DNA of 53,230 nt from Rhodospirillales bacterium (GTDB lineage: Bacteria; Pseudomonadota; Alphaproteobacteria; Acetobacterales; Acetobacteraceae): the NCBI GenBank assembly GCA_947447625.1, contig CANFKS010000015.1, forward strand, positions 1 through 53,230, in the 5' to 3' direction. This document shows, piece by piece, positions 1 through 53,230 of this stretch (its first letter is position 1; the number at the start of each line of letters is the position of its first letter). Under the pieces are notes generated by a model, which searched no databases, had not been told where the DNA came from, and saw only the letters and a program-made list of their open reading frames with translations. The translations under genes and the position numbers were made by a program.

Positions 1-411
1 CCAGCCCATGATATGGTCAAACAGCCCGTAATCCGGCGTGAAGAAAAACAACCAGATATTGGCGACCGCAATCATCGGCAGCATCGTCGGCGTGAAATAC
101 GCCATCCGCGCCAAAGCCCGCCCCGGGATCGCGGTGTTGACGGCAAGGGCCATCAGCAGCGCCAGGATCACCGAGGCGGGGATGGTCCATAGCGCATAGA
201 CCGCGTTGTTCTGCAGCGCCGTCCAGAACACCCGATCAGACATCAGGTCGGTGTAGTTCTCGATCCCGACGAAGCGCGGCGGGCGGCTGCCCTTCGGCGT
301 GGCATAGAAGCTGTCGATCAGCGTCGTCGCCGCCGGCCAGTGGGTAAACGCCACCAGCAGCAGCAACGCCGGAAGGATCAGCAACCAGCCCTGGACAGTC
401 TCCCGCCGCAA
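1..411 (-). CDS. ABC transporter permease, UgpA-like (partial, C-terminus beyond window)
   Basis: This is the N-terminal part of an inner-membrane permease of a binding-protein-dependent (CUT1-type) importer. The visible 137 residues contain a first hydrophobic helix (WLLILPALLLLVAF), then the conserved periplasmic stretch with FVGIENYTDLM, then further helices ending in GLFDHIMGW. This is the usual beginning of UgpA/MalF-type permeases. No ATG fits; a TTG at 411-409 follows an AAGAAGAG ribosome-binding site inside the end of the preceding gene, 4 nt after its stop, so TTG is the chosen start. It is co-transcribed with the binding proteins and ATPase upstream (416-4105). The substrate is inferred to be a sugar, glycerol-3-phosphate or similar solute; the sequence does not decide. 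Confidence 0.85.
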   Translation of the reverse strand, partial: MRRETVQGWLLILPALLLLVAFTHWPAATTLIDSFYATPKGSRPPRFVGIENYTDLMSDRVFWTALQNNAVYALWTIPASVILALLMALAVNTAIPGRALARMAYFTPTMLPMIAVANIWLFFFTPDYGLFDHIMGW

Positions 412-415
412 GATA

Positions 416-1702
416 TCAGCTCTTCTTGTAGGATTTGAGGATCCGGTCGGCCTCCGCCTGGGTATCGGCCATTGCCTGCGCCGGCGTCTTGGAGCCGCTG
501 AGGCAAGCCTGGCCGTTGTTGGTCAGCGCGGCATAGACCTTCTGATTTTCGTAGGTCGACAACTCGCCCACCGCCACCGGCAGATAGCCGCGCGCGACAT
601 CGGCGGCCGGGAAGCCAGCGATATAGTCCTTCAAAATCTTGGTTTCATAGGCTTCCGGCCGGGTCGCGATATAGCCCGTCCTCATCGACCAATCAGCCGC
701 ACGGTCAGGCTCGGCCAGGAACCTCCCGAAGGCGAGCGAGGCCTTGCGCTCGGCGGCATTGGCGTTCTTGAAGAAGTAGATGTTGCCACCGCCCACCACC
801 GTGCGCGGCCCCTCCTTGCCGGGCAGGCCGACGATGCCGAACGGGAACTTCGCATTGGCACGGATGTTGGTGAGGTTGCCCGTGGTGTGCTGGATGATGG
901 CGGCATTGCCCTCCAGGAAATCAGGCGTCAGCTGCCCCCAGTTCGACACGCCCTCGGGCGACGCCCCGGCCGCCGCAAGCCCGCGCCAGTATGCCAGCGC
1001 CTCGATTGCCTTGGGGTGGTTGAAGTATGTTTCGGTCCCCGCCTCGTTCATCAGTTGGTGACCAACCTGGTTGGCGAGCGCGCCGAAGGTCCATTGCAGG
1101 TTGCCGGTATCGGCCGCCATCTTCACGCCCCAGCGGGTCACGCGCCCCGAGGCGTCCTTCTTTGTCAGTTTCACCGCGGCGGCCTGGAGTTCCGCCCAGG
1201 TCTTGGGGAAGTTCTCAGGGTCGAGCCCGGCTTCGGCGAAGGCGGATTTGTTGTAGTACATCACCGCCGTCGAACGCTGGAACGGCACGCTCCACAGCTT
1301 GCCATCGGCGCGGCTGTTGGCGAGGAACGCCGGGTAGAACCCCTTCATCCACGTCTCGCCCTCGGCATCGAGCCCGACATCGGGCAGGCTCGCGAGAATA
1401 TCGAGGTCCTGCAGCGAATGCATTTCGGCGGCCAGCAACACCGCCAGATGCGGCCCGTTGCCGCCCTTGATCGCGGTGATCGCCTTGGTCAGCGTCTCGC
1501 CATAGTTGCCGGCATAGACCGGCGCCACCTCGATGCCGGTCTTGGCCTGGAACTCCTTGCAATAGCCGTCAAAGATCGCCGGGATCGGGCCACCCACGGC
1601 GATCGGATAGTAGAATGACAGCTTGACGGCCTGCGCCCGCACCACGGCGGGGGCAGCGAGGGTCGCGGCCGAGGCTGCGAGCAGAGTACGACGACGGATC
1701 AT
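416..1702 (-). CDS. ABC transporter extracellular solute-binding protein (UgpB-like), copy 1
   Basis: This 428-residue periplasmic solute-binding protein feeds the permease encoded 4 nt downstream. The N-terminus MIRRRTLLAASAATLAAPAV carries paired arginines and a hydrophobic stretch ending at VRAQ, so it looks like a Tat-type or Sec signal. Residues such as PVYAGNYGETLTKAI and VPFQRSTAVMYYNKSAF are typical of family 1 binding proteins (UgpB/MalE class). It is clearly paralogous to the gene just upstream (1717-3015): both share the blocks AVGGPI, PVYAG, VPFQRST, HTTGNLTNI and LSTY/HDNQ. A GGAGAG ribosome-binding site precedes the ATG. Two full-length binding proteins in one operon suggest either two related ligands for one transporter or a recent duplication. 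Confidence 0.9.
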   Translation of the reverse strand: MIRRRTLLAASAATLAAPAVVRAQAVKLSFYYPIAVGGPIPAIFDGYCKEFQAKTGIEVAPVYAGNYGETLTKAITAIKGGNGPHLAVLLAAEMHSLQDLDILASLPDVGLDAEGETWMKGFYPAFLANSRADGKLWSVPFQRSTAVMYYNKSAFAEAGLDPENFPKTWAELQAAAVKLTKKDASGRVTRWGVKMAADTGNLQWTFGALANQVGHQLMNEAGTETYFNHPKAIEALAYWRGLAAAGASPEGVSNWGQLTPDFLEGNAAIIQHTTGNLTNIRANAKFPFGIVGLPGKEGPRTVVGGGNIYFFKNANAAERKASLAFGRFLAEPDRAADWSMRTGYIATRPEAYETKILKDYIAGFPAADVARGYLPVAVGELSTYENQKVYAALTNNGQACLSGSKTPAQAMADTQAEADRILKSYKKS

Positions 1703-1716
1703 GGGGATCTCTCCGA

Positions 1717-3015
1717 TTAGGATTTCTGGAACGGCCGCAGCAGCCGCGTGGCCGCCGCCTGGGCATCATCGAGCGCCTGCTTGGGCTGCTTGCGCCCCAG
1801 CAACGTCGCCTGCAACTCATCGGTCAGCGCCTGCGCCACCCGCTGGTTGTCATGGGTCGAAAGTTCCGGCACCGCGAAGGCCAATTGGTCCCGCGCCACC
1901 GCTGCCTGCGGGAAGCCGGCCACATAATCCTTCATCGCCGCCGTCTCCCAGGCATCGGCACGCGGCGCGACATAGCCGGTCGCGATGCTCCACGCCGCCG
2001 CCCGCTCGGCGGACGTCACCCAGCGCAGGAAGCGCAGGCACGCCTCGCGCTGCGCCGCGTTGGCGCCTTTGAACAGATGGAAATTGCCGCCTCCGGTGGG
2101 GCTGCCGCGGCGCGTATGGGCCGGCAGCATCGACACGCCGAACGGGAATTTGACGTTGTTCTTGATGTTGGTGAGGTTGCCGGTGGTGTGCCAGATCATC
2201 GCCACCTTGCCCTCGATGAAGTCGCGCGGCCCGGTGCCCCAGGCCGAAATCCCCGTCGGGTGGGATTTGTACTTGGTCATCAGGTCAACCCAGAACTGCA
2301 ACCCGTCGATCGCCGCAGAGGTGTTGAAGAACGTCTTGCGCCCGTTGTCCCCGGCCAGTTCGCCGCCGGCCTGCGCCACCATCGCCTGATACAGCCAGTA
2401 GGTGAACCCATCGCCCGGAATTTCGATCCCCCAGCGCGTCACCCGGTCGCCCTCGCGCTTCATCGTCTTGGCGGTCCATTCGCCGGTCTCTTCCCAGGTT
2501 GCCGGCGGCTTCTCGGGATCGAGCCCGGCCTCCTTGAAGATCTCCTTGTTCCAATAGGCCACGATCGTGGAACGCTGGAACGGCACTCCCCAGATATGCC
2601 CATCGATCGTCCCGTTCGCCATGAAGGCCGGATAGAAGCTCTTCAGCCAGGCCTGGTCGGCATCCGAGGTGGCGATGCTGTCGAACGGCACGATCATCTC
2701 GTCGTCCACCAGCGAATAGGCATCCACCGCCAGCACCAGCGCCATCTGCGGCCCCTGCCCCGCCTTCGTCGCGGTCACCGCCTTGGTCAGCGTATCGACA
2801 TAGGAGCCGGCATAGACCGGCTTGACCTTGATATCGGCGTTCTCCTTCATGAAGTCCGCCACGTAGCCGTCGATGATCTTGGTGATCGGCCCGCCCACCG
2901 CGACGGGGAAATAGAACTCGATCTCCGTGGTGCCCTGCGCCCGCACGATGGCGGGGGCGGCAAGAGTGGCCGCGCCAGCGAGCACGCCGCGGCGGGTAGC
3001 TTTGAAATCGCTCAT
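1717..3015 (-). CDS. ABC transporter extracellular solute-binding protein (UgpB-like), copy 2
   Basis: This is a 432-residue periplasmic solute-binding protein, the second of a tandem pair. The open frame extends upstream into the ATPase gene, but the start is taken at the ATG of MSDFKATRRG because it has a GAGGGA ribosome-binding site and begins a proper signal peptide: twin arginines (TRRGVLAG), a hydrophobic core and cleavage after VRAQ. The body has the same conserved blocks as its neighbour (PVYAGSYVDTLTKAV, VPFQRSTIVAYWNKEIF, IWHTTGNLTNIKNN). It lies between the ATPase gene (13-nt gap) and copy 1 (14-nt gap), so all four genes form one operon. The ligand is unknown. Confidence 0.9.
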   Translation of the reverse strand: MSDFKATRRGVLAGAATLAAPAIVRAQGTTEIEFYFPVAVGGPITKIIDGYVADFMKENADIKVKPVYAGSYVDTLTKAVTATKAGQGPQMALVLAVDAYSLVDDEMIVPFDSIATSDADQAWLKSFYPAFMANGTIDGHIWGVPFQRSTIVAYWNKEIFKEAGLDPEKPPATWEETGEWTAKTMKREGDRVTRWGIEIPGDGFTYWLYQAMVAQAGGELAGDNGRKTFFNTSAAIDGLQFWVDLMTKYKSHPTGISAWGTGPRDFIEGKVAMIWHTTGNLTNIKNNVKFPFGVSMLPAHTRRGSPTGGGNFHLFKGANAAQREACLRFLRWVTSAERAAAWSIATGYVAPRADAWETAAMKDYVAGFPQAAVARDQLAFAVPELSTHDNQRVAQALTDELQATLLGRKQPKQALDDAQAAATRLLRPFQKS

Positions 3016-3028
3016 GATGTCCCTCGTT

Positions 3029-4105
3029 TCAGCCTGAAGTGAGGCGCCGGCCCGTGCCGGCGTCGAACAAATGCAAATCGGCCGGATCGAACGCGAAGCG
3101 CACCTCGGCGCCATCGCCAAGCCCCACCCGGCCGGGCAGGCGCACCAGCAGGCTCTGCCCATCAGCCACCGTGCAGGCCAACACCGTATCCGCTCCGAGA
3201 TATTCGCCATGCGTCACCCGCGCCGCGATGCCGGTCTCGGCAAGCCGCAGCGACTCGGGCCGGATCCCCGCAATCAACCCCGGCCGCGCCGGCCCCAGCA
3301 CCGGACCGCCCGACCCTGGGATCACCCCGCTTTCCGAGACGTTCAACAGGTTCATCGGCGGCGTTCCGATGAAGCTCGCCGCAAACGCCGTCGCAGGCGT
3401 CGCATAGACATCCGCCGGCGGCGCGTCCTGCTCGATGCGCCCATCGCGCAGCAGCACCACCTGGTCGGCCATCCCCATCGCCTCGGTCTGGTCATGCGTC
3501 ACATAGAGCATCGTGATGCCCAGCCGGCGCTGCAACGCCAGGATTTCGCGCCGCATATCCGCCCGCAACTGCGCATCCAGGTTCGACAGCGGCTCATCCA
3601 TCAGACACACCGGCGCCTCGGCCACAATCGCCCGCCCCAGCGCCACCCGCTGCTGCTGCCCGCCCGACAACTGCCCAGGCCGCCGCGCCAGCAGATGCCC
3701 GATCCCCAAAATCTCCACCGCCCGATCAAGCCGCCGGAGCCGGTCGGCCTTCGGAACGCTGCGCGCCTTCAACCCGAACACGATGTTTTCCGCCACATTC
3801 AAATGCGGGAACAGCGCATAGGACTGGAACACCATCGCCACCCCGCGCGCCGCCGGCGGCAGATGCGTCACATCGCGCCCGCCGATCTCCACCACCCCGC
3901 CGCTGGCCTGCTCAAGCCCGGCCACAATGCGCAGACACGTCGTCTTGCCGCAGCCCGACGGGCCCAGCAGCACGCAGAACGTCCCCGCCTTCACCTCAAG
4001 GGAAATCGCATCGAGCGCCGCCACCGGCCCCCAATGACGCGACACGCCATGCAGCCGCACGGCAGCTCCCCTGGCCGAGCCAGTCACGATCGGATCAGTC
4101 TGCAT
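3029..4105 (-). CDS. ABC transporter ATP-binding protein, UgpC/MalK-like
   Basis: This 358-residue ATPase energises the importer encoded downstream. It contains Walker A (GPSGCGKTT), the Q-loop (VFQSYALFPHLNV), the signature LSGGQQQRVALGRAI, Walker B (CLMDEPLSNLDA), the switch histidine (TMLYVTHDQTEAM) and a C-terminal TOBE-like regulatory region with PPMNLL and GIRPESLRL. This is the full UgpC/MalK/MsmK domain order. The start is the ATG of MQTDPIV; an upstream in-frame extension lacks family similarity. A GGAGGAG lies a little far upstream (about 12 nt), and a GTG immediately before the ATG is an alternative. It is the first gene of the operon, divergent from coaE. Confidence 0.92.
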   Translation of the reverse strand: MQTDPIVTGSARGAAVRLHGVSRHWGPVAALDAISLEVKAGTFCVLLGPSGCGKTTCLRIVAGLEQASGGVVEIGGRDVTHLPPAARGVAMVFQSYALFPHLNVAENIVFGLKARSVPKADRLRRLDRAVEILGIGHLLARRPGQLSGGQQQRVALGRAIVAEAPVCLMDEPLSNLDAQLRADMRREILALQRRLGITMLYVTHDQTEAMGMADQVVLLRDGRIEQDAPPADVYATPATAFAASFIGTPPMNLLNVSESGVIPGSGGPVLGPARPGLIAGIRPESLRLAETGIAARVTHGEYLGADTVLACTVADGQSLLVRLPGRVGLGDGAEVRFAFDPADLHLFDAGTGRRLTSG

Positions 4106-4221
4106 CACGCGGCGAATCTCCTCCGCTCTCCATAGCTTTGCACGAAGCCCATGGCATGTGACAGTTCTGTGGAGCAGCTTTGCCATCCACCTACACTGTT
4201 TCGCGCCTGGGAGGGATACGG

Positions 4222-4809
4222 GTGAAAATCATCGGACTGACCGGCGGTATCGGCATGGGCAAATCCACCGCCGCCAGCTTTTTCCAGCGCGCCCGCATCC
4301 CGGTGTTTGACGCCGACGCCACCGTGCACCGCCTGCAAGGCCATCGCGGCCGTGCCCTCAAACCGATCGAAGCCGCCTTCCCCGGCACCGTGGTCGACCA
4401 CCGGCTCGACCGCGCCGCCCTGCGCAGCGCCGTCCTCGGCAGGCCCGACGCGCTCAAGCGCCTCGAAGCCATCATCCACCCCATGGTGCGGGACGCCGAA
4501 TGCGCCTTCCTCGCCCGCGCCCGCCGCACCGCGAGCCGCATTGCCGTGCTCGACATTCCCCTCCTGCTCGAAACCGCCAAACGCCCCTATGTCGATCTCG
4601 TCCTCGTCGTCTCCGCCCCGCGCGACGTGCAGATCCACCGCGTCGGCCTGCGCAAACGGATGGACCGCGCCCAGATCGAAGCCGTCATCGCCCGCCAGAT
4701 GCCCGACCAGGCCAAGCGCCGCCGGGCCGATGTGGTCGTCCGCACCGGCCTGTCCCGCTTTCATGCCTTGCGTTCCCTGCGCCGCTTCCTGCACAGCATG
4801 CTGGCATGA
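4222..4809 (+). CDS. coaE: Dephospho-CoA kinase
   Basis: CoaE phosphorylates the 3'-hydroxyl of dephospho-CoA with ATP, the last step of coenzyme A synthesis, in the cytoplasm. The 195-residue protein opens with the P-loop IIGLTGGIGMGKST and has the family motifs VFDADATVH, HPMVR and DIPLLLE. A GTG start is chosen because it is preceded by GGGAGGG at the right distance and places the P-loop at residue 5 onward, as in the family; an ATG 14 codons upstream lacks a ribosome-binding site. The stop overlaps the dnaQ start (ATGA), so translation of the pair is probably coupled. The coaE-dnaQ pairing is common in alphaproteobacteria. Confidence 0.95.
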   Translation: MKIIGLTGGIGMGKSTAASFFQRARIPVFDADATVHRLQGHRGRALKPIEAAFPGTVVDHRLDRAALRSAVLGRPDALKRLEAIIHPMVRDAECAFLARARRTASRIAVLDIPLLLETAKRPYVDLVLVVSAPRDVQIHRVGLRKRMDRAQIEAVIARQMPDQAKRRRADVVVRTGLSRFHALRSLRRFLHSMLA

Positions 4810-5483
4810 CCCGCTCCATCCTCTTCGACACCGAGACCACCGGGCTGGACCCGATCACCGGGGACCGCATCCTCGAAATCGCCTGCCTCGAACTCGACAA
4901 CGACCTGCCAACCGGCATCACCTTTCACCGCGTGATCGACCCGCAGCGCGACATCCCGGAGGAAGCCGCCCGCATCCATGGCATCCGCGCCGAACAGGTC
5001 CGCGGCAAACCCCTCTTTGCCGACATCGTCGATGACCTGATGGACTTCATCGGCGACGGCACCCTCGTTGCCCACAACGCCCCCTTCGACTTCGGCTTCC
5101 TCAATGCCGAACTCGGCCGCCTCAAGCGCGCCCCCATCAGCCGCAGCCGCATGGTCGACACCCTGGCCCTCGCCAAGACCCGCTTTCCCGGCATGCCCAA
5201 CAGCCTCGACGCACTCTGCCGCCGCTTCGGCATCGACCTCTCCGAGCGCACCAGCCACAACGCCCTGCTCGATTGCAAACTCCTCGCCGAGGTCTACATC
5301 GAACTCACCGGCGGCCGGCAACGCGGCCTCTCGCTGGCCAGCGACAGCCAAGGCTCGATGCAGATCGCCACCTACAGCTCCGAAGGCCCCCGCATTGCGC
5401 GCCCCATCATCCCGAGCGCGGCCGAACGCGACGCCCACGCCGCCTTCGTCGCCAAGCTCAAAGAGCCCGTCTGGAACATTTGA
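4806..5483 (+). CDS. dnaQ: DNA polymerase III epsilon subunit (3'-5' proofreading exonuclease)
   Basis: DnaQ is the proofreading exonuclease of the replicative polymerase. The 225-residue protein has all three exonuclease motifs of the DEDDh family: ExoI (FDTETTGLD), ExoII (HNAPFDFGFLNAEL) and ExoIII (SHNALLDCKLLAEVY, with the catalytic His). The length fits bacterial DnaQ. The ATG overlaps the coaE stop by 4 nt. The C-terminal tail after residue 180 (YSSEGPRIARPI onward) is the less conserved part that contacts the alpha subunit. Confidence 0.95.
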   Translation: MTRSILFDTETTGLDPITGDRILEIACLELDNDLPTGITFHRVIDPQRDIPEEAARIHGIRAEQVRGKPLFADIVDDLMDFIGDGTLVAHNAPFDFGFLNAELGRLKRAPISRSRMVDTLALAKTRFPGMPNSLDALCRRFGIDLSERTSHNALLDCKLLAEVYIELTGGRQRGLSLASDSQGSMQIATYSSEGPRIARPIIPSAAERDAHAAFVAKLKEPVWNI

Positions 5484-5504
5484 CCCCCCCGAGGAACCCG
5501 CCGC

Positions 5505-5900
5505 ATGCCTCTGATCGATACCCTGCAAGACAAGCTGCCCGACTACCCCCGCGCCCTCGGCATCCTCTATCTCGAGGCCGGCGCTGACCGTCTGGTCGCC
5601 GAAATCACCGTCCGCCAGGACATGTCCAACGGCAGCAACACCATCCACGGCGGCGCCATCATGACCTTCGCCGACACGCTCGGCGCCGTCGCCACCATCA
5701 TCAACATCCCGCGCGACAAACACACCACGACCCTGGAAAGCAAAACCAACTTCATCGGCCGCGCCCCGGTCGGCACCAGGCTGATCGGCACCGCAACGCC
5801 CCTGCATCGCGGCCGCACCACGCAGATCTGGGAAACCCATATCCGCACCGAAGACGGCAAGCTGATCGCCAAGGTCACCCAGACCCAACTGGTGATGTAG
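5505..5900 (+). CDS. PaaI-family hotdog-fold thioesterase
   Basis: This 131-residue protein belongs to the PaaI/YbgC hotdog thioesterases, which hydrolyse acyl-CoA thioesters. The diagnostic segment is NTIHGGAIMTFADTLGA, with the HGG turn and the Asp on the central helix, followed by TLESKTNFIGRAPVGTRL and a strand ending in KVTQTQLVM. The start has a modest ribosome-binding site (GAGGAACCCGCCGC) and sits 21 nt after dnaQ, so it is probably in the same transcript. The substrate is unknown. The nearby enoyl-CoA hydratase on the opposite strand hints at acyl-CoA or aromatic-CoA metabolism, but that is inference only. Confidence 0.85.
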   Translation: MPLIDTLQDKLPDYPRALGILYLEAGADRLVAEITVRQDMSNGSNTIHGGAIMTFADTLGAVATIINIPRDKHTTTLESKTNFIGRAPVGTRLIGTATPLHRGRTTQIWETHIRTEDGKLIAKVTQTQLVM

Positions 5901-5906
5901 CCGCGC

Positions 5907-6695
5907 TCAGCCCTCGACGTACCACGCCGGGCGCCGCTTGGCCCGGAACGCGGCCGTGCCCTCGTGCCCCTCGGCCGAGGCGCGCTGGGTCCAGCCCTCG
6001 TGAGACAGGATCTCCATGTCGCGCTCATCGAGCGTCAGCCCATTGGCGGCGAGAAAGCTCTTCTTGGTCATCGCCATCGCACCCGGGGCGGACAAATAGA
6101 TCGCATCGAGGACCTGCGCCGCCCGCACCTCCAGCATTTCGGCCGCCACCACCTCATGCACCAGCCCGATGCGGCAGGCCTCCTCCGCGCCGAACCGCTC
6201 GCCGGTCAAGGCATAGCGCCGCGTGTGGCGCAGCCCGATGGCATTGACCATATGCGTCGAAATCGGGGTCGGCGCCACACCGACGCGCACCTCGGTGATG
6301 CCGAATTGCGCCGCCGGGGTGGCGAGCGCCACATCGACGCAGCAGACGATCCCGACCCCGCCGCCAAAACACGCCCCCTGGATCAGCGCGAGCGTCGGCT
6401 TGGGGAATTCGTTGAGCAACTGCATGGCCCGCGTCGTCGCCATCGAGGCTGCAAACGCCCGCTCGGGCGCATATGTGGCCGCCTCGGCAAGCCAGTTGAT
6501 ATCCGCCCCGGCCTGGAAATGCTTGCCCGCCCCGCGGATCACCAGCGCCCGCACTGCGGGATCACCGGCCAAACCGCGCAACCCGTCGATCAACGCGGCA
6601 AGAAGCGCCTCGTTGTAGGCATTGCCACGCTCCGGCCGGTTGAGCGTGACATGCGCGACGCCGCGCGCGTCGACATCCAGCAGAACCGGGCTCAT
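5907..6695 (-). CDS. Enoyl-CoA hydratase/isomerase family (crotonase), possibly methylglutaconyl-CoA hydratase type
   Basis: This 262-residue crotonase-fold enzyme hydrates or isomerises acyl-CoA double bonds. The two oxyanion-hole segments are visible (HFQAGADINWL and GACFGGGVGIV), followed by ITEVRVGVAP, which carries the glutamate used by many hydratases. Closest in style to LiuC/AtuE-like hydratases, but the exact substrate cannot be fixed. The start is the ATG of MSPVLLDVD, which overlaps the stop of the upstream dehydratase gene by 4 nt (ATGA); longer in-frame extensions are within that gene. It converges tail to tail with the thioesterase, with only 6 nt between stops. Confidence 0.85.
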   Translation of the reverse strand: MSPVLLDVDARGVAHVTLNRPERGNAYNEALLAALIDGLRGLAGDPAVRALVIRGAGKHFQAGADINWLAEAATYAPERAFAASMATTRAMQLLNEFPKPTLALIQGACFGGGVGIVCCVDVALATPAAQFGITEVRVGVAPTPISTHMVNAIGLRHTRRYALTGERFGAEEACRIGLVHEVVAAEMLEVRAAQVLDAIYLSAPGAMAMTKKSFLAANGLTLDERDMEILSHEGWTQRASAEGHEGTAAFRAKRRPAWYVEG

Positions 6696-7636
6696 CCCAT
6701 CACCAGCGCCGGATCGGTGTTCGAGCCGCAGACCAGCACACCAACCCGCGCACCCTCCGGCGGCACCCAGACCCCGGACAGCAATGCCGCCAGCGCCGTC
6801 GCCCCGCCCGGCTCGGTCACCAGCCGCAACTGCTGCCACAAGACCTTCTGCGCCGCCTGGATCGCCGCATCCGTCACCAGCACGGCGGTGCCGATATGCG
6901 CCTTGGCCACCGCGAACGCGAGCGCCCCGATCTGCCGCGCGCCCAGCGCATCCGCAGCCACCCCGCCGACCGGCACCTCGACCGGGCGCCCCTCGCGCAA
7001 CGCGGTGTGCAACGTCGGACACGCCTCGGGCTCGACGCTGACCACCGCAACCCGCCCGGCGAGCCACGCCGTCATGCCGCCGATCAACCCACCCCCGCCG
7101 GTCGCGACCAGCACATGGGTCATCTCCGGCGCATCAGCCTCGAATTCGCGCGCCGTGGTCCCCTGCCCCGCCAGCACATCCTCATGATCATAGGCATGCA
7201 CTTCCATCGCGCCCGTCTCGGCCTGGCGCGCACGGCTCGCGGTCAGCGCCTCGAAATAGGTCTCCCCGCCGCGCACCAGCCGCGCCCCGGCCCGTTCGAT
7301 GCGATCGCGCTTGCTCTGCGGCGTATGCTGCGGCACAAAAATCTCGGCCGTCAGCCCCAGCGCCTGCGCCGCGTATGCCACTGCCGCGCCATGATTGCCC
7401 CCCGAAGCGGCAATCACGCCCGACGCCGGCAACGCCCCGGCCTCTTGAGCCTTGAGAATGCGGTTGAACGCCCCGCGCGGCTTGAAACTGCCGGCATGCT
7501 GCAACAACTCGAGCTTGAGCGTCACGGGAAATGCCAGCCCCAGGTCCCCGGCGGCGAGCCGAATGACGGGCGTGTGGCGGATATGCGGCGCAATACGCGC
7601 AGCGGCGGCTTCGATGGCGGTACGATCAGGTGTCAT
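6692..7636 (-). CDS. Threonine/serine dehydratase family (PLP-dependent, fold type II)
   Basis: This 314-residue enzyme removes ammonia from threonine or serine (or hydroxyaspartate) with pyridoxal phosphate. The PLP lysine lies in GSFKPRGAFNRI, the substrate/asparagine loop is ASGGNHGAAVAYA, and the phosphate-binding glycine loop is ATGGGGLIGGM. It lacks the C-terminal ACT domain of biosynthetic IlvA, so it resembles catabolic TdcB or serine racemase-like enzymes. The ATG of MTPDRTAIE is chosen by alignment to the family; a GTG 20 codons upstream is open but has no clear ribosome-binding site. It is divergent from hprK (82 bp apart) and coupled to the crotonase downstream. Confidence 0.85.
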   Translation of the reverse strand: MTPDRTAIEAAAARIAPHIRHTPVIRLAAGDLGLAFPVTLKLELLQHAGSFKPRGAFNRILKAQEAGALPASGVIAASGGNHGAAVAYAAQALGLTAEIFVPQHTPQSKRDRIERAGARLVRGGETYFEALTASRARQAETGAMEVHAYDHEDVLAGQGTTAREFEADAPEMTHVLVATGGGGLIGGMTAWLAGRVAVVSVEPEACPTLHTALREGRPVEVPVGGVAADALGARQIGALAFAVAKAHIGTAVLVTDAAIQAAQKVLWQQLRLVTEPGGATALAALLSGVWVPPEGARVGVLVCGSNTDPALVMG

Positions 7637-7718
7637 GCCGAGGACGCTGCCACGCGTGACCTGAGCCGGCAAGTTCCCCCCTTGGTTTGACTCCACAAAG
7701 GCGCCATGCTGGCGCTAC

Positions 7719-8141
7719 ATGCAAATCCATGCGAGCTGCGTTGCCCGAAACGGGGCCGGAATACTGCTGCTGGGTCCGGCGGGATCCGGCAAGTCGGATT
7801 TGGCGTTGCGGCTGCTGGATCGCGGGTTTGTGCTGGTTGCTGATGACAGGGTCGACATCGTGGACGGAATGGCATCGCCGCCGGCACAACTTGCCGGGCT
7901 GCTCGAAGTGAGGGGGCTGGGGCTGCTGCGCATGCCGCATGCCGCACCGGCCCGCCTCGCCCTCGCGGTTTCGCTGGGTGCCGACCTGAAGCGTCTGCCG
8001 GAACCTTGCGTCGAACCCGTCACCGGCCTGCCCCTCATCACGCTCGACCCCCGCGCCCCCTCCGCCGCCCAGGTGGTTGCCCTCGCGCTCGACTGCGCCC
8101 TCGGGACCCTCACCCAGCACTCCGGCGCCTTCGCGCCATGA
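7719..8141 (+). CDS. hprK: HPr kinase/phosphorylase, short alphaproteobacterial form
   Basis: HprK phosphorylates and dephosphorylates HPr on its regulatory serine. The 140-residue protein is only the C-terminal catalytic domain, as is usual in alphaproteobacteria: Walker A GPAGSGKSDLAL near residues 19-30, the conserved VLVADDRVDI, and a C-terminal helix that ends just before the rapZ start. The N-terminal domain of Gram-positive HprK is absent. The start ATG (MQIHASCVA) matches short family members. The stop overlaps the rapZ ATG (ATGA). Its substrate, HPr, is encoded three genes downstream and keeps the target serine. Confidence 0.9.
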   Translation: MQIHASCVARNGAGILLLGPAGSGKSDLALRLLDRGFVLVADDRVDIVDGMASPPAQLAGLLEVRGLGLLRMPHAAPARLALAVSLGADLKRLPEPCVEPVTGLPLITLDPRAPSAAQVVALALDCALGTLTQHSGAFAP

Positions 8142-9091
8142 GCAGCACCCGCTTGCCCGTCGTGCTGGTGAGCGGCCTGTCAGGTGCCGGCAAAGCCTCG
8201 ATCCTGCGCGCCCTGGAGGATGCCGGGTTTGACGCCATCGACAATCCACCCCTCGAAATGATCGAGGGCCTCGTCGCCCGGTCCGACGGCGCAACCGGCC
8301 TCGCCGTGGGAGTCGACGCCCGCTCCCGCGGCTTTGACGCCGATGCCGTGCTGGCCACCCTGGCCCGCCTGCGTCTCAACCCTGCGCTGCGCCCCGAACT
8401 GCTCTTCGCCTGGGCCGATGAAAGCGCCCTGCTGCGCCGCTTCACCGAAACCCGCCGCCGCCACCCCCTCGCCCCGCGCGGCCGCGTGTCCGACGGCATC
8501 GCCGCCGAACATCAACTGATCGCCCCGCTCCATGCCGCTGCCGACCTGGTGATCGATACCTCCGAACTCCCGCTCGCCGGCTTGCGCCAGATCATCGAAC
8601 GGCGTTTCGCCCATGGCGAGGCGGGGGGTCTCCAAACCGGCCTGTCGGTCTCGCTGGTGTCCTTCGCGTTTCCTGCAGGGCTGCCCCGCGAGGCAGATAT
8701 GGTATTCGACGCAAGGTTTCTGCGCAATCCTCATTACGATCCGATACTTAGACCGCTGACCGGAAGTGATCCCTCAGTTGCGGCCTATGTGGCAGCCGAT
8801 CCGGACTTTGCAGCTTTCTTTCAGGGTATCGCCGACCTGTTGAATCTGGTCTTGCCCCGCTTCGTTCAGGAGGGCAAGAAATACGCGACAATCGCTGTCG
8901 GATGCACCGGCGGCCGCCACAGATCGGTCGCCATCGTCGAACGGTTGATGAATTATCTTTCGGATTCGGGCTGGCGCGTCAGCGCGTTGCATCGGGAACT
9001 CGCCCGCGAGAGCATGATTGCTCGCGCAGGTCACCGGCGTGGCGCAGACACCCAAAACGGATCAACGCAGGAGCCTGACGGCACTTCATGA
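8138..9091 (+). CDS. rapZ: RapZ/YvcJ-family nucleotide-binding protein
   Basis: RapZ-family proteins bind nucleotides and, in enterobacteria, act as adaptors that direct RNase E to small RNAs; in alphaproteobacteria the gene sits in the regulatory PTS operon. This 317-residue copy has the N-terminal ATPase-like domain (LVSGLSGAGKASILRALEDA, then IDNPP) and the conserved C-terminal block with SFAFPAGLPREADMVFDARF, TIAVGCTGGRHRSVAIVE and the RapZ-specific GCTGG/H loop. The Walker A reads GxSGAGKA-S: the residue after the lysine is Ala rather than Ser/Thr. Start ATG overlaps the hprK stop. Confidence 0.92.
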   Translation: MSSTRLPVVLVSGLSGAGKASILRALEDAGFDAIDNPPLEMIEGLVARSDGATGLAVGVDARSRGFDADAVLATLARLRLNPALRPELLFAWADESALLRRFTETRRRHPLAPRGRVSDGIAAEHQLIAPLHAAADLVIDTSELPLAGLRQIIERRFAHGEAGGLQTGLSVSLVSFAFPAGLPREADMVFDARFLRNPHYDPILRPLTGSDPSVAAYVAADPDFAAFFQGIADLLNLVLPRFVQEGKKYATIAVGCTGGRHRSVAIVERLMNYLSDSGWRVSALHRELARESMIARAGHRRGADTQNGSTQEPDGTS

Positions 9092-9104
9092 GGTCACGCA
9101 GCCG

Positions 9105-9524
9105 ATGATCGGCCTGGTCCTGGTTACGCACGGCCGTCTCGGGGACGAGATGCTGCTGGCGATGGAACATGTCGTGGGCAAGCAACGCAACGTCGCCACC
9201 GTCTGCATAGGCCCCGATGACGACATCGAGAGCCGCCGCGCCGATATCCAGCAGTGCATCGCCGATGTCGATGCCGGAGACGGCGTCGTCCTCATCACCG
9301 ACATGTTCGGCGGCACCCCCAGCAACCTCGCAATTTCGCAGATGGACCGCCCGGACGTCGAAGTCATCGCCGGCATGAACCTGCCGATGCTCGTCAAACT
9401 GGCCAAGGTCCGCTCCAACCTGCCGCTCGCCGATGCCGTGGAATGCGCACAGGCCGCCGGGCGCAAATACATCGCCGCCGCCTCCCGCGTGATGCCCAAA
9501 ATCGCCGGTGGATCCTGCACGTGA
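9105..9524 (+). CDS. PTS system EIIA component, mannose family (regulatory)
   Basis: This 139-residue protein is a mannose-family EIIA domain (also called ManX or PtsM-like in alphaproteobacteria). The phosphorylated histidine is His9 in LVLVTHGRLG, and the active-site loop TDMFGGTPSNLAI is intact. It accepts phosphate from HPr. No EIIB or EIIC is encoded nearby, so it probably acts in regulation rather than sugar uptake. The ATG of MIGLVLVTH is chosen because the family starts here; longer in-frame starts lie inside rapZ. The stop overlaps the HPr start (GTGA). Confidence 0.92.
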   Translation: MIGLVLVTHGRLGDEMLLAMEHVVGKQRNVATVCIGPDDDIESRRADIQQCIADVDAGDGVVLITDMFGGTPSNLAISQMDRPDVEVIAGMNLPMLVKLAKVRSNLPLADAVECAQAAGRKYIAAASRVMPKIAGGSCT

Positions 9525-9811
9525 GCGGCGACGGCGGGCCCGTCCTCGTCCGCGCCCTCACCATCCGCAACCGCCGCGGCCTGCACGCCCGCGCCGCCGC
9601 CAAATTCGTCACCCTCGCCGAGCGCTTCGGTGCCTCGGTCGAAGTGGTCAAGGACGGCCAATCCGTCTCCGCCCGCTCCATCATGGGCCTGATGATGCTC
9701 GGCGCCGGCATCGGCGCCACCATCGAATTGCAGGCCGAGGGGTGGGACGCCAAGGAAGCGATGGACGCACTCGCCGCGCTCGTCGAGGCCGGCTTCAATG
9801 AGCCGGACTGA
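9521..9811 (+). CDS. ptsH: Phosphocarrier protein HPr
   Basis: HPr carries phosphate from Enzyme I to EIIA. The 96-residue protein contains the catalytic histidine in NRRGLHARAAAKFV and the regulatory serine in SVSARSIMGLMMLGA, the target of HprK. A GTG start overlaps the EIIA stop (GTGA), matching the coupled layout of this operon. Its 3' end overlaps the Enzyme I start by 14 nt. The presence of both phosphorylation sites supports a complete serine/histidine control circuit. Confidence 0.93.
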   Translation: MSGDGGPVLVRALTIRNRRGLHARAAAKFVTLAERFGASVEVVKDGQSVSARSIMGLMMLGAGIGATIELQAEGWDAKEAMDALAALVEAGFNEPD

Positions 9812-11642
9812 CGACACACCGCTGCCGATCGAACCCGATCCGCCGCCCGCGGAGCCCAAGCGGCCGCGCGAAAAACCAGCCACCCGCGAACGCCGCCTGA
9901 TCGGCATCCCGGTCTCCCCTGGCGTCGCCATCGGCCCGGTCTTCGGCGCCGCCGAGCCCCCCGCCCTCATCACCAAAACCAAAATCCAGGCCACCGACAT
10001 CCCGGCCGAGGTCGCCCGCTTTGACGCCGCAATCGCCCAATCCCGCAAACAACTGCTGAAACTGCGCGCCCGCCTCGGCATCCTGCCCGAGGACAGCCAG
10101 GCCGAAATCGCCCCGATGCTGGACGCCTACCTCCAGATGATCGGCGCCTCGCGCCTGGTGCGCGGCGTGCGCAAGCGCATTGCCGACCTTATGGTTTCCG
10201 CCGAAACCGCCGTTGTGGATGAAACCGAATCCCTCGCCGAGGCGATCCTCGCCCTCCCCGGCGAGGATGACCGCGCCGGCCGCAAGCGCCGCGCCGAGGA
10301 AGTCCGCGAAATCGGCCGCCGCCTGATCCGCAACCTCACCCGCGCCCCCTTCCGCAGCTTCACCGCCCTGCCGCAAGGCGCCGTGCTGGTCTGCGAGTCG
10401 CTCCGCCCGGCTGATGCGGCCCTGCTCGACCCCTCCCGCCTCGCCGGCGTCGCCACCGACGAGGGCGGCGCGGACGGCCACACCGCCATCATGCTCCGCG
10501 CCCTCGGCGTTCCCGCCATCCTCGGCGTGGCCGGCCTGACCCAGGCGGCCAAGCCGGGTGAAACCGTTATTATCGATGGCGCCGCCGGCACCATCACCCT
10601 CAATCCCGACCCCGCGACCCTGACGGCCGCCCGCCGCGCCGTGACCGCCTATGCCCGCGAACTGCAAAAACTCGCCAGCCTGCGCCGCCTGCCCGCCATC
10701 ACCGCCGATGGCGAAACGGTTGAACTTCAGGCCAACCTCGAAATCCCTGCCGAACTGCCGCTCATCGCCCAGTCCGGCGCCTCCGGCATCGGCCTGCTGC
10801 GCACCGAATTCCTCTTCATGAACCGCGAATCCCTGCCCGACGAGGACGCCCAGGCCGAAACCTACCGCAGCATCGTCGAAGCCATGTCCGGCGACCCGGT
10901 CACCATCCGCGTGCTCGACTGGGGCGGCGAAAAGGAAATCGAGGCGCTGCAATCCGAAGGCATCGTCCCCGAGGCCGCCGACCTCAACCCCGCCCTCGGC
11001 ATCCGCGGCATCCGCCTGCTGCTCCGCGAAATCGACCTGTTCGAGACCCAACTCGCCGCCATCTTGCGCGCCGCCGCCAGCGGCCCGGTGCGCATCCTGC
11101 TGCCGATGGTCACGACCGTGACCGAGGTGCGCACCGCGCGCGACATCTACGAGCGCGTGATCCGCCGCCTGCGCCGCCGCGGCGAACGCCTGCCCGACAA
11201 AGCCCCTCCCCTCGGAATCATGATCGAAACCCCCGGCGCCGCACTCTCCGCCGACGCGCTGGCCCTGGAAGCCGATTTCTTCGCCATCGGCACCAACGAC
11301 CTGACGATGTACACCCTCGCCGTCGATCGCGGCGACAGCGACGTCTCAAGCCTCTACGACCCGCTGCACCCCGCCGTGCTGCGCCTCGTCCAATTCGCCA
11401 CCGAAGCCGCGCTGCGCATGCGCATGCCGGTCTCGGTCTGCGGCGAAATGGCCTCCAACCCCAGCTTCGTCAAATTGTTGCTCGGCATGGGGCTGCGCAG
11501 CTTCAGCATGAACGCCTCCGCCGTGCCGCGCGTCAAACAAGCCGTCCGCGCCCTCGCGATCGACGATTGCGCCCGCTTCGCCCGCCGCGTCATGGAACAG
11601 GCCGACCCCGTCGCAATCCGCGAAATGCTCACCGGACCCTGA
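9798..11642 (+). CDS. ptsI: PTS Enzyme I (phosphoenolpyruvate-protein phosphotransferase)
   Basis: Enzyme I takes phosphate from phosphoenolpyruvate and passes it to HPr. The 614-residue protein has a Pro/Arg-rich N-terminal extension of about 30 residues, the HPr-binding helical domain, the phosphohistidine loop DEGGADGHTAIMLRALG (His near residue 226), and the C-terminal PEP-binding barrel with LLRTEFLFM, MIETPGAAL, GTNDLTMYTLAVDR and the cysteine motif PVSVCGEMAS. It lacks a GAF domain, so it is EI proper and not PtsP/EI-Ntr. It closes the hprK-rapZ-EIIA-HPr-EI operon and ends 1 nt from the convergent xerC stop. Confidence 0.93.
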   Translation: MSRTDDTPLPIEPDPPPAEPKRPREKPATRERRLIGIPVSPGVAIGPVFGAAEPPALITKTKIQATDIPAEVARFDAAIAQSRKQLLKLRARLGILPEDSQAEIAPMLDAYLQMIGASRLVRGVRKRIADLMVSAETAVVDETESLAEAILALPGEDDRAGRKRRAEEVREIGRRLIRNLTRAPFRSFTALPQGAVLVCESLRPADAALLDPSRLAGVATDEGGADGHTAIMLRALGVPAILGVAGLTQAAKPGETVIIDGAAGTITLNPDPATLTAARRAVTAYARELQKLASLRRLPAITADGETVELQANLEIPAELPLIAQSGASGIGLLRTEFLFMNRESLPDEDAQAETYRSIVEAMSGDPVTIRVLDWGGEKEIEALQSEGIVPEAADLNPALGIRGIRLLLREIDLFETQLAAILRAAASGPVRILLPMVTTVTEVRTARDIYERVIRRLRRRGERLPDKAPPLGIMIETPGAALSADALALEADFFAIGTNDLTMYTLAVDRGDSDVSSLYDPLHPAVLRLVQFATEAALRMRMPVSVCGEMASNPSFVKLLLGMGLRSFSMNASAVPRVKQAVRALAIDDCARFARRVMEQADPVAIREMLTGP

Positions 11643-11643
11643 T

Positions 11644-12540
11644 CTAGGCTTTAGGGTGGGTCCGCTGCCACACATCCAGCAACCCCGCCGGATCGACCGA
11701 CGTATAGCGCTGCGTCGTCGACAGGCTGGCATGGCCCAGCAGGTCCTGGATCGAGCGCAAATCCGCCCCTCCAGCCAGCAGATGCGTCGCGAACGAATGC
11801 CGCAACGCATGCGGCGTCGCATGCTCGGGCAGCCCATGCAGCCGGCGGAACGCCCGCAACACCCGCTGCGCCACACCGGCATTGAGCCGCTCGCCCCGCG
11901 CCCCCACGAACAGCGCATCGCTCCCCGGATGCACCGCAAGCAGCGCCCCGATCGCCTCGCGCACCACCGGCAACAGCGGGACGATCCGCGCCTTCCCCCC
12001 CTTCCCCATCACCCGCAGCGCCCCCCCGGCCCACGGCACATCGCGGACATCGAGCGCAATGGCCTCGGCGATGCGCAATCCGGCGCCATAAAGCAGGCAG
12101 AACAGGGCCGTATCGCGGGCCTGAAGCCGCGCCTCGTCATGCATCTCGCCGATCTCGGTCGTGATCTCCTTCGCCTGCCCCGCCGTCAGCGCCCGCGGCA
12201 ACGGCCGCCTGATGCGCGGCCCCTTCACGATGGCGATCTGCGCATTGTTGATCCCATGGATCCGCGCCGCCCATTTGTAGAAACTGCGCACCGCCGCCAA
12301 ATGGGTCGCCCGCGTCGCAGCCCCACGCCCGAGCCCGGCCTGCTGCGCCAGCCACGCCCGAAAATCCGTCACCCGCAGCCCCCCAAGGGCCGCCAGATCA
12401 GGCTCGCCCCCCAGATGCTTCGTCAGGAATTCGATGAAATAACCAATATCCCGCCCATACGCCTGCACCGTCAGCACAGACGCCCGGCGCTCATGGGTGA
12501 GCCAGTCGAGAAACGCGAACCGCGCATCCGCCGCCTTCAT
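11644..12540 (-). CDS. xerC: Tyrosine recombinase XerC
   Basis: XerC acts with XerD at dif to resolve chromosome dimers. The 298-residue protein has an N-terminal SAM-like DNA-binding domain (FAFLDWLTHERRASVLTV) and the catalytic domain: Arg in YGAGLRIAEAIAL, Lys in VMGKGGKARIVPL, HxxR in HALRHSFATHLLAGG, His in LLGHASLSTTQ and the nucleophile Tyr in RYTSVDPAGL. XerC rather than XerD is suggested by the GAGLRIAEA and HASLSTTQRYT forms. The start is the ATG of MKAADARFAF. Upstream, the frame stays open through a Gly/Ser repeat (12551-12603), so a longer form cannot be excluded. Confidence 0.9.
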   Translation of the reverse strand: MKAADARFAFLDWLTHERRASVLTVQAYGRDIGYFIEFLTKHLGGEPDLAALGGLRVTDFRAWLAQQAGLGRGAATRATHLAAVRSFYKWAARIHGINNAQIAIVKGPRIRRPLPRALTAGQAKEITTEIGEMHDEARLQARDTALFCLLYGAGLRIAEAIALDVRDVPWAGGALRVMGKGGKARIVPLLPVVREAIGALLAVHPGSDALFVGARGERLNAGVAQRVLRAFRRLHGLPEHATPHALRHSFATHLLAGGADLRSIQDLLGHASLSTTQRYTSVDPAGLLDVWQRTHPKA

Positions 12541-12550
12541 CTCATCGGCC

Positions 12551-12603
12551 CCCAGATATCCACATCCATATCCACGTCCAGATCCAGATCCAGATCCAGA
12601 TTC
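12551..12603. repeat. Hexamer-type microsatellite upstream of xerC
   Basis: The stretch is built from 6-bp units related to CCAGAT/CCATAT, with the last four units (AGATCC) nearly identical. It lies between the fsa-like stop (12642) and the xerC ATG (12540). Read in the xerC frame it would encode alternating Ser/Gly and Tyr/Gly residues. It is a possible slippage site. Confidence 0.75.
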
Positions 12604-12641
12604 CTGGGGCGCTGCGCGGCGGCGGTCATAAGCGGCGATGG

Positions 12642-13298
12642 TCAGACAATGGTCTGGCCTGACTTCTTCCAATCCGCCAGGAAGCCGTCGAGCCCCTTAT
12701 CCGTCAGCGGATGATGATACAGCATCCGCAACACGTTGGGCGGCAACGTCGCGACATGCGCGCCCATCTTGGCCACTTCCAGCAGATGGATCGGATGACG
12801 CACGGAGGCCGCCAGCACTTCGGTGCGGAACTCCGGATAATTGCCGTAGATTTCCAGAATATCCGCGATCAGCTCAAGCCCGTCCTGCCCGATATCATCG
12901 AGCCGGCCGATGAACGGGCTGATGAAGGTCGCCCCCGCCTTCGCCGCCAACAACGCCTGCAGCGGCGAGAAGCACAGCGTGACATTCGTCATCGCGCCCT
13001 CGCCCGACAGCGTCTTGCACGCCCGGATACCGTCCTGCGTCAGCGGCAGCTTGATGCACACATTGGACGCGATCTTCCGCAGCACGGCGGCCTCCCGCAT
13101 CATGCCCTCATAGTCCAGCGCCGCCACTTCCGCGCTCACCGGCCCCTCGACGATCCCGCAGATTTCCGCGATCACTTCGAGAAACTTGCGCCCCGACTTC
13201 GCGATCAGGGAAGGGTTGGTGGTCACCCCATCCAGCAGCCCCGAGGCGGCGAGGGATTTGATCTCCGCAGTATCGGCGGTGTCGACAAAGAACTTCAT
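12642..13298 (-). CDS. Transaldolase / fructose-6-phosphate aldolase family (TalC/MipB type)
   Basis: This 218-residue enzyme is the short form of the transaldolase family. It starts [14 protein letters not shown] and carries [14 protein letters not shown], the Schiff-base lysine in NVCIKLPLT, and the late block [16 protein letters not shown]. Members transfer dihydroxyacetone units or cleave fructose-6-phosphate; sequence alone does not separate transaldolase from aldolase. The ATG of MKFF is favoured by family alignment; MPIMKFF is an alternative 9 nt upstream. It is transcribed away from priA (62 bp between starts) and towards xerC. Confidence 0.88.
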
Positions 13299-13360
13299 GA
13301 TGGGCATCCGGCTGAGGTTGGGTCTGTCGCAAACGCGCCAGTTCAGGCAGACCTTACAGG

Positions 13361-15580
13361 ATGAGGCCCACCAAGACCAAGATTCCCGAACATGCCGATC
13401 TGCTCGGGGACCCTCGCGGCCGCCGCGTGCCCGTCCTGTTGCCGTTTCCCTTCGCCGGGCCGTTCGACTACCGGGTGCCGCGCGCGCTCGATCCACAGCC
13501 CGGCGACATCGTCATGGTGCCGCTCAACCGGCGCGAGGAAGTCGGCGTCGTATGGGATGGCGAACCCGACAACAGCGTCGGCGACAACCGCCTGCGCGCG
13601 CTGATCTCCATCCTCGACATCCCCCCGATGCGCGCCGACATCCGCCGCCTCGTCGACTGGATCGCCGCCTACACCCTCACCCCGCCTGGCGAAGTGCTCA
13701 CCATGGCGCTGCGCCTCGGCGCCTACCGGCCGGAGCCGATCCCCCTCGGCTGGCAGCGCGCCGAAAACCCGCCCGAGATCCGCCTGACCGAACCGCGCCA
13801 GAAACTCCTCGCCGCCCTGCCCCCCGGCACGCCCCGCGGCAGCGCCGACCTGCTGCGCGAAACCGGCGTCTCGCCCGGCGTCATCCGCGGCCTCGCCGAT
13901 GCCGGCCTCCTCGTGCCCGTCACCCTGCCCACCGCCCCCCCCTTCGCCATCCCCGATCCCGCACACCCCGGCCCCACCCTCTCCCCCGACCAGGAAGCCG
14001 CCGCAGCCGAACTCCGCGCCGCCGTCGCCGCGCGCCGCTTCGGCGTCACCCTGCTTGAAGGCGTGACCGGATCGGGCAAAACCGAAGTCTACCTCGAAGC
14101 CATCGCCACCTGCCTGCGCGAGGGCCGCCAGGTCCTGATCCTGCTGCCCGAAATCGCCCTTTCGTCCCAATGGCTCGATCGCTTCACCCGCCGCTTCGGC
14201 GTCCCCCCCGCGGTGTGGCACTCCGACCTGTCACCACGCACGCGGCGCATCACCTGGCGCGCCGTCGGCACTGGCGCAGCCCCCGTCGTCGTCGGCGCCC
14301 GCTCCGCCCTCTTCCTGCCCTTCCCCGACCTCGGCCTCGTCATCATCGACGAAGAGCACGAAACCGCCTTCAAACAGGAGGAAGGCATCATCTACCACGC
14401 CCGCGACATGGCCGTGGTCCGCGCCCGTCTGTGCCATGCGCCCTGCATCCTGGTTTCCGCCACCCCCTCGCTCGAAACGGTGGCCAACGTCGAAACCGGC
14501 CGCTACCGCCGCGTTCACCTGCCCGATCGCCACGGCGGCGCCACCATGCCCGAAATCGCCCTCATCGACCTGCGCATCACCCCGCCCGACCGCGGCCGCT
14601 TCCTCTCCCCAGCCCTCGTGAAGGACATCACCGCAACCCTCGAGCGCGGCGAACAGGCGATGCTCTTCCTCAACCGCCGCGGCTACGCCCCGCTTACCCT
14701 CTGCCGCGCCTGCGGCCACCGCGTGCAATGCCCGAACTGCACCGCCTGGCTGGTCGAACACCGTGCCCGCCGCGAACTGCAATGCCACCATTGCGGCCAT
14801 AGCATCCCCACCCCCATTGCCTGCCCCGAATGCGCCGCCGAACACAGCCTCACCGCCATCGGCCCCGGCGTCGAACGCATCACCGAGGAAGCCCGCCTCA
14901 CCTTCCCCCAAGCCCGCATCCTGGTCATGGCGTCGGACACCATCGCCGGCCCGCACGCCGCCGCCGAAGCCGCCCGCGCCATCGAGGCCCGCGAAGTCGA
15001 TCTCGTCATCGGCACCCAGATCGTCGCCAAGGGCTGGCACTTCCCGCATCTCACACTGGTCGGCGTGGTCGACGCCGATCTCGGCCTCAACGGCGGCGAT
15101 CTGCGCGCCTCCGAACGCACCGTGCAACTCCTCCACCAGGTCAGCGGCCGCGCCGGACGCGCCGAGGCGCCGGGCCGCGTCTGCCTGCAAACCTTTTCCC
15201 CCGAACACCCCGTGATGCAGGCCCTGCTGCACGGCGATCTCGAAACCTTCATGCTGCGCGAAGCCGCCCAGCGCCGCCCCGGCAACTGGCCCCCCTACGG
15301 CCGCCTCGCCGCCCTCATCGTCTCGGCCGACACCGCCGACGGCGCCGACCGCATGGCCCGCGACCTCGGCCGCGCCGCCCCGCATGGCGACGGCATCGTC
15401 GTCCTCGGCCCCGCCCCGGCTCCGCTCGCCATCCTGCGCGGGCGTCACCGCCGCCGCCTGCTGCTCAAAACCCGGCGCGACGTCGCCGTTCAGCCTCTTC
15501 TGCGCGCCTGGCTCGCCGACGTCCCCACCAGCGGCTCGGTCCGCGTTGACGTGGATGTGGACCCCATCACCTTTCAGTAG
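13361..15580 (+). CDS. priA: Primosomal protein N' (replication restart helicase PriA)
   Basis: PriA recognises stalled forks and reloads the replisome. The 739-residue protein has the N-terminal 3'-end-binding domain ([19 protein letters not shown]), Walker [13 protein letters not shown] near residue 232, the helicase box DEEHE, and an eight-cysteine zinc region around residues 447-490 ([13 protein letters not shown] and CHHCGH...CPEC). It ends with helicase motif VI ([15 protein letters not shown]). All these parts are intact. It is divergent from the transaldolase-family gene. Confidence 0.95.
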
Positions 15581-15592
15581 CCGTTCGACTGC

Positions 15593-15620
15593 TGGACATA
15601 AGTTCAATGCGGCTGATAAC
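15593..15620 (+). promoter_or_regulatory. Candidate sigma-70-type promoter for the UPF0114 gene
   Basis: TGGACA (15593-15598) and GATAAC (15615-15620) are separated by 16 bp in an AT-richer gap between the priA stop and the GTG of the next gene. The match is partial, so this is a candidate only. Confidence 0.35.
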
Positions 15621-15653
15621 TTTATAACATATCGAAGCAGGAGAGGCCGCGCT

Positions 15654-16223
15654 GTGCAGGACACACCCAAACCGATCACCCTCAAGCCACTCCCGGCCTT
15701 GATCTTCAGTTCCCGCTGGCTCCAGCTTCCCCTCTACCTCGGCCTCATCGTTGCCCAGGTGTTCTACGTGGTGCTCTTCCTCAAGGAACTGCTGCACCTC
15801 ATCATGGAAGGCCTGCACTTCACCGAGGAGGAGATCATGCTCCTCGTCCTCGGCCTGATCGACGTGGTGATGATCTCCAACCTGCTCGTCATGGTCATCG
15901 TGGGCGGCTACGAAACCTTCGTCTCCCGCCTCAATCTGAAAGGCCACCCGGACCAGCCGGAATGGCTCAGCCACGTCAACGCCGGCGTGCTCAAGGTCAA
16001 GCTCGCGATGGCCATCGTCGGCATCTCCTCGATCCACCTGCTCCGCACCTTCATCGAGGCCCGCAGCCTCGGCCTCAGCGAGAGCCACGGGCACGAAAAA
16101 ATCATGGTCGAAGGGGTGATGTGGCAAACCATCATCCACGTCATCTTCATCGCCTCCGCCATCGGCATCGCCGCCGTCGAACGCATGTCCGACGCCAAGC
16201 ACGAGCCGCCCGCCAAGCACTAG
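15654..16223 (+). CDS. UPF0114 (YqhA-family) inner membrane protein
   Basis: This 189-residue integral membrane protein matches the UPF0114/YqhA family in its opening SRWLQLPLYLGLIVAQVFYV, its second helix IMLLVLGLIDVVMISNLLVM and the conserved GGYETFVSRL, followed by SSIHLLRTFIEA and a last helix before a charged tail ending in KHEPPAKH. Four membrane segments are evident. The function of the family is not established. A GTG start follows an AGGAGAGG ribosome-binding site. The stop TAG is the first part of a dispersed repeat element (16222 onward). Confidence 0.85.
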   Translation: MQDTPKPITLKPLPALIFSSRWLQLPLYLGLIVAQVFYVVLFLKELLHLIMEGLHFTEEEIMLLVLGLIDVVMISNLLVMVIVGGYETFVSRLNLKGHPDQPEWLSHVNAGVLKVKLAMAIVGISSIHLLRTFIEARSLGLSESHGHEKIMVEGVMWQTIIHVIFIASAIGIAAVERMSDAKHEPPAKH

Positions 16224-16308
16224 AGCCTGATGATTTTTGGTGGAACCGGCGAATCACGCGACCGGACAAAGGGCTCGGGCATGGCCGCTCGCCCGTCATA
16301 GCGTTTGA
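16222..16308 (+). repeat. Dispersed two-hairpin intergenic repeat, copy A (degenerate)
   Basis: It begins inside the stop codon of the UPF0114 gene with AGAGCCTGATGATTTTTGG, the same opening as the copies at 21295, 24339, 26127 and 40754. The right arm of the first hairpin has decayed, but the spacer (GGACAAAG) and a G-rich second half remain recognisable. Confidence 0.65.
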
Positions 16309-16340
16309 CCCGCCAGTCGCGCGCGGGCAAGCCTGCCCCC

Positions 16341-18185
<1,845 letters not shown>

Positions 18186-18190
18186 AATGA

Positions 18191-18219
18191 AGCGCTTCTT
18201 TTTTCAAAAAAGAAGCGCT
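18191..18219. terminator. Bidirectional intrinsic terminator
   Basis: A perfect 14-bp inverted repeat (AGCGCTTCTTTTTT, one unpaired base, then its complement) lies between the converging ABC exporter (stop 18185) and TonB receptor (stop 18226). The internal T and A runs give a U-tract in either direction. Confidence 0.85.
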
Positions 18220-18225
18220 CTTTTC

Positions 18226-20166
18226 CTAAAACCTCCCTCTAACCCCCGCCAACACCGAAGGCCCCGGCGTCTGGAACCCATTGGCCGGCTCGAAATGCGA
18301 GCCCCCGATATTGCGCCCCGTCGCAAACACGCTGACCCGTTCCGTCACCGCATAATGCGCCGAAAGATTGACGATCATCCCCGGATGCGCCCGCCCGACA
18401 CCCACCGGGATACCATTCTCATCGCTCATGAAATCGCGGAACGAACTGGTGTAGATCACCTCCGGCGCCACCGTCAGCCCCTCCACCGGCCTCACCCGGG
18501 CCGCGACACTCACCTGGTCCCGCGGCCGCCGCAGCAGCGCCCGGCCGGTCGCCGCATCCAGGGTCTGCGTGAGCGTATAGCCCACCGTTGCCTCCACCCA
18601 AGCCGCCGGGCGCACCGTCAAGCCGGCCTCGACCCCCTGCATCCGCGCCCGCGCCACGTTCTGGGAGGTCGATGTCATGTAATCCGGCGCATAGACGATC
18701 TGAATGAGGTTGGTGATCCGATTGTTGAAATAGATCACATCCAGCGTCGCCAGCCCCTTCCGCCCCGGCATATCGACGGCAAAGCCCATCTCGTATCCGG
18801 TCGACCACTCCGGCTTCAGCACCGGATTGCCGACATATCCGCCGCTGTCCACGCCGAACAGATCATAGAGCGACGGCGCGCGAAACGCCGTCCCATACGC
18901 CGCCTTCAGCCGCGCCCCGGCCTCCGGCAGCGCATAAACCGCACCCGCCCGCCATGTCACCGCGGAGCCGCCGAACCGCCCATCCTCGGCCCGCACATCC
19001 CCGGTCACCGTCAGCCGCTTCCATACCGTGGTCTGCGCGCCCACATGCCCCGCATCCGTGGCCCCGCGCGCCCGGATCGTGCTGCGATACAAAAACCCGC
19101 CGAAATCCGAGTCGATTACCGCATGCGCGCTGTCATCGGCATGGCTCGCGCCAAACACCAGCGCCGTCCCGCTCGCCGCCCCGGCATCATCGAGATGCAC
19201 CGTATTGTCCCAGCGCATCTCCGTCCGCCGCCCATGGTAGCGCGAATCCGACGTCGTCTGGTTCGGATCGAGCGCCTCCAGCGGCTCCTTGTAACGCCGA
19301 TCCGACTGCAACCGCGCCACCGCAACCGTGCTCTCCCACGCGCCATCAAGCATATGGTGCGCAAGCGCCAGGCGCCCGCTGAGGATGTCGTCGTTGCCCC
19401 GATACGCGGCCGCGTCATAGCCGAACCCGTCAAGCCGAAACCCCGCCCGCCGCCCCCGCACAAACGCCAAAACCTCGGTATCCTCCGTCAAATCCGCCCC
19501 GAGATTGAGCGTCACGCCCCGCGAATTGAACGGATTGCGCCGCCCGTTATAAACCCCGCTCATCCGCTTCGGCGTGGTATCGAACCCCGCCTCCTCCCGC
19601 GCCTCCGCCGCCAGCGCGTAGTGAAACCGCCCGGTCGAGCCCGACACCTCGGCCGCAATCCGCCCCTGCGCCGGCAACCCCGCCCCAACCTCGACACTGC
19701 CGGACGGCGCCCCCTTCCCCTTGCGCGTGATGAGGTTCACCACCCCCCCGATCGCGCCCGACCCATACAGGCTCGACATCGCCCCCCGCACCACCTCGAT
19801 CCGCTCGACATCGGCGAGCGAGTCCACCCCGAAATTATACAACCCCCCCGGATCGGACGGATCGTTCACCGGCATCCCGTCCCGCAACACCAGCACATGG
19901 TTCGAATTCGTCCCCCGCACGAACAGGCTCGCATTCCCGCCATTCCCGCCGGATCCCACCATATGCAGCCCCGGCACGCTCGCCAGCGCCTCCGAGAGCA
20001 TCGTATACCCGCGCGCCTCGATCGTTTCCCGACCGATCACCGTCACCCCGGCCGGCACCTGTTCGATCACCGTCGGAATCCGCGTCGCCGTCACCACCAC
20101 ATCGGGCGTTGACTGCGCAAAAGCGCATAACGGTAAAAACACGCCAGCAAGCACCATGCGACGCAT
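18226..20166 (-). CDS. btuB: TonB-dependent outer membrane receptor, BtuB-like (vitamin B12)
   Basis: This 646-residue outer membrane receptor has a signal peptide (MRRMVLAGVFLPLCAFAQ), a TonB box just after it (PDVVVTATR), a plug domain with VIGRETIEARG, LRDGMPVNDP and ERIEVVRGAMSSLYGSGAIGG split over residues 45-130, and a 22-strand barrel ending in a C-terminal phenylalanine (GVRGRF). Assignment to cobalamin uptake rests on the cobalamin riboswitch in its leader. A GGAGGG ribosome-binding site sits 6 nt before the ATG. No btuCDF partner is in the window. Confidence 0.9.
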   Translation of the reverse strand: MRRMVLAGVFLPLCAFAQSTPDVVVTATRIPTVIEQVPAGVTVIGRETIEARGYTMLSEALASVPGLHMVGSGGNGGNASLFVRGTNSNHVLVLRDGMPVNDPSDPGGLYNFGVDSLADVERIEVVRGAMSSLYGSGAIGGVVNLITRKGKGAPSGSVEVGAGLPAQGRIAAEVSGSTGRFHYALAAEAREEAGFDTTPKRMSGVYNGRRNPFNSRGVTLNLGADLTEDTEVLAFVRGRRAGFRLDGFGYDAAAYRGNDDILSGRLALAHHMLDGAWESTVAVARLQSDRRYKEPLEALDPNQTTSDSRYHGRRTEMRWDNTVHLDDAGAASGTALVFGASHADDSAHAVIDSDFGGFLYRSTIRARGATDAGHVGAQTTVWKRLTVTGDVRAEDGRFGGSAVTWRAGAVYALPEAGARLKAAYGTAFRAPSLYDLFGVDSGGYVGNPVLKPEWSTGYEMGFAVDMPGRKGLATLDVIYFNNRITNLIQIVYAPDYMTSTSQNVARARMQGVEAGLTVRPAAWVEATVGYTLTQTLDAATGRALLRRPRDQVSVAARVRPVEGLTVAPEVIYTSSFRDFMSDENGIPVGVGRAHPGMIVNLSAHYAVTERVSVFATGRNIGGSHFEPANGFQTPGPSVLAGVRGRF

Positions 20167-20284
20167 GCAAGACCCTCCAGGACACGGCTGCGCCTTGGCG
20201 CCGCCGAATGGCAATAGCGATTGCCGCCTGCGGGTCTTTCTCCCGTTGCGCCGGTGCACCCCGCCCGTCGCGCGCGAACACTCT

Positions 20285-20480
20285 CGATGCCGGCCGGTCT
20301 CCTGGCTCGCATGGTCCGGGAACCAGGTCCCCGTCATCGCCATCCGCCTTCTCGGCCCAAATGAAGGGCCAATGGCTCATGGGCGGCGATTATCCACGCC
20401 TACAGTTGCGAGGGCAGCCGCGGTAACCGGATCACGCCGGCGCCGCATTCCCGTTTCAGCCCTTGCGGGCCACCGTCATC
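20285..20480 (-). promoter_or_regulatory. Cobalamin (AdoCbl) riboswitch
   Basis: On the minus strand the leader of btuB contains the B12 box GCCAGGAGACCGGCC (around 20294-20308), the conserved CTCGCAACTGTAGGCG (around 20397-20412), and upstream AAACGGGAATGCGG followed by paired GCCG-rich segments. This is the order of a cobalamin riboswitch. It should repress btuB when adenosylcobalamin is abundant. The leader between the B12 box and the ATG (20167-20284) contains a GGCAAT/ATTGCC hairpin that may be part of the expression platform. Confidence 0.92.
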
Positions 20481-20506
20481 TGCTGAGGACCCTACCCCCC
20501 GCACCC

Positions 20507-21274
20507 TCAGATATCCAGCGTGAAGCCACCCACCTTCAGCGCATAGCCGGGCTGATGCAGCGGCGCCCGCTGATAGCCGAACCGATCCATGAACACCCCG
20601 CACTCCGCCTCGATCGCATTCGGCTGGCCAGGCAGCAACAGCCGCTTCCACCGCCCGATCTCGCCATCCCGCCCCGCATGATGCCGATGCCACTGCGTCG
20701 CCACATCGAACCAATCCTCCGGCCCATTCGGCCGCGTCCCCGGCGCACCCGGCAATTTGGCAATGAACCGCTCCACCGCCTCGCGCCGATGCGCCGCAAA
20801 TATCGCCGCCGCCGCCCCCGGCGTCAGTGCGATCCCCAGATAATCCGCAATCCGCATCACGCCGGCCGCATCCTCGGTAAACCGATCCTCGAACCGCAGC
20901 ACCAGCGCCTCCGGCCCCTTCTCCACCAAGCGCGCCGCAAACCAGTTCGACTTCGCCACCGCCTTGCAGGCCTTCTCGAACCCATCGCCCTGAAACCGCA
21001 TCAACGACGTCACCGCATCCCGCGGATCGCGCACCGTCACCACCACGCGCGGCGCCTGCGCCAGCAACAGCCCCGCCGCATCCGCCGGCACATCATACGT
21101 CTTCACCACATGCAGCCCCGCCGCATCCTCGATGCCCGCGAGATCCGCCTTGTTCTGCGCAAACCGGCTCGTCCGCGCCCGCTCGCCAAACCCCACCGCA
21201 GCGACGGCGCGCATGATGTTGTAGGCCCAGGTCGACCCCGAGGCATAACCCCCCGCACACCAAAACACCGTCAT
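20507..21274 (-). CDS. Sulfotransferase-like protein (P-loop, PAPS-binding fold)
   Basis: This 255-residue protein resembles cytosolic-type sulfotransferases. The 5'-phosphosulfate loop is the N-terminal GGYASGSTWAYNIMRAV, a divergent version of the usual PKSGTTW, and the 3'-phosphate loop is VVVTVRDPRDAVTSLMRF. The segment LVLRFEDRFTEDAAGVMRIADYLGI matches the later conserved block. The acceptor is unknown. It lies upstream of the btuB riboswitch on the same strand but is probably an independent gene. Confidence 0.7.
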   Translation of the reverse strand: MTVFWCAGGYASGSTWAYNIMRAVAAVGFGERARTSRFAQNKADLAGIEDAAGLHVVKTYDVPADAAGLLLAQAPRVVVTVRDPRDAVTSLMRFQGDGFEKACKAVAKSNWFAARLVEKGPEALVLRFEDRFTEDAAGVMRIADYLGIALTPGAAAAIFAAHRREAVERFIAKLPGAPGTRPNGPEDWFDVATQWHRHHAGRDGEIGRWKRLLLPGQPNAIEAECGVFMDRFGYQRAPLHQPGYALKVGGFTLDI

Positions 21275-21294
21275 CGGTTCAGCGCTCCGACCTC

Positions 21295-21397
21295 AGAGCC
21301 CGATGATTTCTGGCGGAATCACCAAAAATCATCCGGCGATCAAACAAAGCGTGAGAGCATCATGCCTTCGCCGCTCAGAAGGCATCCGTTTCTAACG
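21295..21397 (+). repeat. Dispersed two-hairpin intergenic repeat, copy B
   Basis: A full-length copy lies between the sulfotransferase start (21274) and the stop of the next minus-strand gene (21392-21394). The first hairpin is CCCGATGATTTCTGGCG, loop, then CACCAAAAATCATCCGG. The spacer CGATCAAACAAAGCGTGAGAGC follows, then a second hairpin with ATGCCTT / AAGGCAT. Its right end contains the stop codon of the crotonase. Confidence 0.85.
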
Positions 21398-22189
21398 TCC
21401 AAGCCACACCGGCTTGCGTTTCTCCATGAACGCCGTGCGCCCCTCGCGATAATCCGCACTGTCGAAACACGCCAGCACCGCCGCGTTGATCGCATCGAGG
21501 TCCCGCTCGCTCTCGCCCTGCAACACCCCGTTCACCGCCATCTTCATCGCCCGCGTCGACAGCGGCGCATTATCCGCAATGCTCCGCGCCAAATTATAGA
21601 CCGTCGCATTCAGCGCCTCGTCCTCCACCACCTGGTTGACCAGCCCGATCCGCTGCGCCTCCGCCGAGCCGATCCGCTCCCCCGTGAACAACAACGTCCG
21701 CGCATGCGCCTGGCCCACCAGCGACACCAGGCGCTTCACCATGTCGAACCCATAGGCAATGCCAAGCTTCGCCGCCGGAATCCCGAACGCGCTATCCACC
21801 GCCGCGATCCGCAAATCCGCCTGCATCGCAATCCCGAGCCCGCCGCCCAGGCAAAACCCCCGGATCCGCGCAATCACCGGCTTCGGAAACACCGCCAGCC
21901 GCGCCCGCCCGGCCGAGGTCAGCCGGTCATACTCCAACTGCGCGTTGCCATCCGCCCGCTGCTGTTCGAACTGGCTGATATCCGCGCCCGAGACAAACGC
22001 CTTGTGCCCCGCCCCGGTCATCACCACGACGCGAACCTCCGGGCTCGCCTCCATGTCGTCCAGGATCGCCGACAACCCGTGCCACATCGAGACCGACATC
22101 GCGTTGCGCTTCTCGGGCTGGTTGAACGTGATCAGCCCGATCCCGTCCTCGATCTCGGCCAGCATTTTCCCGTCGGCATAGCTCTTCAT
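21392..22189 (-). CDS. Enoyl-CoA hydratase/isomerase family protein (crotonase)
   Basis: This 265-residue crotonase-fold enzyme has the oxyanion segments FVSGADISQF and GFCLGGGLGIAM. The position often held by a catalytic glutamate reads FGIPAAKLGIAYG, so it may be an isomerase or a non-hydratase crotonase. The start overlaps the stop of the CoA-transferase gene (ATGA), so the two are translationally coupled and likely act on the same CoA ester. The substrate cannot be named. Confidence 0.85.
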   Translation of the reverse strand: MKSYADGKMLAEIEDGIGLITFNQPEKRNAMSVSMWHGLSAILDDMEASPEVRVVVMTGAGHKAFVSGADISQFEQQRADGNAQLEYDRLTSAGRARLAVFPKPVIARIRGFCLGGGLGIAMQADLRIAAVDSAFGIPAAKLGIAYGFDMVKRLVSLVGQAHARTLLFTGERIGSAEAQRIGLVNQVVEDEALNATVYNLARSIADNAPLSTRAMKMAVNGVLQGESERDLDAINAAVLACFDSADYREGRTAFMEKRKPVWLGR

Positions 22190-23391
22190 GATACGGCGCC
22201 TTTGGCTCGCATGGTTGCAATTTCAGCCTCGCTATACCCCACCTCGCGCAGCACCGCATCCGTGTCCTGCCCGGCATCGCGCGTCGCCATCCTGATATCG
22301 CGCCGATGCCCGGAGATCGCGATCGCCGACGCCACCACCGCCTTCGTCCCCAGCCGCGGATGCGCCATCGGCACCGCCATGCCGAGATGCTTCACCTGCG
22401 GATCCGCAAACACCTTGTCGATCGTATTGATCGGCCCGCACGGAATCCCCGCCGCCTCGAACACATCGATCCAATGCTCCGACGGCATCGTCGCCGTCAC
22501 CGCCGAAATCGCCGCATTGACCGCCACCCGGTCCGTGCTGCGCCCCTTCTGCGTCGTCCAGCCCTCGCGCGTCGTCCACTCCTGATGCCCGATCGTCTCC
22601 GCCAGCCGCTCCCACAACCGCCCCGAAGACGCCGCGATATTGATGTGCCCATCCGCCGTCGGAAACACCCCGGTCGGAATCCCCGTCGGATGATCGTTCC
22701 CCGCCTGCCCCGCCACATCGCCATCCATCAGCCAGCGCGAGCCCTGAAAATCCAGCATGAACACCTGCGCCTCCAACAGACTCGTCGTCACCCAACGCCC
22801 CACCCCGGTGCTCACCCGCTCGAACAACGCCATCATGATGCCAAGCGCCAGCAGGTTCCCCGCCGTCAAATCATCGATCGGAATCCCCACCCGCATCGGC
22901 CCCCGCCCCGGCTCCCCGGTAATCGACATCAGCCCGCCCAACCCCTGCGCGATCTGATCCACCCCGGCCCGCTTCCCGTACGGCCCATCCTGGCCAAATC
23001 CGCTGATCGAGCCGTAGACGATCCCCGGATTGATCGCCCGCACACTCTCGTAATCCACGCCAAGACGGTGCTTGACGTTGGCCCGCATATTCTCGACCAC
23101 CACATCCGCCGTCCGCGCCAGGCGCATGAACGCCGCATGCCCCTCGGGTGACTTCAGATCGAGGCAGATCGCCCGCTTGTTGCGATGCAGGTTCTGGAAA
23201 TCCGAGCCATCCCGGTTGCCCGTCACCCCTTCCGCATCCGTCGGCGGCGGCTCGATGCGGATCACATCCGCCCCCCAATCCGCCAAATGCCGCACACAGG
23301 TCGGCCCCGCCCGCGCCAATGTCAGGTCGAGCACAGTGATCTTGGCCAGCGGCAACGGCGCAGCCGGCGCATCGGGACGGGGATCGGGCAT
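22186..23391 (-). CDS. CaiB/BaiF-type (class III) CoA-transferase
   Basis: This 401-residue enzyme belongs to family III CoA-transferases, which move CoA between carboxylic acids. The conserved opening [30 protein letters not shown], in two parts, is followed by [15 protein letters not shown], the catalytic aspartate region [16 protein letters not shown], and [12 protein letters not shown]. The ATG of MPDPRP is preferred, with GAGGAGA at good distance; two earlier in-frame ATGs are possible. With the crotonase it forms a two-gene unit for activating and processing an organic acid. Confidence 0.88.
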
Positions 23392-23460
23392 CGGACTTCT
23401 CCTCATTTTCCACCCCAATGATCGGCCGAACCGCCGCGCTGCTCAATCCCCACCCCAAAC

Positions 23461-23511
23461 CGCCCCCCTCGCCACCCCTCGTACCCCCTCGCCCCCCCCT
23501 CGTCCCCCCCG
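23461..23511 (-). other. Clustered G-runs with G-quadruplex potential on the minus strand
   Basis: Five runs of 6, 4, 5, 8 and 7 consecutive C on the top strand (23463-23468, 23475-23478, 23484-23488, 23492-23499, 23504-23510) are separated by 3-6 nt that always begin TCG. On the minus strand these are G-runs that satisfy the usual quadruplex pattern. They lie in the shared intergenic space of the CoA-transferase and rplY. Read on the minus strand they would fall in the CoA-transferase leader. Confidence 0.6.
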
Positions 23512-23538
23512 CGCATGCCAGCCCCCGCCACCTTCCAT

Positions 23539-23567
23539 TTGCATCCCGCCCCCTCTGTTGCTACATC
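23539..23567 (+). promoter_or_regulatory. Weak candidate promoter for rplY
   Basis: TTGCAT (23539-23544) and TACATC (23562-23567) are 17 bp apart, about 50 bp before the rplY ATG. Both boxes match the sigma-70 consensus only partly. Confidence 0.3.
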
Positions 23568-23618
23568 GCCGCCCACGTCGGCACCCCTGGAGGCCGGCGA
23601 TGTATTCAGGAGCAGACC

Positions 23619-24260
23619 ATGGCCAACTTCACGACTATCGAGGCCGAGTCGCGCGAGCGTGCAGGTAAGGGGGCAGCACGTGCGACTCGCCGGCAGGGCA
23701 AAGTGCCCGCCGTGATCTATGGTGCCAAGCAGGCACCCACCCTTATCGCGCTCGACCCCCGCGCGATCCTGCGGGAAATCCAACGCAGCGGCTGGCGTTC
23801 GCGCCTGTACGAAGTCAAGGTCGGCGGCGAACCCGTCCGCGCCCTGATCCGGGACGTTCAGTTCCACAAAGTCACCGACCAGCCCGAGCATGTCGATTTC
23901 CAGCGCCTCGCCCCCGGCGAGCGCATCCGTGTCGCCGTCTCCGTGGTCTTCCACAACGAAGCCACCTCCATGGGCCTCAAGCGCGGCGGCGTGCTCAACG
24001 TCGTGCGCCATGCCGTCGAATGCCTGTGCGACCCGGACAACGTCCCCGCCCATTTCGACGCTGACCTCGGCGCGCTCGACATCAACGACACCGTGCGCTG
24101 GTCCAACCTCGCCGGCACCGAAGGCGCGCGTCCCTCGATCGGTGAGCGTGACTTCGTGATCGCCACCATCGCGCCGCCCACCAAGTCGCAGGAAGCTCCG
24201 GCCGCCGAAGCCGCAGCCCCCGCGAAGGGCGGCAGCAAGGCCCCCGCGAAGAAGAAGTAA
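23619..24260 (+). CDS. rplY: 50S ribosomal protein L25/general stress protein Ctc
   Basis: L25 binds 5S rRNA in the large subunit. The 213-residue protein is the long CTC form: an N-terminal L25 domain ([20 protein letters not shown], then [10 protein letters not shown]) and a C-terminal TL5-like beta domain ([17 protein letters not shown]), followed by an Ala/Lys tail. The ATG of [10 protein letters not shown] has a CAGGAG ribosome-binding site. It precedes pth and ychF on the same strand, the usual rplY-pth-ychF order, although a GC-rich hairpin and a repeat element intervene. Confidence 0.95.
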
Positions 24261-24267
24261 CGATACC

Positions 24268-24287
24268 CCGGGGGCCCACGCCCCCGG
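24268..24287 (+). terminator. GC-rich hairpin after rplY, possible terminator
   Basis: CCGGGGGC, a 4-nt loop, then GCCCCCGG starts 7 bp after the rplY stop. There is no T-run, so termination is uncertain; mRNA 3'-end protection is an alternative. Confidence 0.5.
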
Positions 24288-24338
24288 AACCCGCGGCTGG
24301 AGAACGGGGTCCGGAGGTCATCCTTCGCTCCCTGCTCC

Positions 24339-24444
24339 GGAGCCTGATGATGTTTGGCGGAATCGCCAAAAACCCGGTATCAGGCGATCAAACAAAGAGT
24401 TAAAGCGGGATGAATTCGCCTATCGGAAGGCGTCCCGCTCTAAC
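24339..24444 (+). repeat. Dispersed two-hairpin intergenic repeat, copy C
   Basis: A full-length copy upstream of pth. The first hairpin has GGCG-GAAT-CGCC at its tip (the counterpart in copy D is GGTG-GAAT-CACC). The spacer is CGATCAAACAAAGAGTTAAAGC, and the second hairpin closes with AGCGGGA / TCCCGCT. It ends CTCTAACG just before the pth ribosome-binding site. Confidence 0.85.
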
Positions 24445-24455
24445 GGAGAGCGCCA

Positions 24456-25034
24456 ATGCTGCTATGGGTGGGACTTGGCAATCCCGAGCCGCAAATGGCC
24501 CGGCAGCGCCACAATATCGGCTTCATGGCGGTTGACGTCATCGCCGCCACCCATCGCTTCTCGCCCTGGAAGCCACGCTTCAAGGGCCTGGTCGCCGAAG
24601 GCACCATCGGCGGCGAGAAAATCCTCGCCCTCAAACCGCTCACCTACATGAACGACAGCGGCACCGCCGTCCAAGCCGCCGCCGCCTTCTTCAAACTGCC
24701 CCCCCACGCCATCACAGCCTTTCACGACGAGCTTGACCTCGCCCCCGGCAAACTGCGCGTCAAACACGGTGGCGGCGCCGCCGGCCATAACGGTTTGCGC
24801 AGCATGGACCGCCATCTCGGCACCCCCGAATACTGGCGCGTGCGCCTCGGCATCGGCCACCCCGGCGACAAGGCCCGCGTTCACGGCCACGTCCTCGGCG
24901 ATTTCCACAAGGTCGACCGCGATTGGCTGGTCGCCCTGCTCGACGCGGTGGCCAACGCCGCACCAATGCTCGCGGGCGGCAAGCCCGAGGATTTCATGAC
25001 GCGCGTCGCGCTGCTCACTCAGGAGACACGATAA
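24456..25034 (+). CDS. pth: Peptidyl-tRNA hydrolase
   Basis: Pth releases tRNA from prematurely dropped peptidyl-tRNA. The 192-residue protein starts [12 protein letters not shown], has the catalytic histidine in [12 protein letters not shown], the PLTYMNDSG block, the catalytic aspartate in [13 protein letters not shown], and [13 protein letters not shown]. All core residues are intact. A GGAGAG ribosome-binding site precedes the ATG. The last base of its TAA is the first base of the ychF ATG. Confidence 0.95.
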
Positions 25035-26128
25035 TGGGCTTCAACTGCGGCATCGTCGGCCTGCCCAATGTCGGCAAGTCCACGCTCTTCAACGCCCTCA
25101 CCGCCACCGTCGCAGCCCAGGCCGCGAACTACCCGTTCTGTACCATCGAGCCCAATGTCGGCCGCGTCGCCGTGCCTGACCCTCGGTTGGACATGCTGAC
25201 GAAAATCGGCAAATCGCAAAAAACCGTCCCCACCTCCCTCGAATTCGTCGACATCGCCGGCCTCGTCCGCGGCGCCTCCAAGGGCGAAGGCCTCGGCAAC
25301 CAGTTCCTCGCCAATATCCGCGAAGTCGACGCCATCATCCACGTCCTGCGCTGCTTCGAAGACCCTGACGTCACCCATGTCGAAGGCAGCGTCGACCCGA
25401 TCCGCGATGCCGAAACCGTCGAAACCGAACTCATGCTGTGCGATCTCGACAGTCTCGAAAAGCGCATCGTCGCCGCCCAGAAAAAAGCCCGCGGCGGCGA
25501 CAAGGAAAGCATCGCCCAGGTCGCCCTGATGGAGCCCATCATCGCCGCCCTCACCGAAGGCCGCCCCGCCCGCACCGCCATCGCCCCCGAAAACGTCGAA
25601 GCCGCCAAGCGCCTCCAGCTCCTCACCAGCAAACCCGTCCTCTACGTCTGCAACGTCGAGGAAGCCTCGGCCGCCACCGGCAACGCCTTCGCCGCTCGTG
25701 TCGCCGAACGCGCCGCCGCCGAAGGCGCAAGCCACGTCATCGTTTCCGCCGCCATCGAATCCGAAGTCGCCCAGCTCGGCGCCGAAGATCGCACCGAGTT
25801 CCTCGAAGGCCTCGGCCTGCACGACAGCGGTCTCGACCGCGTCATCCGCGCCGGCTACGGCCTCCTCGGCCTCGTCACCTACTTCACCTGCGGCCCCAAG
25901 GAAGCCCGCGCCTGGACCATCGTCAAAGGCACCAAGGCCCCGCAAGCCGCCGCCGTCATCCACAACGACTTCGAACGCGGCTTCATCGCCTGCGAAACCA
26001 TCGCCTATGACGACTACCTCGCCTATCGCGGTGAGGTCGGCGCCAAGGAAGCCGGCAAAATGCGCGTCGAAGGCAAGGAATACGTGGTCAAGGACGGCGA
26101 CGTGCTCCTCTTCCGCTTCAACGTCTAG
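25034..26128 (+). CDS. ychF: Redox-regulated ribosome-associated ATPase YchF/OLA1
   Basis: YchF is an Obg-family P-loop ATPase that associates with ribosomes. The 364-residue protein has the G1 motif IVGLPNVGKSTLFNAL, switch regions with FVDIAGLVRGASKGEGLGNQ split by G3 (DIAG), the NxxE-type base motif (YVCNVEE), and the C-terminal TGS domain (TYFTCGPKEARAW, then DFERGFIACE). The ATG overlaps the pth stop by 1 nt (TAATG), giving tight coupling. The stop TAG is shared with the beginning of repeat copy D. Confidence 0.95.
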   Translation: MGFNCGIVGLPNVGKSTLFNALTATVAAQAANYPFCTIEPNVGRVAVPDPRLDMLTKIGKSQKTVPTSLEFVDIAGLVRGASKGEGLGNQFLANIREVDAIIHVLRCFEDPDVTHVEGSVDPIRDAETVETELMLCDLDSLEKRIVAAQKKARGGDKESIAQVALMEPIIAALTEGRPARTAIAPENVEAAKRLQLLTSKPVLYVCNVEEASAATGNAFAARVAERAAAEGASHVIVSAAIESEVAQLGAEDRTEFLEGLGLHDSGLDRVIRAGYGLLGLVTYFTCGPKEARAWTIVKGTKAPQAAAVIHNDFERGFIACETIAYDDYLAYRGEVGAKEAGKMRVEGKEYVVKDGDVLLFRFNV

Positions 26129-26225
26129 AGCCTGATAATTTTGGTGGAATCACCAAAAATCATCAGGCGATCAGACAAAGAGTGAGAGCGGGATGCCTGC
26201 GCCGATCAAAAGGCAGCCCGCTCTG
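26127..26225 (+). repeat. Dispersed two-hairpin intergenic repeat, copy D
   Basis: This copy starts in the ychF stop codon. Hairpin 1: CCTGATAATTTTGGTG, loop GAAT, then CACCAAAAATCATCAGG. Spacer CGATCAGACAAAGAGTGAGAGC. Hairpin 2: AGAGCGGG ... CCCGCTCT with inner GCCT/AGGC. It is the best-preserved copy and lies between the converging ychF and the RgpF-like gene. Confidence 0.9.
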
Positions 26226-26256
26226 GTCAAATACAATAACCAACCGGGACGCCAGA

Positions 26257-27312
26257 TCAGGCCACCCGGTTGCGCATCACCCGCCGCAGATCCTGCTCGA
26301 TCGCCTCCGGCACCGCGCCGAACCGCGCGCGCACCTCGTCGCGCCAATCCGAGACATCCGCGACCTCGCTCGGATTGTCCCGCAACAACTCCCGCTTCAC
26401 GAACGGAAACCCGGCCCGGATCAACTGCCGCCACAAATCCGACGTCGGATTGAGCGGCTGGCGCACCGCCACATTATGCCGGATGCGATGCGCATGGATC
26501 CGCCGCATCGCAATCATCGGCTCCTCATTCACCGGGGCATCCCGGTCCGCCTGAATCAGAAACGCCGGATCAACCGTCTCGATCAGGTCGTGATAGCGCC
26601 ACAGCGCCGCGACATCGAACCCACCTCGCACCAGCGCCCGGCTCAACCCCAGCTCATAGCGCAGCACCACCCAGATCTTTGACTTGACCGGCCGAACCCC
26701 GCTCCAGAACCGCCGCCATACCGCACTGTCCAGCACCTTGCGGCCCACCGCCACGAAGTAGGACTGCACATGATAGCAGCCCTGCCAGCTATCGGTGGCC
26801 CCCCATACATCGGCCTTGGCAAAATCCATCCGCCCCAGCGCCGGGCCAAGCGGACCGAGCGGCCCATACAAGCTGTCGTTGACCAACAGCAAACTCTCCG
26901 TATCCGCCCGCGGCAGCCGCAACGTCTCGATCCCGTCGCGCATCGCCCCAAAATCGTACCCGATATTCCGCCGCACAATCACCCCGGCACAAAGCGGCTG
27001 CAGCGCCGCCATCGCCTCGGGCCGCAACAGCCCCGAATTGGTGACAAACACCACGGACAGCCCGGCCTCGCTCAGCGCGCGCACATAACGCACCGTATGC
27101 GCCCCGACCGCCCCCCGCCGGTCGAAATGAATGAACACCGCCACCCGCGGCCCCAACGGAATCTCCCCCGCCGGCCACATCGAAACCACCTGGCGCGGAT
27201 CGCGCAAAAAACTCATCCCGTAGTCGAAATACGACCACACCCGAACACCCGCCGCCCGCATCCGCTTGATCGCAGCGCGCAACATCAGGACGAGCAAGGC
27301 GAATACCCGCAT
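26257..27312 (-). CDS. RgpF-like (rhamnan synthesis protein F family) glycan biosynthesis protein
   Basis: This 351-residue protein resembles RgpF-family proteins of rhamnose-rich polysaccharide synthesis. The recognisable part is the block VIVRRNIGYDFGAMRDGI followed by LLLVNDSLYGPLGPL and TDSWQGCYHVQSYFVAVGRK, all typical of that family. The reaction is not well established; glycosyl transfer is the usual inference. The ATG of MRVFALLVLM is taken as start, about 20 nt after the stop of the upstream glycosyltransferase gene. A longer in-frame opening runs back into that gene. Confidence 0.75.
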   Translation of the reverse strand: MRVFALLVLMLRAAIKRMRAAGVRVWSYFDYGMSFLRDPRQVVSMWPAGEIPLGPRVAVFIHFDRRGAVGAHTVRYVRALSEAGLSVVFVTNSGLLRPEAMAALQPLCAGVIVRRNIGYDFGAMRDGIETLRLPRADTESLLLVNDSLYGPLGPLGPALGRMDFAKADVWGATDSWQGCYHVQSYFVAVGRKVLDSAVWRRFWSGVRPVKSKIWVVLRYELGLSRALVRGGFDVAALWRYHDLIETVDPAFLIQADRDAPVNEEPMIAMRRIHAHRIRHNVAVRQPLNPTSDLWRQLIRAGFPFVKRELLRDNPSEVADVSDWRDEVRARFGAVPEAIEQDLRRVMRNRVA

Positions 27313-27332
27313 GAACGCGACCCCGCTTCGCC

Positions 27333-29081
27333 TCAACCGCCCGAAAGCAGCGGGTCCGCCATCAACGCAAGTTCCGGCACCCGCTCCAACAACTCTTGGT
27401 TCAACGCATCCCGCCGCGCCCACAAGGAGCGATACCACACCGCGCGCTCTTCCACCTGATACGCCAACATGCGATGCCCCGTCACATACTGCCGCGCCGC
27501 ATCCGCCAGGCCGCGCGCATAATCCGGGTTGGCGATCATCCGCGCCAGGCGCTGCTGCAACTCCTGTGCATCGCGGAATATCAACCCGGTCCGCCCATCC
27601 TCGATCACATCGGCATACACCGTCGGGCTCGCCAGCGCCGCCACCCGGAACGACGCCGCCTCGATGAACTTCAGGTCCGACTTGCATCGATTGAACGGCG
27701 TATCCGCCAGCGGCATGAAGCAGATTTCGCTCGTCGCCAACAAATCCTGATACGTTTCATAATCGCACAGCGGCGTGAACGATTTGTGCGGCGTCTCCAG
27801 CGCATCGAACAACCCGCGATCGGCCACGATCCTGAAAAACAACCGCTCCCCCGCCAACGCCGCCACCGCATTGAGGGCGTCCAGATACGCCGGCCATTCC
27901 TCCTCGCGATTGATCCCCGCAAACAGCATCGTCAACCGCCCCGGCACCGCGAAATTCCGTGGCATCTGCACCTGCCGCACAGCATTGGGGAAAATCGCAA
28001 CATTCGGATTCTCCGCCCCCAACACCCCCGCCAAGGGCTGTGTCGTGGTCTGCACCGCATGCACCGCGCGGAAATTATACACATCGTCGCGCTGCAACAC
28101 CGGAATATAGGCCGGATGGTCGTCGAACTCACAAACCACCACATACCCCCTGTCGAGCAACACGCGCAGCAACGCGAGCCCCGGCGCCCCCGCCAGCAAG
28201 GGGCGATGGAAAATAAAGATCCGCGGCCCCTCCGTCGTCGCCTCGCCCGGGTCATACGCCTCGATAATCCGCGTGATCAGCCCCGGATGCGTCGACAGCG
28301 CCGCCATCGGCTCCACCACGCGGACATGACTCACCCCCCCCACCGGCGTCAGCATCGAGGAGACCACCTCCATCCTCTCCGCCGGCTCGCGCATCGCCCG
28401 CCAGACATGCTGCAACGGCAACGACCGCATCGCATACTGCGCCACATCCACCCCCAGCGCCTCCAGCGCCGGGCGCATCGCCCGCACAAACTCCCCGGCC
28501 TCGGGCCGCCCGAACACCCGGGGGATCACGTCACACGGCACCAACCCTGCCGCAAGCAGCGCCCGGCGCGTCGTCTCCACCGTGAACCAGCGCAAATGCG
28601 TCCGATCGAACAGCCCCGCATCCTCGTAGTCGAAAGTCCCGCGCAGCAATCGCTCGACGAAACTCCAATGCTCCACATTGGGCATGCAAATCAGCATCAC
28701 CCCCTGCGGTGCCAGCCGCTGCGCATGCAGCCCCAACAGCCGCCACGGATCGCGCAGATGCTCCAGCGCATCGCCAAAAACAATGCAGTCGAACACCGTA
28801 TCGCCAAACGGAAACGGCTCTGCCTCAACATCCACATGCGCCACGACATCAAGCCGCGCAGCTGCCACAGCGGCCATATCCGCGTCGGATTCAATCCCGT
28901 AAACCCGCGCCGACGGATTGCGCCGCTTGAACTCCGATCCCAGAGCTCCGCCGCCACACCCAACGTCCAGGACGCGGGCCGCGTTAAGCGGAATACGATC
29001 AAGCAGATCCGGATTGGCAATATCGGCATAGACCGTCATGACGATGGGCGGCTCCTTGCGCGCGCATACCGGCGCATTCAT
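27333..29081 (-). CDS. Bifunctional SAM-dependent methyltransferase / glycosyltransferase fusion
   Basis: This 582-residue protein joins two enzymes. Residues about 15-210 form a class I methyltransferase: motif I is VLDVGCGGGALG, motif II IESDAD, and DCIVFGDALEHLRDPW is motif IV. Residues about 275-570 look like a glycosyltransferase of the GT4 type (FEFDDHPAYIP-like block, MLFAGINREEEWPAYLDAL, SDLKFIEAASFRVAALASPT and VIEDGRTGLIF). It probably makes a methylated or capped surface glycan together with the RgpF-like protein downstream. The start could be the first ATG (29081) or the ATG at 29039 (MTVYADIAN); no strong ribosome-binding site decides. Confidence 0.75.
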   Translation of the reverse strand: MNAPVCARKEPPIVMTVYADIANPDLLDRIPLNAARVLDVGCGGGALGSEFKRRNPSARVYGIESDADMAAVAAARLDVVAHVDVEAEPFPFGDTVFDCIVFGDALEHLRDPWRLLGLHAQRLAPQGVMLICMPNVEHWSFVERLLRGTFDYEDAGLFDRTHLRWFTVETTRRALLAAGLVPCDVIPRVFGRPEAGEFVRAMRPALEALGVDVAQYAMRSLPLQHVWRAMREPAERMEVVSSMLTPVGGVSHVRVVEPMAALSTHPGLITRIIEAYDPGEATTEGPRIFIFHRPLLAGAPGLALLRVLLDRGYVVVCEFDDHPAYIPVLQRDDVYNFRAVHAVQTTTQPLAGVLGAENPNVAIFPNAVRQVQMPRNFAVPGRLTMLFAGINREEEWPAYLDALNAVAALAGERLFFRIVADRGLFDALETPHKSFTPLCDYETYQDLLATSEICFMPLADTPFNRCKSDLKFIEAASFRVAALASPTVYADVIEDGRTGLIFRDAQELQQRLARMIANPDYARGLADAARQYVTGHRMLAYQVEERAVWYRSLWARRDALNQELLERVPELALMADPLLSGG

Positions 29082-29137
29082 CGATACTGCCGCGAAACGC
29101 TCGAAAACACCAGGGAGGAAGCTGTAAACACCGTCAA

Positions 29138-29557
29138 TTACCCACCGCAGCGAAGCTGCGCCACCTCATCCAACGCCGCCTGCTCCCGCGCCAGCGCCTT
29201 CTCCCGCTCCGCCGCCGCCTCAGCCGCGATCCGCCGATCCACTGCCTCAGCCGCCGCCCGCGCCACCGCCAACTGCGCCCGCGCCTGCACTGACGCCGCC
29301 TCCGCCCGCCCCAGCACCTCCCGCGCCGCAGCCAGCCGCGCATTCCCCTGCGGCAGCCAGGCGATATAGGCCTCGACCACGCTATCGTCAGCCTCCAGCG
29401 CGCTGGCCCACTCCCGCTCGCGGACCAACATCTCCGCCACCTCGCGTGCCACCGCGCCGCTTCGTCCTTCCGCCTGCAAGCACAGCGCAAGCTTCTGCCG
29501 CGCCTCCTCGACCACCAGGCGGCGCATCCGCGCCATCACATCCAGCGTGCGTGCCAT
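29138..29557 (-). CDS. FliJ-like coiled-coil protein (putative flagellar export chaperone)
   Basis: This 139-residue protein is almost wholly alpha-helical and Ala/Arg/Glu-rich, with heptad-like spacing (REREWASALEADDSV, then EAASVQARAQLAVARAAAEA), as in FliJ. Sequence similarity is not strong, so the call rests on size, composition and position next to ctrA and fliI. The ATG of MARTLDVMARM begins 14 nt after the ctrA stop; a GTG at 29581, overlapping the end of ctrA, is an alternative. If correct, it assists the FliI ATPase in the flagellar export gate. Confidence 0.5.
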   Translation of the reverse strand: MARTLDVMARMRRLVVEEARQKLALCLQAEGRSGAVAREVAEMLVREREWASALEADDSVVEAYIAWLPQGNARLAAAREVLGRAEAASVQARAQLAVARAAAEAVDRRIAAEAAAEREKALAREQAALDEVAQLRCGG

Positions 29558-29570
29558 CGTCCGCAACCGC

Positions 29571-30329
29571 TCATGCCGCACTCAGCACGGCGTCCGGCGC
29601 CGGCGCCCGCTCCCCCGACATCGCCCGCGCCGGCAACGGCGCGAACACCTGGCGCTGCTCCGGCTCGCGCATCATGTAGCCCCGCCCCCACACCGTCCCG
29701 ATCACAGTGCCAGCACCGGCCGCTTTCAACTTCTTGCGCAACTTGCAGATGAACACGTCGATGATCTTCATCTCCGGTTCATCCATCCCGCCATAGAGGT
29801 GATTGAGAAACGCCTCCTTGGTCAGAATCATCCCCTTGCGCAGCGTCAACAACTCCAGGATCGCATATTCCTTGCCCGTCAGCGGCACCGCGGTCCCGTT
29901 CACGAACACCTCGTGGCTGTCCAGATTGAGTTGCAACTCACCCACCCGCAGGCTCGGCTGGCTGAACCCCTTGCTCCGCCGCACCACCGCCTGGATCCGC
30001 GCCACCAGTTCAGCGCGATCATACGGCTTGGTGATGAAATCATCCGCCCCGAGCGCCAACCCCTTCACCTTCGCCTGCGGCCGCGACAGCCCGGACAGGA
30101 TCAGCACCGGCGTCTCCATCCGCGCCGCCCGCATCCGCCGCACCACCTCATACCCTTCCATATCCGGCAGCATGAGATCGAGGATCACGATATCGTAATC
30201 ATAATGCCGCGACAGCTCGAGCGCCTCCTCCCCCACTCCCGCCACATCCACCACCGTCCCGGCGGCCTTCAACAGGAGCGACACACCGCGGGCGGCCTCC
30301 GCATCATCTTCAACCAAAAGAACTCTCAT
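29571..30329 (-). CDS. ctrA: Cell-cycle response regulator CtrA
   Basis: CtrA is an OmpR-family transcription regulator of cell cycle, motility and, in Caulobacter, replication initiation. The 252-residue protein has a receiver domain with the acidic pair VEDD, phospho-Asp in YDIVILDLMLPDMEGYEV and lysine in FITKPYDRAEL, then a winged-helix domain whose sequence is hallmark CtrA (LTGKEYAILELLTLRKG, FLNHLYGGMDEPEMKIIDVF in part, and TVWGRGYMMREP). The ATG follows GAGGAGAAGGTG, a good ribosome-binding site; a GTG directly before it is possible. It is divergent from fliI. Confidence 0.93.
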   Translation of the reverse strand: MRVLLVEDDAEAARGVSLLLKAAGTVVDVAGVGEEALELSRHYDYDIVILDLMLPDMEGYEVVRRMRAARMETPVLILSGLSRPQAKVKGLALGADDFITKPYDRAELVARIQAVVRRSKGFSQPSLRVGELQLNLDSHEVFVNGTAVPLTGKEYAILELLTLRKGMILTKEAFLNHLYGGMDEPEMKIIDVFICKLRKKLKAAGAGTVIGTVWGRGYMMREPEQRQVFAPLPARAMSGERAPAPDAVLSAA

Positions 30330-30473
30330 CACCTTCTCCTCTGCAACCTATGATTGTCTTTTAACAGACAAATTCGCCGTCATCCATCATTTTTTCACTT
30401 CTTAACTCATATTCTGACATTTAAATGCGTTCAAAAACTAAACTCCGCTCAAAAATCAGGTGTTTTCTGTATT
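30330..30473. promoter_or_regulatory. AT-rich divergent control region of ctrA and fliI
   Basis: This is one of the most AT-rich gaps in the window. It holds TTAA half-sites at 30361, 30402 and 30421, two of them followed by C (TTAAC), as in the CtrA half-site TTAACCAT. No exact TTAA-N7-TTAA full site was found. CtrA autoregulation or control of fliI from here is an inference. Confidence 0.4.
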
Positions 30474-31841
30474 ATGAGACATTCCACCTTCGCTGCCCGC
30501 GCCGAGGCCGCAACCGCACGCCTCCAATCCCTCACCGGACTCGATATCCACGGCCATGTCAGCGGCCTCTCCGGGCTCGCCGTTGACCTCGCCGGCCTCG
30601 CCCATCACACCGCCGTCGGTGACCGTATCGCCCTCGCCGCCCGCGACGGCCGCTCCATCACGGCTGAAATCGTTGGTTTCGCTGGACAAACCGCCCGCGC
30701 CATGGCCTTCGGCACCGCCGAGGGCATCGGCCCCGGTGCCATCGCCACCGCCCGCCTCAACCGTCATGGTGCAACCCTACCCGTCGATACAACCTGGATC
30801 GGCCGCGTCATCGACCCGCTCGGCCGCCCGCTCGACCGCAAGGGCCCCCTCCCCAAGGGCCCAACCCCCCGCCCGCTCCGCGCCCCCCCGCCCGAGGCCA
30901 CCAGCCGCGCCCGCCTCGGCCCCCGCATCGACCTTGGCGTCCGCGCCCTCAACGCCTTCGCCACCTGTCGCGCCGGCCAGCGCCTCGGCCTTTTCGCCGG
31001 CTCCGGCGTGGGCAAATCCACTCTCCTGTCCATGCTTGCCCGCCGCACCGACTGTGACGTCGTCGTCCTCGCCCTCGTTGGCGAGCGCGGCCGCGAAGTG
31101 CGCGAGTTCCTTGAGGATGACCTCGGCGCCGAAGGCCTCGCCCGCGCCGTCGTCATCGTTGCCACCTCCGATTCTCCCCCCCTGATGCGCCGCGAAGCCG
31201 CCTATGCCGCTCTCACCGTCGCGGAACATTTTCGCGACCTCGGCCAGCGCGTTCTTCTTCTTATGGACAGCGTCACCCGTTACTGCCTCGCGCTGCGCGA
31301 AATCGGCCTCGCCGCCGGCGAACCGCCCGCCACCCGCGGCTATCCGCCCAGCGTCTTCGCCGACCTGCCCCGCCTCCTCGAACGCGCCGGCCCCGGCCCC
31401 GACGGCACGCCAGGCAGCATCACCGCGTTCTTCACCGTCCTCGTCGAGGGCGACGACCACAACGAACCCATTGCCGACGCCGTCCGCGGCATCCTCGACG
31501 GCCACGTCGTGCTTGATCGCCGCATCGCGGAGGCCGGCCGCTACCCCGCCATCGATATCCTGCGCTCCCTCTCCCGCGCCGTGCCCGGCTGCAACACCCA
31601 GGCCGAAAACGCCCTCTCCCGCCGCGCCCGCGCGCTCCTCGCGCTGTACTCCGATGTTGCCGACATCGTCCGCCTCGGCGCCCATCGCCCCGGCGCCGAC
31701 CCCGCCGTGGATGAAGCCATTCGCCTTGCGCCGCGCATCGAAGCCCTCCTCCGCCAATCCCGCGACGAAGCCACCGGCATCGAACCCACGTTCGCAGCCC
31801 TTGCGGAAATTCTCGGACCGGCCGAAACCACCGCCTCGTGA
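30474..31841 (+). CDS. fliI: Flagellum-specific ATP synthase FliI (export ATPase)
   Basis: FliI is the ATPase of the flagellar type III export apparatus. The 455-residue protein has the export-ATPase opening, the region around WIGRVIDPLGRPLD, Walker A LFAGSGVGKSTLLSML, the conserved LVGERGREVREFLE, Walker B RVLLLMDSVTRYC, and ATRGYPPSVFADLPRLLERAG. The ATG of MRHSTFAARAE is chosen by family alignment; the leader before it is AT-rich and has no good ribosome-binding site, only AGGTG at long spacing. No other flagellar structural genes follow. Confidence 0.93.
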   Translation: MRHSTFAARAEAATARLQSLTGLDIHGHVSGLSGLAVDLAGLAHHTAVGDRIALAARDGRSITAEIVGFAGQTARAMAFGTAEGIGPGAIATARLNRHGATLPVDTTWIGRVIDPLGRPLDRKGPLPKGPTPRPLRAPPPEATSRARLGPRIDLGVRALNAFATCRAGQRLGLFAGSGVGKSTLLSMLARRTDCDVVVLALVGERGREVREFLEDDLGAEGLARAVVIVATSDSPPLMRREAAYAALTVAEHFRDLGQRVLLLMDSVTRYCLALREIGLAAGEPPATRGYPPSVFADLPRLLERAGPGPDGTPGSITAFFTVLVEGDDHNEPIADAVRGILDGHVVLDRRIAEAGRYPAIDILRSLSRAVPGCNTQAENALSRRARALLALYSDVADIVRLGAHRPGADPAVDEAIRLAPRIEALLRQSRDEATGIEPTFAALAEILGPAETTAS

Positions 31842-31858
31842 ACCACAAGGAGGCCCCA

Positions 31859-32431
31859 ATGCCCCAGCCCGGCCATATCTCCGTCCTCGGCGTCCCCGAC
31901 CCCGCCACGCTTGACGATGACCTCAAGACGATCTGGGCGAAGTGCGTCGAAAAACTGGGCTTCGTGCCAAACGTCTTCTCGACCTACAGCCTCAAGCCGC
32001 AGCGCCTGCGCAATTTCATGGCGATGTACAACGAAATCATGCTCTCCAAATCCGGCCTCTCGAAGCTGGAACGCGAGATGATCGCCGTCGTCGTCTCATC
32101 GGCCAATCGGTGCTATTATTGTCTGGTGGCCCACGGCGCCGCCGTTCGCCAACTCTCAGGCGATGCCGAACTCGGGGAAATGATGGCGCTGAACTACCGC
32201 GTGGCCAAACTCGACCCGCGCCAGCGCGCCCTGCTCGACTTTGCCTGGAAAATGACCACCACCCCGCACCTCATCGACGACACCGACCGTGAAGGCCTGC
32301 GCGGCCACGGCCTCTCGAATGACGACCTGTTCGACCTCGCCGAAACCACCGCCTTCTTCAATCTCTCAAACCGCATGGCCTCTGCCAGCGATATGATGCC
32401 CAACAAGGAATACCATCCCGCCTTCCGCTGA
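31859..32431 (+). CDS. AhpD/carboxymuconolactone decarboxylase-family peroxidase-related protein
   Basis: This 190-residue protein has the AhpD-like core: ERE...SSANRCYYCLVAHGAAV, with the CxxC pair and following histidine used in alkylhydroperoxidase chemistry. It matches the peroxidase-related subfamily in its N-terminal FVPNVFSTYSLKPQRL and C-terminal FNLSNRMASASDMMPN. The start ATG has a strong AAGGAGG. It sits 17 nt after fliI and may be co-transcribed, although no functional link with flagella is obvious. It is the last C-rich gene before the strand-composition switch. Confidence 0.85.
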   Translation: MPQPGHISVLGVPDPATLDDDLKTIWAKCVEKLGFVPNVFSTYSLKPQRLRNFMAMYNEIMLSKSGLSKLEREMIAVVVSSANRCYYCLVAHGAAVRQLSGDAELGEMMALNYRVAKLDPRQRALLDFAWKMTTTPHLIDDTDREGLRGHGLSNDDLFDLAETTAFFNLSNRMASASDMMPNKEYHPAFR

Positions 32432-32546
32432 AAAGTGATCGGCGAGAACGGAAGCTCGTCCGCATTCCTGCGCGCGCCGCAATGCGCCGGGCGGATTGCG
32501 CTTCGCCGCGGGGGGGTTACGATCGCGCCGGCAAAGGGGAACCGTT
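32432..32546. other. Point of GC-skew inversion between left and right halves of the window
   Basis: Left of here the top strand is C-rich whichever strand codes; right of here it is G-rich whichever strand codes. Hand counts per 60 bases: 16561-16620 (plus gene) C30 G15; 22621-22680 (minus gene) C22 G16; 32341-32400 C23 G10; then 32881-32940 C12 G28; 34201-34260 (plus gene) C9 G30; 37441-37500 (minus gene) C9 G29. The 115-bp gap itself shows no DnaA box cluster and no AT-rich unwinding segment. Confidence 0.8.
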
Positions 32547-33152
32547 ATGGCATTGCATGTGGACTACTACGCATCGTTGAACTCGCCCTGGGCGCATTTC
32601 GGCGCTGCCCGGATCGAGGCGATGACGGCGGCGCATGGCGCGTCGCTGCGGATCATCCCGGTTGATTTCGGCGCGATCTTTGCCAAATCGGGCGGCCTGC
32701 CGCTGCCCCAGCGCTCGCCGCAGCGCCAGGCCTATCGGATGATGGAACTGGCGCGGTGGCGGGAGAGTCTGGGCATCCCGATCCACCTCAAGCCGGCGTT
32801 TTTCCCCCATAACGAGGTGCTCGGCGCCTGCTGCGCGATCGCGTTGCGCGAGACGATGGGGGATGGGCCGGCGATCAGGTTGGCGCATCGGGTGTTGAAG
32901 GCGGTGTGGGAGGATGAGGTGAATCCGGCCGATCCCGCGGTGCTGGCGGGGTTGATTGCCGAGATCGGGCTTGATGCCGATGCGGTGATGGCGCTGGGCG
33001 CACAGCCGCGATGGGCGGAGATGCGGATGGCGGACAGCCAGGCGGCGTTGGACCGGGGGGTGTTCGGGGCGCCGAGCTATGTGATCGGCGAGGAGGTTTT
33101 CTGGGGGCAGGACCGGCTCGCGTTTGTGCAAGCGCGGCTCGCGCGGGGGTAG
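32547..33152 (+). CDS. DsbA-family / 2-hydroxychromene-2-carboxylate isomerase-like thioredoxin-fold protein
   Basis: This 201-residue protein has the DsbA/kappa-class glutathione transferase layout. It opens HVDYYASLNSPWAHFGAARI, where the active-site position is a serine (NSPW) rather than a CxxC, as in HCCA isomerases and kappa GSTs, and closes with the cis-proline loop RGVFGAPSYVIGEEVFWGQDR. It therefore probably handles a glutathione conjugate rather than disulfides; the substrate is unknown. The ATG of MALHVDYY follows AAAGGGGA. It is the first gene with G-rich codons. Confidence 0.85.
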   Translation: MALHVDYYASLNSPWAHFGAARIEAMTAAHGASLRIIPVDFGAIFAKSGGLPLPQRSPQRQAYRMMELARWRESLGIPIHLKPAFFPHNEVLGACCAIALRETMGDGPAIRLAHRVLKAVWEDEVNPADPAVLAGLIAEIGLDADAVMALGAQPRWAEMRMADSQAALDRGVFGAPSYVIGEEVFWGQDRLAFVQARLARG

Positions 33153-33218
33153 ACGGGTCCGCCCTGGCGTTGCACCCTTCCCCTCCGCCCCAGAGGGGAT
33201 AAGGAAGGGATGATTGCC

Positions 33219-35000
33219 ATGCCGCATGTACCGGATGCCTGGACCAAGATCAGCGCCGCGACCACCGCTGTGTTTTCGCGCGATGGGGGGACGATCTACC
33301 ATTTGCGCGGGGTGGGGTTGCCGCAGGTGTGGGCGATGGACCGGGATGGGGGGAATGCGCGGCAGTTGAGTTTCCATAGCGAGAAGGTTGCGTTTTTGCG
33401 GCGCTCGCCGACGGATGAGCGGTTGATCTGGGGGATCGATGCGGGCGGGGACGAGTTGCAGCAGTTCCAGATGCTGGAACCGGGCAAGGCGCTCCGGGCG
33501 CTGACGGCGAATCCGGAGGCGATTCATGATTTCGGCGCGTGGTCGGCCGATGGGGCGCGGGTGGCATATGCGACGAATGATCGCGATGCGCGGTTTCATG
33601 ACATCTGCGTGCTCGATATCGAATCGGGCGGGCGGATCCGGGTTTATGAGGGGACCGGGATTTTGTCGGTCAGCGCCTGGAAGTCGGACGGCGCGGTGCT
33701 GGTGATGATGGAGGATTATTCGTCGATCGATCAGCGGATCTGGTTGCTTGATCCGCGGACCGGGGCGGCGCGGATGGTGGCGCGGCCTTCGCCCACCCGG
33801 TATTCCGGGGTGCGGTTTGTGGCGGATGGGGGGTTGATGGGGATTACCGATCACGGCGGCGCGGAATTCATGCGGTTGTGCCGGATCGATGCGCAGAGCG
33901 GGGCGGTGACGGAGGTGTTTGCGCCGCAGGGGCGCGACGTCGAGGGGTTTGCGATTTCGCCGGATGGGGCGTGGTTGGCGACGATCGAAAATGATCGGGG
34001 CTATGCGGTTTTGCGGGTGGGGCCGCTCGGCGGTGAGCGGCCGGCGGTTTCGGGGGTTCCGGTCGGGATTGTGAGCGAGTTGGCCTGGGCGCCGGATTCG
34101 GCGAGCCTGGCGTTTACGGCGCAGGGGCCGACGGCGCCGCCGGGGTTGTTTGTGTGGCAGGGCGGGGTTGTGACGGCGTTGGCGGTGCCGGATCCGTTGG
34201 CGGGGTCGGGGATTGCGGGGCCGGATCTGGTTGGGTTCGATCTGGTGGGTTGGACGAGTTTCGATGGGCTGGCGATTCCGGGGTGGTATGCGCGGCCCAA
34301 GGGGCCGCAGCCGGCGGCGGGGTATCCGGCGGTGGTGTGGGTGCATGGCGGGCCGGCTTCGCAGACGCGGGCCAATTTCCGGGCGGATATGCAGTTGCTG
34401 CTGGACCAGGGGTTTGCGGTGTTGATGCCGAATATGCGGGGCTCGACCGGGTATGGCCGGGCGTATCTGGAGGCCGATGAGGTCGAGAAGCGGCCGGATA
34501 TGATGAAGGATCTTGCGGCGGGGCGGACCTGGCTTGCGGCCCAGCCGGGCATCGATCCGGCGCGGATCGGGATCATGGGGCAGTCCTATGGCGGGTGGGT
34601 GGTGCTTGCGGCGGTGACGATGCAGCCGGATTTGTGGAAGGCGGCGGTGAACTACTACGGGATTGCCGATTTCGTGACGCTGCTGGAGCGGACGGGGAAA
34701 TGGCGGCGGGATCATCGGGCGCGGGAATATGGGTTTCCGGAGACGGATGGCGCGTTGTTTCAGGAGATTTCCCCGATCCATGGGGTGGGCAATGTGGTGG
34801 CGCCGCTGTTGGTGCTGCATGGCGACCGGGATCCGCGGGTGCCGATGCATGAGAGCGACCAGTTTGTCGCGGCGATGGAGGAGCGGCAGAAGAAGGTGCG
34901 CTACGAGAAGTTCGACTATGCCGGGCACGGGTTCATCCGGCCGGAGCATCGCACGCGGGTGTATCATGCGGTGGCGGAGCATTTCCGGGATTGGCTGTGA
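33219..35000 (+). CDS. S9 family (prolyl oligopeptidase/acylaminoacyl-peptidase-like) serine peptidase
   Basis: This 593-residue enzyme has an N-terminal beta-propeller with TolB/WD-like repeats (ISPDGAWLATIENDRG, WAPDSASLAFTAQG) and a C-terminal alpha/beta hydrolase domain. The nucleophile serine is in GIMGQSYGGWVV (near residue 456), the aspartate in VLHGDRDPRVPM and the histidine in DYAGHGFIRPEH. No signal peptide is seen, so a cytoplasmic peptidase is likely. The start MPHVPDAW (33219) has AAGGAAGGG at proper spacing; an ATG 9 nt earlier is too close to it. Confidence 0.9.
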   Translation: MPHVPDAWTKISAATTAVFSRDGGTIYHLRGVGLPQVWAMDRDGGNARQLSFHSEKVAFLRRSPTDERLIWGIDAGGDELQQFQMLEPGKALRALTANPEAIHDFGAWSADGARVAYATNDRDARFHDICVLDIESGGRIRVYEGTGILSVSAWKSDGAVLVMMEDYSSIDQRIWLLDPRTGAARMVARPSPTRYSGVRFVADGGLMGITDHGGAEFMRLCRIDAQSGAVTEVFAPQGRDVEGFAISPDGAWLATIENDRGYAVLRVGPLGGERPAVSGVPVGIVSELAWAPDSASLAFTAQGPTAPPGLFVWQGGVVTALAVPDPLAGSGIAGPDLVGFDLVGWTSFDGLAIPGWYARPKGPQPAAGYPAVVWVHGGPASQTRANFRADMQLLLDQGFAVLMPNMRGSTGYGRAYLEADEVEKRPDMMKDLAAGRTWLAAQPGIDPARIGIMGQSYGGWVVLAAVTMQPDLWKAAVNYYGIADFVTLLERTGKWRRDHRAREYGFPETDGALFQEISPIHGVGNVVAPLLVLHGDRDPRVPMHESDQFVAAMEERQKKVRYEKFDYAGHGFIRPEHRTRVYHAVAEHFRDWL

Positions 35001-35712
35001 TGCTGGATTGATATGATATCGTAACGAATTGGGCCTGATTCGGCGCTGCCGGGTCAGGCTTGATTTTTTGGCGGCTTGATTTTTGTGGGCCAGAATTTTG
35101 TGGGCCAGATTTTCGCCTGGCAAATGCGGAGGACGATTTTCGGGCGGGGTTTGGCGCGAGGGCCGGCGGCGTGGAGTCCGGAGGGGCCGGTTTTGGGGGA
35201 GGCGGAGGTTCGGGCTGAGCGCCGGGCTGGGTGGGGAAGATGACGCCGAGCATGCGGCAGACGCGCCTGAGGAGGCGGGCGGCCTGGGGGCTGGCGGCGA
35301 GGAGTTCGGCGTGGTGCGGCAGATCGAACTGAAGTTGCAACTGGCAGGCGATGGCGGCGGCTTCATTGGGCAGGGCGCGAATGAGCCAGAGTTCGCCGCG
35401 CGGGCGCAGGGGGGGGAAGCGTGGGATTGGGTTGGGTGTGCGGTCGCGGGCCTGGGGCGTGCGGGTTGTATCAGGGTGGAACGGGGCGCGGGGGCGGGGC
35501 GGCGTGCCGGCGGCGAGGCGGGCCATGAGGCGTTCGAAGCGGCGCCAGGTGCGGGTGAGATAGCCGCCGAGGGCGTTGGCGTGCGGGGCCATGGCGGGCA
35601 CGCGGAAGCGGGCGGCGACGAGGGTGCGCAGCCCGGCCAGGATCTGCGCCACGACCACCGCCAAGGCGGGGGCGAGCGCGCGCAGTTCGGGTGCGGGTGC
35701 GGCCAGGTTCAT
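34933..35712 (-). CDS. Hypothetical protein, Pro/Ala-rich with a conserved-looking helical core
   Basis: No function is recognised. The 259-residue frame begins MNLAAPAPELRALAPALAVV, preceded by TAGGACT as a ribosome-binding site. It contains helices with RRFERLMARLAAG and a compact block RGELWLIRALPNEAAAIACQ plus AASPQAARLLRRVCRMLGV that looks selected rather than accidental. From residue 170 on it is low-complexity (PPPPPKPAPP, then Lys/Ser-rich). The last 68 nt overlap the S9 peptidase gene on the opposite strand. The N-terminal two-thirds is probably a real gene; the tail is less certain. Confidence 0.55.
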   Translation of the reverse strand: MNLAAPAPELRALAPALAVVVAQILAGLRTLVAARFRVPAMAPHANALGGYLTRTWRRFERLMARLAAGTPPRPRAPFHPDTTRTPQARDRTPNPIPRFPPLRPRGELWLIRALPNEAAAIACQLQLQFDLPHHAELLAASPQAARLLRRVCRMLGVIFPTQPGAQPEPPPPPKPAPPDSTPPALAPNPARKSSSAFARRKSGPQNSGPQKSSRQKIKPDPAAPNQAQFVTISYQSSITANPGNAPPPHDTPACDAPAG

Positions 35713-35846
35713 GGATTGTAGTCCTACCCCGGCTTGGGTAGCGCCGCAAGGAAAATGTTAGTTTGTTGGTTATTTTTTCTTAGAGGCTTGGGTCTGGCCG
35801 GCGTTTTCGGCCGTCAGGCGCGGGCCCCGGTTGGCCGGCGTTGAAC

Positions 35847-36305
35847 TCATTCCTTGTATTTGACGTCGATGGCCAGCAATTTCCAGTGGCCCTTGTTCTG
35901 AACGAAGCTGAGCTTGTAGCGAACCCGCTTCTCATCGTCCTTGAAGGCGCCGACGAGGCTCAAAATGCCGCTCTTATCGATGGTGGCGTCTTCGTAAGAG
36001 GCGATTTCATCGGCCACGATGCTTTCGATGTTGACGGCGAGGTCGCGGAATTTCTTGAAGGCCTTGGCAATGTCGTCAAGCGTGAGTTGGTCCTGGAATT
36101 CGCGCGAGGCCTTGGCGCGCAGCACGGCATAATTGCCGGTCAGATTGGCGTCGTTGAATGTCATCAGGGTGGTGCGGATCAGGATTTCCTGTTCGTTGTC
36201 CGAGGGGATTTTGGCGCTCCAGGCCGGCGTGGCCGTGATGAGGCAGAGCAGGGCCAGCAGGAAGACTCGTCCGATCCAAGCCGGGGCGTTGAGGCGGGGC
36301 ATCAT
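35847..36305 (-). CDS. Small exported protein of unknown function
   Basis: The 152-residue protein has a signal peptide (hydrophobic WIGRVFLLALLCLITATPAW, cleavage near WSA-K). The mature part, with RTTLMTFNDANLTGNYAVLR, QDQLTLDDIAKAFKKFRD and KLSFVQNKGHWKLLAIDVKY, resembles NTF2-like or DUF4864-type small folds, where a helix pair is followed by a curved sheet ending in a WKL strand. Binding to a small ligand in the periplasm is only a guess. It uses a less GC-rich codon set than its neighbours. Confidence 0.7.
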   Translation of the reverse strand: MMPRLNAPAWIGRVFLLALLCLITATPAWSAKIPSDNEQEILIRTTLMTFNDANLTGNYAVLRAKASREFQDQLTLDDIAKAFKKFRDLAVNIESIVADEIASYEDATIDKSGILSLVGAFKDDEKRVRYKLSFVQNKGHWKLLAIDVKYKE

Positions 36306-36428
36306 GGTGTGTTCCTGTCGAGACGATGCGCCCCCCTCCATCTGCCGAAACCGGATGACGCCGAAACCGGATGATGGAGGGGGATGACTTGTTTTCTGCC
36401 CTGCCGGGCGTGGGATCAGACCCGTGGA

Positions 36429-36794
36429 TTACTCGCCGACGGCGCGGGACTGCTGGGTTTTGGCGTCCCAAAACAACGTGATGGTCGAGAACTTGCAGAG
36501 ATCGACATCCATCCATGCGGCTGTGCTGCCGTCATCATGGTATTTCACCTTGATGTCGAAGCGGCAGGCGCCGTTGCCGTGCGGGAAGACGATGTTGACG
36601 GCTTCGCCATCGGCGAGCGCATCACGGCCCATGATGTCACTGCCCCATGAATCGCTGGAGTGGGCGCCGACATAGACCGAGTCGATCTGATAGCCGGTTT
36701 TGTTTTGCAGTTTGAAGTCAGCATCATTGGCATGGGCGGCGGCGGCGAAGGACAGGCTCAACAATGCCGCCAGCGCGAATTTCACGAAACGCAT
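36429..36794 (-). CDS. Small exported protein of unknown function (conserved domain type)
   Basis: The 121-residue protein starts with a clear Sec signal (MRFVKFALAALLSLSFAAAA, cleavage after HAN). The mature domain has the pattern DFKLQNKTGYQIDSVYVGAH, then SWGSDIMGRD, VFPHGNGACRFDIKVKY and DVDLCKFSTITLFWD, with two cysteines that could form a disulfide. Proteins of this pattern occur in several proteobacteria without known function. It is the middle gene of three small exported proteins on the same strand. Confidence 0.7.
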   Translation of the reverse strand: MRFVKFALAALLSLSFAAAAHANDADFKLQNKTGYQIDSVYVGAHSSDSWGSDIMGRDALADGEAVNIVFPHGNGACRFDIKVKYHDDGSTAAWMDVDLCKFSTITLFWDAKTQQSRAVGE

Positions 36795-36863
36795 GGGTTC
36801 ATCTCTTTCGTTTGACCGTGTGTCCTGAAGGCGGGATGCCGTCCAGGTTTAGCCGTACGCGTT

Positions 36864-37115
36864 TCAGCCGCCCATCACCTTGATTGCGGCATCCATAGCC
36901 TTCTCCGTGGGATGGGATTTGCAGTAATCGCTCATTTTTTTATCGATCTCGGCGGCGGCCGCATCGACTGTCGAATCGCCCGTCTTTGGCGTTGGCCCGA
37001 TTTTGGCGGCCAGTTCCAGATAAGCACTGCATGTCATGTTCGGATCCGAAACCTGTGCTGTCGAAACCGTCGAAAATGACACTATAGCGACAAACAGAGC
37101 TGCGAGTTTTTTCAC
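36864..37115 (-). CDS. HdeA/HdeB-family-like periplasmic protein
   Basis: The 83-residue protein has a signal peptide (MKKLAALFVAIVSFSTVSTA) and a short mature helical domain. Its two cysteines stand in MTCSAYLELAA and MSDYCKSHPTEKAMDAAI, the spacing and context of HdeA/HdeB, whose single disulfide links two helices. In enterobacteria these proteins are acid-activated chaperones. The family call is made from this pattern only. GC is clearly lower here (31 of 60 at 36901-36960 and 24 of 60 at 37081-37140). Confidence 0.55.
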   Translation of the reverse strand: MKKLAALFVAIVSFSTVSTAQVSDPNMTCSAYLELAAKIGPTPKTGDSTVDAAAAEIDKKMSDYCKSHPTEKAMDAAIKVMGG

Positions 37116-37220
37116 GTTTTTCGGCCTATGTATTGTAATGTTACGCGGCGGTTGGCATCTTTCGATTTATAGGCGAGCCTTTTGGACGTGACAAGCAACG
37201 GAAACGATAGGGCGGACGCC

Positions 37221-37249
37221 GATCACCCGCTGCTGGGGAGCAGGTGATC
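37221..37249. terminator. Hairpin between aminotransferase and exported-protein genes
   Basis: GATCACC at 37221 pairs with GGTGATC ending at 37249, with an extra GCT/AGC pairing inside after one mismatch. There is no T-run. The left part of the first 53-bp repeat unit overlaps its right arm. Confidence 0.45.
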
Positions 37250-37397
37250 GGGCGATTCAGACCTCCGGCGTGCCGCCTGCGGTCATCGCGCGCACGTTGA
37301 TCGGGCGATTCAGACCTCCGGCGTGCCGCCTGCGGTCATCGCGCGCACGTTGATCGGGCGATTCAGACCTCCGGCGTGCCGCCTGCGGTCATCGCGC
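37246..37397. repeat. Tandem repeat of 53 bp, nearly three copies
   Basis: Units start GATCGGGCGATTCAGACCTC at 37246, 37299 and 37352. The first two are identical; the third is 46 bp and ends exactly where the stop codon of the aminotransferase (37398) begins. The unit therefore lies in the 3' untranslated region of that gene. There are no spacers, so it is not a CRISPR array. Confidence 0.95.
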
Positions 37398-38681
37398 TCA
37401 GTGTGTGATGTCGTGGACCATTTCGTCCCAGGCGGCGAGGAAGGCGTCGGCATCGTGTTGCTGGAAGACGAGGGGGGGGCGGATTTTGACGGTGTTGCGG
37501 AAGATGCCGGCGTTCGACGTCAGGAAGCCTTTGTCTTTGAGGCGGTTGATGACGTCGATGGCGCAGTCGGGGTCGGGGGTTTTGTGGCCGTCGTCCTTGA
37601 TGAGTTCGACGCCGATGAAGAGGCCGGTGCCGCGGACGTCGCCGATGGCGGACCAGGCGGGGGCGCGGGATTGGAGGCCGGATTTGAGGTTGGCGCCGAT
37701 GGTGGCGACGGAATGGAGGAGGTTTTGGTCCTCGATGTAGTTGATGACGGCGAGGCCGACGGCGGCCTGGAGGGGGGAAGAGGCGAAGGTGTTGAAGTAG
37801 CGCGTTTTGGCGCGGAAGGTTTCGACCAGTTCGCGGCTGGCGGCGGTGGCGGCGAGGGGCAGGCCGTTGCCCATGGGCTTGCCGGTGACGACGATGTCGG
37901 GCTTGAGGCCGGAGACATCGTAGCCCCACCATTGGCCGGTGCGGGCGTAGCCGGCCTGGACTTCGTCGGAGATGACGAGGCCGCCGGCGGCGTGCACCAT
38001 GGCGGAGGCTTTTTCCATGAAGCCGGCGGGGATGTTGGGGAGGCCTTCATTGGCGAGGATGGAGCAGGCGATGAAGGCGGCGAAGCCGTGGCCGGCGCGG
38101 TTGTGCGCGTCAATCGCGGCGGCGAGGCGGGCGAGATAGGCCTCGCAGAGTTCGGCCTCGGAGGCGCCTTCGAGGAGGGGGCGGTAGGTTTCGGGGAAGG
38201 GGATGGCGCGGACTTCGGATGTGCTGTCCTGGTTGAGGGAGAGGCGGGTGAGTTTGGAGACGAGTTCGGAATTGCCGTGATAGGTGCCGTCGGAGCAGAT
38301 GATGCCTTGTTTGCCGGTGGCGAAGCGGGCCATGCGCAGCGCGACCTCGATGGCTTCGGTGCCGGAGCAGGAGACGATGACGCTTTCGATTTTGGCGGTT
38401 TTGTGCAGGCCGGTAAGGCGTTCGCAGAAGGCGACGATGTCTTCGTGCAGGTAGCGCGAGTGAACGTTGAGGGTGGATTGGGCCTTCGTCATGGCGGCGA
38501 CGACGGCGGCGTTGGCGTGACCGACGCAGGGGACGTTGTTGTACATGTCGGTGTAGCGGCGGCCCTGGGGGTCAAACAGATAGGCGCCGTCGCCGCGGAC
38601 GAGGTGAAGCGGATGGGCGTAGAAGAGGGGGGTGCCGGCGCCGAGGGCAGCATTGCGGCGGGCGAGGAGTGTCTGGGGCAT
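37398..38681 (-). CDS. Class III pyridoxal-phosphate aminotransferase
   Basis: This 427-residue enzyme transfers an amino group using PLP. It has the cofactor aspartate in LVISDEVQAGYARTGQ (Asp239), the lysine in VVTGKPMGNGLPLA (Lys268), and the early glycine motif SCSGTEAIEVALRMAR. It fits class III omega-transaminases such as alanine-glyoxylate aminotransferase 2 types; the substrate is not determined. The start ATG of MPQTLLARR has a GGAGAG ribosome-binding site. It is divergent from the gamma-glutamyltransferase-like gene (124 bp between starts). Confidence 0.9.
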   Translation of the reverse strand: MPQTLLARRNAALGAGTPLFYAHPLHLVRGDGAYLFDPQGRRYTDMYNNVPCVGHANAAVVAAMTKAQSTLNVHSRYLHEDIVAFCERLTGLHKTAKIESVIVSCSGTEAIEVALRMARFATGKQGIICSDGTYHGNSELVSKLTRLSLNQDSTSEVRAIPFPETYRPLLEGASEAELCEAYLARLAAAIDAHNRAGHGFAAFIACSILANEGLPNIPAGFMEKASAMVHAAGGLVISDEVQAGYARTGQWWGYDVSGLKPDIVVTGKPMGNGLPLAATAASRELVETFRAKTRYFNTFASSPLQAAVGLAVINYIEDQNLLHSVATIGANLKSGLQSRAPAWSAIGDVRGTGLFIGVELIKDDGHKTPDPDCAIDVINRLKDKGFLTSNAGIFRNTVKIRPPLVFQQHDADAFLAAWDEMVHDITH

Positions 38682-38805
38682 GCGCGTCTCTCCGGGGGCG
38701 GTTGACGGGATCATGGCGCGGGTTTGAGAGGTTGGGAATGGGGGGTGGCGTGACAGGGGGGGCTGGGGAGGGATAGGGTTGGTTCAGAAACTCCGGGAGG
38801 CCGCC

Positions 38806-40398
38806 ATGACATTCGTACAGCGCAATCATCGTCCGTTGATCATGGGCCGCCGGGGGGCTGTGGGGTCGAACCATCCGATGGCGACGCAGGCGGGGTTGGA
38901 TGTGTTGCGGGCGGGGGGGAATGCGGCGGATGCGGCGGTGGCGGTGTCGCTGGCGCTCGGGGTTTGCGAGCCGATGATGTCGGGGCTGGGGGGGGATGGG
39001 TTCTATCATCTGCATGATGCGAAGACGGGGACCTCGGTGGTCTATAACGGGACCGGGGCGGCGCCGGGGGCGGCGACCGCGGAGCGGTTCAAGGACGGGG
39101 TGGCGGTGACGGGGGCGTTGTCGGCGTCGGTTCCGGGGAGTTTGGCGGGGCTGGCGGCGATGCATGCGGCGCATGGGGAACTGCCGTTCGGCGTGCTGGT
39201 GCGCCCGGCGATCGCGTTGGCGCATGGCGGGTTTGCGGTGACGCACAAGCATGTCTCGACGACCGAGGATAATCGGGCGCGGCTGGCGGCGGATGCGCGC
39301 AGTGCGGCGTCGTTCCTGGGGCAGAAACTCGGGGATGTGTGTGTGCAGGGCGATCTGGGGCGGACGCTGGAGGCGATTGCGGCCGACGGGCCGGAGATTT
39401 TCTATCGCGGGCCGCTGGCGCAGCGGATCGCGGCGGGCGTGATGGCGGCGGGGGGGATGATCACGGCGGGGGATTTGTCGTCCTGTGCGGCCGAGGTGCA
39501 GGCACCGATCGGGATTTCGTATCGGGGATGGACGATCACGCAGACGGGGCCGAATTCGACCGGGTTCACGATGTTGCAAATGCTGAAGATCGCCGAGCGG
39601 TTCGATATCGCGGGGATGAGCGCGGCAGAGCGGGTGCATGTGCTGGTGGAGGCGAAGAAGCTGGCGTTTTTGGATCGGGAGCGGTGGGGCGCGGATCCGC
39701 GGTATGAGACGGTGCCGTTGGAGCGGCTGTTGTCGGATGCGTATGCCGATGACTTGGCGGGGCGGATCGACATGGCGCGCGCGGCGGTGATGGCGACGCC
39801 GGTGTCGGCTGCGGGGGATACGACGTATTTCTGTGTGGTGGATGGCGAGGGGAATGCGGTGTCGGCCATTCAAAGCCTGAACGGGGCCTATGGGTCCGGC
39901 GTGACGGCGGGGGATACCGGGATCGTGATGAACAACCGGATGGCGTATTGGCATGTGGCGGAGGGGCATGCCAATCGGCTGGTGCCGGGCAAGCGGGTGC
40001 GGCACACCATGAATGCGCCGATGGTGTTGAAGGATGGCAAGCTGGTGGCGGTGTTGGGGACGCCGGGGGCGGATCATCAGGTGCAGGTGAATTTGCAGGT
40101 GGTGACGGCGATGCTGGATCTGGGGCTTGATCCGCAGTCGGCGTTGGAGTCGCCGCGCTGGACGTCGAGCCAGGTGGGCCAGGGGGCGAATTGGCCGCAT
40201 GAGGGGGATGGGGCGTTGTCGATCGAGGAGGATCATGGCGCGGCGGTGTTGGCTGATCTCGCGGGGCGCGGGCATCAGATCAAGCGGCTGGGACATCTGG
40301 AGGGGCCGTGCGCGATGCAGGCGATCCGGGTGTTGGAGAACGGGGTGCGGATGGCGGGCTCGGACCCGCGGCGGGACGGGTGGGCGGGCGCTTTTTAG
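38806..40398 (+). CDS. Gamma-glutamyltransferase-like Ntn hydrolase (no signal peptide)
   Basis: This 530-residue protein follows the gamma-glutamyltransferase fold: ATQAGLDVLRAGGNAADAAV, MMSGLGGDGFYHLHD, and the self-processing threonine in GDTTYFCVVDGEGNAVSA (near residue 339), which becomes the nucleophile of the small subunit. Classic GGT is periplasmic, yet no signal peptide precedes MTFVQRNHRP, so a cytoplasmic relative (for example oxamate amidohydrolase or acylase-type) is likely. A GGGAGG ribosome-binding site supports the start. Confidence 0.85.
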   Translation: MTFVQRNHRPLIMGRRGAVGSNHPMATQAGLDVLRAGGNAADAAVAVSLALGVCEPMMSGLGGDGFYHLHDAKTGTSVVYNGTGAAPGAATAERFKDGVAVTGALSASVPGSLAGLAAMHAAHGELPFGVLVRPAIALAHGGFAVTHKHVSTTEDNRARLAADARSAASFLGQKLGDVCVQGDLGRTLEAIAADGPEIFYRGPLAQRIAAGVMAAGGMITAGDLSSCAAEVQAPIGISYRGWTITQTGPNSTGFTMLQMLKIAERFDIAGMSAAERVHVLVEAKKLAFLDRERWGADPRYETVPLERLLSDAYADDLAGRIDMARAAVMATPVSAAGDTTYFCVVDGEGNAVSAIQSLNGAYGSGVTAGDTGIVMNNRMAYWHVAEGHANRLVPGKRVRHTMNAPMVLKDGKLVAVLGTPGADHQVQVNLQVVTAMLDLGLDPQSALESPRWTSSQVGQGANWPHEGDGALSIEEDHGAAVLADLAGRGHQIKRLGHLEGPCAMQAIRVLENGVRMAGSDPRRDGWAGAF

Positions 40399-40508
40399 GG
40401 CGCGGTGTTTAGGGGCGGTTAGGGAATCGGGGTCATGATGTGGTTCTGACGGTGTGAAAGAGTTCCCGCAGCAGTCCAACGCCAGAAAGGCCAGAGCGGA
40501 ATGAGATC

Positions 40509-40733
40509 ATGGTTCGAGAGTGGAATTTTCTGTCCGATGAGCAGCAGTTGCTGTTGGCTCAGGAAGCGTTGCGGCGGGCCGCGGAGACGATAGCGGGGCA
40601 GGCCGAGATTTTGGCTGCCGAGATGGAGGAGGGCGGGCTGCTGGATCGGGGCGGGCCGGATGCGCTGCGGTTGCTGGCGCATGTGGTGCGGGTCAATCGG
40701 CTTGATACGCTGGTGCCGGCGGGACATGCCTGA
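40509..40733 (+). CDS. Small hypothetical protein
   Basis: A 74-residue acidic helical protein, MVREWNFLSDEQQLLLAQEA at the N-terminus, then a run rich in Glu and Ala and RLLAHVVRVNRLD. The composition and a GGAAT-type ribosome-binding site support expression. No function is recognised. It lies alone between the gamma-glutamyltransferase-like gene and repeat copy E. Confidence 0.55.
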   Translation: MVREWNFLSDEQQLLLAQEALRRAAETIAGQAEILAAEMEEGGLLDRGGPDALRLLAHVVRVNRLDTLVPAGHA

Positions 40734-40753
40734 GGGTTGCGTCGCTGCGGGTC

Positions 40754-40820
40754 AGCGCCTGATGATTTTTGGCAGAATCGCCACAAAGCATCAGGCGATC
40801 AAACAGAGAGTCAAAGCACC
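40754..40820 (+). repeat. Dispersed two-hairpin intergenic repeat, copy E (truncated)
   Basis: Hairpin 1 is present (CGCCTGATGATTTTTGG, loop, then CCACAAAGCATCAGGCG), as is the spacer ATCAAACAGAGAGTCAAAGC. The second hairpin is missing because the spacer runs into the 3' end of hemW, whose stop codon (40811-40813) is inside the repeat. Confidence 0.8.
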
Positions 40821-41965
40821 AGGGCGGCGAGGAGGGAGTCGAGGCGTTTGCGGCCTTCCGGGGTTGGCGCGAGGGTGGTTTCGGTCATGGTGAGGTAGCC
40901 GGCATCGAGGGCCTGGGCGAGGATGTCGGGGTCGATGGCGTCGGGGAGTGCGAGGCCGGTGCGGGCGGCGAAGCGGGGGGCGTTGATGCCTTCGGTGAGG
41001 CGCAGGCCCATGAGCAGCATTTCGCGGGCGCGGTCCTGTTGGGAGACCGCATCCTCATGGGTGGTGCCGTGACCATCGCGTTCGACGCGCGCGGCCCAGG
41101 GTTCGGGGGCGCGGTGGCGGCGGGTGGCGTAGAGGGTGGTGTCGCGCGTGATGCGGCCATGGGCGCCGGGGCCGATGCCGGCGTAGTCGCGGTATCGCCA
41201 ATACGCCAGGTTGTGGCGGCTTTCGGCGCCGGGTTTGGCGTAGTTGGAGACTTCGTAGGGCGCAAGGCCGAAGCGGGCGGCTTCCTCGGCGGTGGCGTCG
41301 TAGAGGTCGGCCGCGAGGTCGTCATCGGGCAGGGTGAGTTCGCCGCGGCGGTGCATGCCTTCGTAGACGGTGCCGGGTTCGATGGTGAGTTGGTAGAGGG
41401 AGAGGTGGTCGGCGGCCAAAGCGAGGGCGCGGCGGAGTTCGGCGCGCCAGGATTCGAGGGTTTGGCCGGGGCGGGCGTAGATCAGGTCGAAGGAGAGGCG
41501 GGGGAAGAGGGCGCGGGCGCGTTCGAGGGCAAGGATGGCTTCGGGGGCGGAGTGTTGCCGGCCGAGGCGGGCGAGGTCGGTGGGGTCGAGGCTTTGGATG
41601 CCCATGGAGATGCGGTTGATGCCGGCGTCGCGGAAGGCGCGCAGGCGGGCGATCTCGACGCTGGTGGGGTTGGCTTCGAGGGTGATTTCGATGTCGCGGG
41701 TGGGGGCGAAGAGGCGTTTGGCGTCGGCGATGAGGGCGCCGACGGTGTCGGGGTTCATGAGGCTGGGGGTGCCGCCGCCGAAAAAAATGGAGCCGAGGGG
41801 GCGGGAGCCGAGGCGGGAGGCCTCCCAGGCGAGTTCGGTGCGCAGCGCGGCGGCGAAGCGGGTCTGGTCGATCCGTTCGCGCACGTGGGAGTTGAAATCG
41901 CAGTACGGGCACTTGGCCAGACAGAAGGGCCAGTGGATATAGAGGGCGATCGGTTCGTCGGTCAT
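40811..41965 (-). CDS. hemW: Radical SAM protein HemW (heme chaperone)
   Basis: HemW is a radical SAM-family heme chaperone formerly called coproporphyrinogen III oxidase-like. The 384-residue protein has the cluster motif CLAKCPYCDFNSH, the GGGTPS loop, ITLEANPTSV, ISMGIQSLDP and GIGPGAHGRI. The CxxxCxYC motif is immediately followed by DF, as in HemW. The stop codon lies within repeat copy E. The start is 25 bp from the divergent LysE-family start, so their promoters must overlap coding sequence. Confidence 0.92.
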   Translation of the reverse strand: MTDEPIALYIHWPFCLAKCPYCDFNSHVRERIDQTRFAAALRTELAWEASRLGSRPLGSIFFGGGTPSLMNPDTVGALIADAKRLFAPTRDIEITLEANPTSVEIARLRAFRDAGINRISMGIQSLDPTDLARLGRQHSAPEAILALERARALFPRLSFDLIYARPGQTLESWRAELRRALALAADHLSLYQLTIEPGTVYEGMHRRGELTLPDDDLAADLYDATAEEAARFGLAPYEVSNYAKPGAESRHNLAYWRYRDYAGIGPGAHGRITRDTTLYATRRHRAPEPWAARVERDGHGTTHEDAVSQQDRAREMLLMGLRLTEGINAPRFAARTGLALPDAIDPDILAQALDAGYLTMTETTLAPTPEGRKRLDSLLAALVL

Positions 41966-41990
41966 GGCTCTCTATAGAGGATTTCTCTGC

Positions 41991-42608
41991 ATGCCGCCGA
42001 ATTCGATGTTGGTGAGCGTGGCCGCGATGTGGCTGGTGGCGGTGGTGATCCCGGGGCCGAATTTTTTCGTTGTCGCGCGGATGGCGGCGCTGCGGTCGCG
42101 CCGGGCGGCGCTGGTGGTGGTGGGGGCGCTGGGGATCGGGAGTGCGCTCTGGGGCTTGGCGGGGTTTTTCGGGGTGCATGCGCTGTTTGCGGTGGCGCCG
42201 CGGTTGTATGGGGCGCTGCGGCTGATCGGGGCGGTGTATCTGGTTTATGTCGGGGTGCGGATTGTGTGGGGGAGTTTCGGGGCGCGGGGGGAGGATGCGG
42301 GGGGTGGCGAGGGCGGCGGGGCGTTTCGGCTGGGGTTGATGACGAGCCTGTCGAACCCGAAATCGGCGATGCTGGTGGGGTCGTTGTTCACGGCGGTGAT
42401 GCCGCCGGATGCGGCGGTTTCGGTGGGGCTGGTGACGGTGGCGGAGATGGTGGCGATATCGGTGGGGTGGTATGCGCTGGTGGCCTGCGTGATTTCGGCG
42501 CGGCCGGTGGCGGCGGTGTTCCGGCGGGTGGCGGTGTGGGTGGATCGGGGGGCGGGGGTGATATTTGTGGGCTTCGGCGGGCGGATCGTGGCGGGGATGG
42601 TGTTGTAG
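41991..42608 (+). CDS. LysE/RhtB-family amino acid exporter
   Basis: A 205-residue inner-membrane protein with the family opening WLVAVVIPGPNFFVVARMAA, then SALWGLAGFFGVHALF, IGAVYLVYVGVRIV, LGLMTSLSNPKSAMLVGSLF and a last hydrophobic stretch. These are the positions of the conserved PGP and NPK motifs. It probably exports an amino acid or homoserine-like compound. The ATG of MPPNSMLVSV has AGAGG upstream. The stop is 1 nt from the stop of the sensor kinase on the other strand. Confidence 0.88.
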   Translation: MPPNSMLVSVAAMWLVAVVIPGPNFFVVARMAALRSRRAALVVVGALGIGSALWGLAGFFGVHALFAVAPRLYGALRLIGAVYLVYVGVRIVWGSFGARGEDAGGGEGGGAFRLGLMTSLSNPKSAMLVGSLFTAVMPPDAAVSVGLVTVAEMVAISVGWYALVACVISARPVAAVFRRVAVWVDRGAGVIFVGFGGRIVAGMVL

Positions 42609-42609
42609 G

Positions 42610-44763
42610 TCAGGCCGGTTCCGGCTGGGCGGACGGGACGGTGGTGCGCAGCGTGATGACGAATTCGGCGCCGCGGCCTGGCTTGGTGGGCGGGGCGTTG
42701 GTGGCGGCGATGGTGCCGCCGGCGGCGGCGAGGATGCCGGCGCAGATCGACAGGCCGAGGCCGGTGCCGCGATCTGCGGATTTGGTGGTGAAGAACCGTT
42801 CGAACATGCGCCCGAGGATGGCCGGCGGGATGCCGGGGCCGGTGTCGGTGACGGTGACGATGACGCGATCGAGCGGGGTTTCGACGAGCGGGGTTTCGAC
42901 GAGCGGGGTTTTGGCGAGCGGGGTTTGGGCGGGCTGGGTGTGGGCGGCGATGATGATGCGGCGTTCGGCGGGCTCGGATTCGACGATGGCGTCGCGGGCG
43001 TTGAGCAGCAGGTTGAGGAAGACCTGTTCGAACAATTCGCTGCTGCCGAAGATGGGGGGGAGATCGGCGGGCAGATCGATGTCGAGCTTGATGTTGGCGG
43101 CGCGCAGAGCCGAACCGCCCATCATGAGGGCACCATCGACGACACTGCGCAGGGGGATCAGTGTGCGGGCGCTGCCGCCGGTGCGGGCGGCGCGGCGGAG
43201 GTGATCGGTGACGAGGCGGGCGCGGCGGGTCATCTCGACGATTTTTTCCTGCTGGGCGGCCAGTTGCGGCAGGTCGTCCGGGCGGGGTTCGGCGAGCATG
43301 GCGAGGGAGGTTTCGGCGAGCAGGGCGATGACGGTGAGCGGCTGCATCATTTCGTGGGCGATGCTGCTGGACACTTCGCCGAGGGCGGCAAGGCGGGCCG
43401 AGGAGACCGCGGAAGCGATGGCGGATTTTTCGGTTTCGATGTCGGTCATGAGGGCGACGCAATCGAACGTATCCCCGTCGCGGGCGACGACGCGGACGTG
43501 CAGGCGCATCCAGCGCAGCGCGCCGTCACCGCAGCGGAATTGGTGTTCATGGATGGCAGAGCCGGTGTGGTGCAGATCAGCGGCGACGCGGCGGCGCTCG
43601 GCGGTGGTGGCGGGGGGTTCGGCGTAGTCGAGGATGACGCTGGCGCCGGCGATTTCGTCCATGGAGCGGTGAAGGAGGCGGGCGGTGCCGGAATTGAAGT
43701 CGTAGCGATTGACGGTGCCATCGAGGCCCATCTTGAGGCGGAAGACGCCGGCGCCGACACCGTCGAGGATGTGGTGCAGCGCGGCCTGCCGTTCGCGGGC
43801 GCGGGCGGCGGCGGCTTCGGATTGTCGATGGGCGCTGTGGAAGAAGAGCGCGGTGGCGGTGCCGGAGAGGGCGAGCAGGACGACGATCTCGAGCAGAATG
43901 GCGATGTCGCGGAGTTCGGCGAAAGCGGCGAGTTCGCGGTCGGCGTGAGCGGAGACGGTGACGAAGAGGCTTTGCCCAGATACTGCGCGGGCGGCAATGA
44001 AGCGATCGGGGCCGCGGCGCGAATCGGAGATGCGAGCGTCGGCGGCGGGGCGGGATGCGGTATCGCGGCGGGCGATGCGACTGACGGCATCGGCGGTGCC
44101 TGCGAGGAACAGACCGTCGTCGCGCCGCAGGGCGACGTGTTCCTCGGGGCTGACGGCGGCGTGCGGGGAGAGGCTGGCAGCGAACAGGCTGCCATCGATG
44201 GCGAGGACGGCGATGCCGGCGAAGGCACCGTCTTCATTGGTGATGGCGTGTCTGGTCGGGAGCAGCCAGGTGTTGGCGGCGGGGCGGTGAATGGGCGGGT
44301 CGAAGACGATGGCGCCGGCGGGGATGGGGGCGGTGCGCAGGGTATCGCGGGTGGCGCTGTCGTAGGGCGCGGCGATGGTGCCGACTTCCCAATCATCGGC
44401 GGGATTGCGGGCGAGGAACAGGACGTGGACGACAGCGGCGCTGTTCGTGCCAACAAGGCGGTTTATGCGGCGTTCGGCGAAGCCCTCGGTCATGCGGCCT
44501 TCGAGGCGGGCCTGCACGCGGCTCTCAAGGGGCATATGGTAGCGGGCGAGGGCCTCGATATGGCGTTCGACGCGTTCGCGCACGATGTCGGTGTCGCGGG
44601 CGACGCGGGCGATGGCTTGGAGTTCGGCGTCGCGGTGGGCCTGGTCGAGCAGAGAGTACCATGCGCCGAACTGCAGAATGCCAAGGATGAGGGCGCCGAA
44701 GACGGCCCGCGCCTGGGTGACTCTCGGAGGGGCGGCGGTCCCGGGTTGCGGAGGGGATGGCAT
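42610..44763 (-). CDS. Orphan membrane sensor histidine kinase with dCache-like and PAS domains
   Basis: This 717-residue kinase has a first membrane helix near 19-40, an extracytoplasmic sensor of about 240 residues, a second helix near 286-308, a PAS domain (about 325-445), a HisKA region with the phospho-acceptor His470 (SSSIAHEMMQPL), and an ATPase domain with N-box LNLLLNARDAI, G1 DTGPGIP and G2 RGTGLGLSI. Residues 612-632 hold an in-frame 15-bp tandem repeat (TPLVE units) between the N-box and G1. No response regulator is encoded next to it. A minus-strand promoter candidate is at 44828-44856. Confidence 0.88.
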   Translation of the reverse strand: MPSPPQPGTAAPPRVTQARAVFGALILGILQFGAWYSLLDQAHRDAELQAIARVARDTDIVRERVERHIEALARYHMPLESRVQARLEGRMTEGFAERRINRLVGTNSAAVVHVLFLARNPADDWEVGTIAAPYDSATRDTLRTAPIPAGAIVFDPPIHRPAANTWLLPTRHAITNEDGAFAGIAVLAIDGSLFAASLSPHAAVSPEEHVALRRDDGLFLAGTADAVSRIARRDTASRPAADARISDSRRGPDRFIAARAVSGQSLFVTVSAHADRELAAFAELRDIAILLEIVVLLALSGTATALFFHSAHRQSEAAAARARERQAALHHILDGVGAGVFRLKMGLDGTVNRYDFNSGTARLLHRSMDEIAGASVILDYAEPPATTAERRRVAADLHHTGSAIHEHQFRCGDGALRWMRLHVRVVARDGDTFDCVALMTDIETEKSAIASAVSSARLAALGEVSSSIAHEMMQPLTVIALLAETSLAMLAEPRPDDLPQLAAQQEKIVEMTRRARLVTDHLRRAARTGGSARTLIPLRSVVDGALMMGGSALRAANIKLDIDLPADLPPIFGSSELFEQVFLNLLLNARDAIVESEPAERRIIIAAHTQPAQTPLAKTPLVETPLVETPLDRVIVTVTDTGPGIPPAILGRMFERFFTTKSADRGTGLGLSICAGILAAAGGTIAATNAPPTKPGRGAEFVITLRTTVPSAQPEPA
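42871..42930. repeat. In-frame 15-bp tandem repeat in the kinase ATPase domain
   Basis: Four 15-bp units of GAGCGGGGTTT plus 4 variable bases start at 42871, 42886, 42901 and 42916. The first two are identical. Being a multiple of 3 it adds or removes 5 residues per unit without frameshift. Confidence 0.92.
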
Positions 44764-45110
44764 TATCGGTCTCCAACCGCCATTATTCGATCCTCTTCCG
44801 ATTACATTGGCCGCCTTTATTGTAAAATTATTAGATCATTCACAAAAATTGGACAAGAAAAAAACGGCGGATCGCCGGGATGCGCGGTTTGCGGGTTGCA
44901 CGACAGAGGGAGGATGCGGCTGGCGGTGCGCCGCACGCCGGTCATTGGCGATCCCGCAGAACAAGGCGGACGTGTCTCGGTGCTTTTTGCAAAACCGACC
45001 AGCACGCCATTTTCGAGAAAAGGGAGCTCGAAACTTCTATCCCGATCAGACCGGTGTGCGTTGCCAGGGGGGCGGGGCGGACGTAGCGTTCGAGGAAGGG
45101 AGAAAAATTC
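44764..45110. other. Divergent intergenic region of the sensor kinase and ThDP-enzyme genes
   Basis: The 347-bp gap has an AT-rich block (44815-44875) and an inverted repeat TTTCGAG-N9-CTCGAAA at 45011-45033, which could be an operator for the ThDP-enzyme operon. No gene or RNA was recognised in it. Confidence 0.4.
44828..44856 (-). promoter_or_regulatory. Candidate promoter of the sensor kinase gene
   Basis: On the minus strand TTGTCC (44856-44851) and TAATAA (44833-44828) are 17 bp apart, with the kinase ATG 65 nt beyond. This is a fair sigma-70-type match in an AT-rich block. Confidence 0.45.
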
Positions 45111-46796
45111 ATGTCGCGTACCGTTGCCCGGCTGTTGGCCGAAACTCTGCAAGCTCATGATGTCGATCTGGTTTATTGCGTGCCGGGGGAGAGCTATCTC
45201 GGGCTGACCGATGCGCTGGGCGATATGAACCGGATGCGGCTGATCGTGTGTCGCCATGAGGGGGGGGCGGCGTTCATGGCGGTGGCGGATGGGCGGATGC
45301 GGGATCGGGCGGGGGTGTGCGTGGTGTCGCGCGGGCCGGGGCTGGCGAATGCGATGGTGGCGCTGCACACGGCGTATCACGACGCAACGCCGCTGGTGCT
45401 GCTGGTCGGCCAGGTGGAGCGCAAGGATTTCGGGCGGCTTGCGTTGCAGGAGCAGAACTACTCGCGGCTGTTGTCGGATGTGACGAAGCTGGTGATCGAA
45501 GTGAATGAGCCGGTGATGGCGTCCGAGGCGATCGCGCGGGCGTTCCATATCGCGGAGAGCGGGACGCCGGGGCCGGTGGCGGTGATACTGCCGGAGGATA
45601 TTTTCGATGAGCCGGCTTCGGACAAGAGGGGGGATTTTCCGGTGGATCAGGCCCGGCCGCGGGCCTTTGCGGGGCCGCGGACGGAGGATGTGGAGCGGCT
45701 GGTGGACATGATCGCGGCGGCGGAGCGGCCGCTGGTTTGGGTGGGGGCGGCGCTGCATTCGGATGCGGTGGATGGGGGCGCGGCGACGCGGGATTTGCAG
45801 CTTTTGGCGGAGGAGTGGGTGTTGCCGGTGAGCCCGACGCATCGGCGGCCGCATTTGTTCGATGCCGCGCATCCGAACCATGGCGGGTATATGGGCATTC
45901 GGGTGCCCAAGCCGTTGATGGAGGCGATGCGGCAGGCGGATTTGTTGGTATCGCTGGGCGAGCGGATCACGGATTCGGTCAGCCAGTCCTACACATTTCC
46001 GACGGCGCCGCAGCCGCAGATTCCGTTGGTGCATGTGTGGCCAGATGCCAATGAGGTCGGCCGGGTGTTCCGGGCGGATCTCGGGATGGCGTGCGATCCG
46101 CATGCGGTGATCCGGGCGCTGCTGGCGCGGGGGCGGCCGGCGGGGGCGGAGCGCCGGCGCGGGTGGGTCGAGGGGCTCAACCGGATCCATCGCGGGCTGA
46201 TGGAGCCGGTGTGGGAGAAGATGGATGACGGGGTGAATTTCGCGGCCGTGGTGTGCGAAATCGGCAAGCATCTGTCGGCGGATGCGACGGTGACGTCGGA
46301 TGCGGGGAATTTTTCGTCGTTCATTCATCGCTATATCGGGTTCAAGCCGGGTCAGATGTTTCTGTCCTCGGTGGTGGGCGCGATGGGGGCGGGGGTGCCG
46401 ATGGCGGTGGCGGCTGGGTTGCGGCGGGTGGGGCAGCAGGCCGTCGCGTTTGTGGGTGATGGTGGGGCGCTGATGACGGGCAACGAGATTGCGACGGCGC
46501 TGATGTACGGGGTCAATCCGATCGTGGTGATCAGCGACAACGGGAATTACGGGACGATCGCGATGCATCATATCAACCGGTATCCGGGCCGGCCGTATCA
46601 GGCGGCGACCAGGCTTCGGAATCCGGATTTCGCGGCATGGGCCGAGTCGTTCGGGGCGGTGGGGATCAGCATTGCCAGCGAGGAGGCGGTTGGGCCGGGA
46701 ATTGCGCGGGCCTTCGCGGTGGGGGATCGCCCGGTGGTGGTGCATGTCCGCAGTTCGGCCGAGCAGATGAGTGCGTGGCGGCGGCGGTCGCAGTAA
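45111..46796 (+). CDS. Thiamine diphosphate-dependent enzyme (acetolactate synthase large-subunit family)
   Basis: This 561-residue enzyme has the three-domain ThDP layout. The catalytic glutamate is in IVCRHEGGAAFMA (Glu50), the N-terminal pyrimidine domain contains VSRGPGLANAM, and the ThDP-binding motif GDGGALMTGNEIA is near residue 448, with the closing SDNGNYGTIAMH. It resembles acetolactate synthase, glyoxylate carboligase or oxalyl-CoA decarboxylase-type enzymes; no regulatory small subunit gene follows, so a biosynthetic AHAS is unlikely. A GGAAGGGAG site precedes the ATG. Confidence 0.88.
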   Translation: MSRTVARLLAETLQAHDVDLVYCVPGESYLGLTDALGDMNRMRLIVCRHEGGAAFMAVADGRMRDRAGVCVVSRGPGLANAMVALHTAYHDATPLVLLVGQVERKDFGRLALQEQNYSRLLSDVTKLVIEVNEPVMASEAIARAFHIAESGTPGPVAVILPEDIFDEPASDKRGDFPVDQARPRAFAGPRTEDVERLVDMIAAAERPLVWVGAALHSDAVDGGAATRDLQLLAEEWVLPVSPTHRRPHLFDAAHPNHGGYMGIRVPKPLMEAMRQADLLVSLGERITDSVSQSYTFPTAPQPQIPLVHVWPDANEVGRVFRADLGMACDPHAVIRALLARGRPAGAERRRGWVEGLNRIHRGLMEPVWEKMDDGVNFAAVVCEIGKHLSADATVTSDAGNFSSFIHRYIGFKPGQMFLSSVVGAMGAGVPMAVAAGLRRVGQQAVAFVGDGGALMTGNEIATALMYGVNPIVVISDNGNYGTIAMHHINRYPGRPYQAATRLRNPDFAAWAESFGAVGISIASEEAVGPGIARAFAVGDRPVVVHVRSSAEQMSAWRRRSQ

Positions 46797-46822
46797 GACA
46801 CAACGAGAGGCGGAAAAATATC

Positions 46823-48004
46823 ATGTCAGCTATCGAATTACCCCGGGCTTCGCGGCCGGAGGATGTCGGGATGTCAGCGGCGCGGTTGGCGACGCTGTCG
46901 GGCGCGATAAGGGCGCGGACGGATGCGGGGCATATCCCCGGCGCGGTGGCGCTGGTCGTGCGGGATGGGCGTGTGGCGTATTACGAGGCGTTCGGCCGGC
47001 GCGACCCGCTGGCGGCGGATGCGATGAAGATCGACGATATTTTTCGCATCTACTCGATGACCAAGGCCATCGTGTCGGTTGCGGTGATGATGCTGTTCGA
47101 GGAGGGCAAGCTGTTTTTGTCCGATCCGGTGGCGAAATTCATGCCGGAGTATGCGGGCCAGATGGTGTTGCAGCACGATGGCGCGCGGGTGGCGCCGGCG
47201 TCGCCGATGACGGTGCAGGATCTGCTGCGGCATACCTCGGGGCTGACCTATGAGTTCCGGGGGACCCGGGCGATCCATCAGGCGTATGCCGATGCCAAGG
47301 TGTTCCGCCGCGACCAGACGAACGCGGACCAGGCGGCGGCGCTGGCGGCATTGCCGCTCGATTTCCATCCGGGGACGCAGTTTGAATACAGCCGGTCCAC
47401 CGATGTGCTGGGTCGCCTGGTGGAGGTGGTTTCCGGCGAGAGACTGGGGACGCATTTGCAGCGGCGCATCCTGGGGCCGCTGGGCATGGTGGATACCGGG
47501 TTCCATGTGCCGCAGGGCAAGTTGGGGCGGCTCGCGCAGTCCTTTGCCAAGGATCCGACGACGGGCGAGGCGGAGATGATGCTCGATGTGACGCGCCCGG
47601 CGATGTTCGAGTCGGGCGGCGGCGGGCTGGTATCGACGACGATGGATTATGCGCGGTTCCTGCAGATGCTGGCCAATGGCGGGCAGTTGAACGGGATGCG
47701 GCTGCTGGGGCGCAAGACGATCGAGTTGATGACCAATGACCATCTGGGCGACATGCCGCGCCCGGTCGACATGATCGGGCCGGGGTTCGGGTTCGGGCTG
47801 GGGTTCGCGGTGCGCACGCATGCCGGGATGGGCACGATGCCGGGCTCGGTCGGGCAGTATTATTGGGGCGGTGCTGCGGGGACGACGTTTTGGGTCGATC
47901 CGGCGGAGCGGTTGTTCGCGGTGATGATGATCCAGTCCCGCGTGCAGCGCGATGTGTATCGGGTGCTGTTCCGCGACATGGTGTATGCGGCGATTGCGGA
48001 TTGA
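46823..48004 (+). CDS. Serine hydrolase of the beta-lactamase / family VIII esterase fold
   Basis: This 393-residue protein has the serine beta-lactamase/EstB fold: SxxK in [13 protein letters not shown] (Ser78, Lys81), the tyrosine motif [15 protein letters not shown], and a C-terminal [13 protein letters not shown] in place of the KTG box. There is no signal peptide, which favours a cytoplasmic esterase or transacylase over a resistance enzyme. It begins 26 nt after the ThDP-enzyme gene and is probably in the same operon, perhaps acting on a related ester. Confidence 0.85.
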
Positions 48005-48012
48005 GGCGGGCG

Positions 48013-48044
48013 GCGAATCCCCTGGTTCGGGCCGGGGGATTCGC
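48013..48044. terminator. Stem-loop after the serine hydrolase gene
   Basis: GCGAATCCCC (48013-48022) pairs with GGGGATTCGC (48035-48044) around a 12-nt loop, 9 nt after the stop codon. It has no T-run, so it is a probable but not proven terminator. Confidence 0.55.
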
Positions 48045-48086
48045 AAGGATTGAGTCTGCCAATGGGCAAGATCGATGAGATGGTCG

Positions 48087-48114
48087 TTGACAGGGCGGCG
48101 AGGCGAGGTATAAC
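48087..48114 (+). promoter_or_regulatory. Sigma-70-type promoter of rplU-rpmA
   Basis: TTGACA (48087-48092) and TATAAC (48109-48114) are 16 bp apart, the clearest promoter in the window. Transcription would start near 48121 and leave a leader of about 68 nt before rplU. Confidence 0.8.
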
Positions 48115-48188
48115 CCGCGCCTTCCTGGCGACCGGGGTCCGGCCGCCCCGCCGTGTATGCGTGCGGTCATACTACAGGATCTAGATCG

Positions 48189-48500
48189 ATGTTCGCAGTC
48201 ATCCGCACCGGCGGAAAACAGTATCGCGTTGCACCCAATGACGTGCTCAAGGTGGAGAAGCTCGAAGCCGAAGCCGGCTCGACGATCACTTTCACCGATG
48301 TGCTCGCGGTCGGCCGTGATGGCAACCTGACGATCGGCGCCCCCGTGGTGGCCGGCGCGTCGGTGACGGCCACGGTCATCGCGCAGGATCGCCTTGATAC
48401 GGTGATCATTTTCAAGAAGCGCCGCCGGCAGAACAGCCGCCGCAAGAATGGCCATCGCCAGCACGTGACCGTGCTGCGCGTCGGCGAAATCACCGGCTGA
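48189..48500 (+). CDS. rplU: 50S ribosomal protein L21
   Basis: L21 is a large-subunit protein that binds 23S rRNA. The 103-residue sequence begins [18 protein letters not shown], with the family signature [19 protein letters not shown] and the C-terminal VLRVGEITG. The length is typical. An AGGAT site precedes the ATG. It is followed 16 nt later by rpmA, the conserved rplU-rpmA order, under the promoter at 48087-48114. Confidence 0.97.
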
Positions 48501-48516
48501 GCAGGAGAACCAACCC

Positions 48517-48786
48517 ATGGCACATAAGAAAGCAGGCGGCTCGTCCCGCAACGGCCGCGATACCGCCGGCCGGCGCCTCGGCGTGAAGAAGTTCGGTGGC
48601 GAGGCTGTCGTCGCCGGGAACATCATCATCCGCCAGCGCGGCACCAAGGTGAAGCCGGGCCGCAATGTCGGGCTTGGCAAGGATCATACGATTTTTGCGC
48701 TGATCGACGGCAAGGTGGAGTTCCAGCGCCGCGCCGATGATCGCGTCCAGGTGAGCGTCGCGCCGCTGTCGGTCGCTGCCGAATAA
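48517..48786 (+). CDS. rpmA: 50S ribosomal protein L27
   Basis: L27 reaches the peptidyl-transferase centre. The 89-residue protein has the expected start [19 protein letters not shown], then [20 protein letters not shown] in part and [23 protein letters not shown] site lies upstream. It is co-transcribed with rplU and followed by a strong intrinsic terminator. Confidence 0.97.
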
Positions 48787-48817
48787 TCGCGCCGCGCCCC
48801 GCCTGAAACACGTTCTA

Positions 48818-48854
48818 CGGGGGTCGGCATCAAGCCGGCCCCCGTTTCGTTTTT
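48818..48854 (+). terminator. Intrinsic terminator after rpmA
   Basis: CGGGGGTCGGC, loop ATCAA, then GCCGGCCCCCG form an 11-bp stem with one G-U pair, followed by TTTCGTTTTT. It would end the rplU-rpmA transcript before obgE, with read-through feeding obgE. Confidence 0.9.
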
Positions 48855-48861
48855 GAAGTAG

Positions 48862-51005
<2,144 letters not shown>

Positions 51006-51050
51006 AGCCGGGGTACCGGCAGGATTTGCCTGAGGGAAGAAGAAACGCCG

Positions 51051-52322
51051 ATGGATAATGCGCTCGACCATTGTGCTGAATGGGTTCTGACGGCCGCCAC
51101 GGCGGCGCGCCAGGCGTCGTCGGTGCTTGCGCGGTTGCCCGGGGCGGCGCGGGATGGTGCGTTGCGGGCGGCGGCGGGGGCGTTGCGGGCGGCGCGTGCG
51201 GGGATTGTGGCGGCCAATGCGCGCGATGTGGCGGACTTCGATGCGGCCGGTGGGAGCAAGGCGTTTCGCGACCGCCTGCTGCTGACGCCGGAGCGGGTGG
51301 AGGCGATGGCGCGGGGGCTCGATGATATCGCCGCTCTGCCGGATCCGCTGGGGCGGGTGCTGGCGGAGTGGGCACGGCCGAACGGGCTGGTGATCCGCCG
51401 GGTGGCGCAGCCGCTGGGCGTGATCGGGATGATCTATGAGAGCCGGCCCAATGTGGGGGCGGATGCGGCGGGGTTGTGTCTGAAGGCCGGCAGCGCGGTG
51501 ATATTGCGCGGCGGGTCCGATAGTTTTCATTCGGCGCGGGCGATCCATGCGGCGCTGGTGGCGGGGCTGACCAGTGTGGGGGTGCCGGCCGAGGCGGTGC
51601 AGATTCCACCCGAGACGGACCGGGGTTATGTGGCGGCGATGCTGGGGGCGGCGGGGTTGATCGATCTGATCATTCCGCGCGGCGGGAAATCTCTGGTCGA
51701 GCGGGTGCAGCGCGAGGCGCGGGTTCCGGTGCTGGCGCATGCCGAGGGGCTCAACCACACCTATGTGCATGAGGCGGCCGATCCGGCGATGGCGCGGGCG
51801 ATTTTGGCGAATGCGAAGATGCGGCGGACCGGGATTTGCGGGGCGACGGAGACGCTGCTGATCGATGCGGCGATCGCCCCTGCCCTGCTGCCGCTGCTGG
51901 TGGCGGATTTGCGGGCGCTGGGGTGCGATTTTCGGGCGGGGCCGCGGGCGCGGGCGATCGTGGCCGATTTGCCGCCGGCGCCGGACGGGACGTTCGATAC
52001 CGAATGGCTGGACGCGGTGTTGTCGGTGGCGGTGGTCGATGATGTGGAGCATGCGTTGCGGTTCATCCGCAATCACGGCAGCGAGCATACCGATGCGATC
52101 ATCACCGAGGATGCGGCGGCGGCGGCGCGGTTTTTGAACGGGGTCGATTCGGCGGTGGCGCTGTGGAACGCCTCGACGCAGTTTTGCGATGGTGGGGAGT
52201 TCGGGTTTGGCGCCGAGATCGGCATCGCGACGGGGCGGGTGCATGCGCGCGGGCCGGTCGGGCTCGAACAACTCACGACGTTTCGCTACCACGTTATCGG
52301 CACCGGGCAGATACGGCCCTGA
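51051..52322 (+). CDS. proA: Glutamate-5-semialdehyde dehydrogenase (gamma-glutamyl phosphate reductase)
   Basis: ProA reduces gamma-glutamyl phosphate to glutamate semialdehyde with NADPH. The 423-residue protein has GVIGMIYESRPNVGADA, ILRGGSDSFHSARAI, LIIPRGGKSLVERV, and the catalytic cysteine in MRRTGICGATETLLID (near Cys263), with the conserved end ALWNASTQFCDGGEFGFGAE in part. The ATG has GAGGGAAGAAG upstream. The stop overlaps the presumed nadD start by 4 nt. Confidence 0.95.
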   Translation: MDNALDHCAEWVLTAATAARQASSVLARLPGAARDGALRAAAGALRAARAGIVAANARDVADFDAAGGSKAFRDRLLLTPERVEAMARGLDDIAALPDPLGRVLAEWARPNGLVIRRVAQPLGVIGMIYESRPNVGADAAGLCLKAGSAVILRGGSDSFHSARAIHAALVAGLTSVGVPAEAVQIPPETDRGYVAAMLGAAGLIDLIIPRGGKSLVERVQREARVPVLAHAEGLNHTYVHEAADPAMARAILANAKMRRTGICGATETLLIDAAIAPALLPLLVADLRALGCDFRAGPRARAIVADLPPAPDGTFDTEWLDAVLSVAVVDDVEHALRFIRNHGSEHTDAIITEDAAAAARFLNGVDSAVALWNASTQFCDGGEFGFGAEIGIATGRVHARGPVGLEQLTTFRYHVIGTGQIRP

Positions 52323-52930
52323 AACCGGTCGCGATCCCGGCCCATGGCGATCGACGGCGCAGCCGGATCGGGCTGCTCGGGGGGTCGTTCAACCCGGGGC
52401 ATGAGGGGCATCGCCATGTGGCGGAGCTGGCACGGCGGCGGTTGCGGCTCGACCAGGTGTGGCTGCTGGTGTCGCCGGGCAATCCATTGAAGCCGTCGCG
52501 CGGGATGGCGCCGCTGGCGGAGCGATTGGCGTCGGCGCGCGCGATCGCGGATGGGCGGCGCGTGGTGGCAACCGATATCGAGCGGGCGCTGGGGACGGTT
52601 TTCACGGTGGATACGGTGCGCGCGCTGCGGGTGCGGTTTCCGCGCGCGCGGTTCGTGTGGCTGATGGGGGCGGATAATTTGACACAATTGCCGCGTTGGC
52701 GGCGTTGGCGGGGTATTGTGGCCACAATGCCGTTTGCCGTTGTGCCGCGTCCGACCTACAATCATCGCGCGCTTGCCGGCCTCGCCGCCCATCGGCTGTC
52801 CGCCGCGCGGCTGGTGGCCCATCGGGCGCCGTCGCTGGCTGGGCAGGATGCGCCCGCCTGGGTGTTTCTGCCGGTGCCGCAACATCATGCCTCTGCCTCG
52901 GCCATTCGGGCCGCCCTCATGGGAGTCTAG
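52319..52930 (+). CDS. nadD: Nicotinate-nucleotide adenylyltransferase, probable CTG start
   Basis: NadD adenylylates nicotinate mononucleotide in NAD synthesis. The 203-residue protein has the nucleotidyltransferase motif LLGGSFNPGHEGHRHVAE, VSPGNPLKP, WLMGADNLTQLPRW and the C-terminal SASAIR motif. In frame there is no ATG, GTG or TTG between the family's expected start and a point about 45 codons into proA. The only good candidate is CTG at 52319, which forms CTGA with the proA stop, like the ATGA/GTGA overlaps elsewhere in the window. A distal GTG at 52163 would add about 52 unrelated residues. Confidence 0.88.
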   Translation: MKPVAIPAHGDRRRSRIGLLGGSFNPGHEGHRHVAELARRRLRLDQVWLLVSPGNPLKPSRGMAPLAERLASARAIADGRRVVATDIERALGTVFTVDTVRALRVRFPRARFVWLMGADNLTQLPRWRRWRGIVATMPFAVVPRPTYNHRALAGLAAHRLSAARLVAHRAPSLAGQDAPAWVFLPVPQHHASASAIRAALMGV

Positions 52931-53230
52931 GACCATCGCCAGAAAGCCATCCGCCCCGGCGGACACGACCAAAAAGCCCGCCGCGCGTGCCCGCAAGGCA
53001 CCGGCCGGACTGATCCCCGCGCCGCCCGGCACGCCGCGCAAGAAGGCCGCTGTGGCCGGACCGCGCAAGCGCGCCCGCGGGCCGACGCTGCCCTCCGAGC
53101 GGTTGGACGAATTGCAGAAGATCATCCTCGACTGCCTTGAGGACGACAAGGCGGAGAATGTGATCGCGCTTGACCTCGCGGGGCGGGCCTCGTTCGCGGA
53201 CAGGATGGTGATCGGCACCGGGCTTGCGGA
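52887..53230 (+). CDS. rsfS: Ribosomal silencing factor RsfS (partial, runs off window)
   Basis: The frame that becomes SERLDELQKIILDCLEDDKA and DLAGRASFADRMVIGTG is the RsfS/Iojap core; RsfS binds L14 and blocks subunit joining in slow growth. Only the start is in the window. The in-frame ATG at 52887 (MPLPRPFG) overlaps nadD by 44 nt and gives a basic, Ala/Pro/Lys-rich extension of about 70 residues before the core. A GTG at 53052 is an internal alternative. The nadD-rsfS order is conserved. Confidence 0.85.
   Translation, partial: MPLPRPFGPPSWESRTIARKPSAPADTTKKPAARARKAPAGLIPAPPGTPRKKAAVAGPRKRARGPTLPSERLDELQKIILDCLEDDKAENVIALDLAGRASFADRMVIGTGLA

What the first reader, a model, noticed from the sequence alone, without database searches (positions are those of the whole stretch)
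32432..32546. Sharp strand-composition (GC-skew) inversion near 32.5 kb
The top strand is C-rich through the AhpD-like gene (C23 G10 at 32341-32400) and G-rich from the next gene (C12 G28 at 32881-32940). The bias holds for genes on both strands (minus-strand gene at 22621: C22 G16; minus-strand gene at 37441: C9 G29), so it is not a coding-strand effect. A negative-to-positive skew switch is the pattern expected at a replication origin if the leading strand is G-rich. It could also be the edge of an inversion, an integrated replicon or an assembly join. Neither a DnaA-box cluster nor an AT-rich unwinding stretch was seen in the gap, which weakens the simple oriC reading.
Basis: partly seen in the sequence, partly recalled or inferred. 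Interest (0 to 1): 0.75.

Follow-up and report, generated by a model that had tools for sequence, protein, structure and literature searches.

The report
Bacterial chromosome with many origin-like points
The strand-composition flip at 32.5 kb is real, but it is only one of many such flips spaced tens of kilobases apart in this relative of acetic acid bacteria, a pattern that looks as if DNA copying began at many places instead of the single start usual in bacteria.

Summary
The skew switch is real and sharp: cumulative GC-skew minimum at 32426, step fit 32430 (interval 32390-32480), on genes of both strands. It is not the single oriC. In 1.118 Mb sampled from 17 contigs of this 4.28-Mb draft there are 17 up and 8 down steps above 0.2. 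Up steps are mostly sharp, down steps mostly gradual (median fitted width 1 kb of 13 against 15 kb of 11): a sawtooth like that of multi-origin genomes. No DnaA-box cluster, shared motif or recognised replication gene marks the steps. Collinear blocks in same-genus genomes can carry different skew, so the steps reflect mutation by place and they move. In one block, changes private to this genome begin at its step and hit cytosines of one strand: C>G 199 against G>C 12. The window's step is kept in one relative, G004, with 3.2 kb of extra DNA exactly in the gap. Best reading: one of several tens of recurrent fork-divergence (origin-like) points; what starts the forks is unknown. Against it: 4 of 11 down steps are sharp, one sampled contig is flat, gene co-orientation is weak. 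No read-depth data existed.

The parts
32390..32480 (.). GC-skew switch point (origin-like polarity point)
   Evidence: step fit on third codon positions and intergenic bases; cumulative minimum 32426
32432..32546 (.). 115-bp gap between the AhpD-family and DsbA-family genes that holds most of the switch interval; in G004 3.2 kb of extra DNA lies exactly here
3001..32431 (.). left arm: C-rich top strand, third-position skew sloping from about -0.20 to -0.59 towards the switch (fit made on 1-32400)
32547..53230 (.). right arm: G-rich top strand, third-position skew sloping from about +0.64 to +0.33 away from the switch (a step fits this arm slightly better than a line)
31838..32431 (+). AhpD-type gene (carboxymuconolactone decarboxylase family), last gene of the left arm
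   Evidence: PF02627
32547..33152 (+). DsbA-family thioredoxin-fold gene, first gene of the right arm
   Evidence: PF01323
33210..35000 (+). prolyl-oligopeptidase-family (S9) gene in the right arm
   Evidence: PF00326
30480..31841 (+). flagellar/type III-type ATPase gene (FliI-like; the name is my inference)
   Evidence: PF00006 and PF18269
29571..30332 (-). response regulator gene (CtrA-like by its conserved sequence, named by eye)
   Evidence: PF00072 and PF00486

Best explanation
Position 32.43 kb is one of several tens of recurrent bidirectional fork-divergence points (places from which replication forks usually leave in both directions) in this chromosome. A strand-specific process removes cytosines on the strand exposed by outward forks (lagging-strand template, or nascent leading strand in break-induced synthesis): mainly C>G at four-fold sites, C>T where C>G would change the protein. 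G and T therefore build up on the strand that leads outward. Between neighbouring points forks meet at varying places, so skew falls and changes sign over many kilobases. Shown: the switches, their sharpness, the sloping arms, the strand-specific loss of C that begins at one switch. Inferred: that replication forks cause it and that the points are starts. Unknown: the initiator; no DnaA-box cluster or common motif was found and points differ between species, so recombination- or R-loop-dependent starts are as open as protein-defined origins.
For: 17 up against 8 down steps above 0.2 in 1.118 Mb, 8 against 1 above 0.35. Up transitions narrower than down: 2.4 kb (16) against 9.9 kb (13), p=0.0013 at threshold 0.10 and p<0.006 at three other thresholds; ramp fits 1 kb (13) against 15 kb (11), p=0.024. 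All 14 arms that I chose between steps slope down. Third-position skew of 869 genes follows the skew of their flanks on both strands, rho 0.75 and 0.83, AT skew opposite, rho -0.55. Two switches lie inside open reading frames. Collinear blocks in G001-G004 differ in skew from this genome. Polarised changes in the C1 block right of the switch: C>G 199, G>C 12, C>T 94, G>A 10; left: 18, 18, 21, 4, beginning at the switch; at four-fold sites 146 of 239 conserved C became G, 84 of 93 G stayed. The window's two border genes show the same signs: AhpD G>C 17, C>G 4; DsbA C>G 25, G>C 9. Switch kept in G004. Sampled contigs of four relatives (609,179 bases) had 0 up crossings at threshold 0.10.
Against: 4 of 11 fitted down transitions are 2 kb or narrower and 5 of 13 up transitions are 5 kb or wider. 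A step has the better AIC than a line in 9 of 14 arms, a line in 4, a constant in 1, so a linear decline is not established. Contig C16 is flat over 40 kb, though of atypical composition. Genes are only weakly co-oriented with the G-rich strand: 265 of 490, p=0.08. No motif, no DnaA-box cluster and no replication gene marks the points. Points are not at the same place in G004 or G002 for the C12, C27 and C1 steps. The polarised spectrum rests on one 4.4-kb block plus two genes. No closed genome and no read depth.
Confidence: 0.6

Rival explanations
1. Scrambled single-origin chromosome: 32.43 kb is the edge of an inversion or translocation that joined segments from opposite replichores.
For: Gene order in the genus is heavily broken: a 20-kb query matched on many contigs in each of 4 relatives, mostly in pieces of 0.6-4 kb. 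AhpD and DsbA lie on different contigs in G001, G002 and G003. 9 of 13 well-placed up steps touch an intergenic base, expected 2.3. Sharp down steps exist, and one (C1 about 71.7 kb) lies near a break of synteny with G004.
Against: Inversions should give sharp up and down steps alike and flat arms; observed up steps are mostly sharper, and arms slope. Two up steps lie inside reading frames. Gene pairs across the C1, C12 and C27 steps keep order and relative orientation in relatives while the skew differs. Skew of moved blocks fits the new place, e.g. C10:43.6-47.4 kb against G004.
Confidence: 0.15
2. A non-replicative strand-polar process, such as recombination tracts or resection from recurrent breaks, or biased mismatch repair, sets the skew.
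For: Points are sharp, motif-less, near gene borders and move between species; the change is mainly C>G at four-fold sites, which biased repair of C:C against G:G mismatches could favour.
Against: 5'-to-3' resection with cytosine damage predicts the opposite sign (reasoning). C>T also exceeds G>A, 94 to 10, which the mismatch idea does not give. Opposite signs meet smoothly between points.
Confidence: 0.14
3. The gap is the chromosome's one oriC.
For: Sign of the switch; AT-rich intergenic stretch 2 kb away between the CtrA-like and FliI-like genes.
Against: Other steps are as large (C27 0.59, C12 0.46, here 0.49). No DnaA-box cluster in the window. hemE is 5.8 kb from the C27 step and dnaA is on C12; if there is an ordinary oriC, C27 is the better candidate (hemE beside oriC is a recalled trait of alphaproteobacteria), although no box cluster was seen there either.
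Confidence: 0.03
4. The genome is made of many plasmid-like replicons, each with one origin.
For: One up step per roughly 66 kb (1,118,052 bases, 17 steps).
Against: C1 holds three and C2 and C10 two up steps each on one contig; no plasmid replication gene was recognised by eye among 51 translations next to the steps; the whole genome was not searched for plasmid initiators.
Confidence: 0.05

Closest known systems
DnaA-independent multi-site replication in Synechocystis 6803, Nostoc 7120 and dnaA-lacking cyanobacteria (PMC7198777, abstract and passages seen)
   Same: More than one start on a bacterial chromosome; no dependence on a DnaA-oriC there, no box cluster found here; skew not V-shaped.
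   Different: There skew is irregular and depth is flat, which suggests no fixed points; here the points are sharp and held long enough to build very strong skew. dnaA is present here and its role is untested.
Skew N-domains / multi-origin replication of human and yeast chromosomes (listing of PMC4729899 and others; the shape itself recalled)
   Same: Sharp upward jumps with slow declines through zero between them.
   Different: Bacterial host; spacing of tens of kb; chiefly C>G change; no fork-direction data.
Multi-origin skew suggested for Wigglesworthia, Wolbachia, Mycoplasma pulmonis (PMC3269012, passages) and putative double oriCs (PMC4403523, part 1 of 2)
   Same: Several polarity changes in a bacterial genome read as several origins.
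   Different: Those cases are AT-rich genomes with shallow changes, or pairs of DnaA-box oriCs; here GC-rich, tens of strong changes, no boxes, tested against collinear relatives.
Break-induced / recombination-dependent replication (PMC9262586, abstract start in a listing only; otherwise recalled)
   Same: Could give outward forks without a motif and cytosine-directed mutation of exposed single strands.
   Different: Known as a repair route, not as a standing chromosome-wide landscape.

Membership tests
Classical bacterial oriC | Negative-to-positive GC-skew switch | tested here: met
Classical bacterial oriC | Cluster of DnaA boxes at the switch | tested here: not met
   no box with at most 1 mismatch in the gap; no 3 in 500 bp in the 1.118-Mb sample; 6 exact boxes genome-wide on six contigs, control 6. 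Degenerate boxes would be missed.
Classical bacterial oriC | AT-rich unwinding stretch in the gap | tested here: not met
   lowest-GC windows lie at about 30.3, 37.0 and 44.7 kb
Classical bacterial oriC | dnaA, hemE, parAB or the like next to it | tested here: not met
   hemE on C27, dnaA on C12; Pfam on 10 window proteins gave none; parAB were not searched in the genome
Classical bacterial oriC | Unique on the chromosome | tested here: not met
   17 up steps in 1.118 Mb
Multi-origin (N-domain) skew landscape | Repeated sharp upward jumps | tested here: met
Multi-origin (N-domain) skew landscape | Gradual declines between jumps | tested here: inconclusive
   down transitions wider as a group and 14 of 14 arms slope down, but 4 of 11 are sharp and a step fits 9 of 14 arms better than a line
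Multi-origin (N-domain) skew landscape | Replication starts at the jumps in growing cells | not testable with these tools
   no reads or cultures
Inversion or translocation junction | Abrupt change with flat arms and equally sharp up and down steps | tested here: not met
   with the exceptions named above
DnaA-independent multi-site replication (cyanobacterial type) | Chromosome replicates without DnaA | not testable with these tools
   dnaA is present; dispensability unknown

The most novel reading that the evidence does not exclude
A free-living alphaproteobacterium copies its chromosome in yeast-like fashion from several tens of discrete, motif-less start points spaced tens of kilobases apart, without a DnaA-box oriC; the points move between species of one genus, and a strand-specific C>G mutator tied to the forks records their positions in the genome.
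Probability: 0.4. Interest if true: 0.95.

Novelty: new variant of a known kind. Interest (0 to 1): 0.8.

Why it matters
Bacteria are held to begin chromosome copying at one place, some cyanobacteria being the documented exception (PMC7198777, abstract and passages). A proteobacterial lineage with many start points written into its sequence would make the question of whether and how bacteria live with many origins directly testable, and its C>G strand bias would point to an unusual replication-linked mutation process. It also warns that a skew switch in a draft contig is not enough to call an oriC.

Tried and rejected
Single oriC at the gap: rejected. Coding-strand effect: rejected. Chance: 0 of 10000 block permutations. 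Shared exact 6- to 10-mers at the 13 best-placed up steps: not above random sets (300 sets for expectation, 60 for the maximum); gapped or degenerate motifs were not tried. Low-GC element near steps: median lowest 60-bp GC 0.45 at 17 steps, 0.48 at 300 random places, no clear difference. Loss of RNase HI as a cause of R-loop starts: an RNase H family gene is present. Conservation of the switch outside the genus: of 29 loci (of 80 returned) whose skew was printed, none shows a comparable switch at the end of the AhpD gene. Paper searches: 'GC skew'+'sawtooth'+'bacteria' 0 papers; 'Acetobacteraceae'+'GC skew'+'origin of replication' 2, neither about this by its listing; others. In these searches I saw no report of such a pattern in this family; subscription papers and preprints are mostly not held. 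Passages of a Caulobacter polymerase paper (PMC7198004) named no C>G mutator.

Full report
Observation. The window is the whole 53,230-bp contig C15 of a 4,276,057-bp, 197-contig draft (96.36% complete, 0.35% contamination). GC skew changes from about -0.25/-0.32 to about +0.3 near 32.4 kb, with the cumulative minimum at 32426 and a step-fit interval of 32390-32480. Genes on both strands near the switch carry the bias at third codon positions; at four-fold sites C reaches 0.82 on the left and G 0.85 on the right. None of 10000 permutations of 1-kb blocks matched the cumulative range.

Surroundings. A CtrA-like response regulator and a FliI-like ATPase lie left of the gap, then an AhpD-type gene; a DsbA-family gene and an S9-family peptidase lie right (Pfam; the names CtrA and FliI are mine). 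The gap holds no DnaA-box-like 9-mer with at most one mismatch, no tRNA and no Rfam match; one arm of a 10-nt inverted repeat that may be chance lies in it. hemE and dnaA are on contigs C27 and C12. The exact DnaA box occurs 6 times in the genome, on six contigs, as often as the reversed control.

The switch is not unique. They hold 17 up steps and 8 down steps larger than 0.2; above 0.35, 8 and 1. C1 holds three up steps, C2 and C10 two each, C12 two that are only 7.7 kb apart. Simple scaling would give about 65 for the genome, but the sample is the largest contigs plus C27 and C149, and of two contigs sampled later C16 is flat over 40 kb while C17 has one rise. C16 has the most deviant composition of 18 contigs compared and a polyketide-synthase-like gene seen by eye. 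'Several tens' is the safe statement. The largest step, C27 (0.59), lies 5.8 kb from hemE, so it could be an ordinary oriC; no DnaA-box cluster was seen there.

Shape. Up transitions are mostly sharp, down transitions mostly slow: smoothed widths 2.4 kb (16 up) and 9.9 kb (13 down), p=0.0013 at threshold 0.10, p<0.006 at thresholds 0.12, 0.15 and 0.18; ramp fits 1 kb (13) and 15 kb (11), p=0.024. Against this, 4 of 11 fitted down transitions are 2 kb or narrower, 5 of 13 up transitions are 5 kb or wider, and a step has the better AIC than a line in 9 of 14 arms. All 14 arms that I chose between steps slope down, the window's two included (-0.20 to -0.59; +0.64 to +0.33). The skew is thus strongest at the switch and weakens away from it, which an inversion edge does not predict.

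It is mutation that depends on place. Third-position skew of 869 genes follows the skew of their flanks on both strands (rho 0.75 and 0.83), with AT skew opposite (rho -0.55). Genes are only weakly co-oriented with the G-rich strand (265 of 490, p=0.08). Two up steps lie inside reading frames that look like ordinary enzymes or transporters by eye (C1:16.1 kb, C5:59.7 kb). In G001-G004 gene order is heavily broken, yet where blocks are collinear the skew can differ. The C1 block (2.8-21.9 kb) is negative throughout in G004 but turns positive at 16.1 kb here; the C27 gene pair shows no switch in G004 or G002, and in G001 a rise about 1 kb outside the same gene; the C12 pair shows none in G004 or G002. 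Over 40 orthologous pieces, skews of this genome and G004 still correlate (rho 0.65), and identity falls as skew difference grows (rho -0.43).

Direction of change. In the C1 block, changes private to this genome right of the switch are C>G 199, G>C 12, C>T 94, G>A 10, against 18, 18, 21 and 4 on the left, rising at the switch. G004, whose skew is negative there, shows the reverse: G>C 78, C>G 11. At four-fold sites right of the switch 146 of 239 C shared by three relatives became G (8 T, 8 A), while 84 of 93 G stayed; the changed share was 0.54-0.77 for all neighbouring bases, so there is no strong context. This rests on one 4.4-kb block; the window's own border genes agree in sign on smaller numbers: AhpD G>C 17 and C>G 4, DsbA C>G 25 and G>C 9. 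Unpolarised counts against G004 also show C/G exchange as the commonest difference where the skew is opposite (770 and 506).

The window's switch in relatives. In G004, orthologues of the left arm (16.3-18.2 and 29.3-32.4 kb) have -0.16 and -0.15, those of the right arm +0.18 to +0.36 in six pieces on four contigs, read in the window's orientation. On contig C83 of G004 3.2 kb of extra DNA sits exactly in the gap, with near-zero skew. In G001, G002 and G003 the AhpD and DsbA genes lie on different contigs. Outside the genus, none of 29 loci printed shows a comparable switch at the AhpD gene.

Spread. Up steps or sawtooth-like runs appear in G004 (C129, and a slow decline over C1), G005 and G010; G011 has one down change. 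Sampled contigs of G007 (Limobrevibacterium), G013 and G015 show none and Acidisphaera L21 (G016) one slow change over 379 kb: 0 up crossings in 609,179 bases at threshold 0.10, against 16 in 1.118 Mb here. The closest hits of the AhpD protein are mostly metagenome genomes labelled Acetobacteraceae, Rhodospirillales or Asaia.

Mechanism. Right of the switch the top strand loses C and gains G and T. For a fork moving right the top strand is the lagging-strand template (or, in break-induced synthesis, the nascent leading strand), so outward forks give the observed sign on both sides; 5' resection from a break with cytosine damage would give the opposite (reasoning from established polarity rules). 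A fork-divergence point is therefore favoured. What starts the forks is unknown: no shared exact motif in 13 steps, no replication gene seen by eye among 51 translations beside the steps or by Pfam among 10 window proteins. 9 of 13 steps touch an intergenic base, expected 2.3, perhaps inflated because the fit uses all bases between genes but only thirds within them. T>G was 0 among private changes on the right, so C>G by way of T is not supported there. The lesion (deaminated or abasic cytosine, or damaged guanine on the other strand) cannot be told.

Known systems. Multi-site, DnaA-independent replication is documented in some cyanobacteria (PMC7198777, abstract and passages). Multi-origin skew was suggested for a few AT-rich bacteria (PMC3269012, passages) and double oriCs for others (PMC4403523, part 1 of 2), with the stated caution that rearrangements can mimic it. 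The present case differs in number, strength and regularity, and the comparison with collinear relatives addresses that caution. I file it as a new variant of a known kind; it is not filed as a classical oriC because defining features were tested and not met.

Noticed in passing
37245-37397: Perfect tandem array, 53-bp unit, 2.9 copies, just downstream of the aminotransferase-family gene.
   Followed up: no
20275-20492, minus strand: Cobalamin riboswitch, the only Rfam match in the window.
   Followed up: no
30333-30490: AT-rich stretch (down to 35% GC over 150 bp) between the CtrA-like and FliI-like genes; the cumulative AT-skew maximum (30322) lies at its edge.
   Followed up: partly
48153-48786: Two short ORFs whose third-position skew is negative inside the positive arm; perhaps a recent insertion.
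   Followed up: no
L138:3194-6365 (G004:C83): Extra 3.2 kb at the window's switch in G004, with a repeat-rich, PEP-CTERM-like protein by eye and T-rich hairpins near both ends.
   Followed up: partly
G000 C1 about 71.7 and 108.3 kb, C6 about 15.6 kb, C10 about 39.6 kb: Sharp down steps; the first lies near a break of synteny with G004, so these may be recent rearrangement joints.
   Followed up: partly
G000 C6:32928-33027 and C2:113283-113382: Related intergenic palindromic sequences near two up steps, by eye; not seen at the window's switch.
   Followed up: no
L247-L248 (G000:C16:1-40000): Flat skew, lowest GC and most deviant composition of the contigs compared, polyketide-synthase-like gene by eye; probably acquired or a different region.
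   Followed up: partly
G001-G004 against window 29000-48999: Very strong gene-order scrambling within one genus at 70-90% DNA identity.
   Followed up: partly
L145 (G002:C323): DsbA orthologue with AT-rich third positions (G39 C55 A53 T54), unlike its relatives; foreign or mis-binned contig possible.
   Followed up: no
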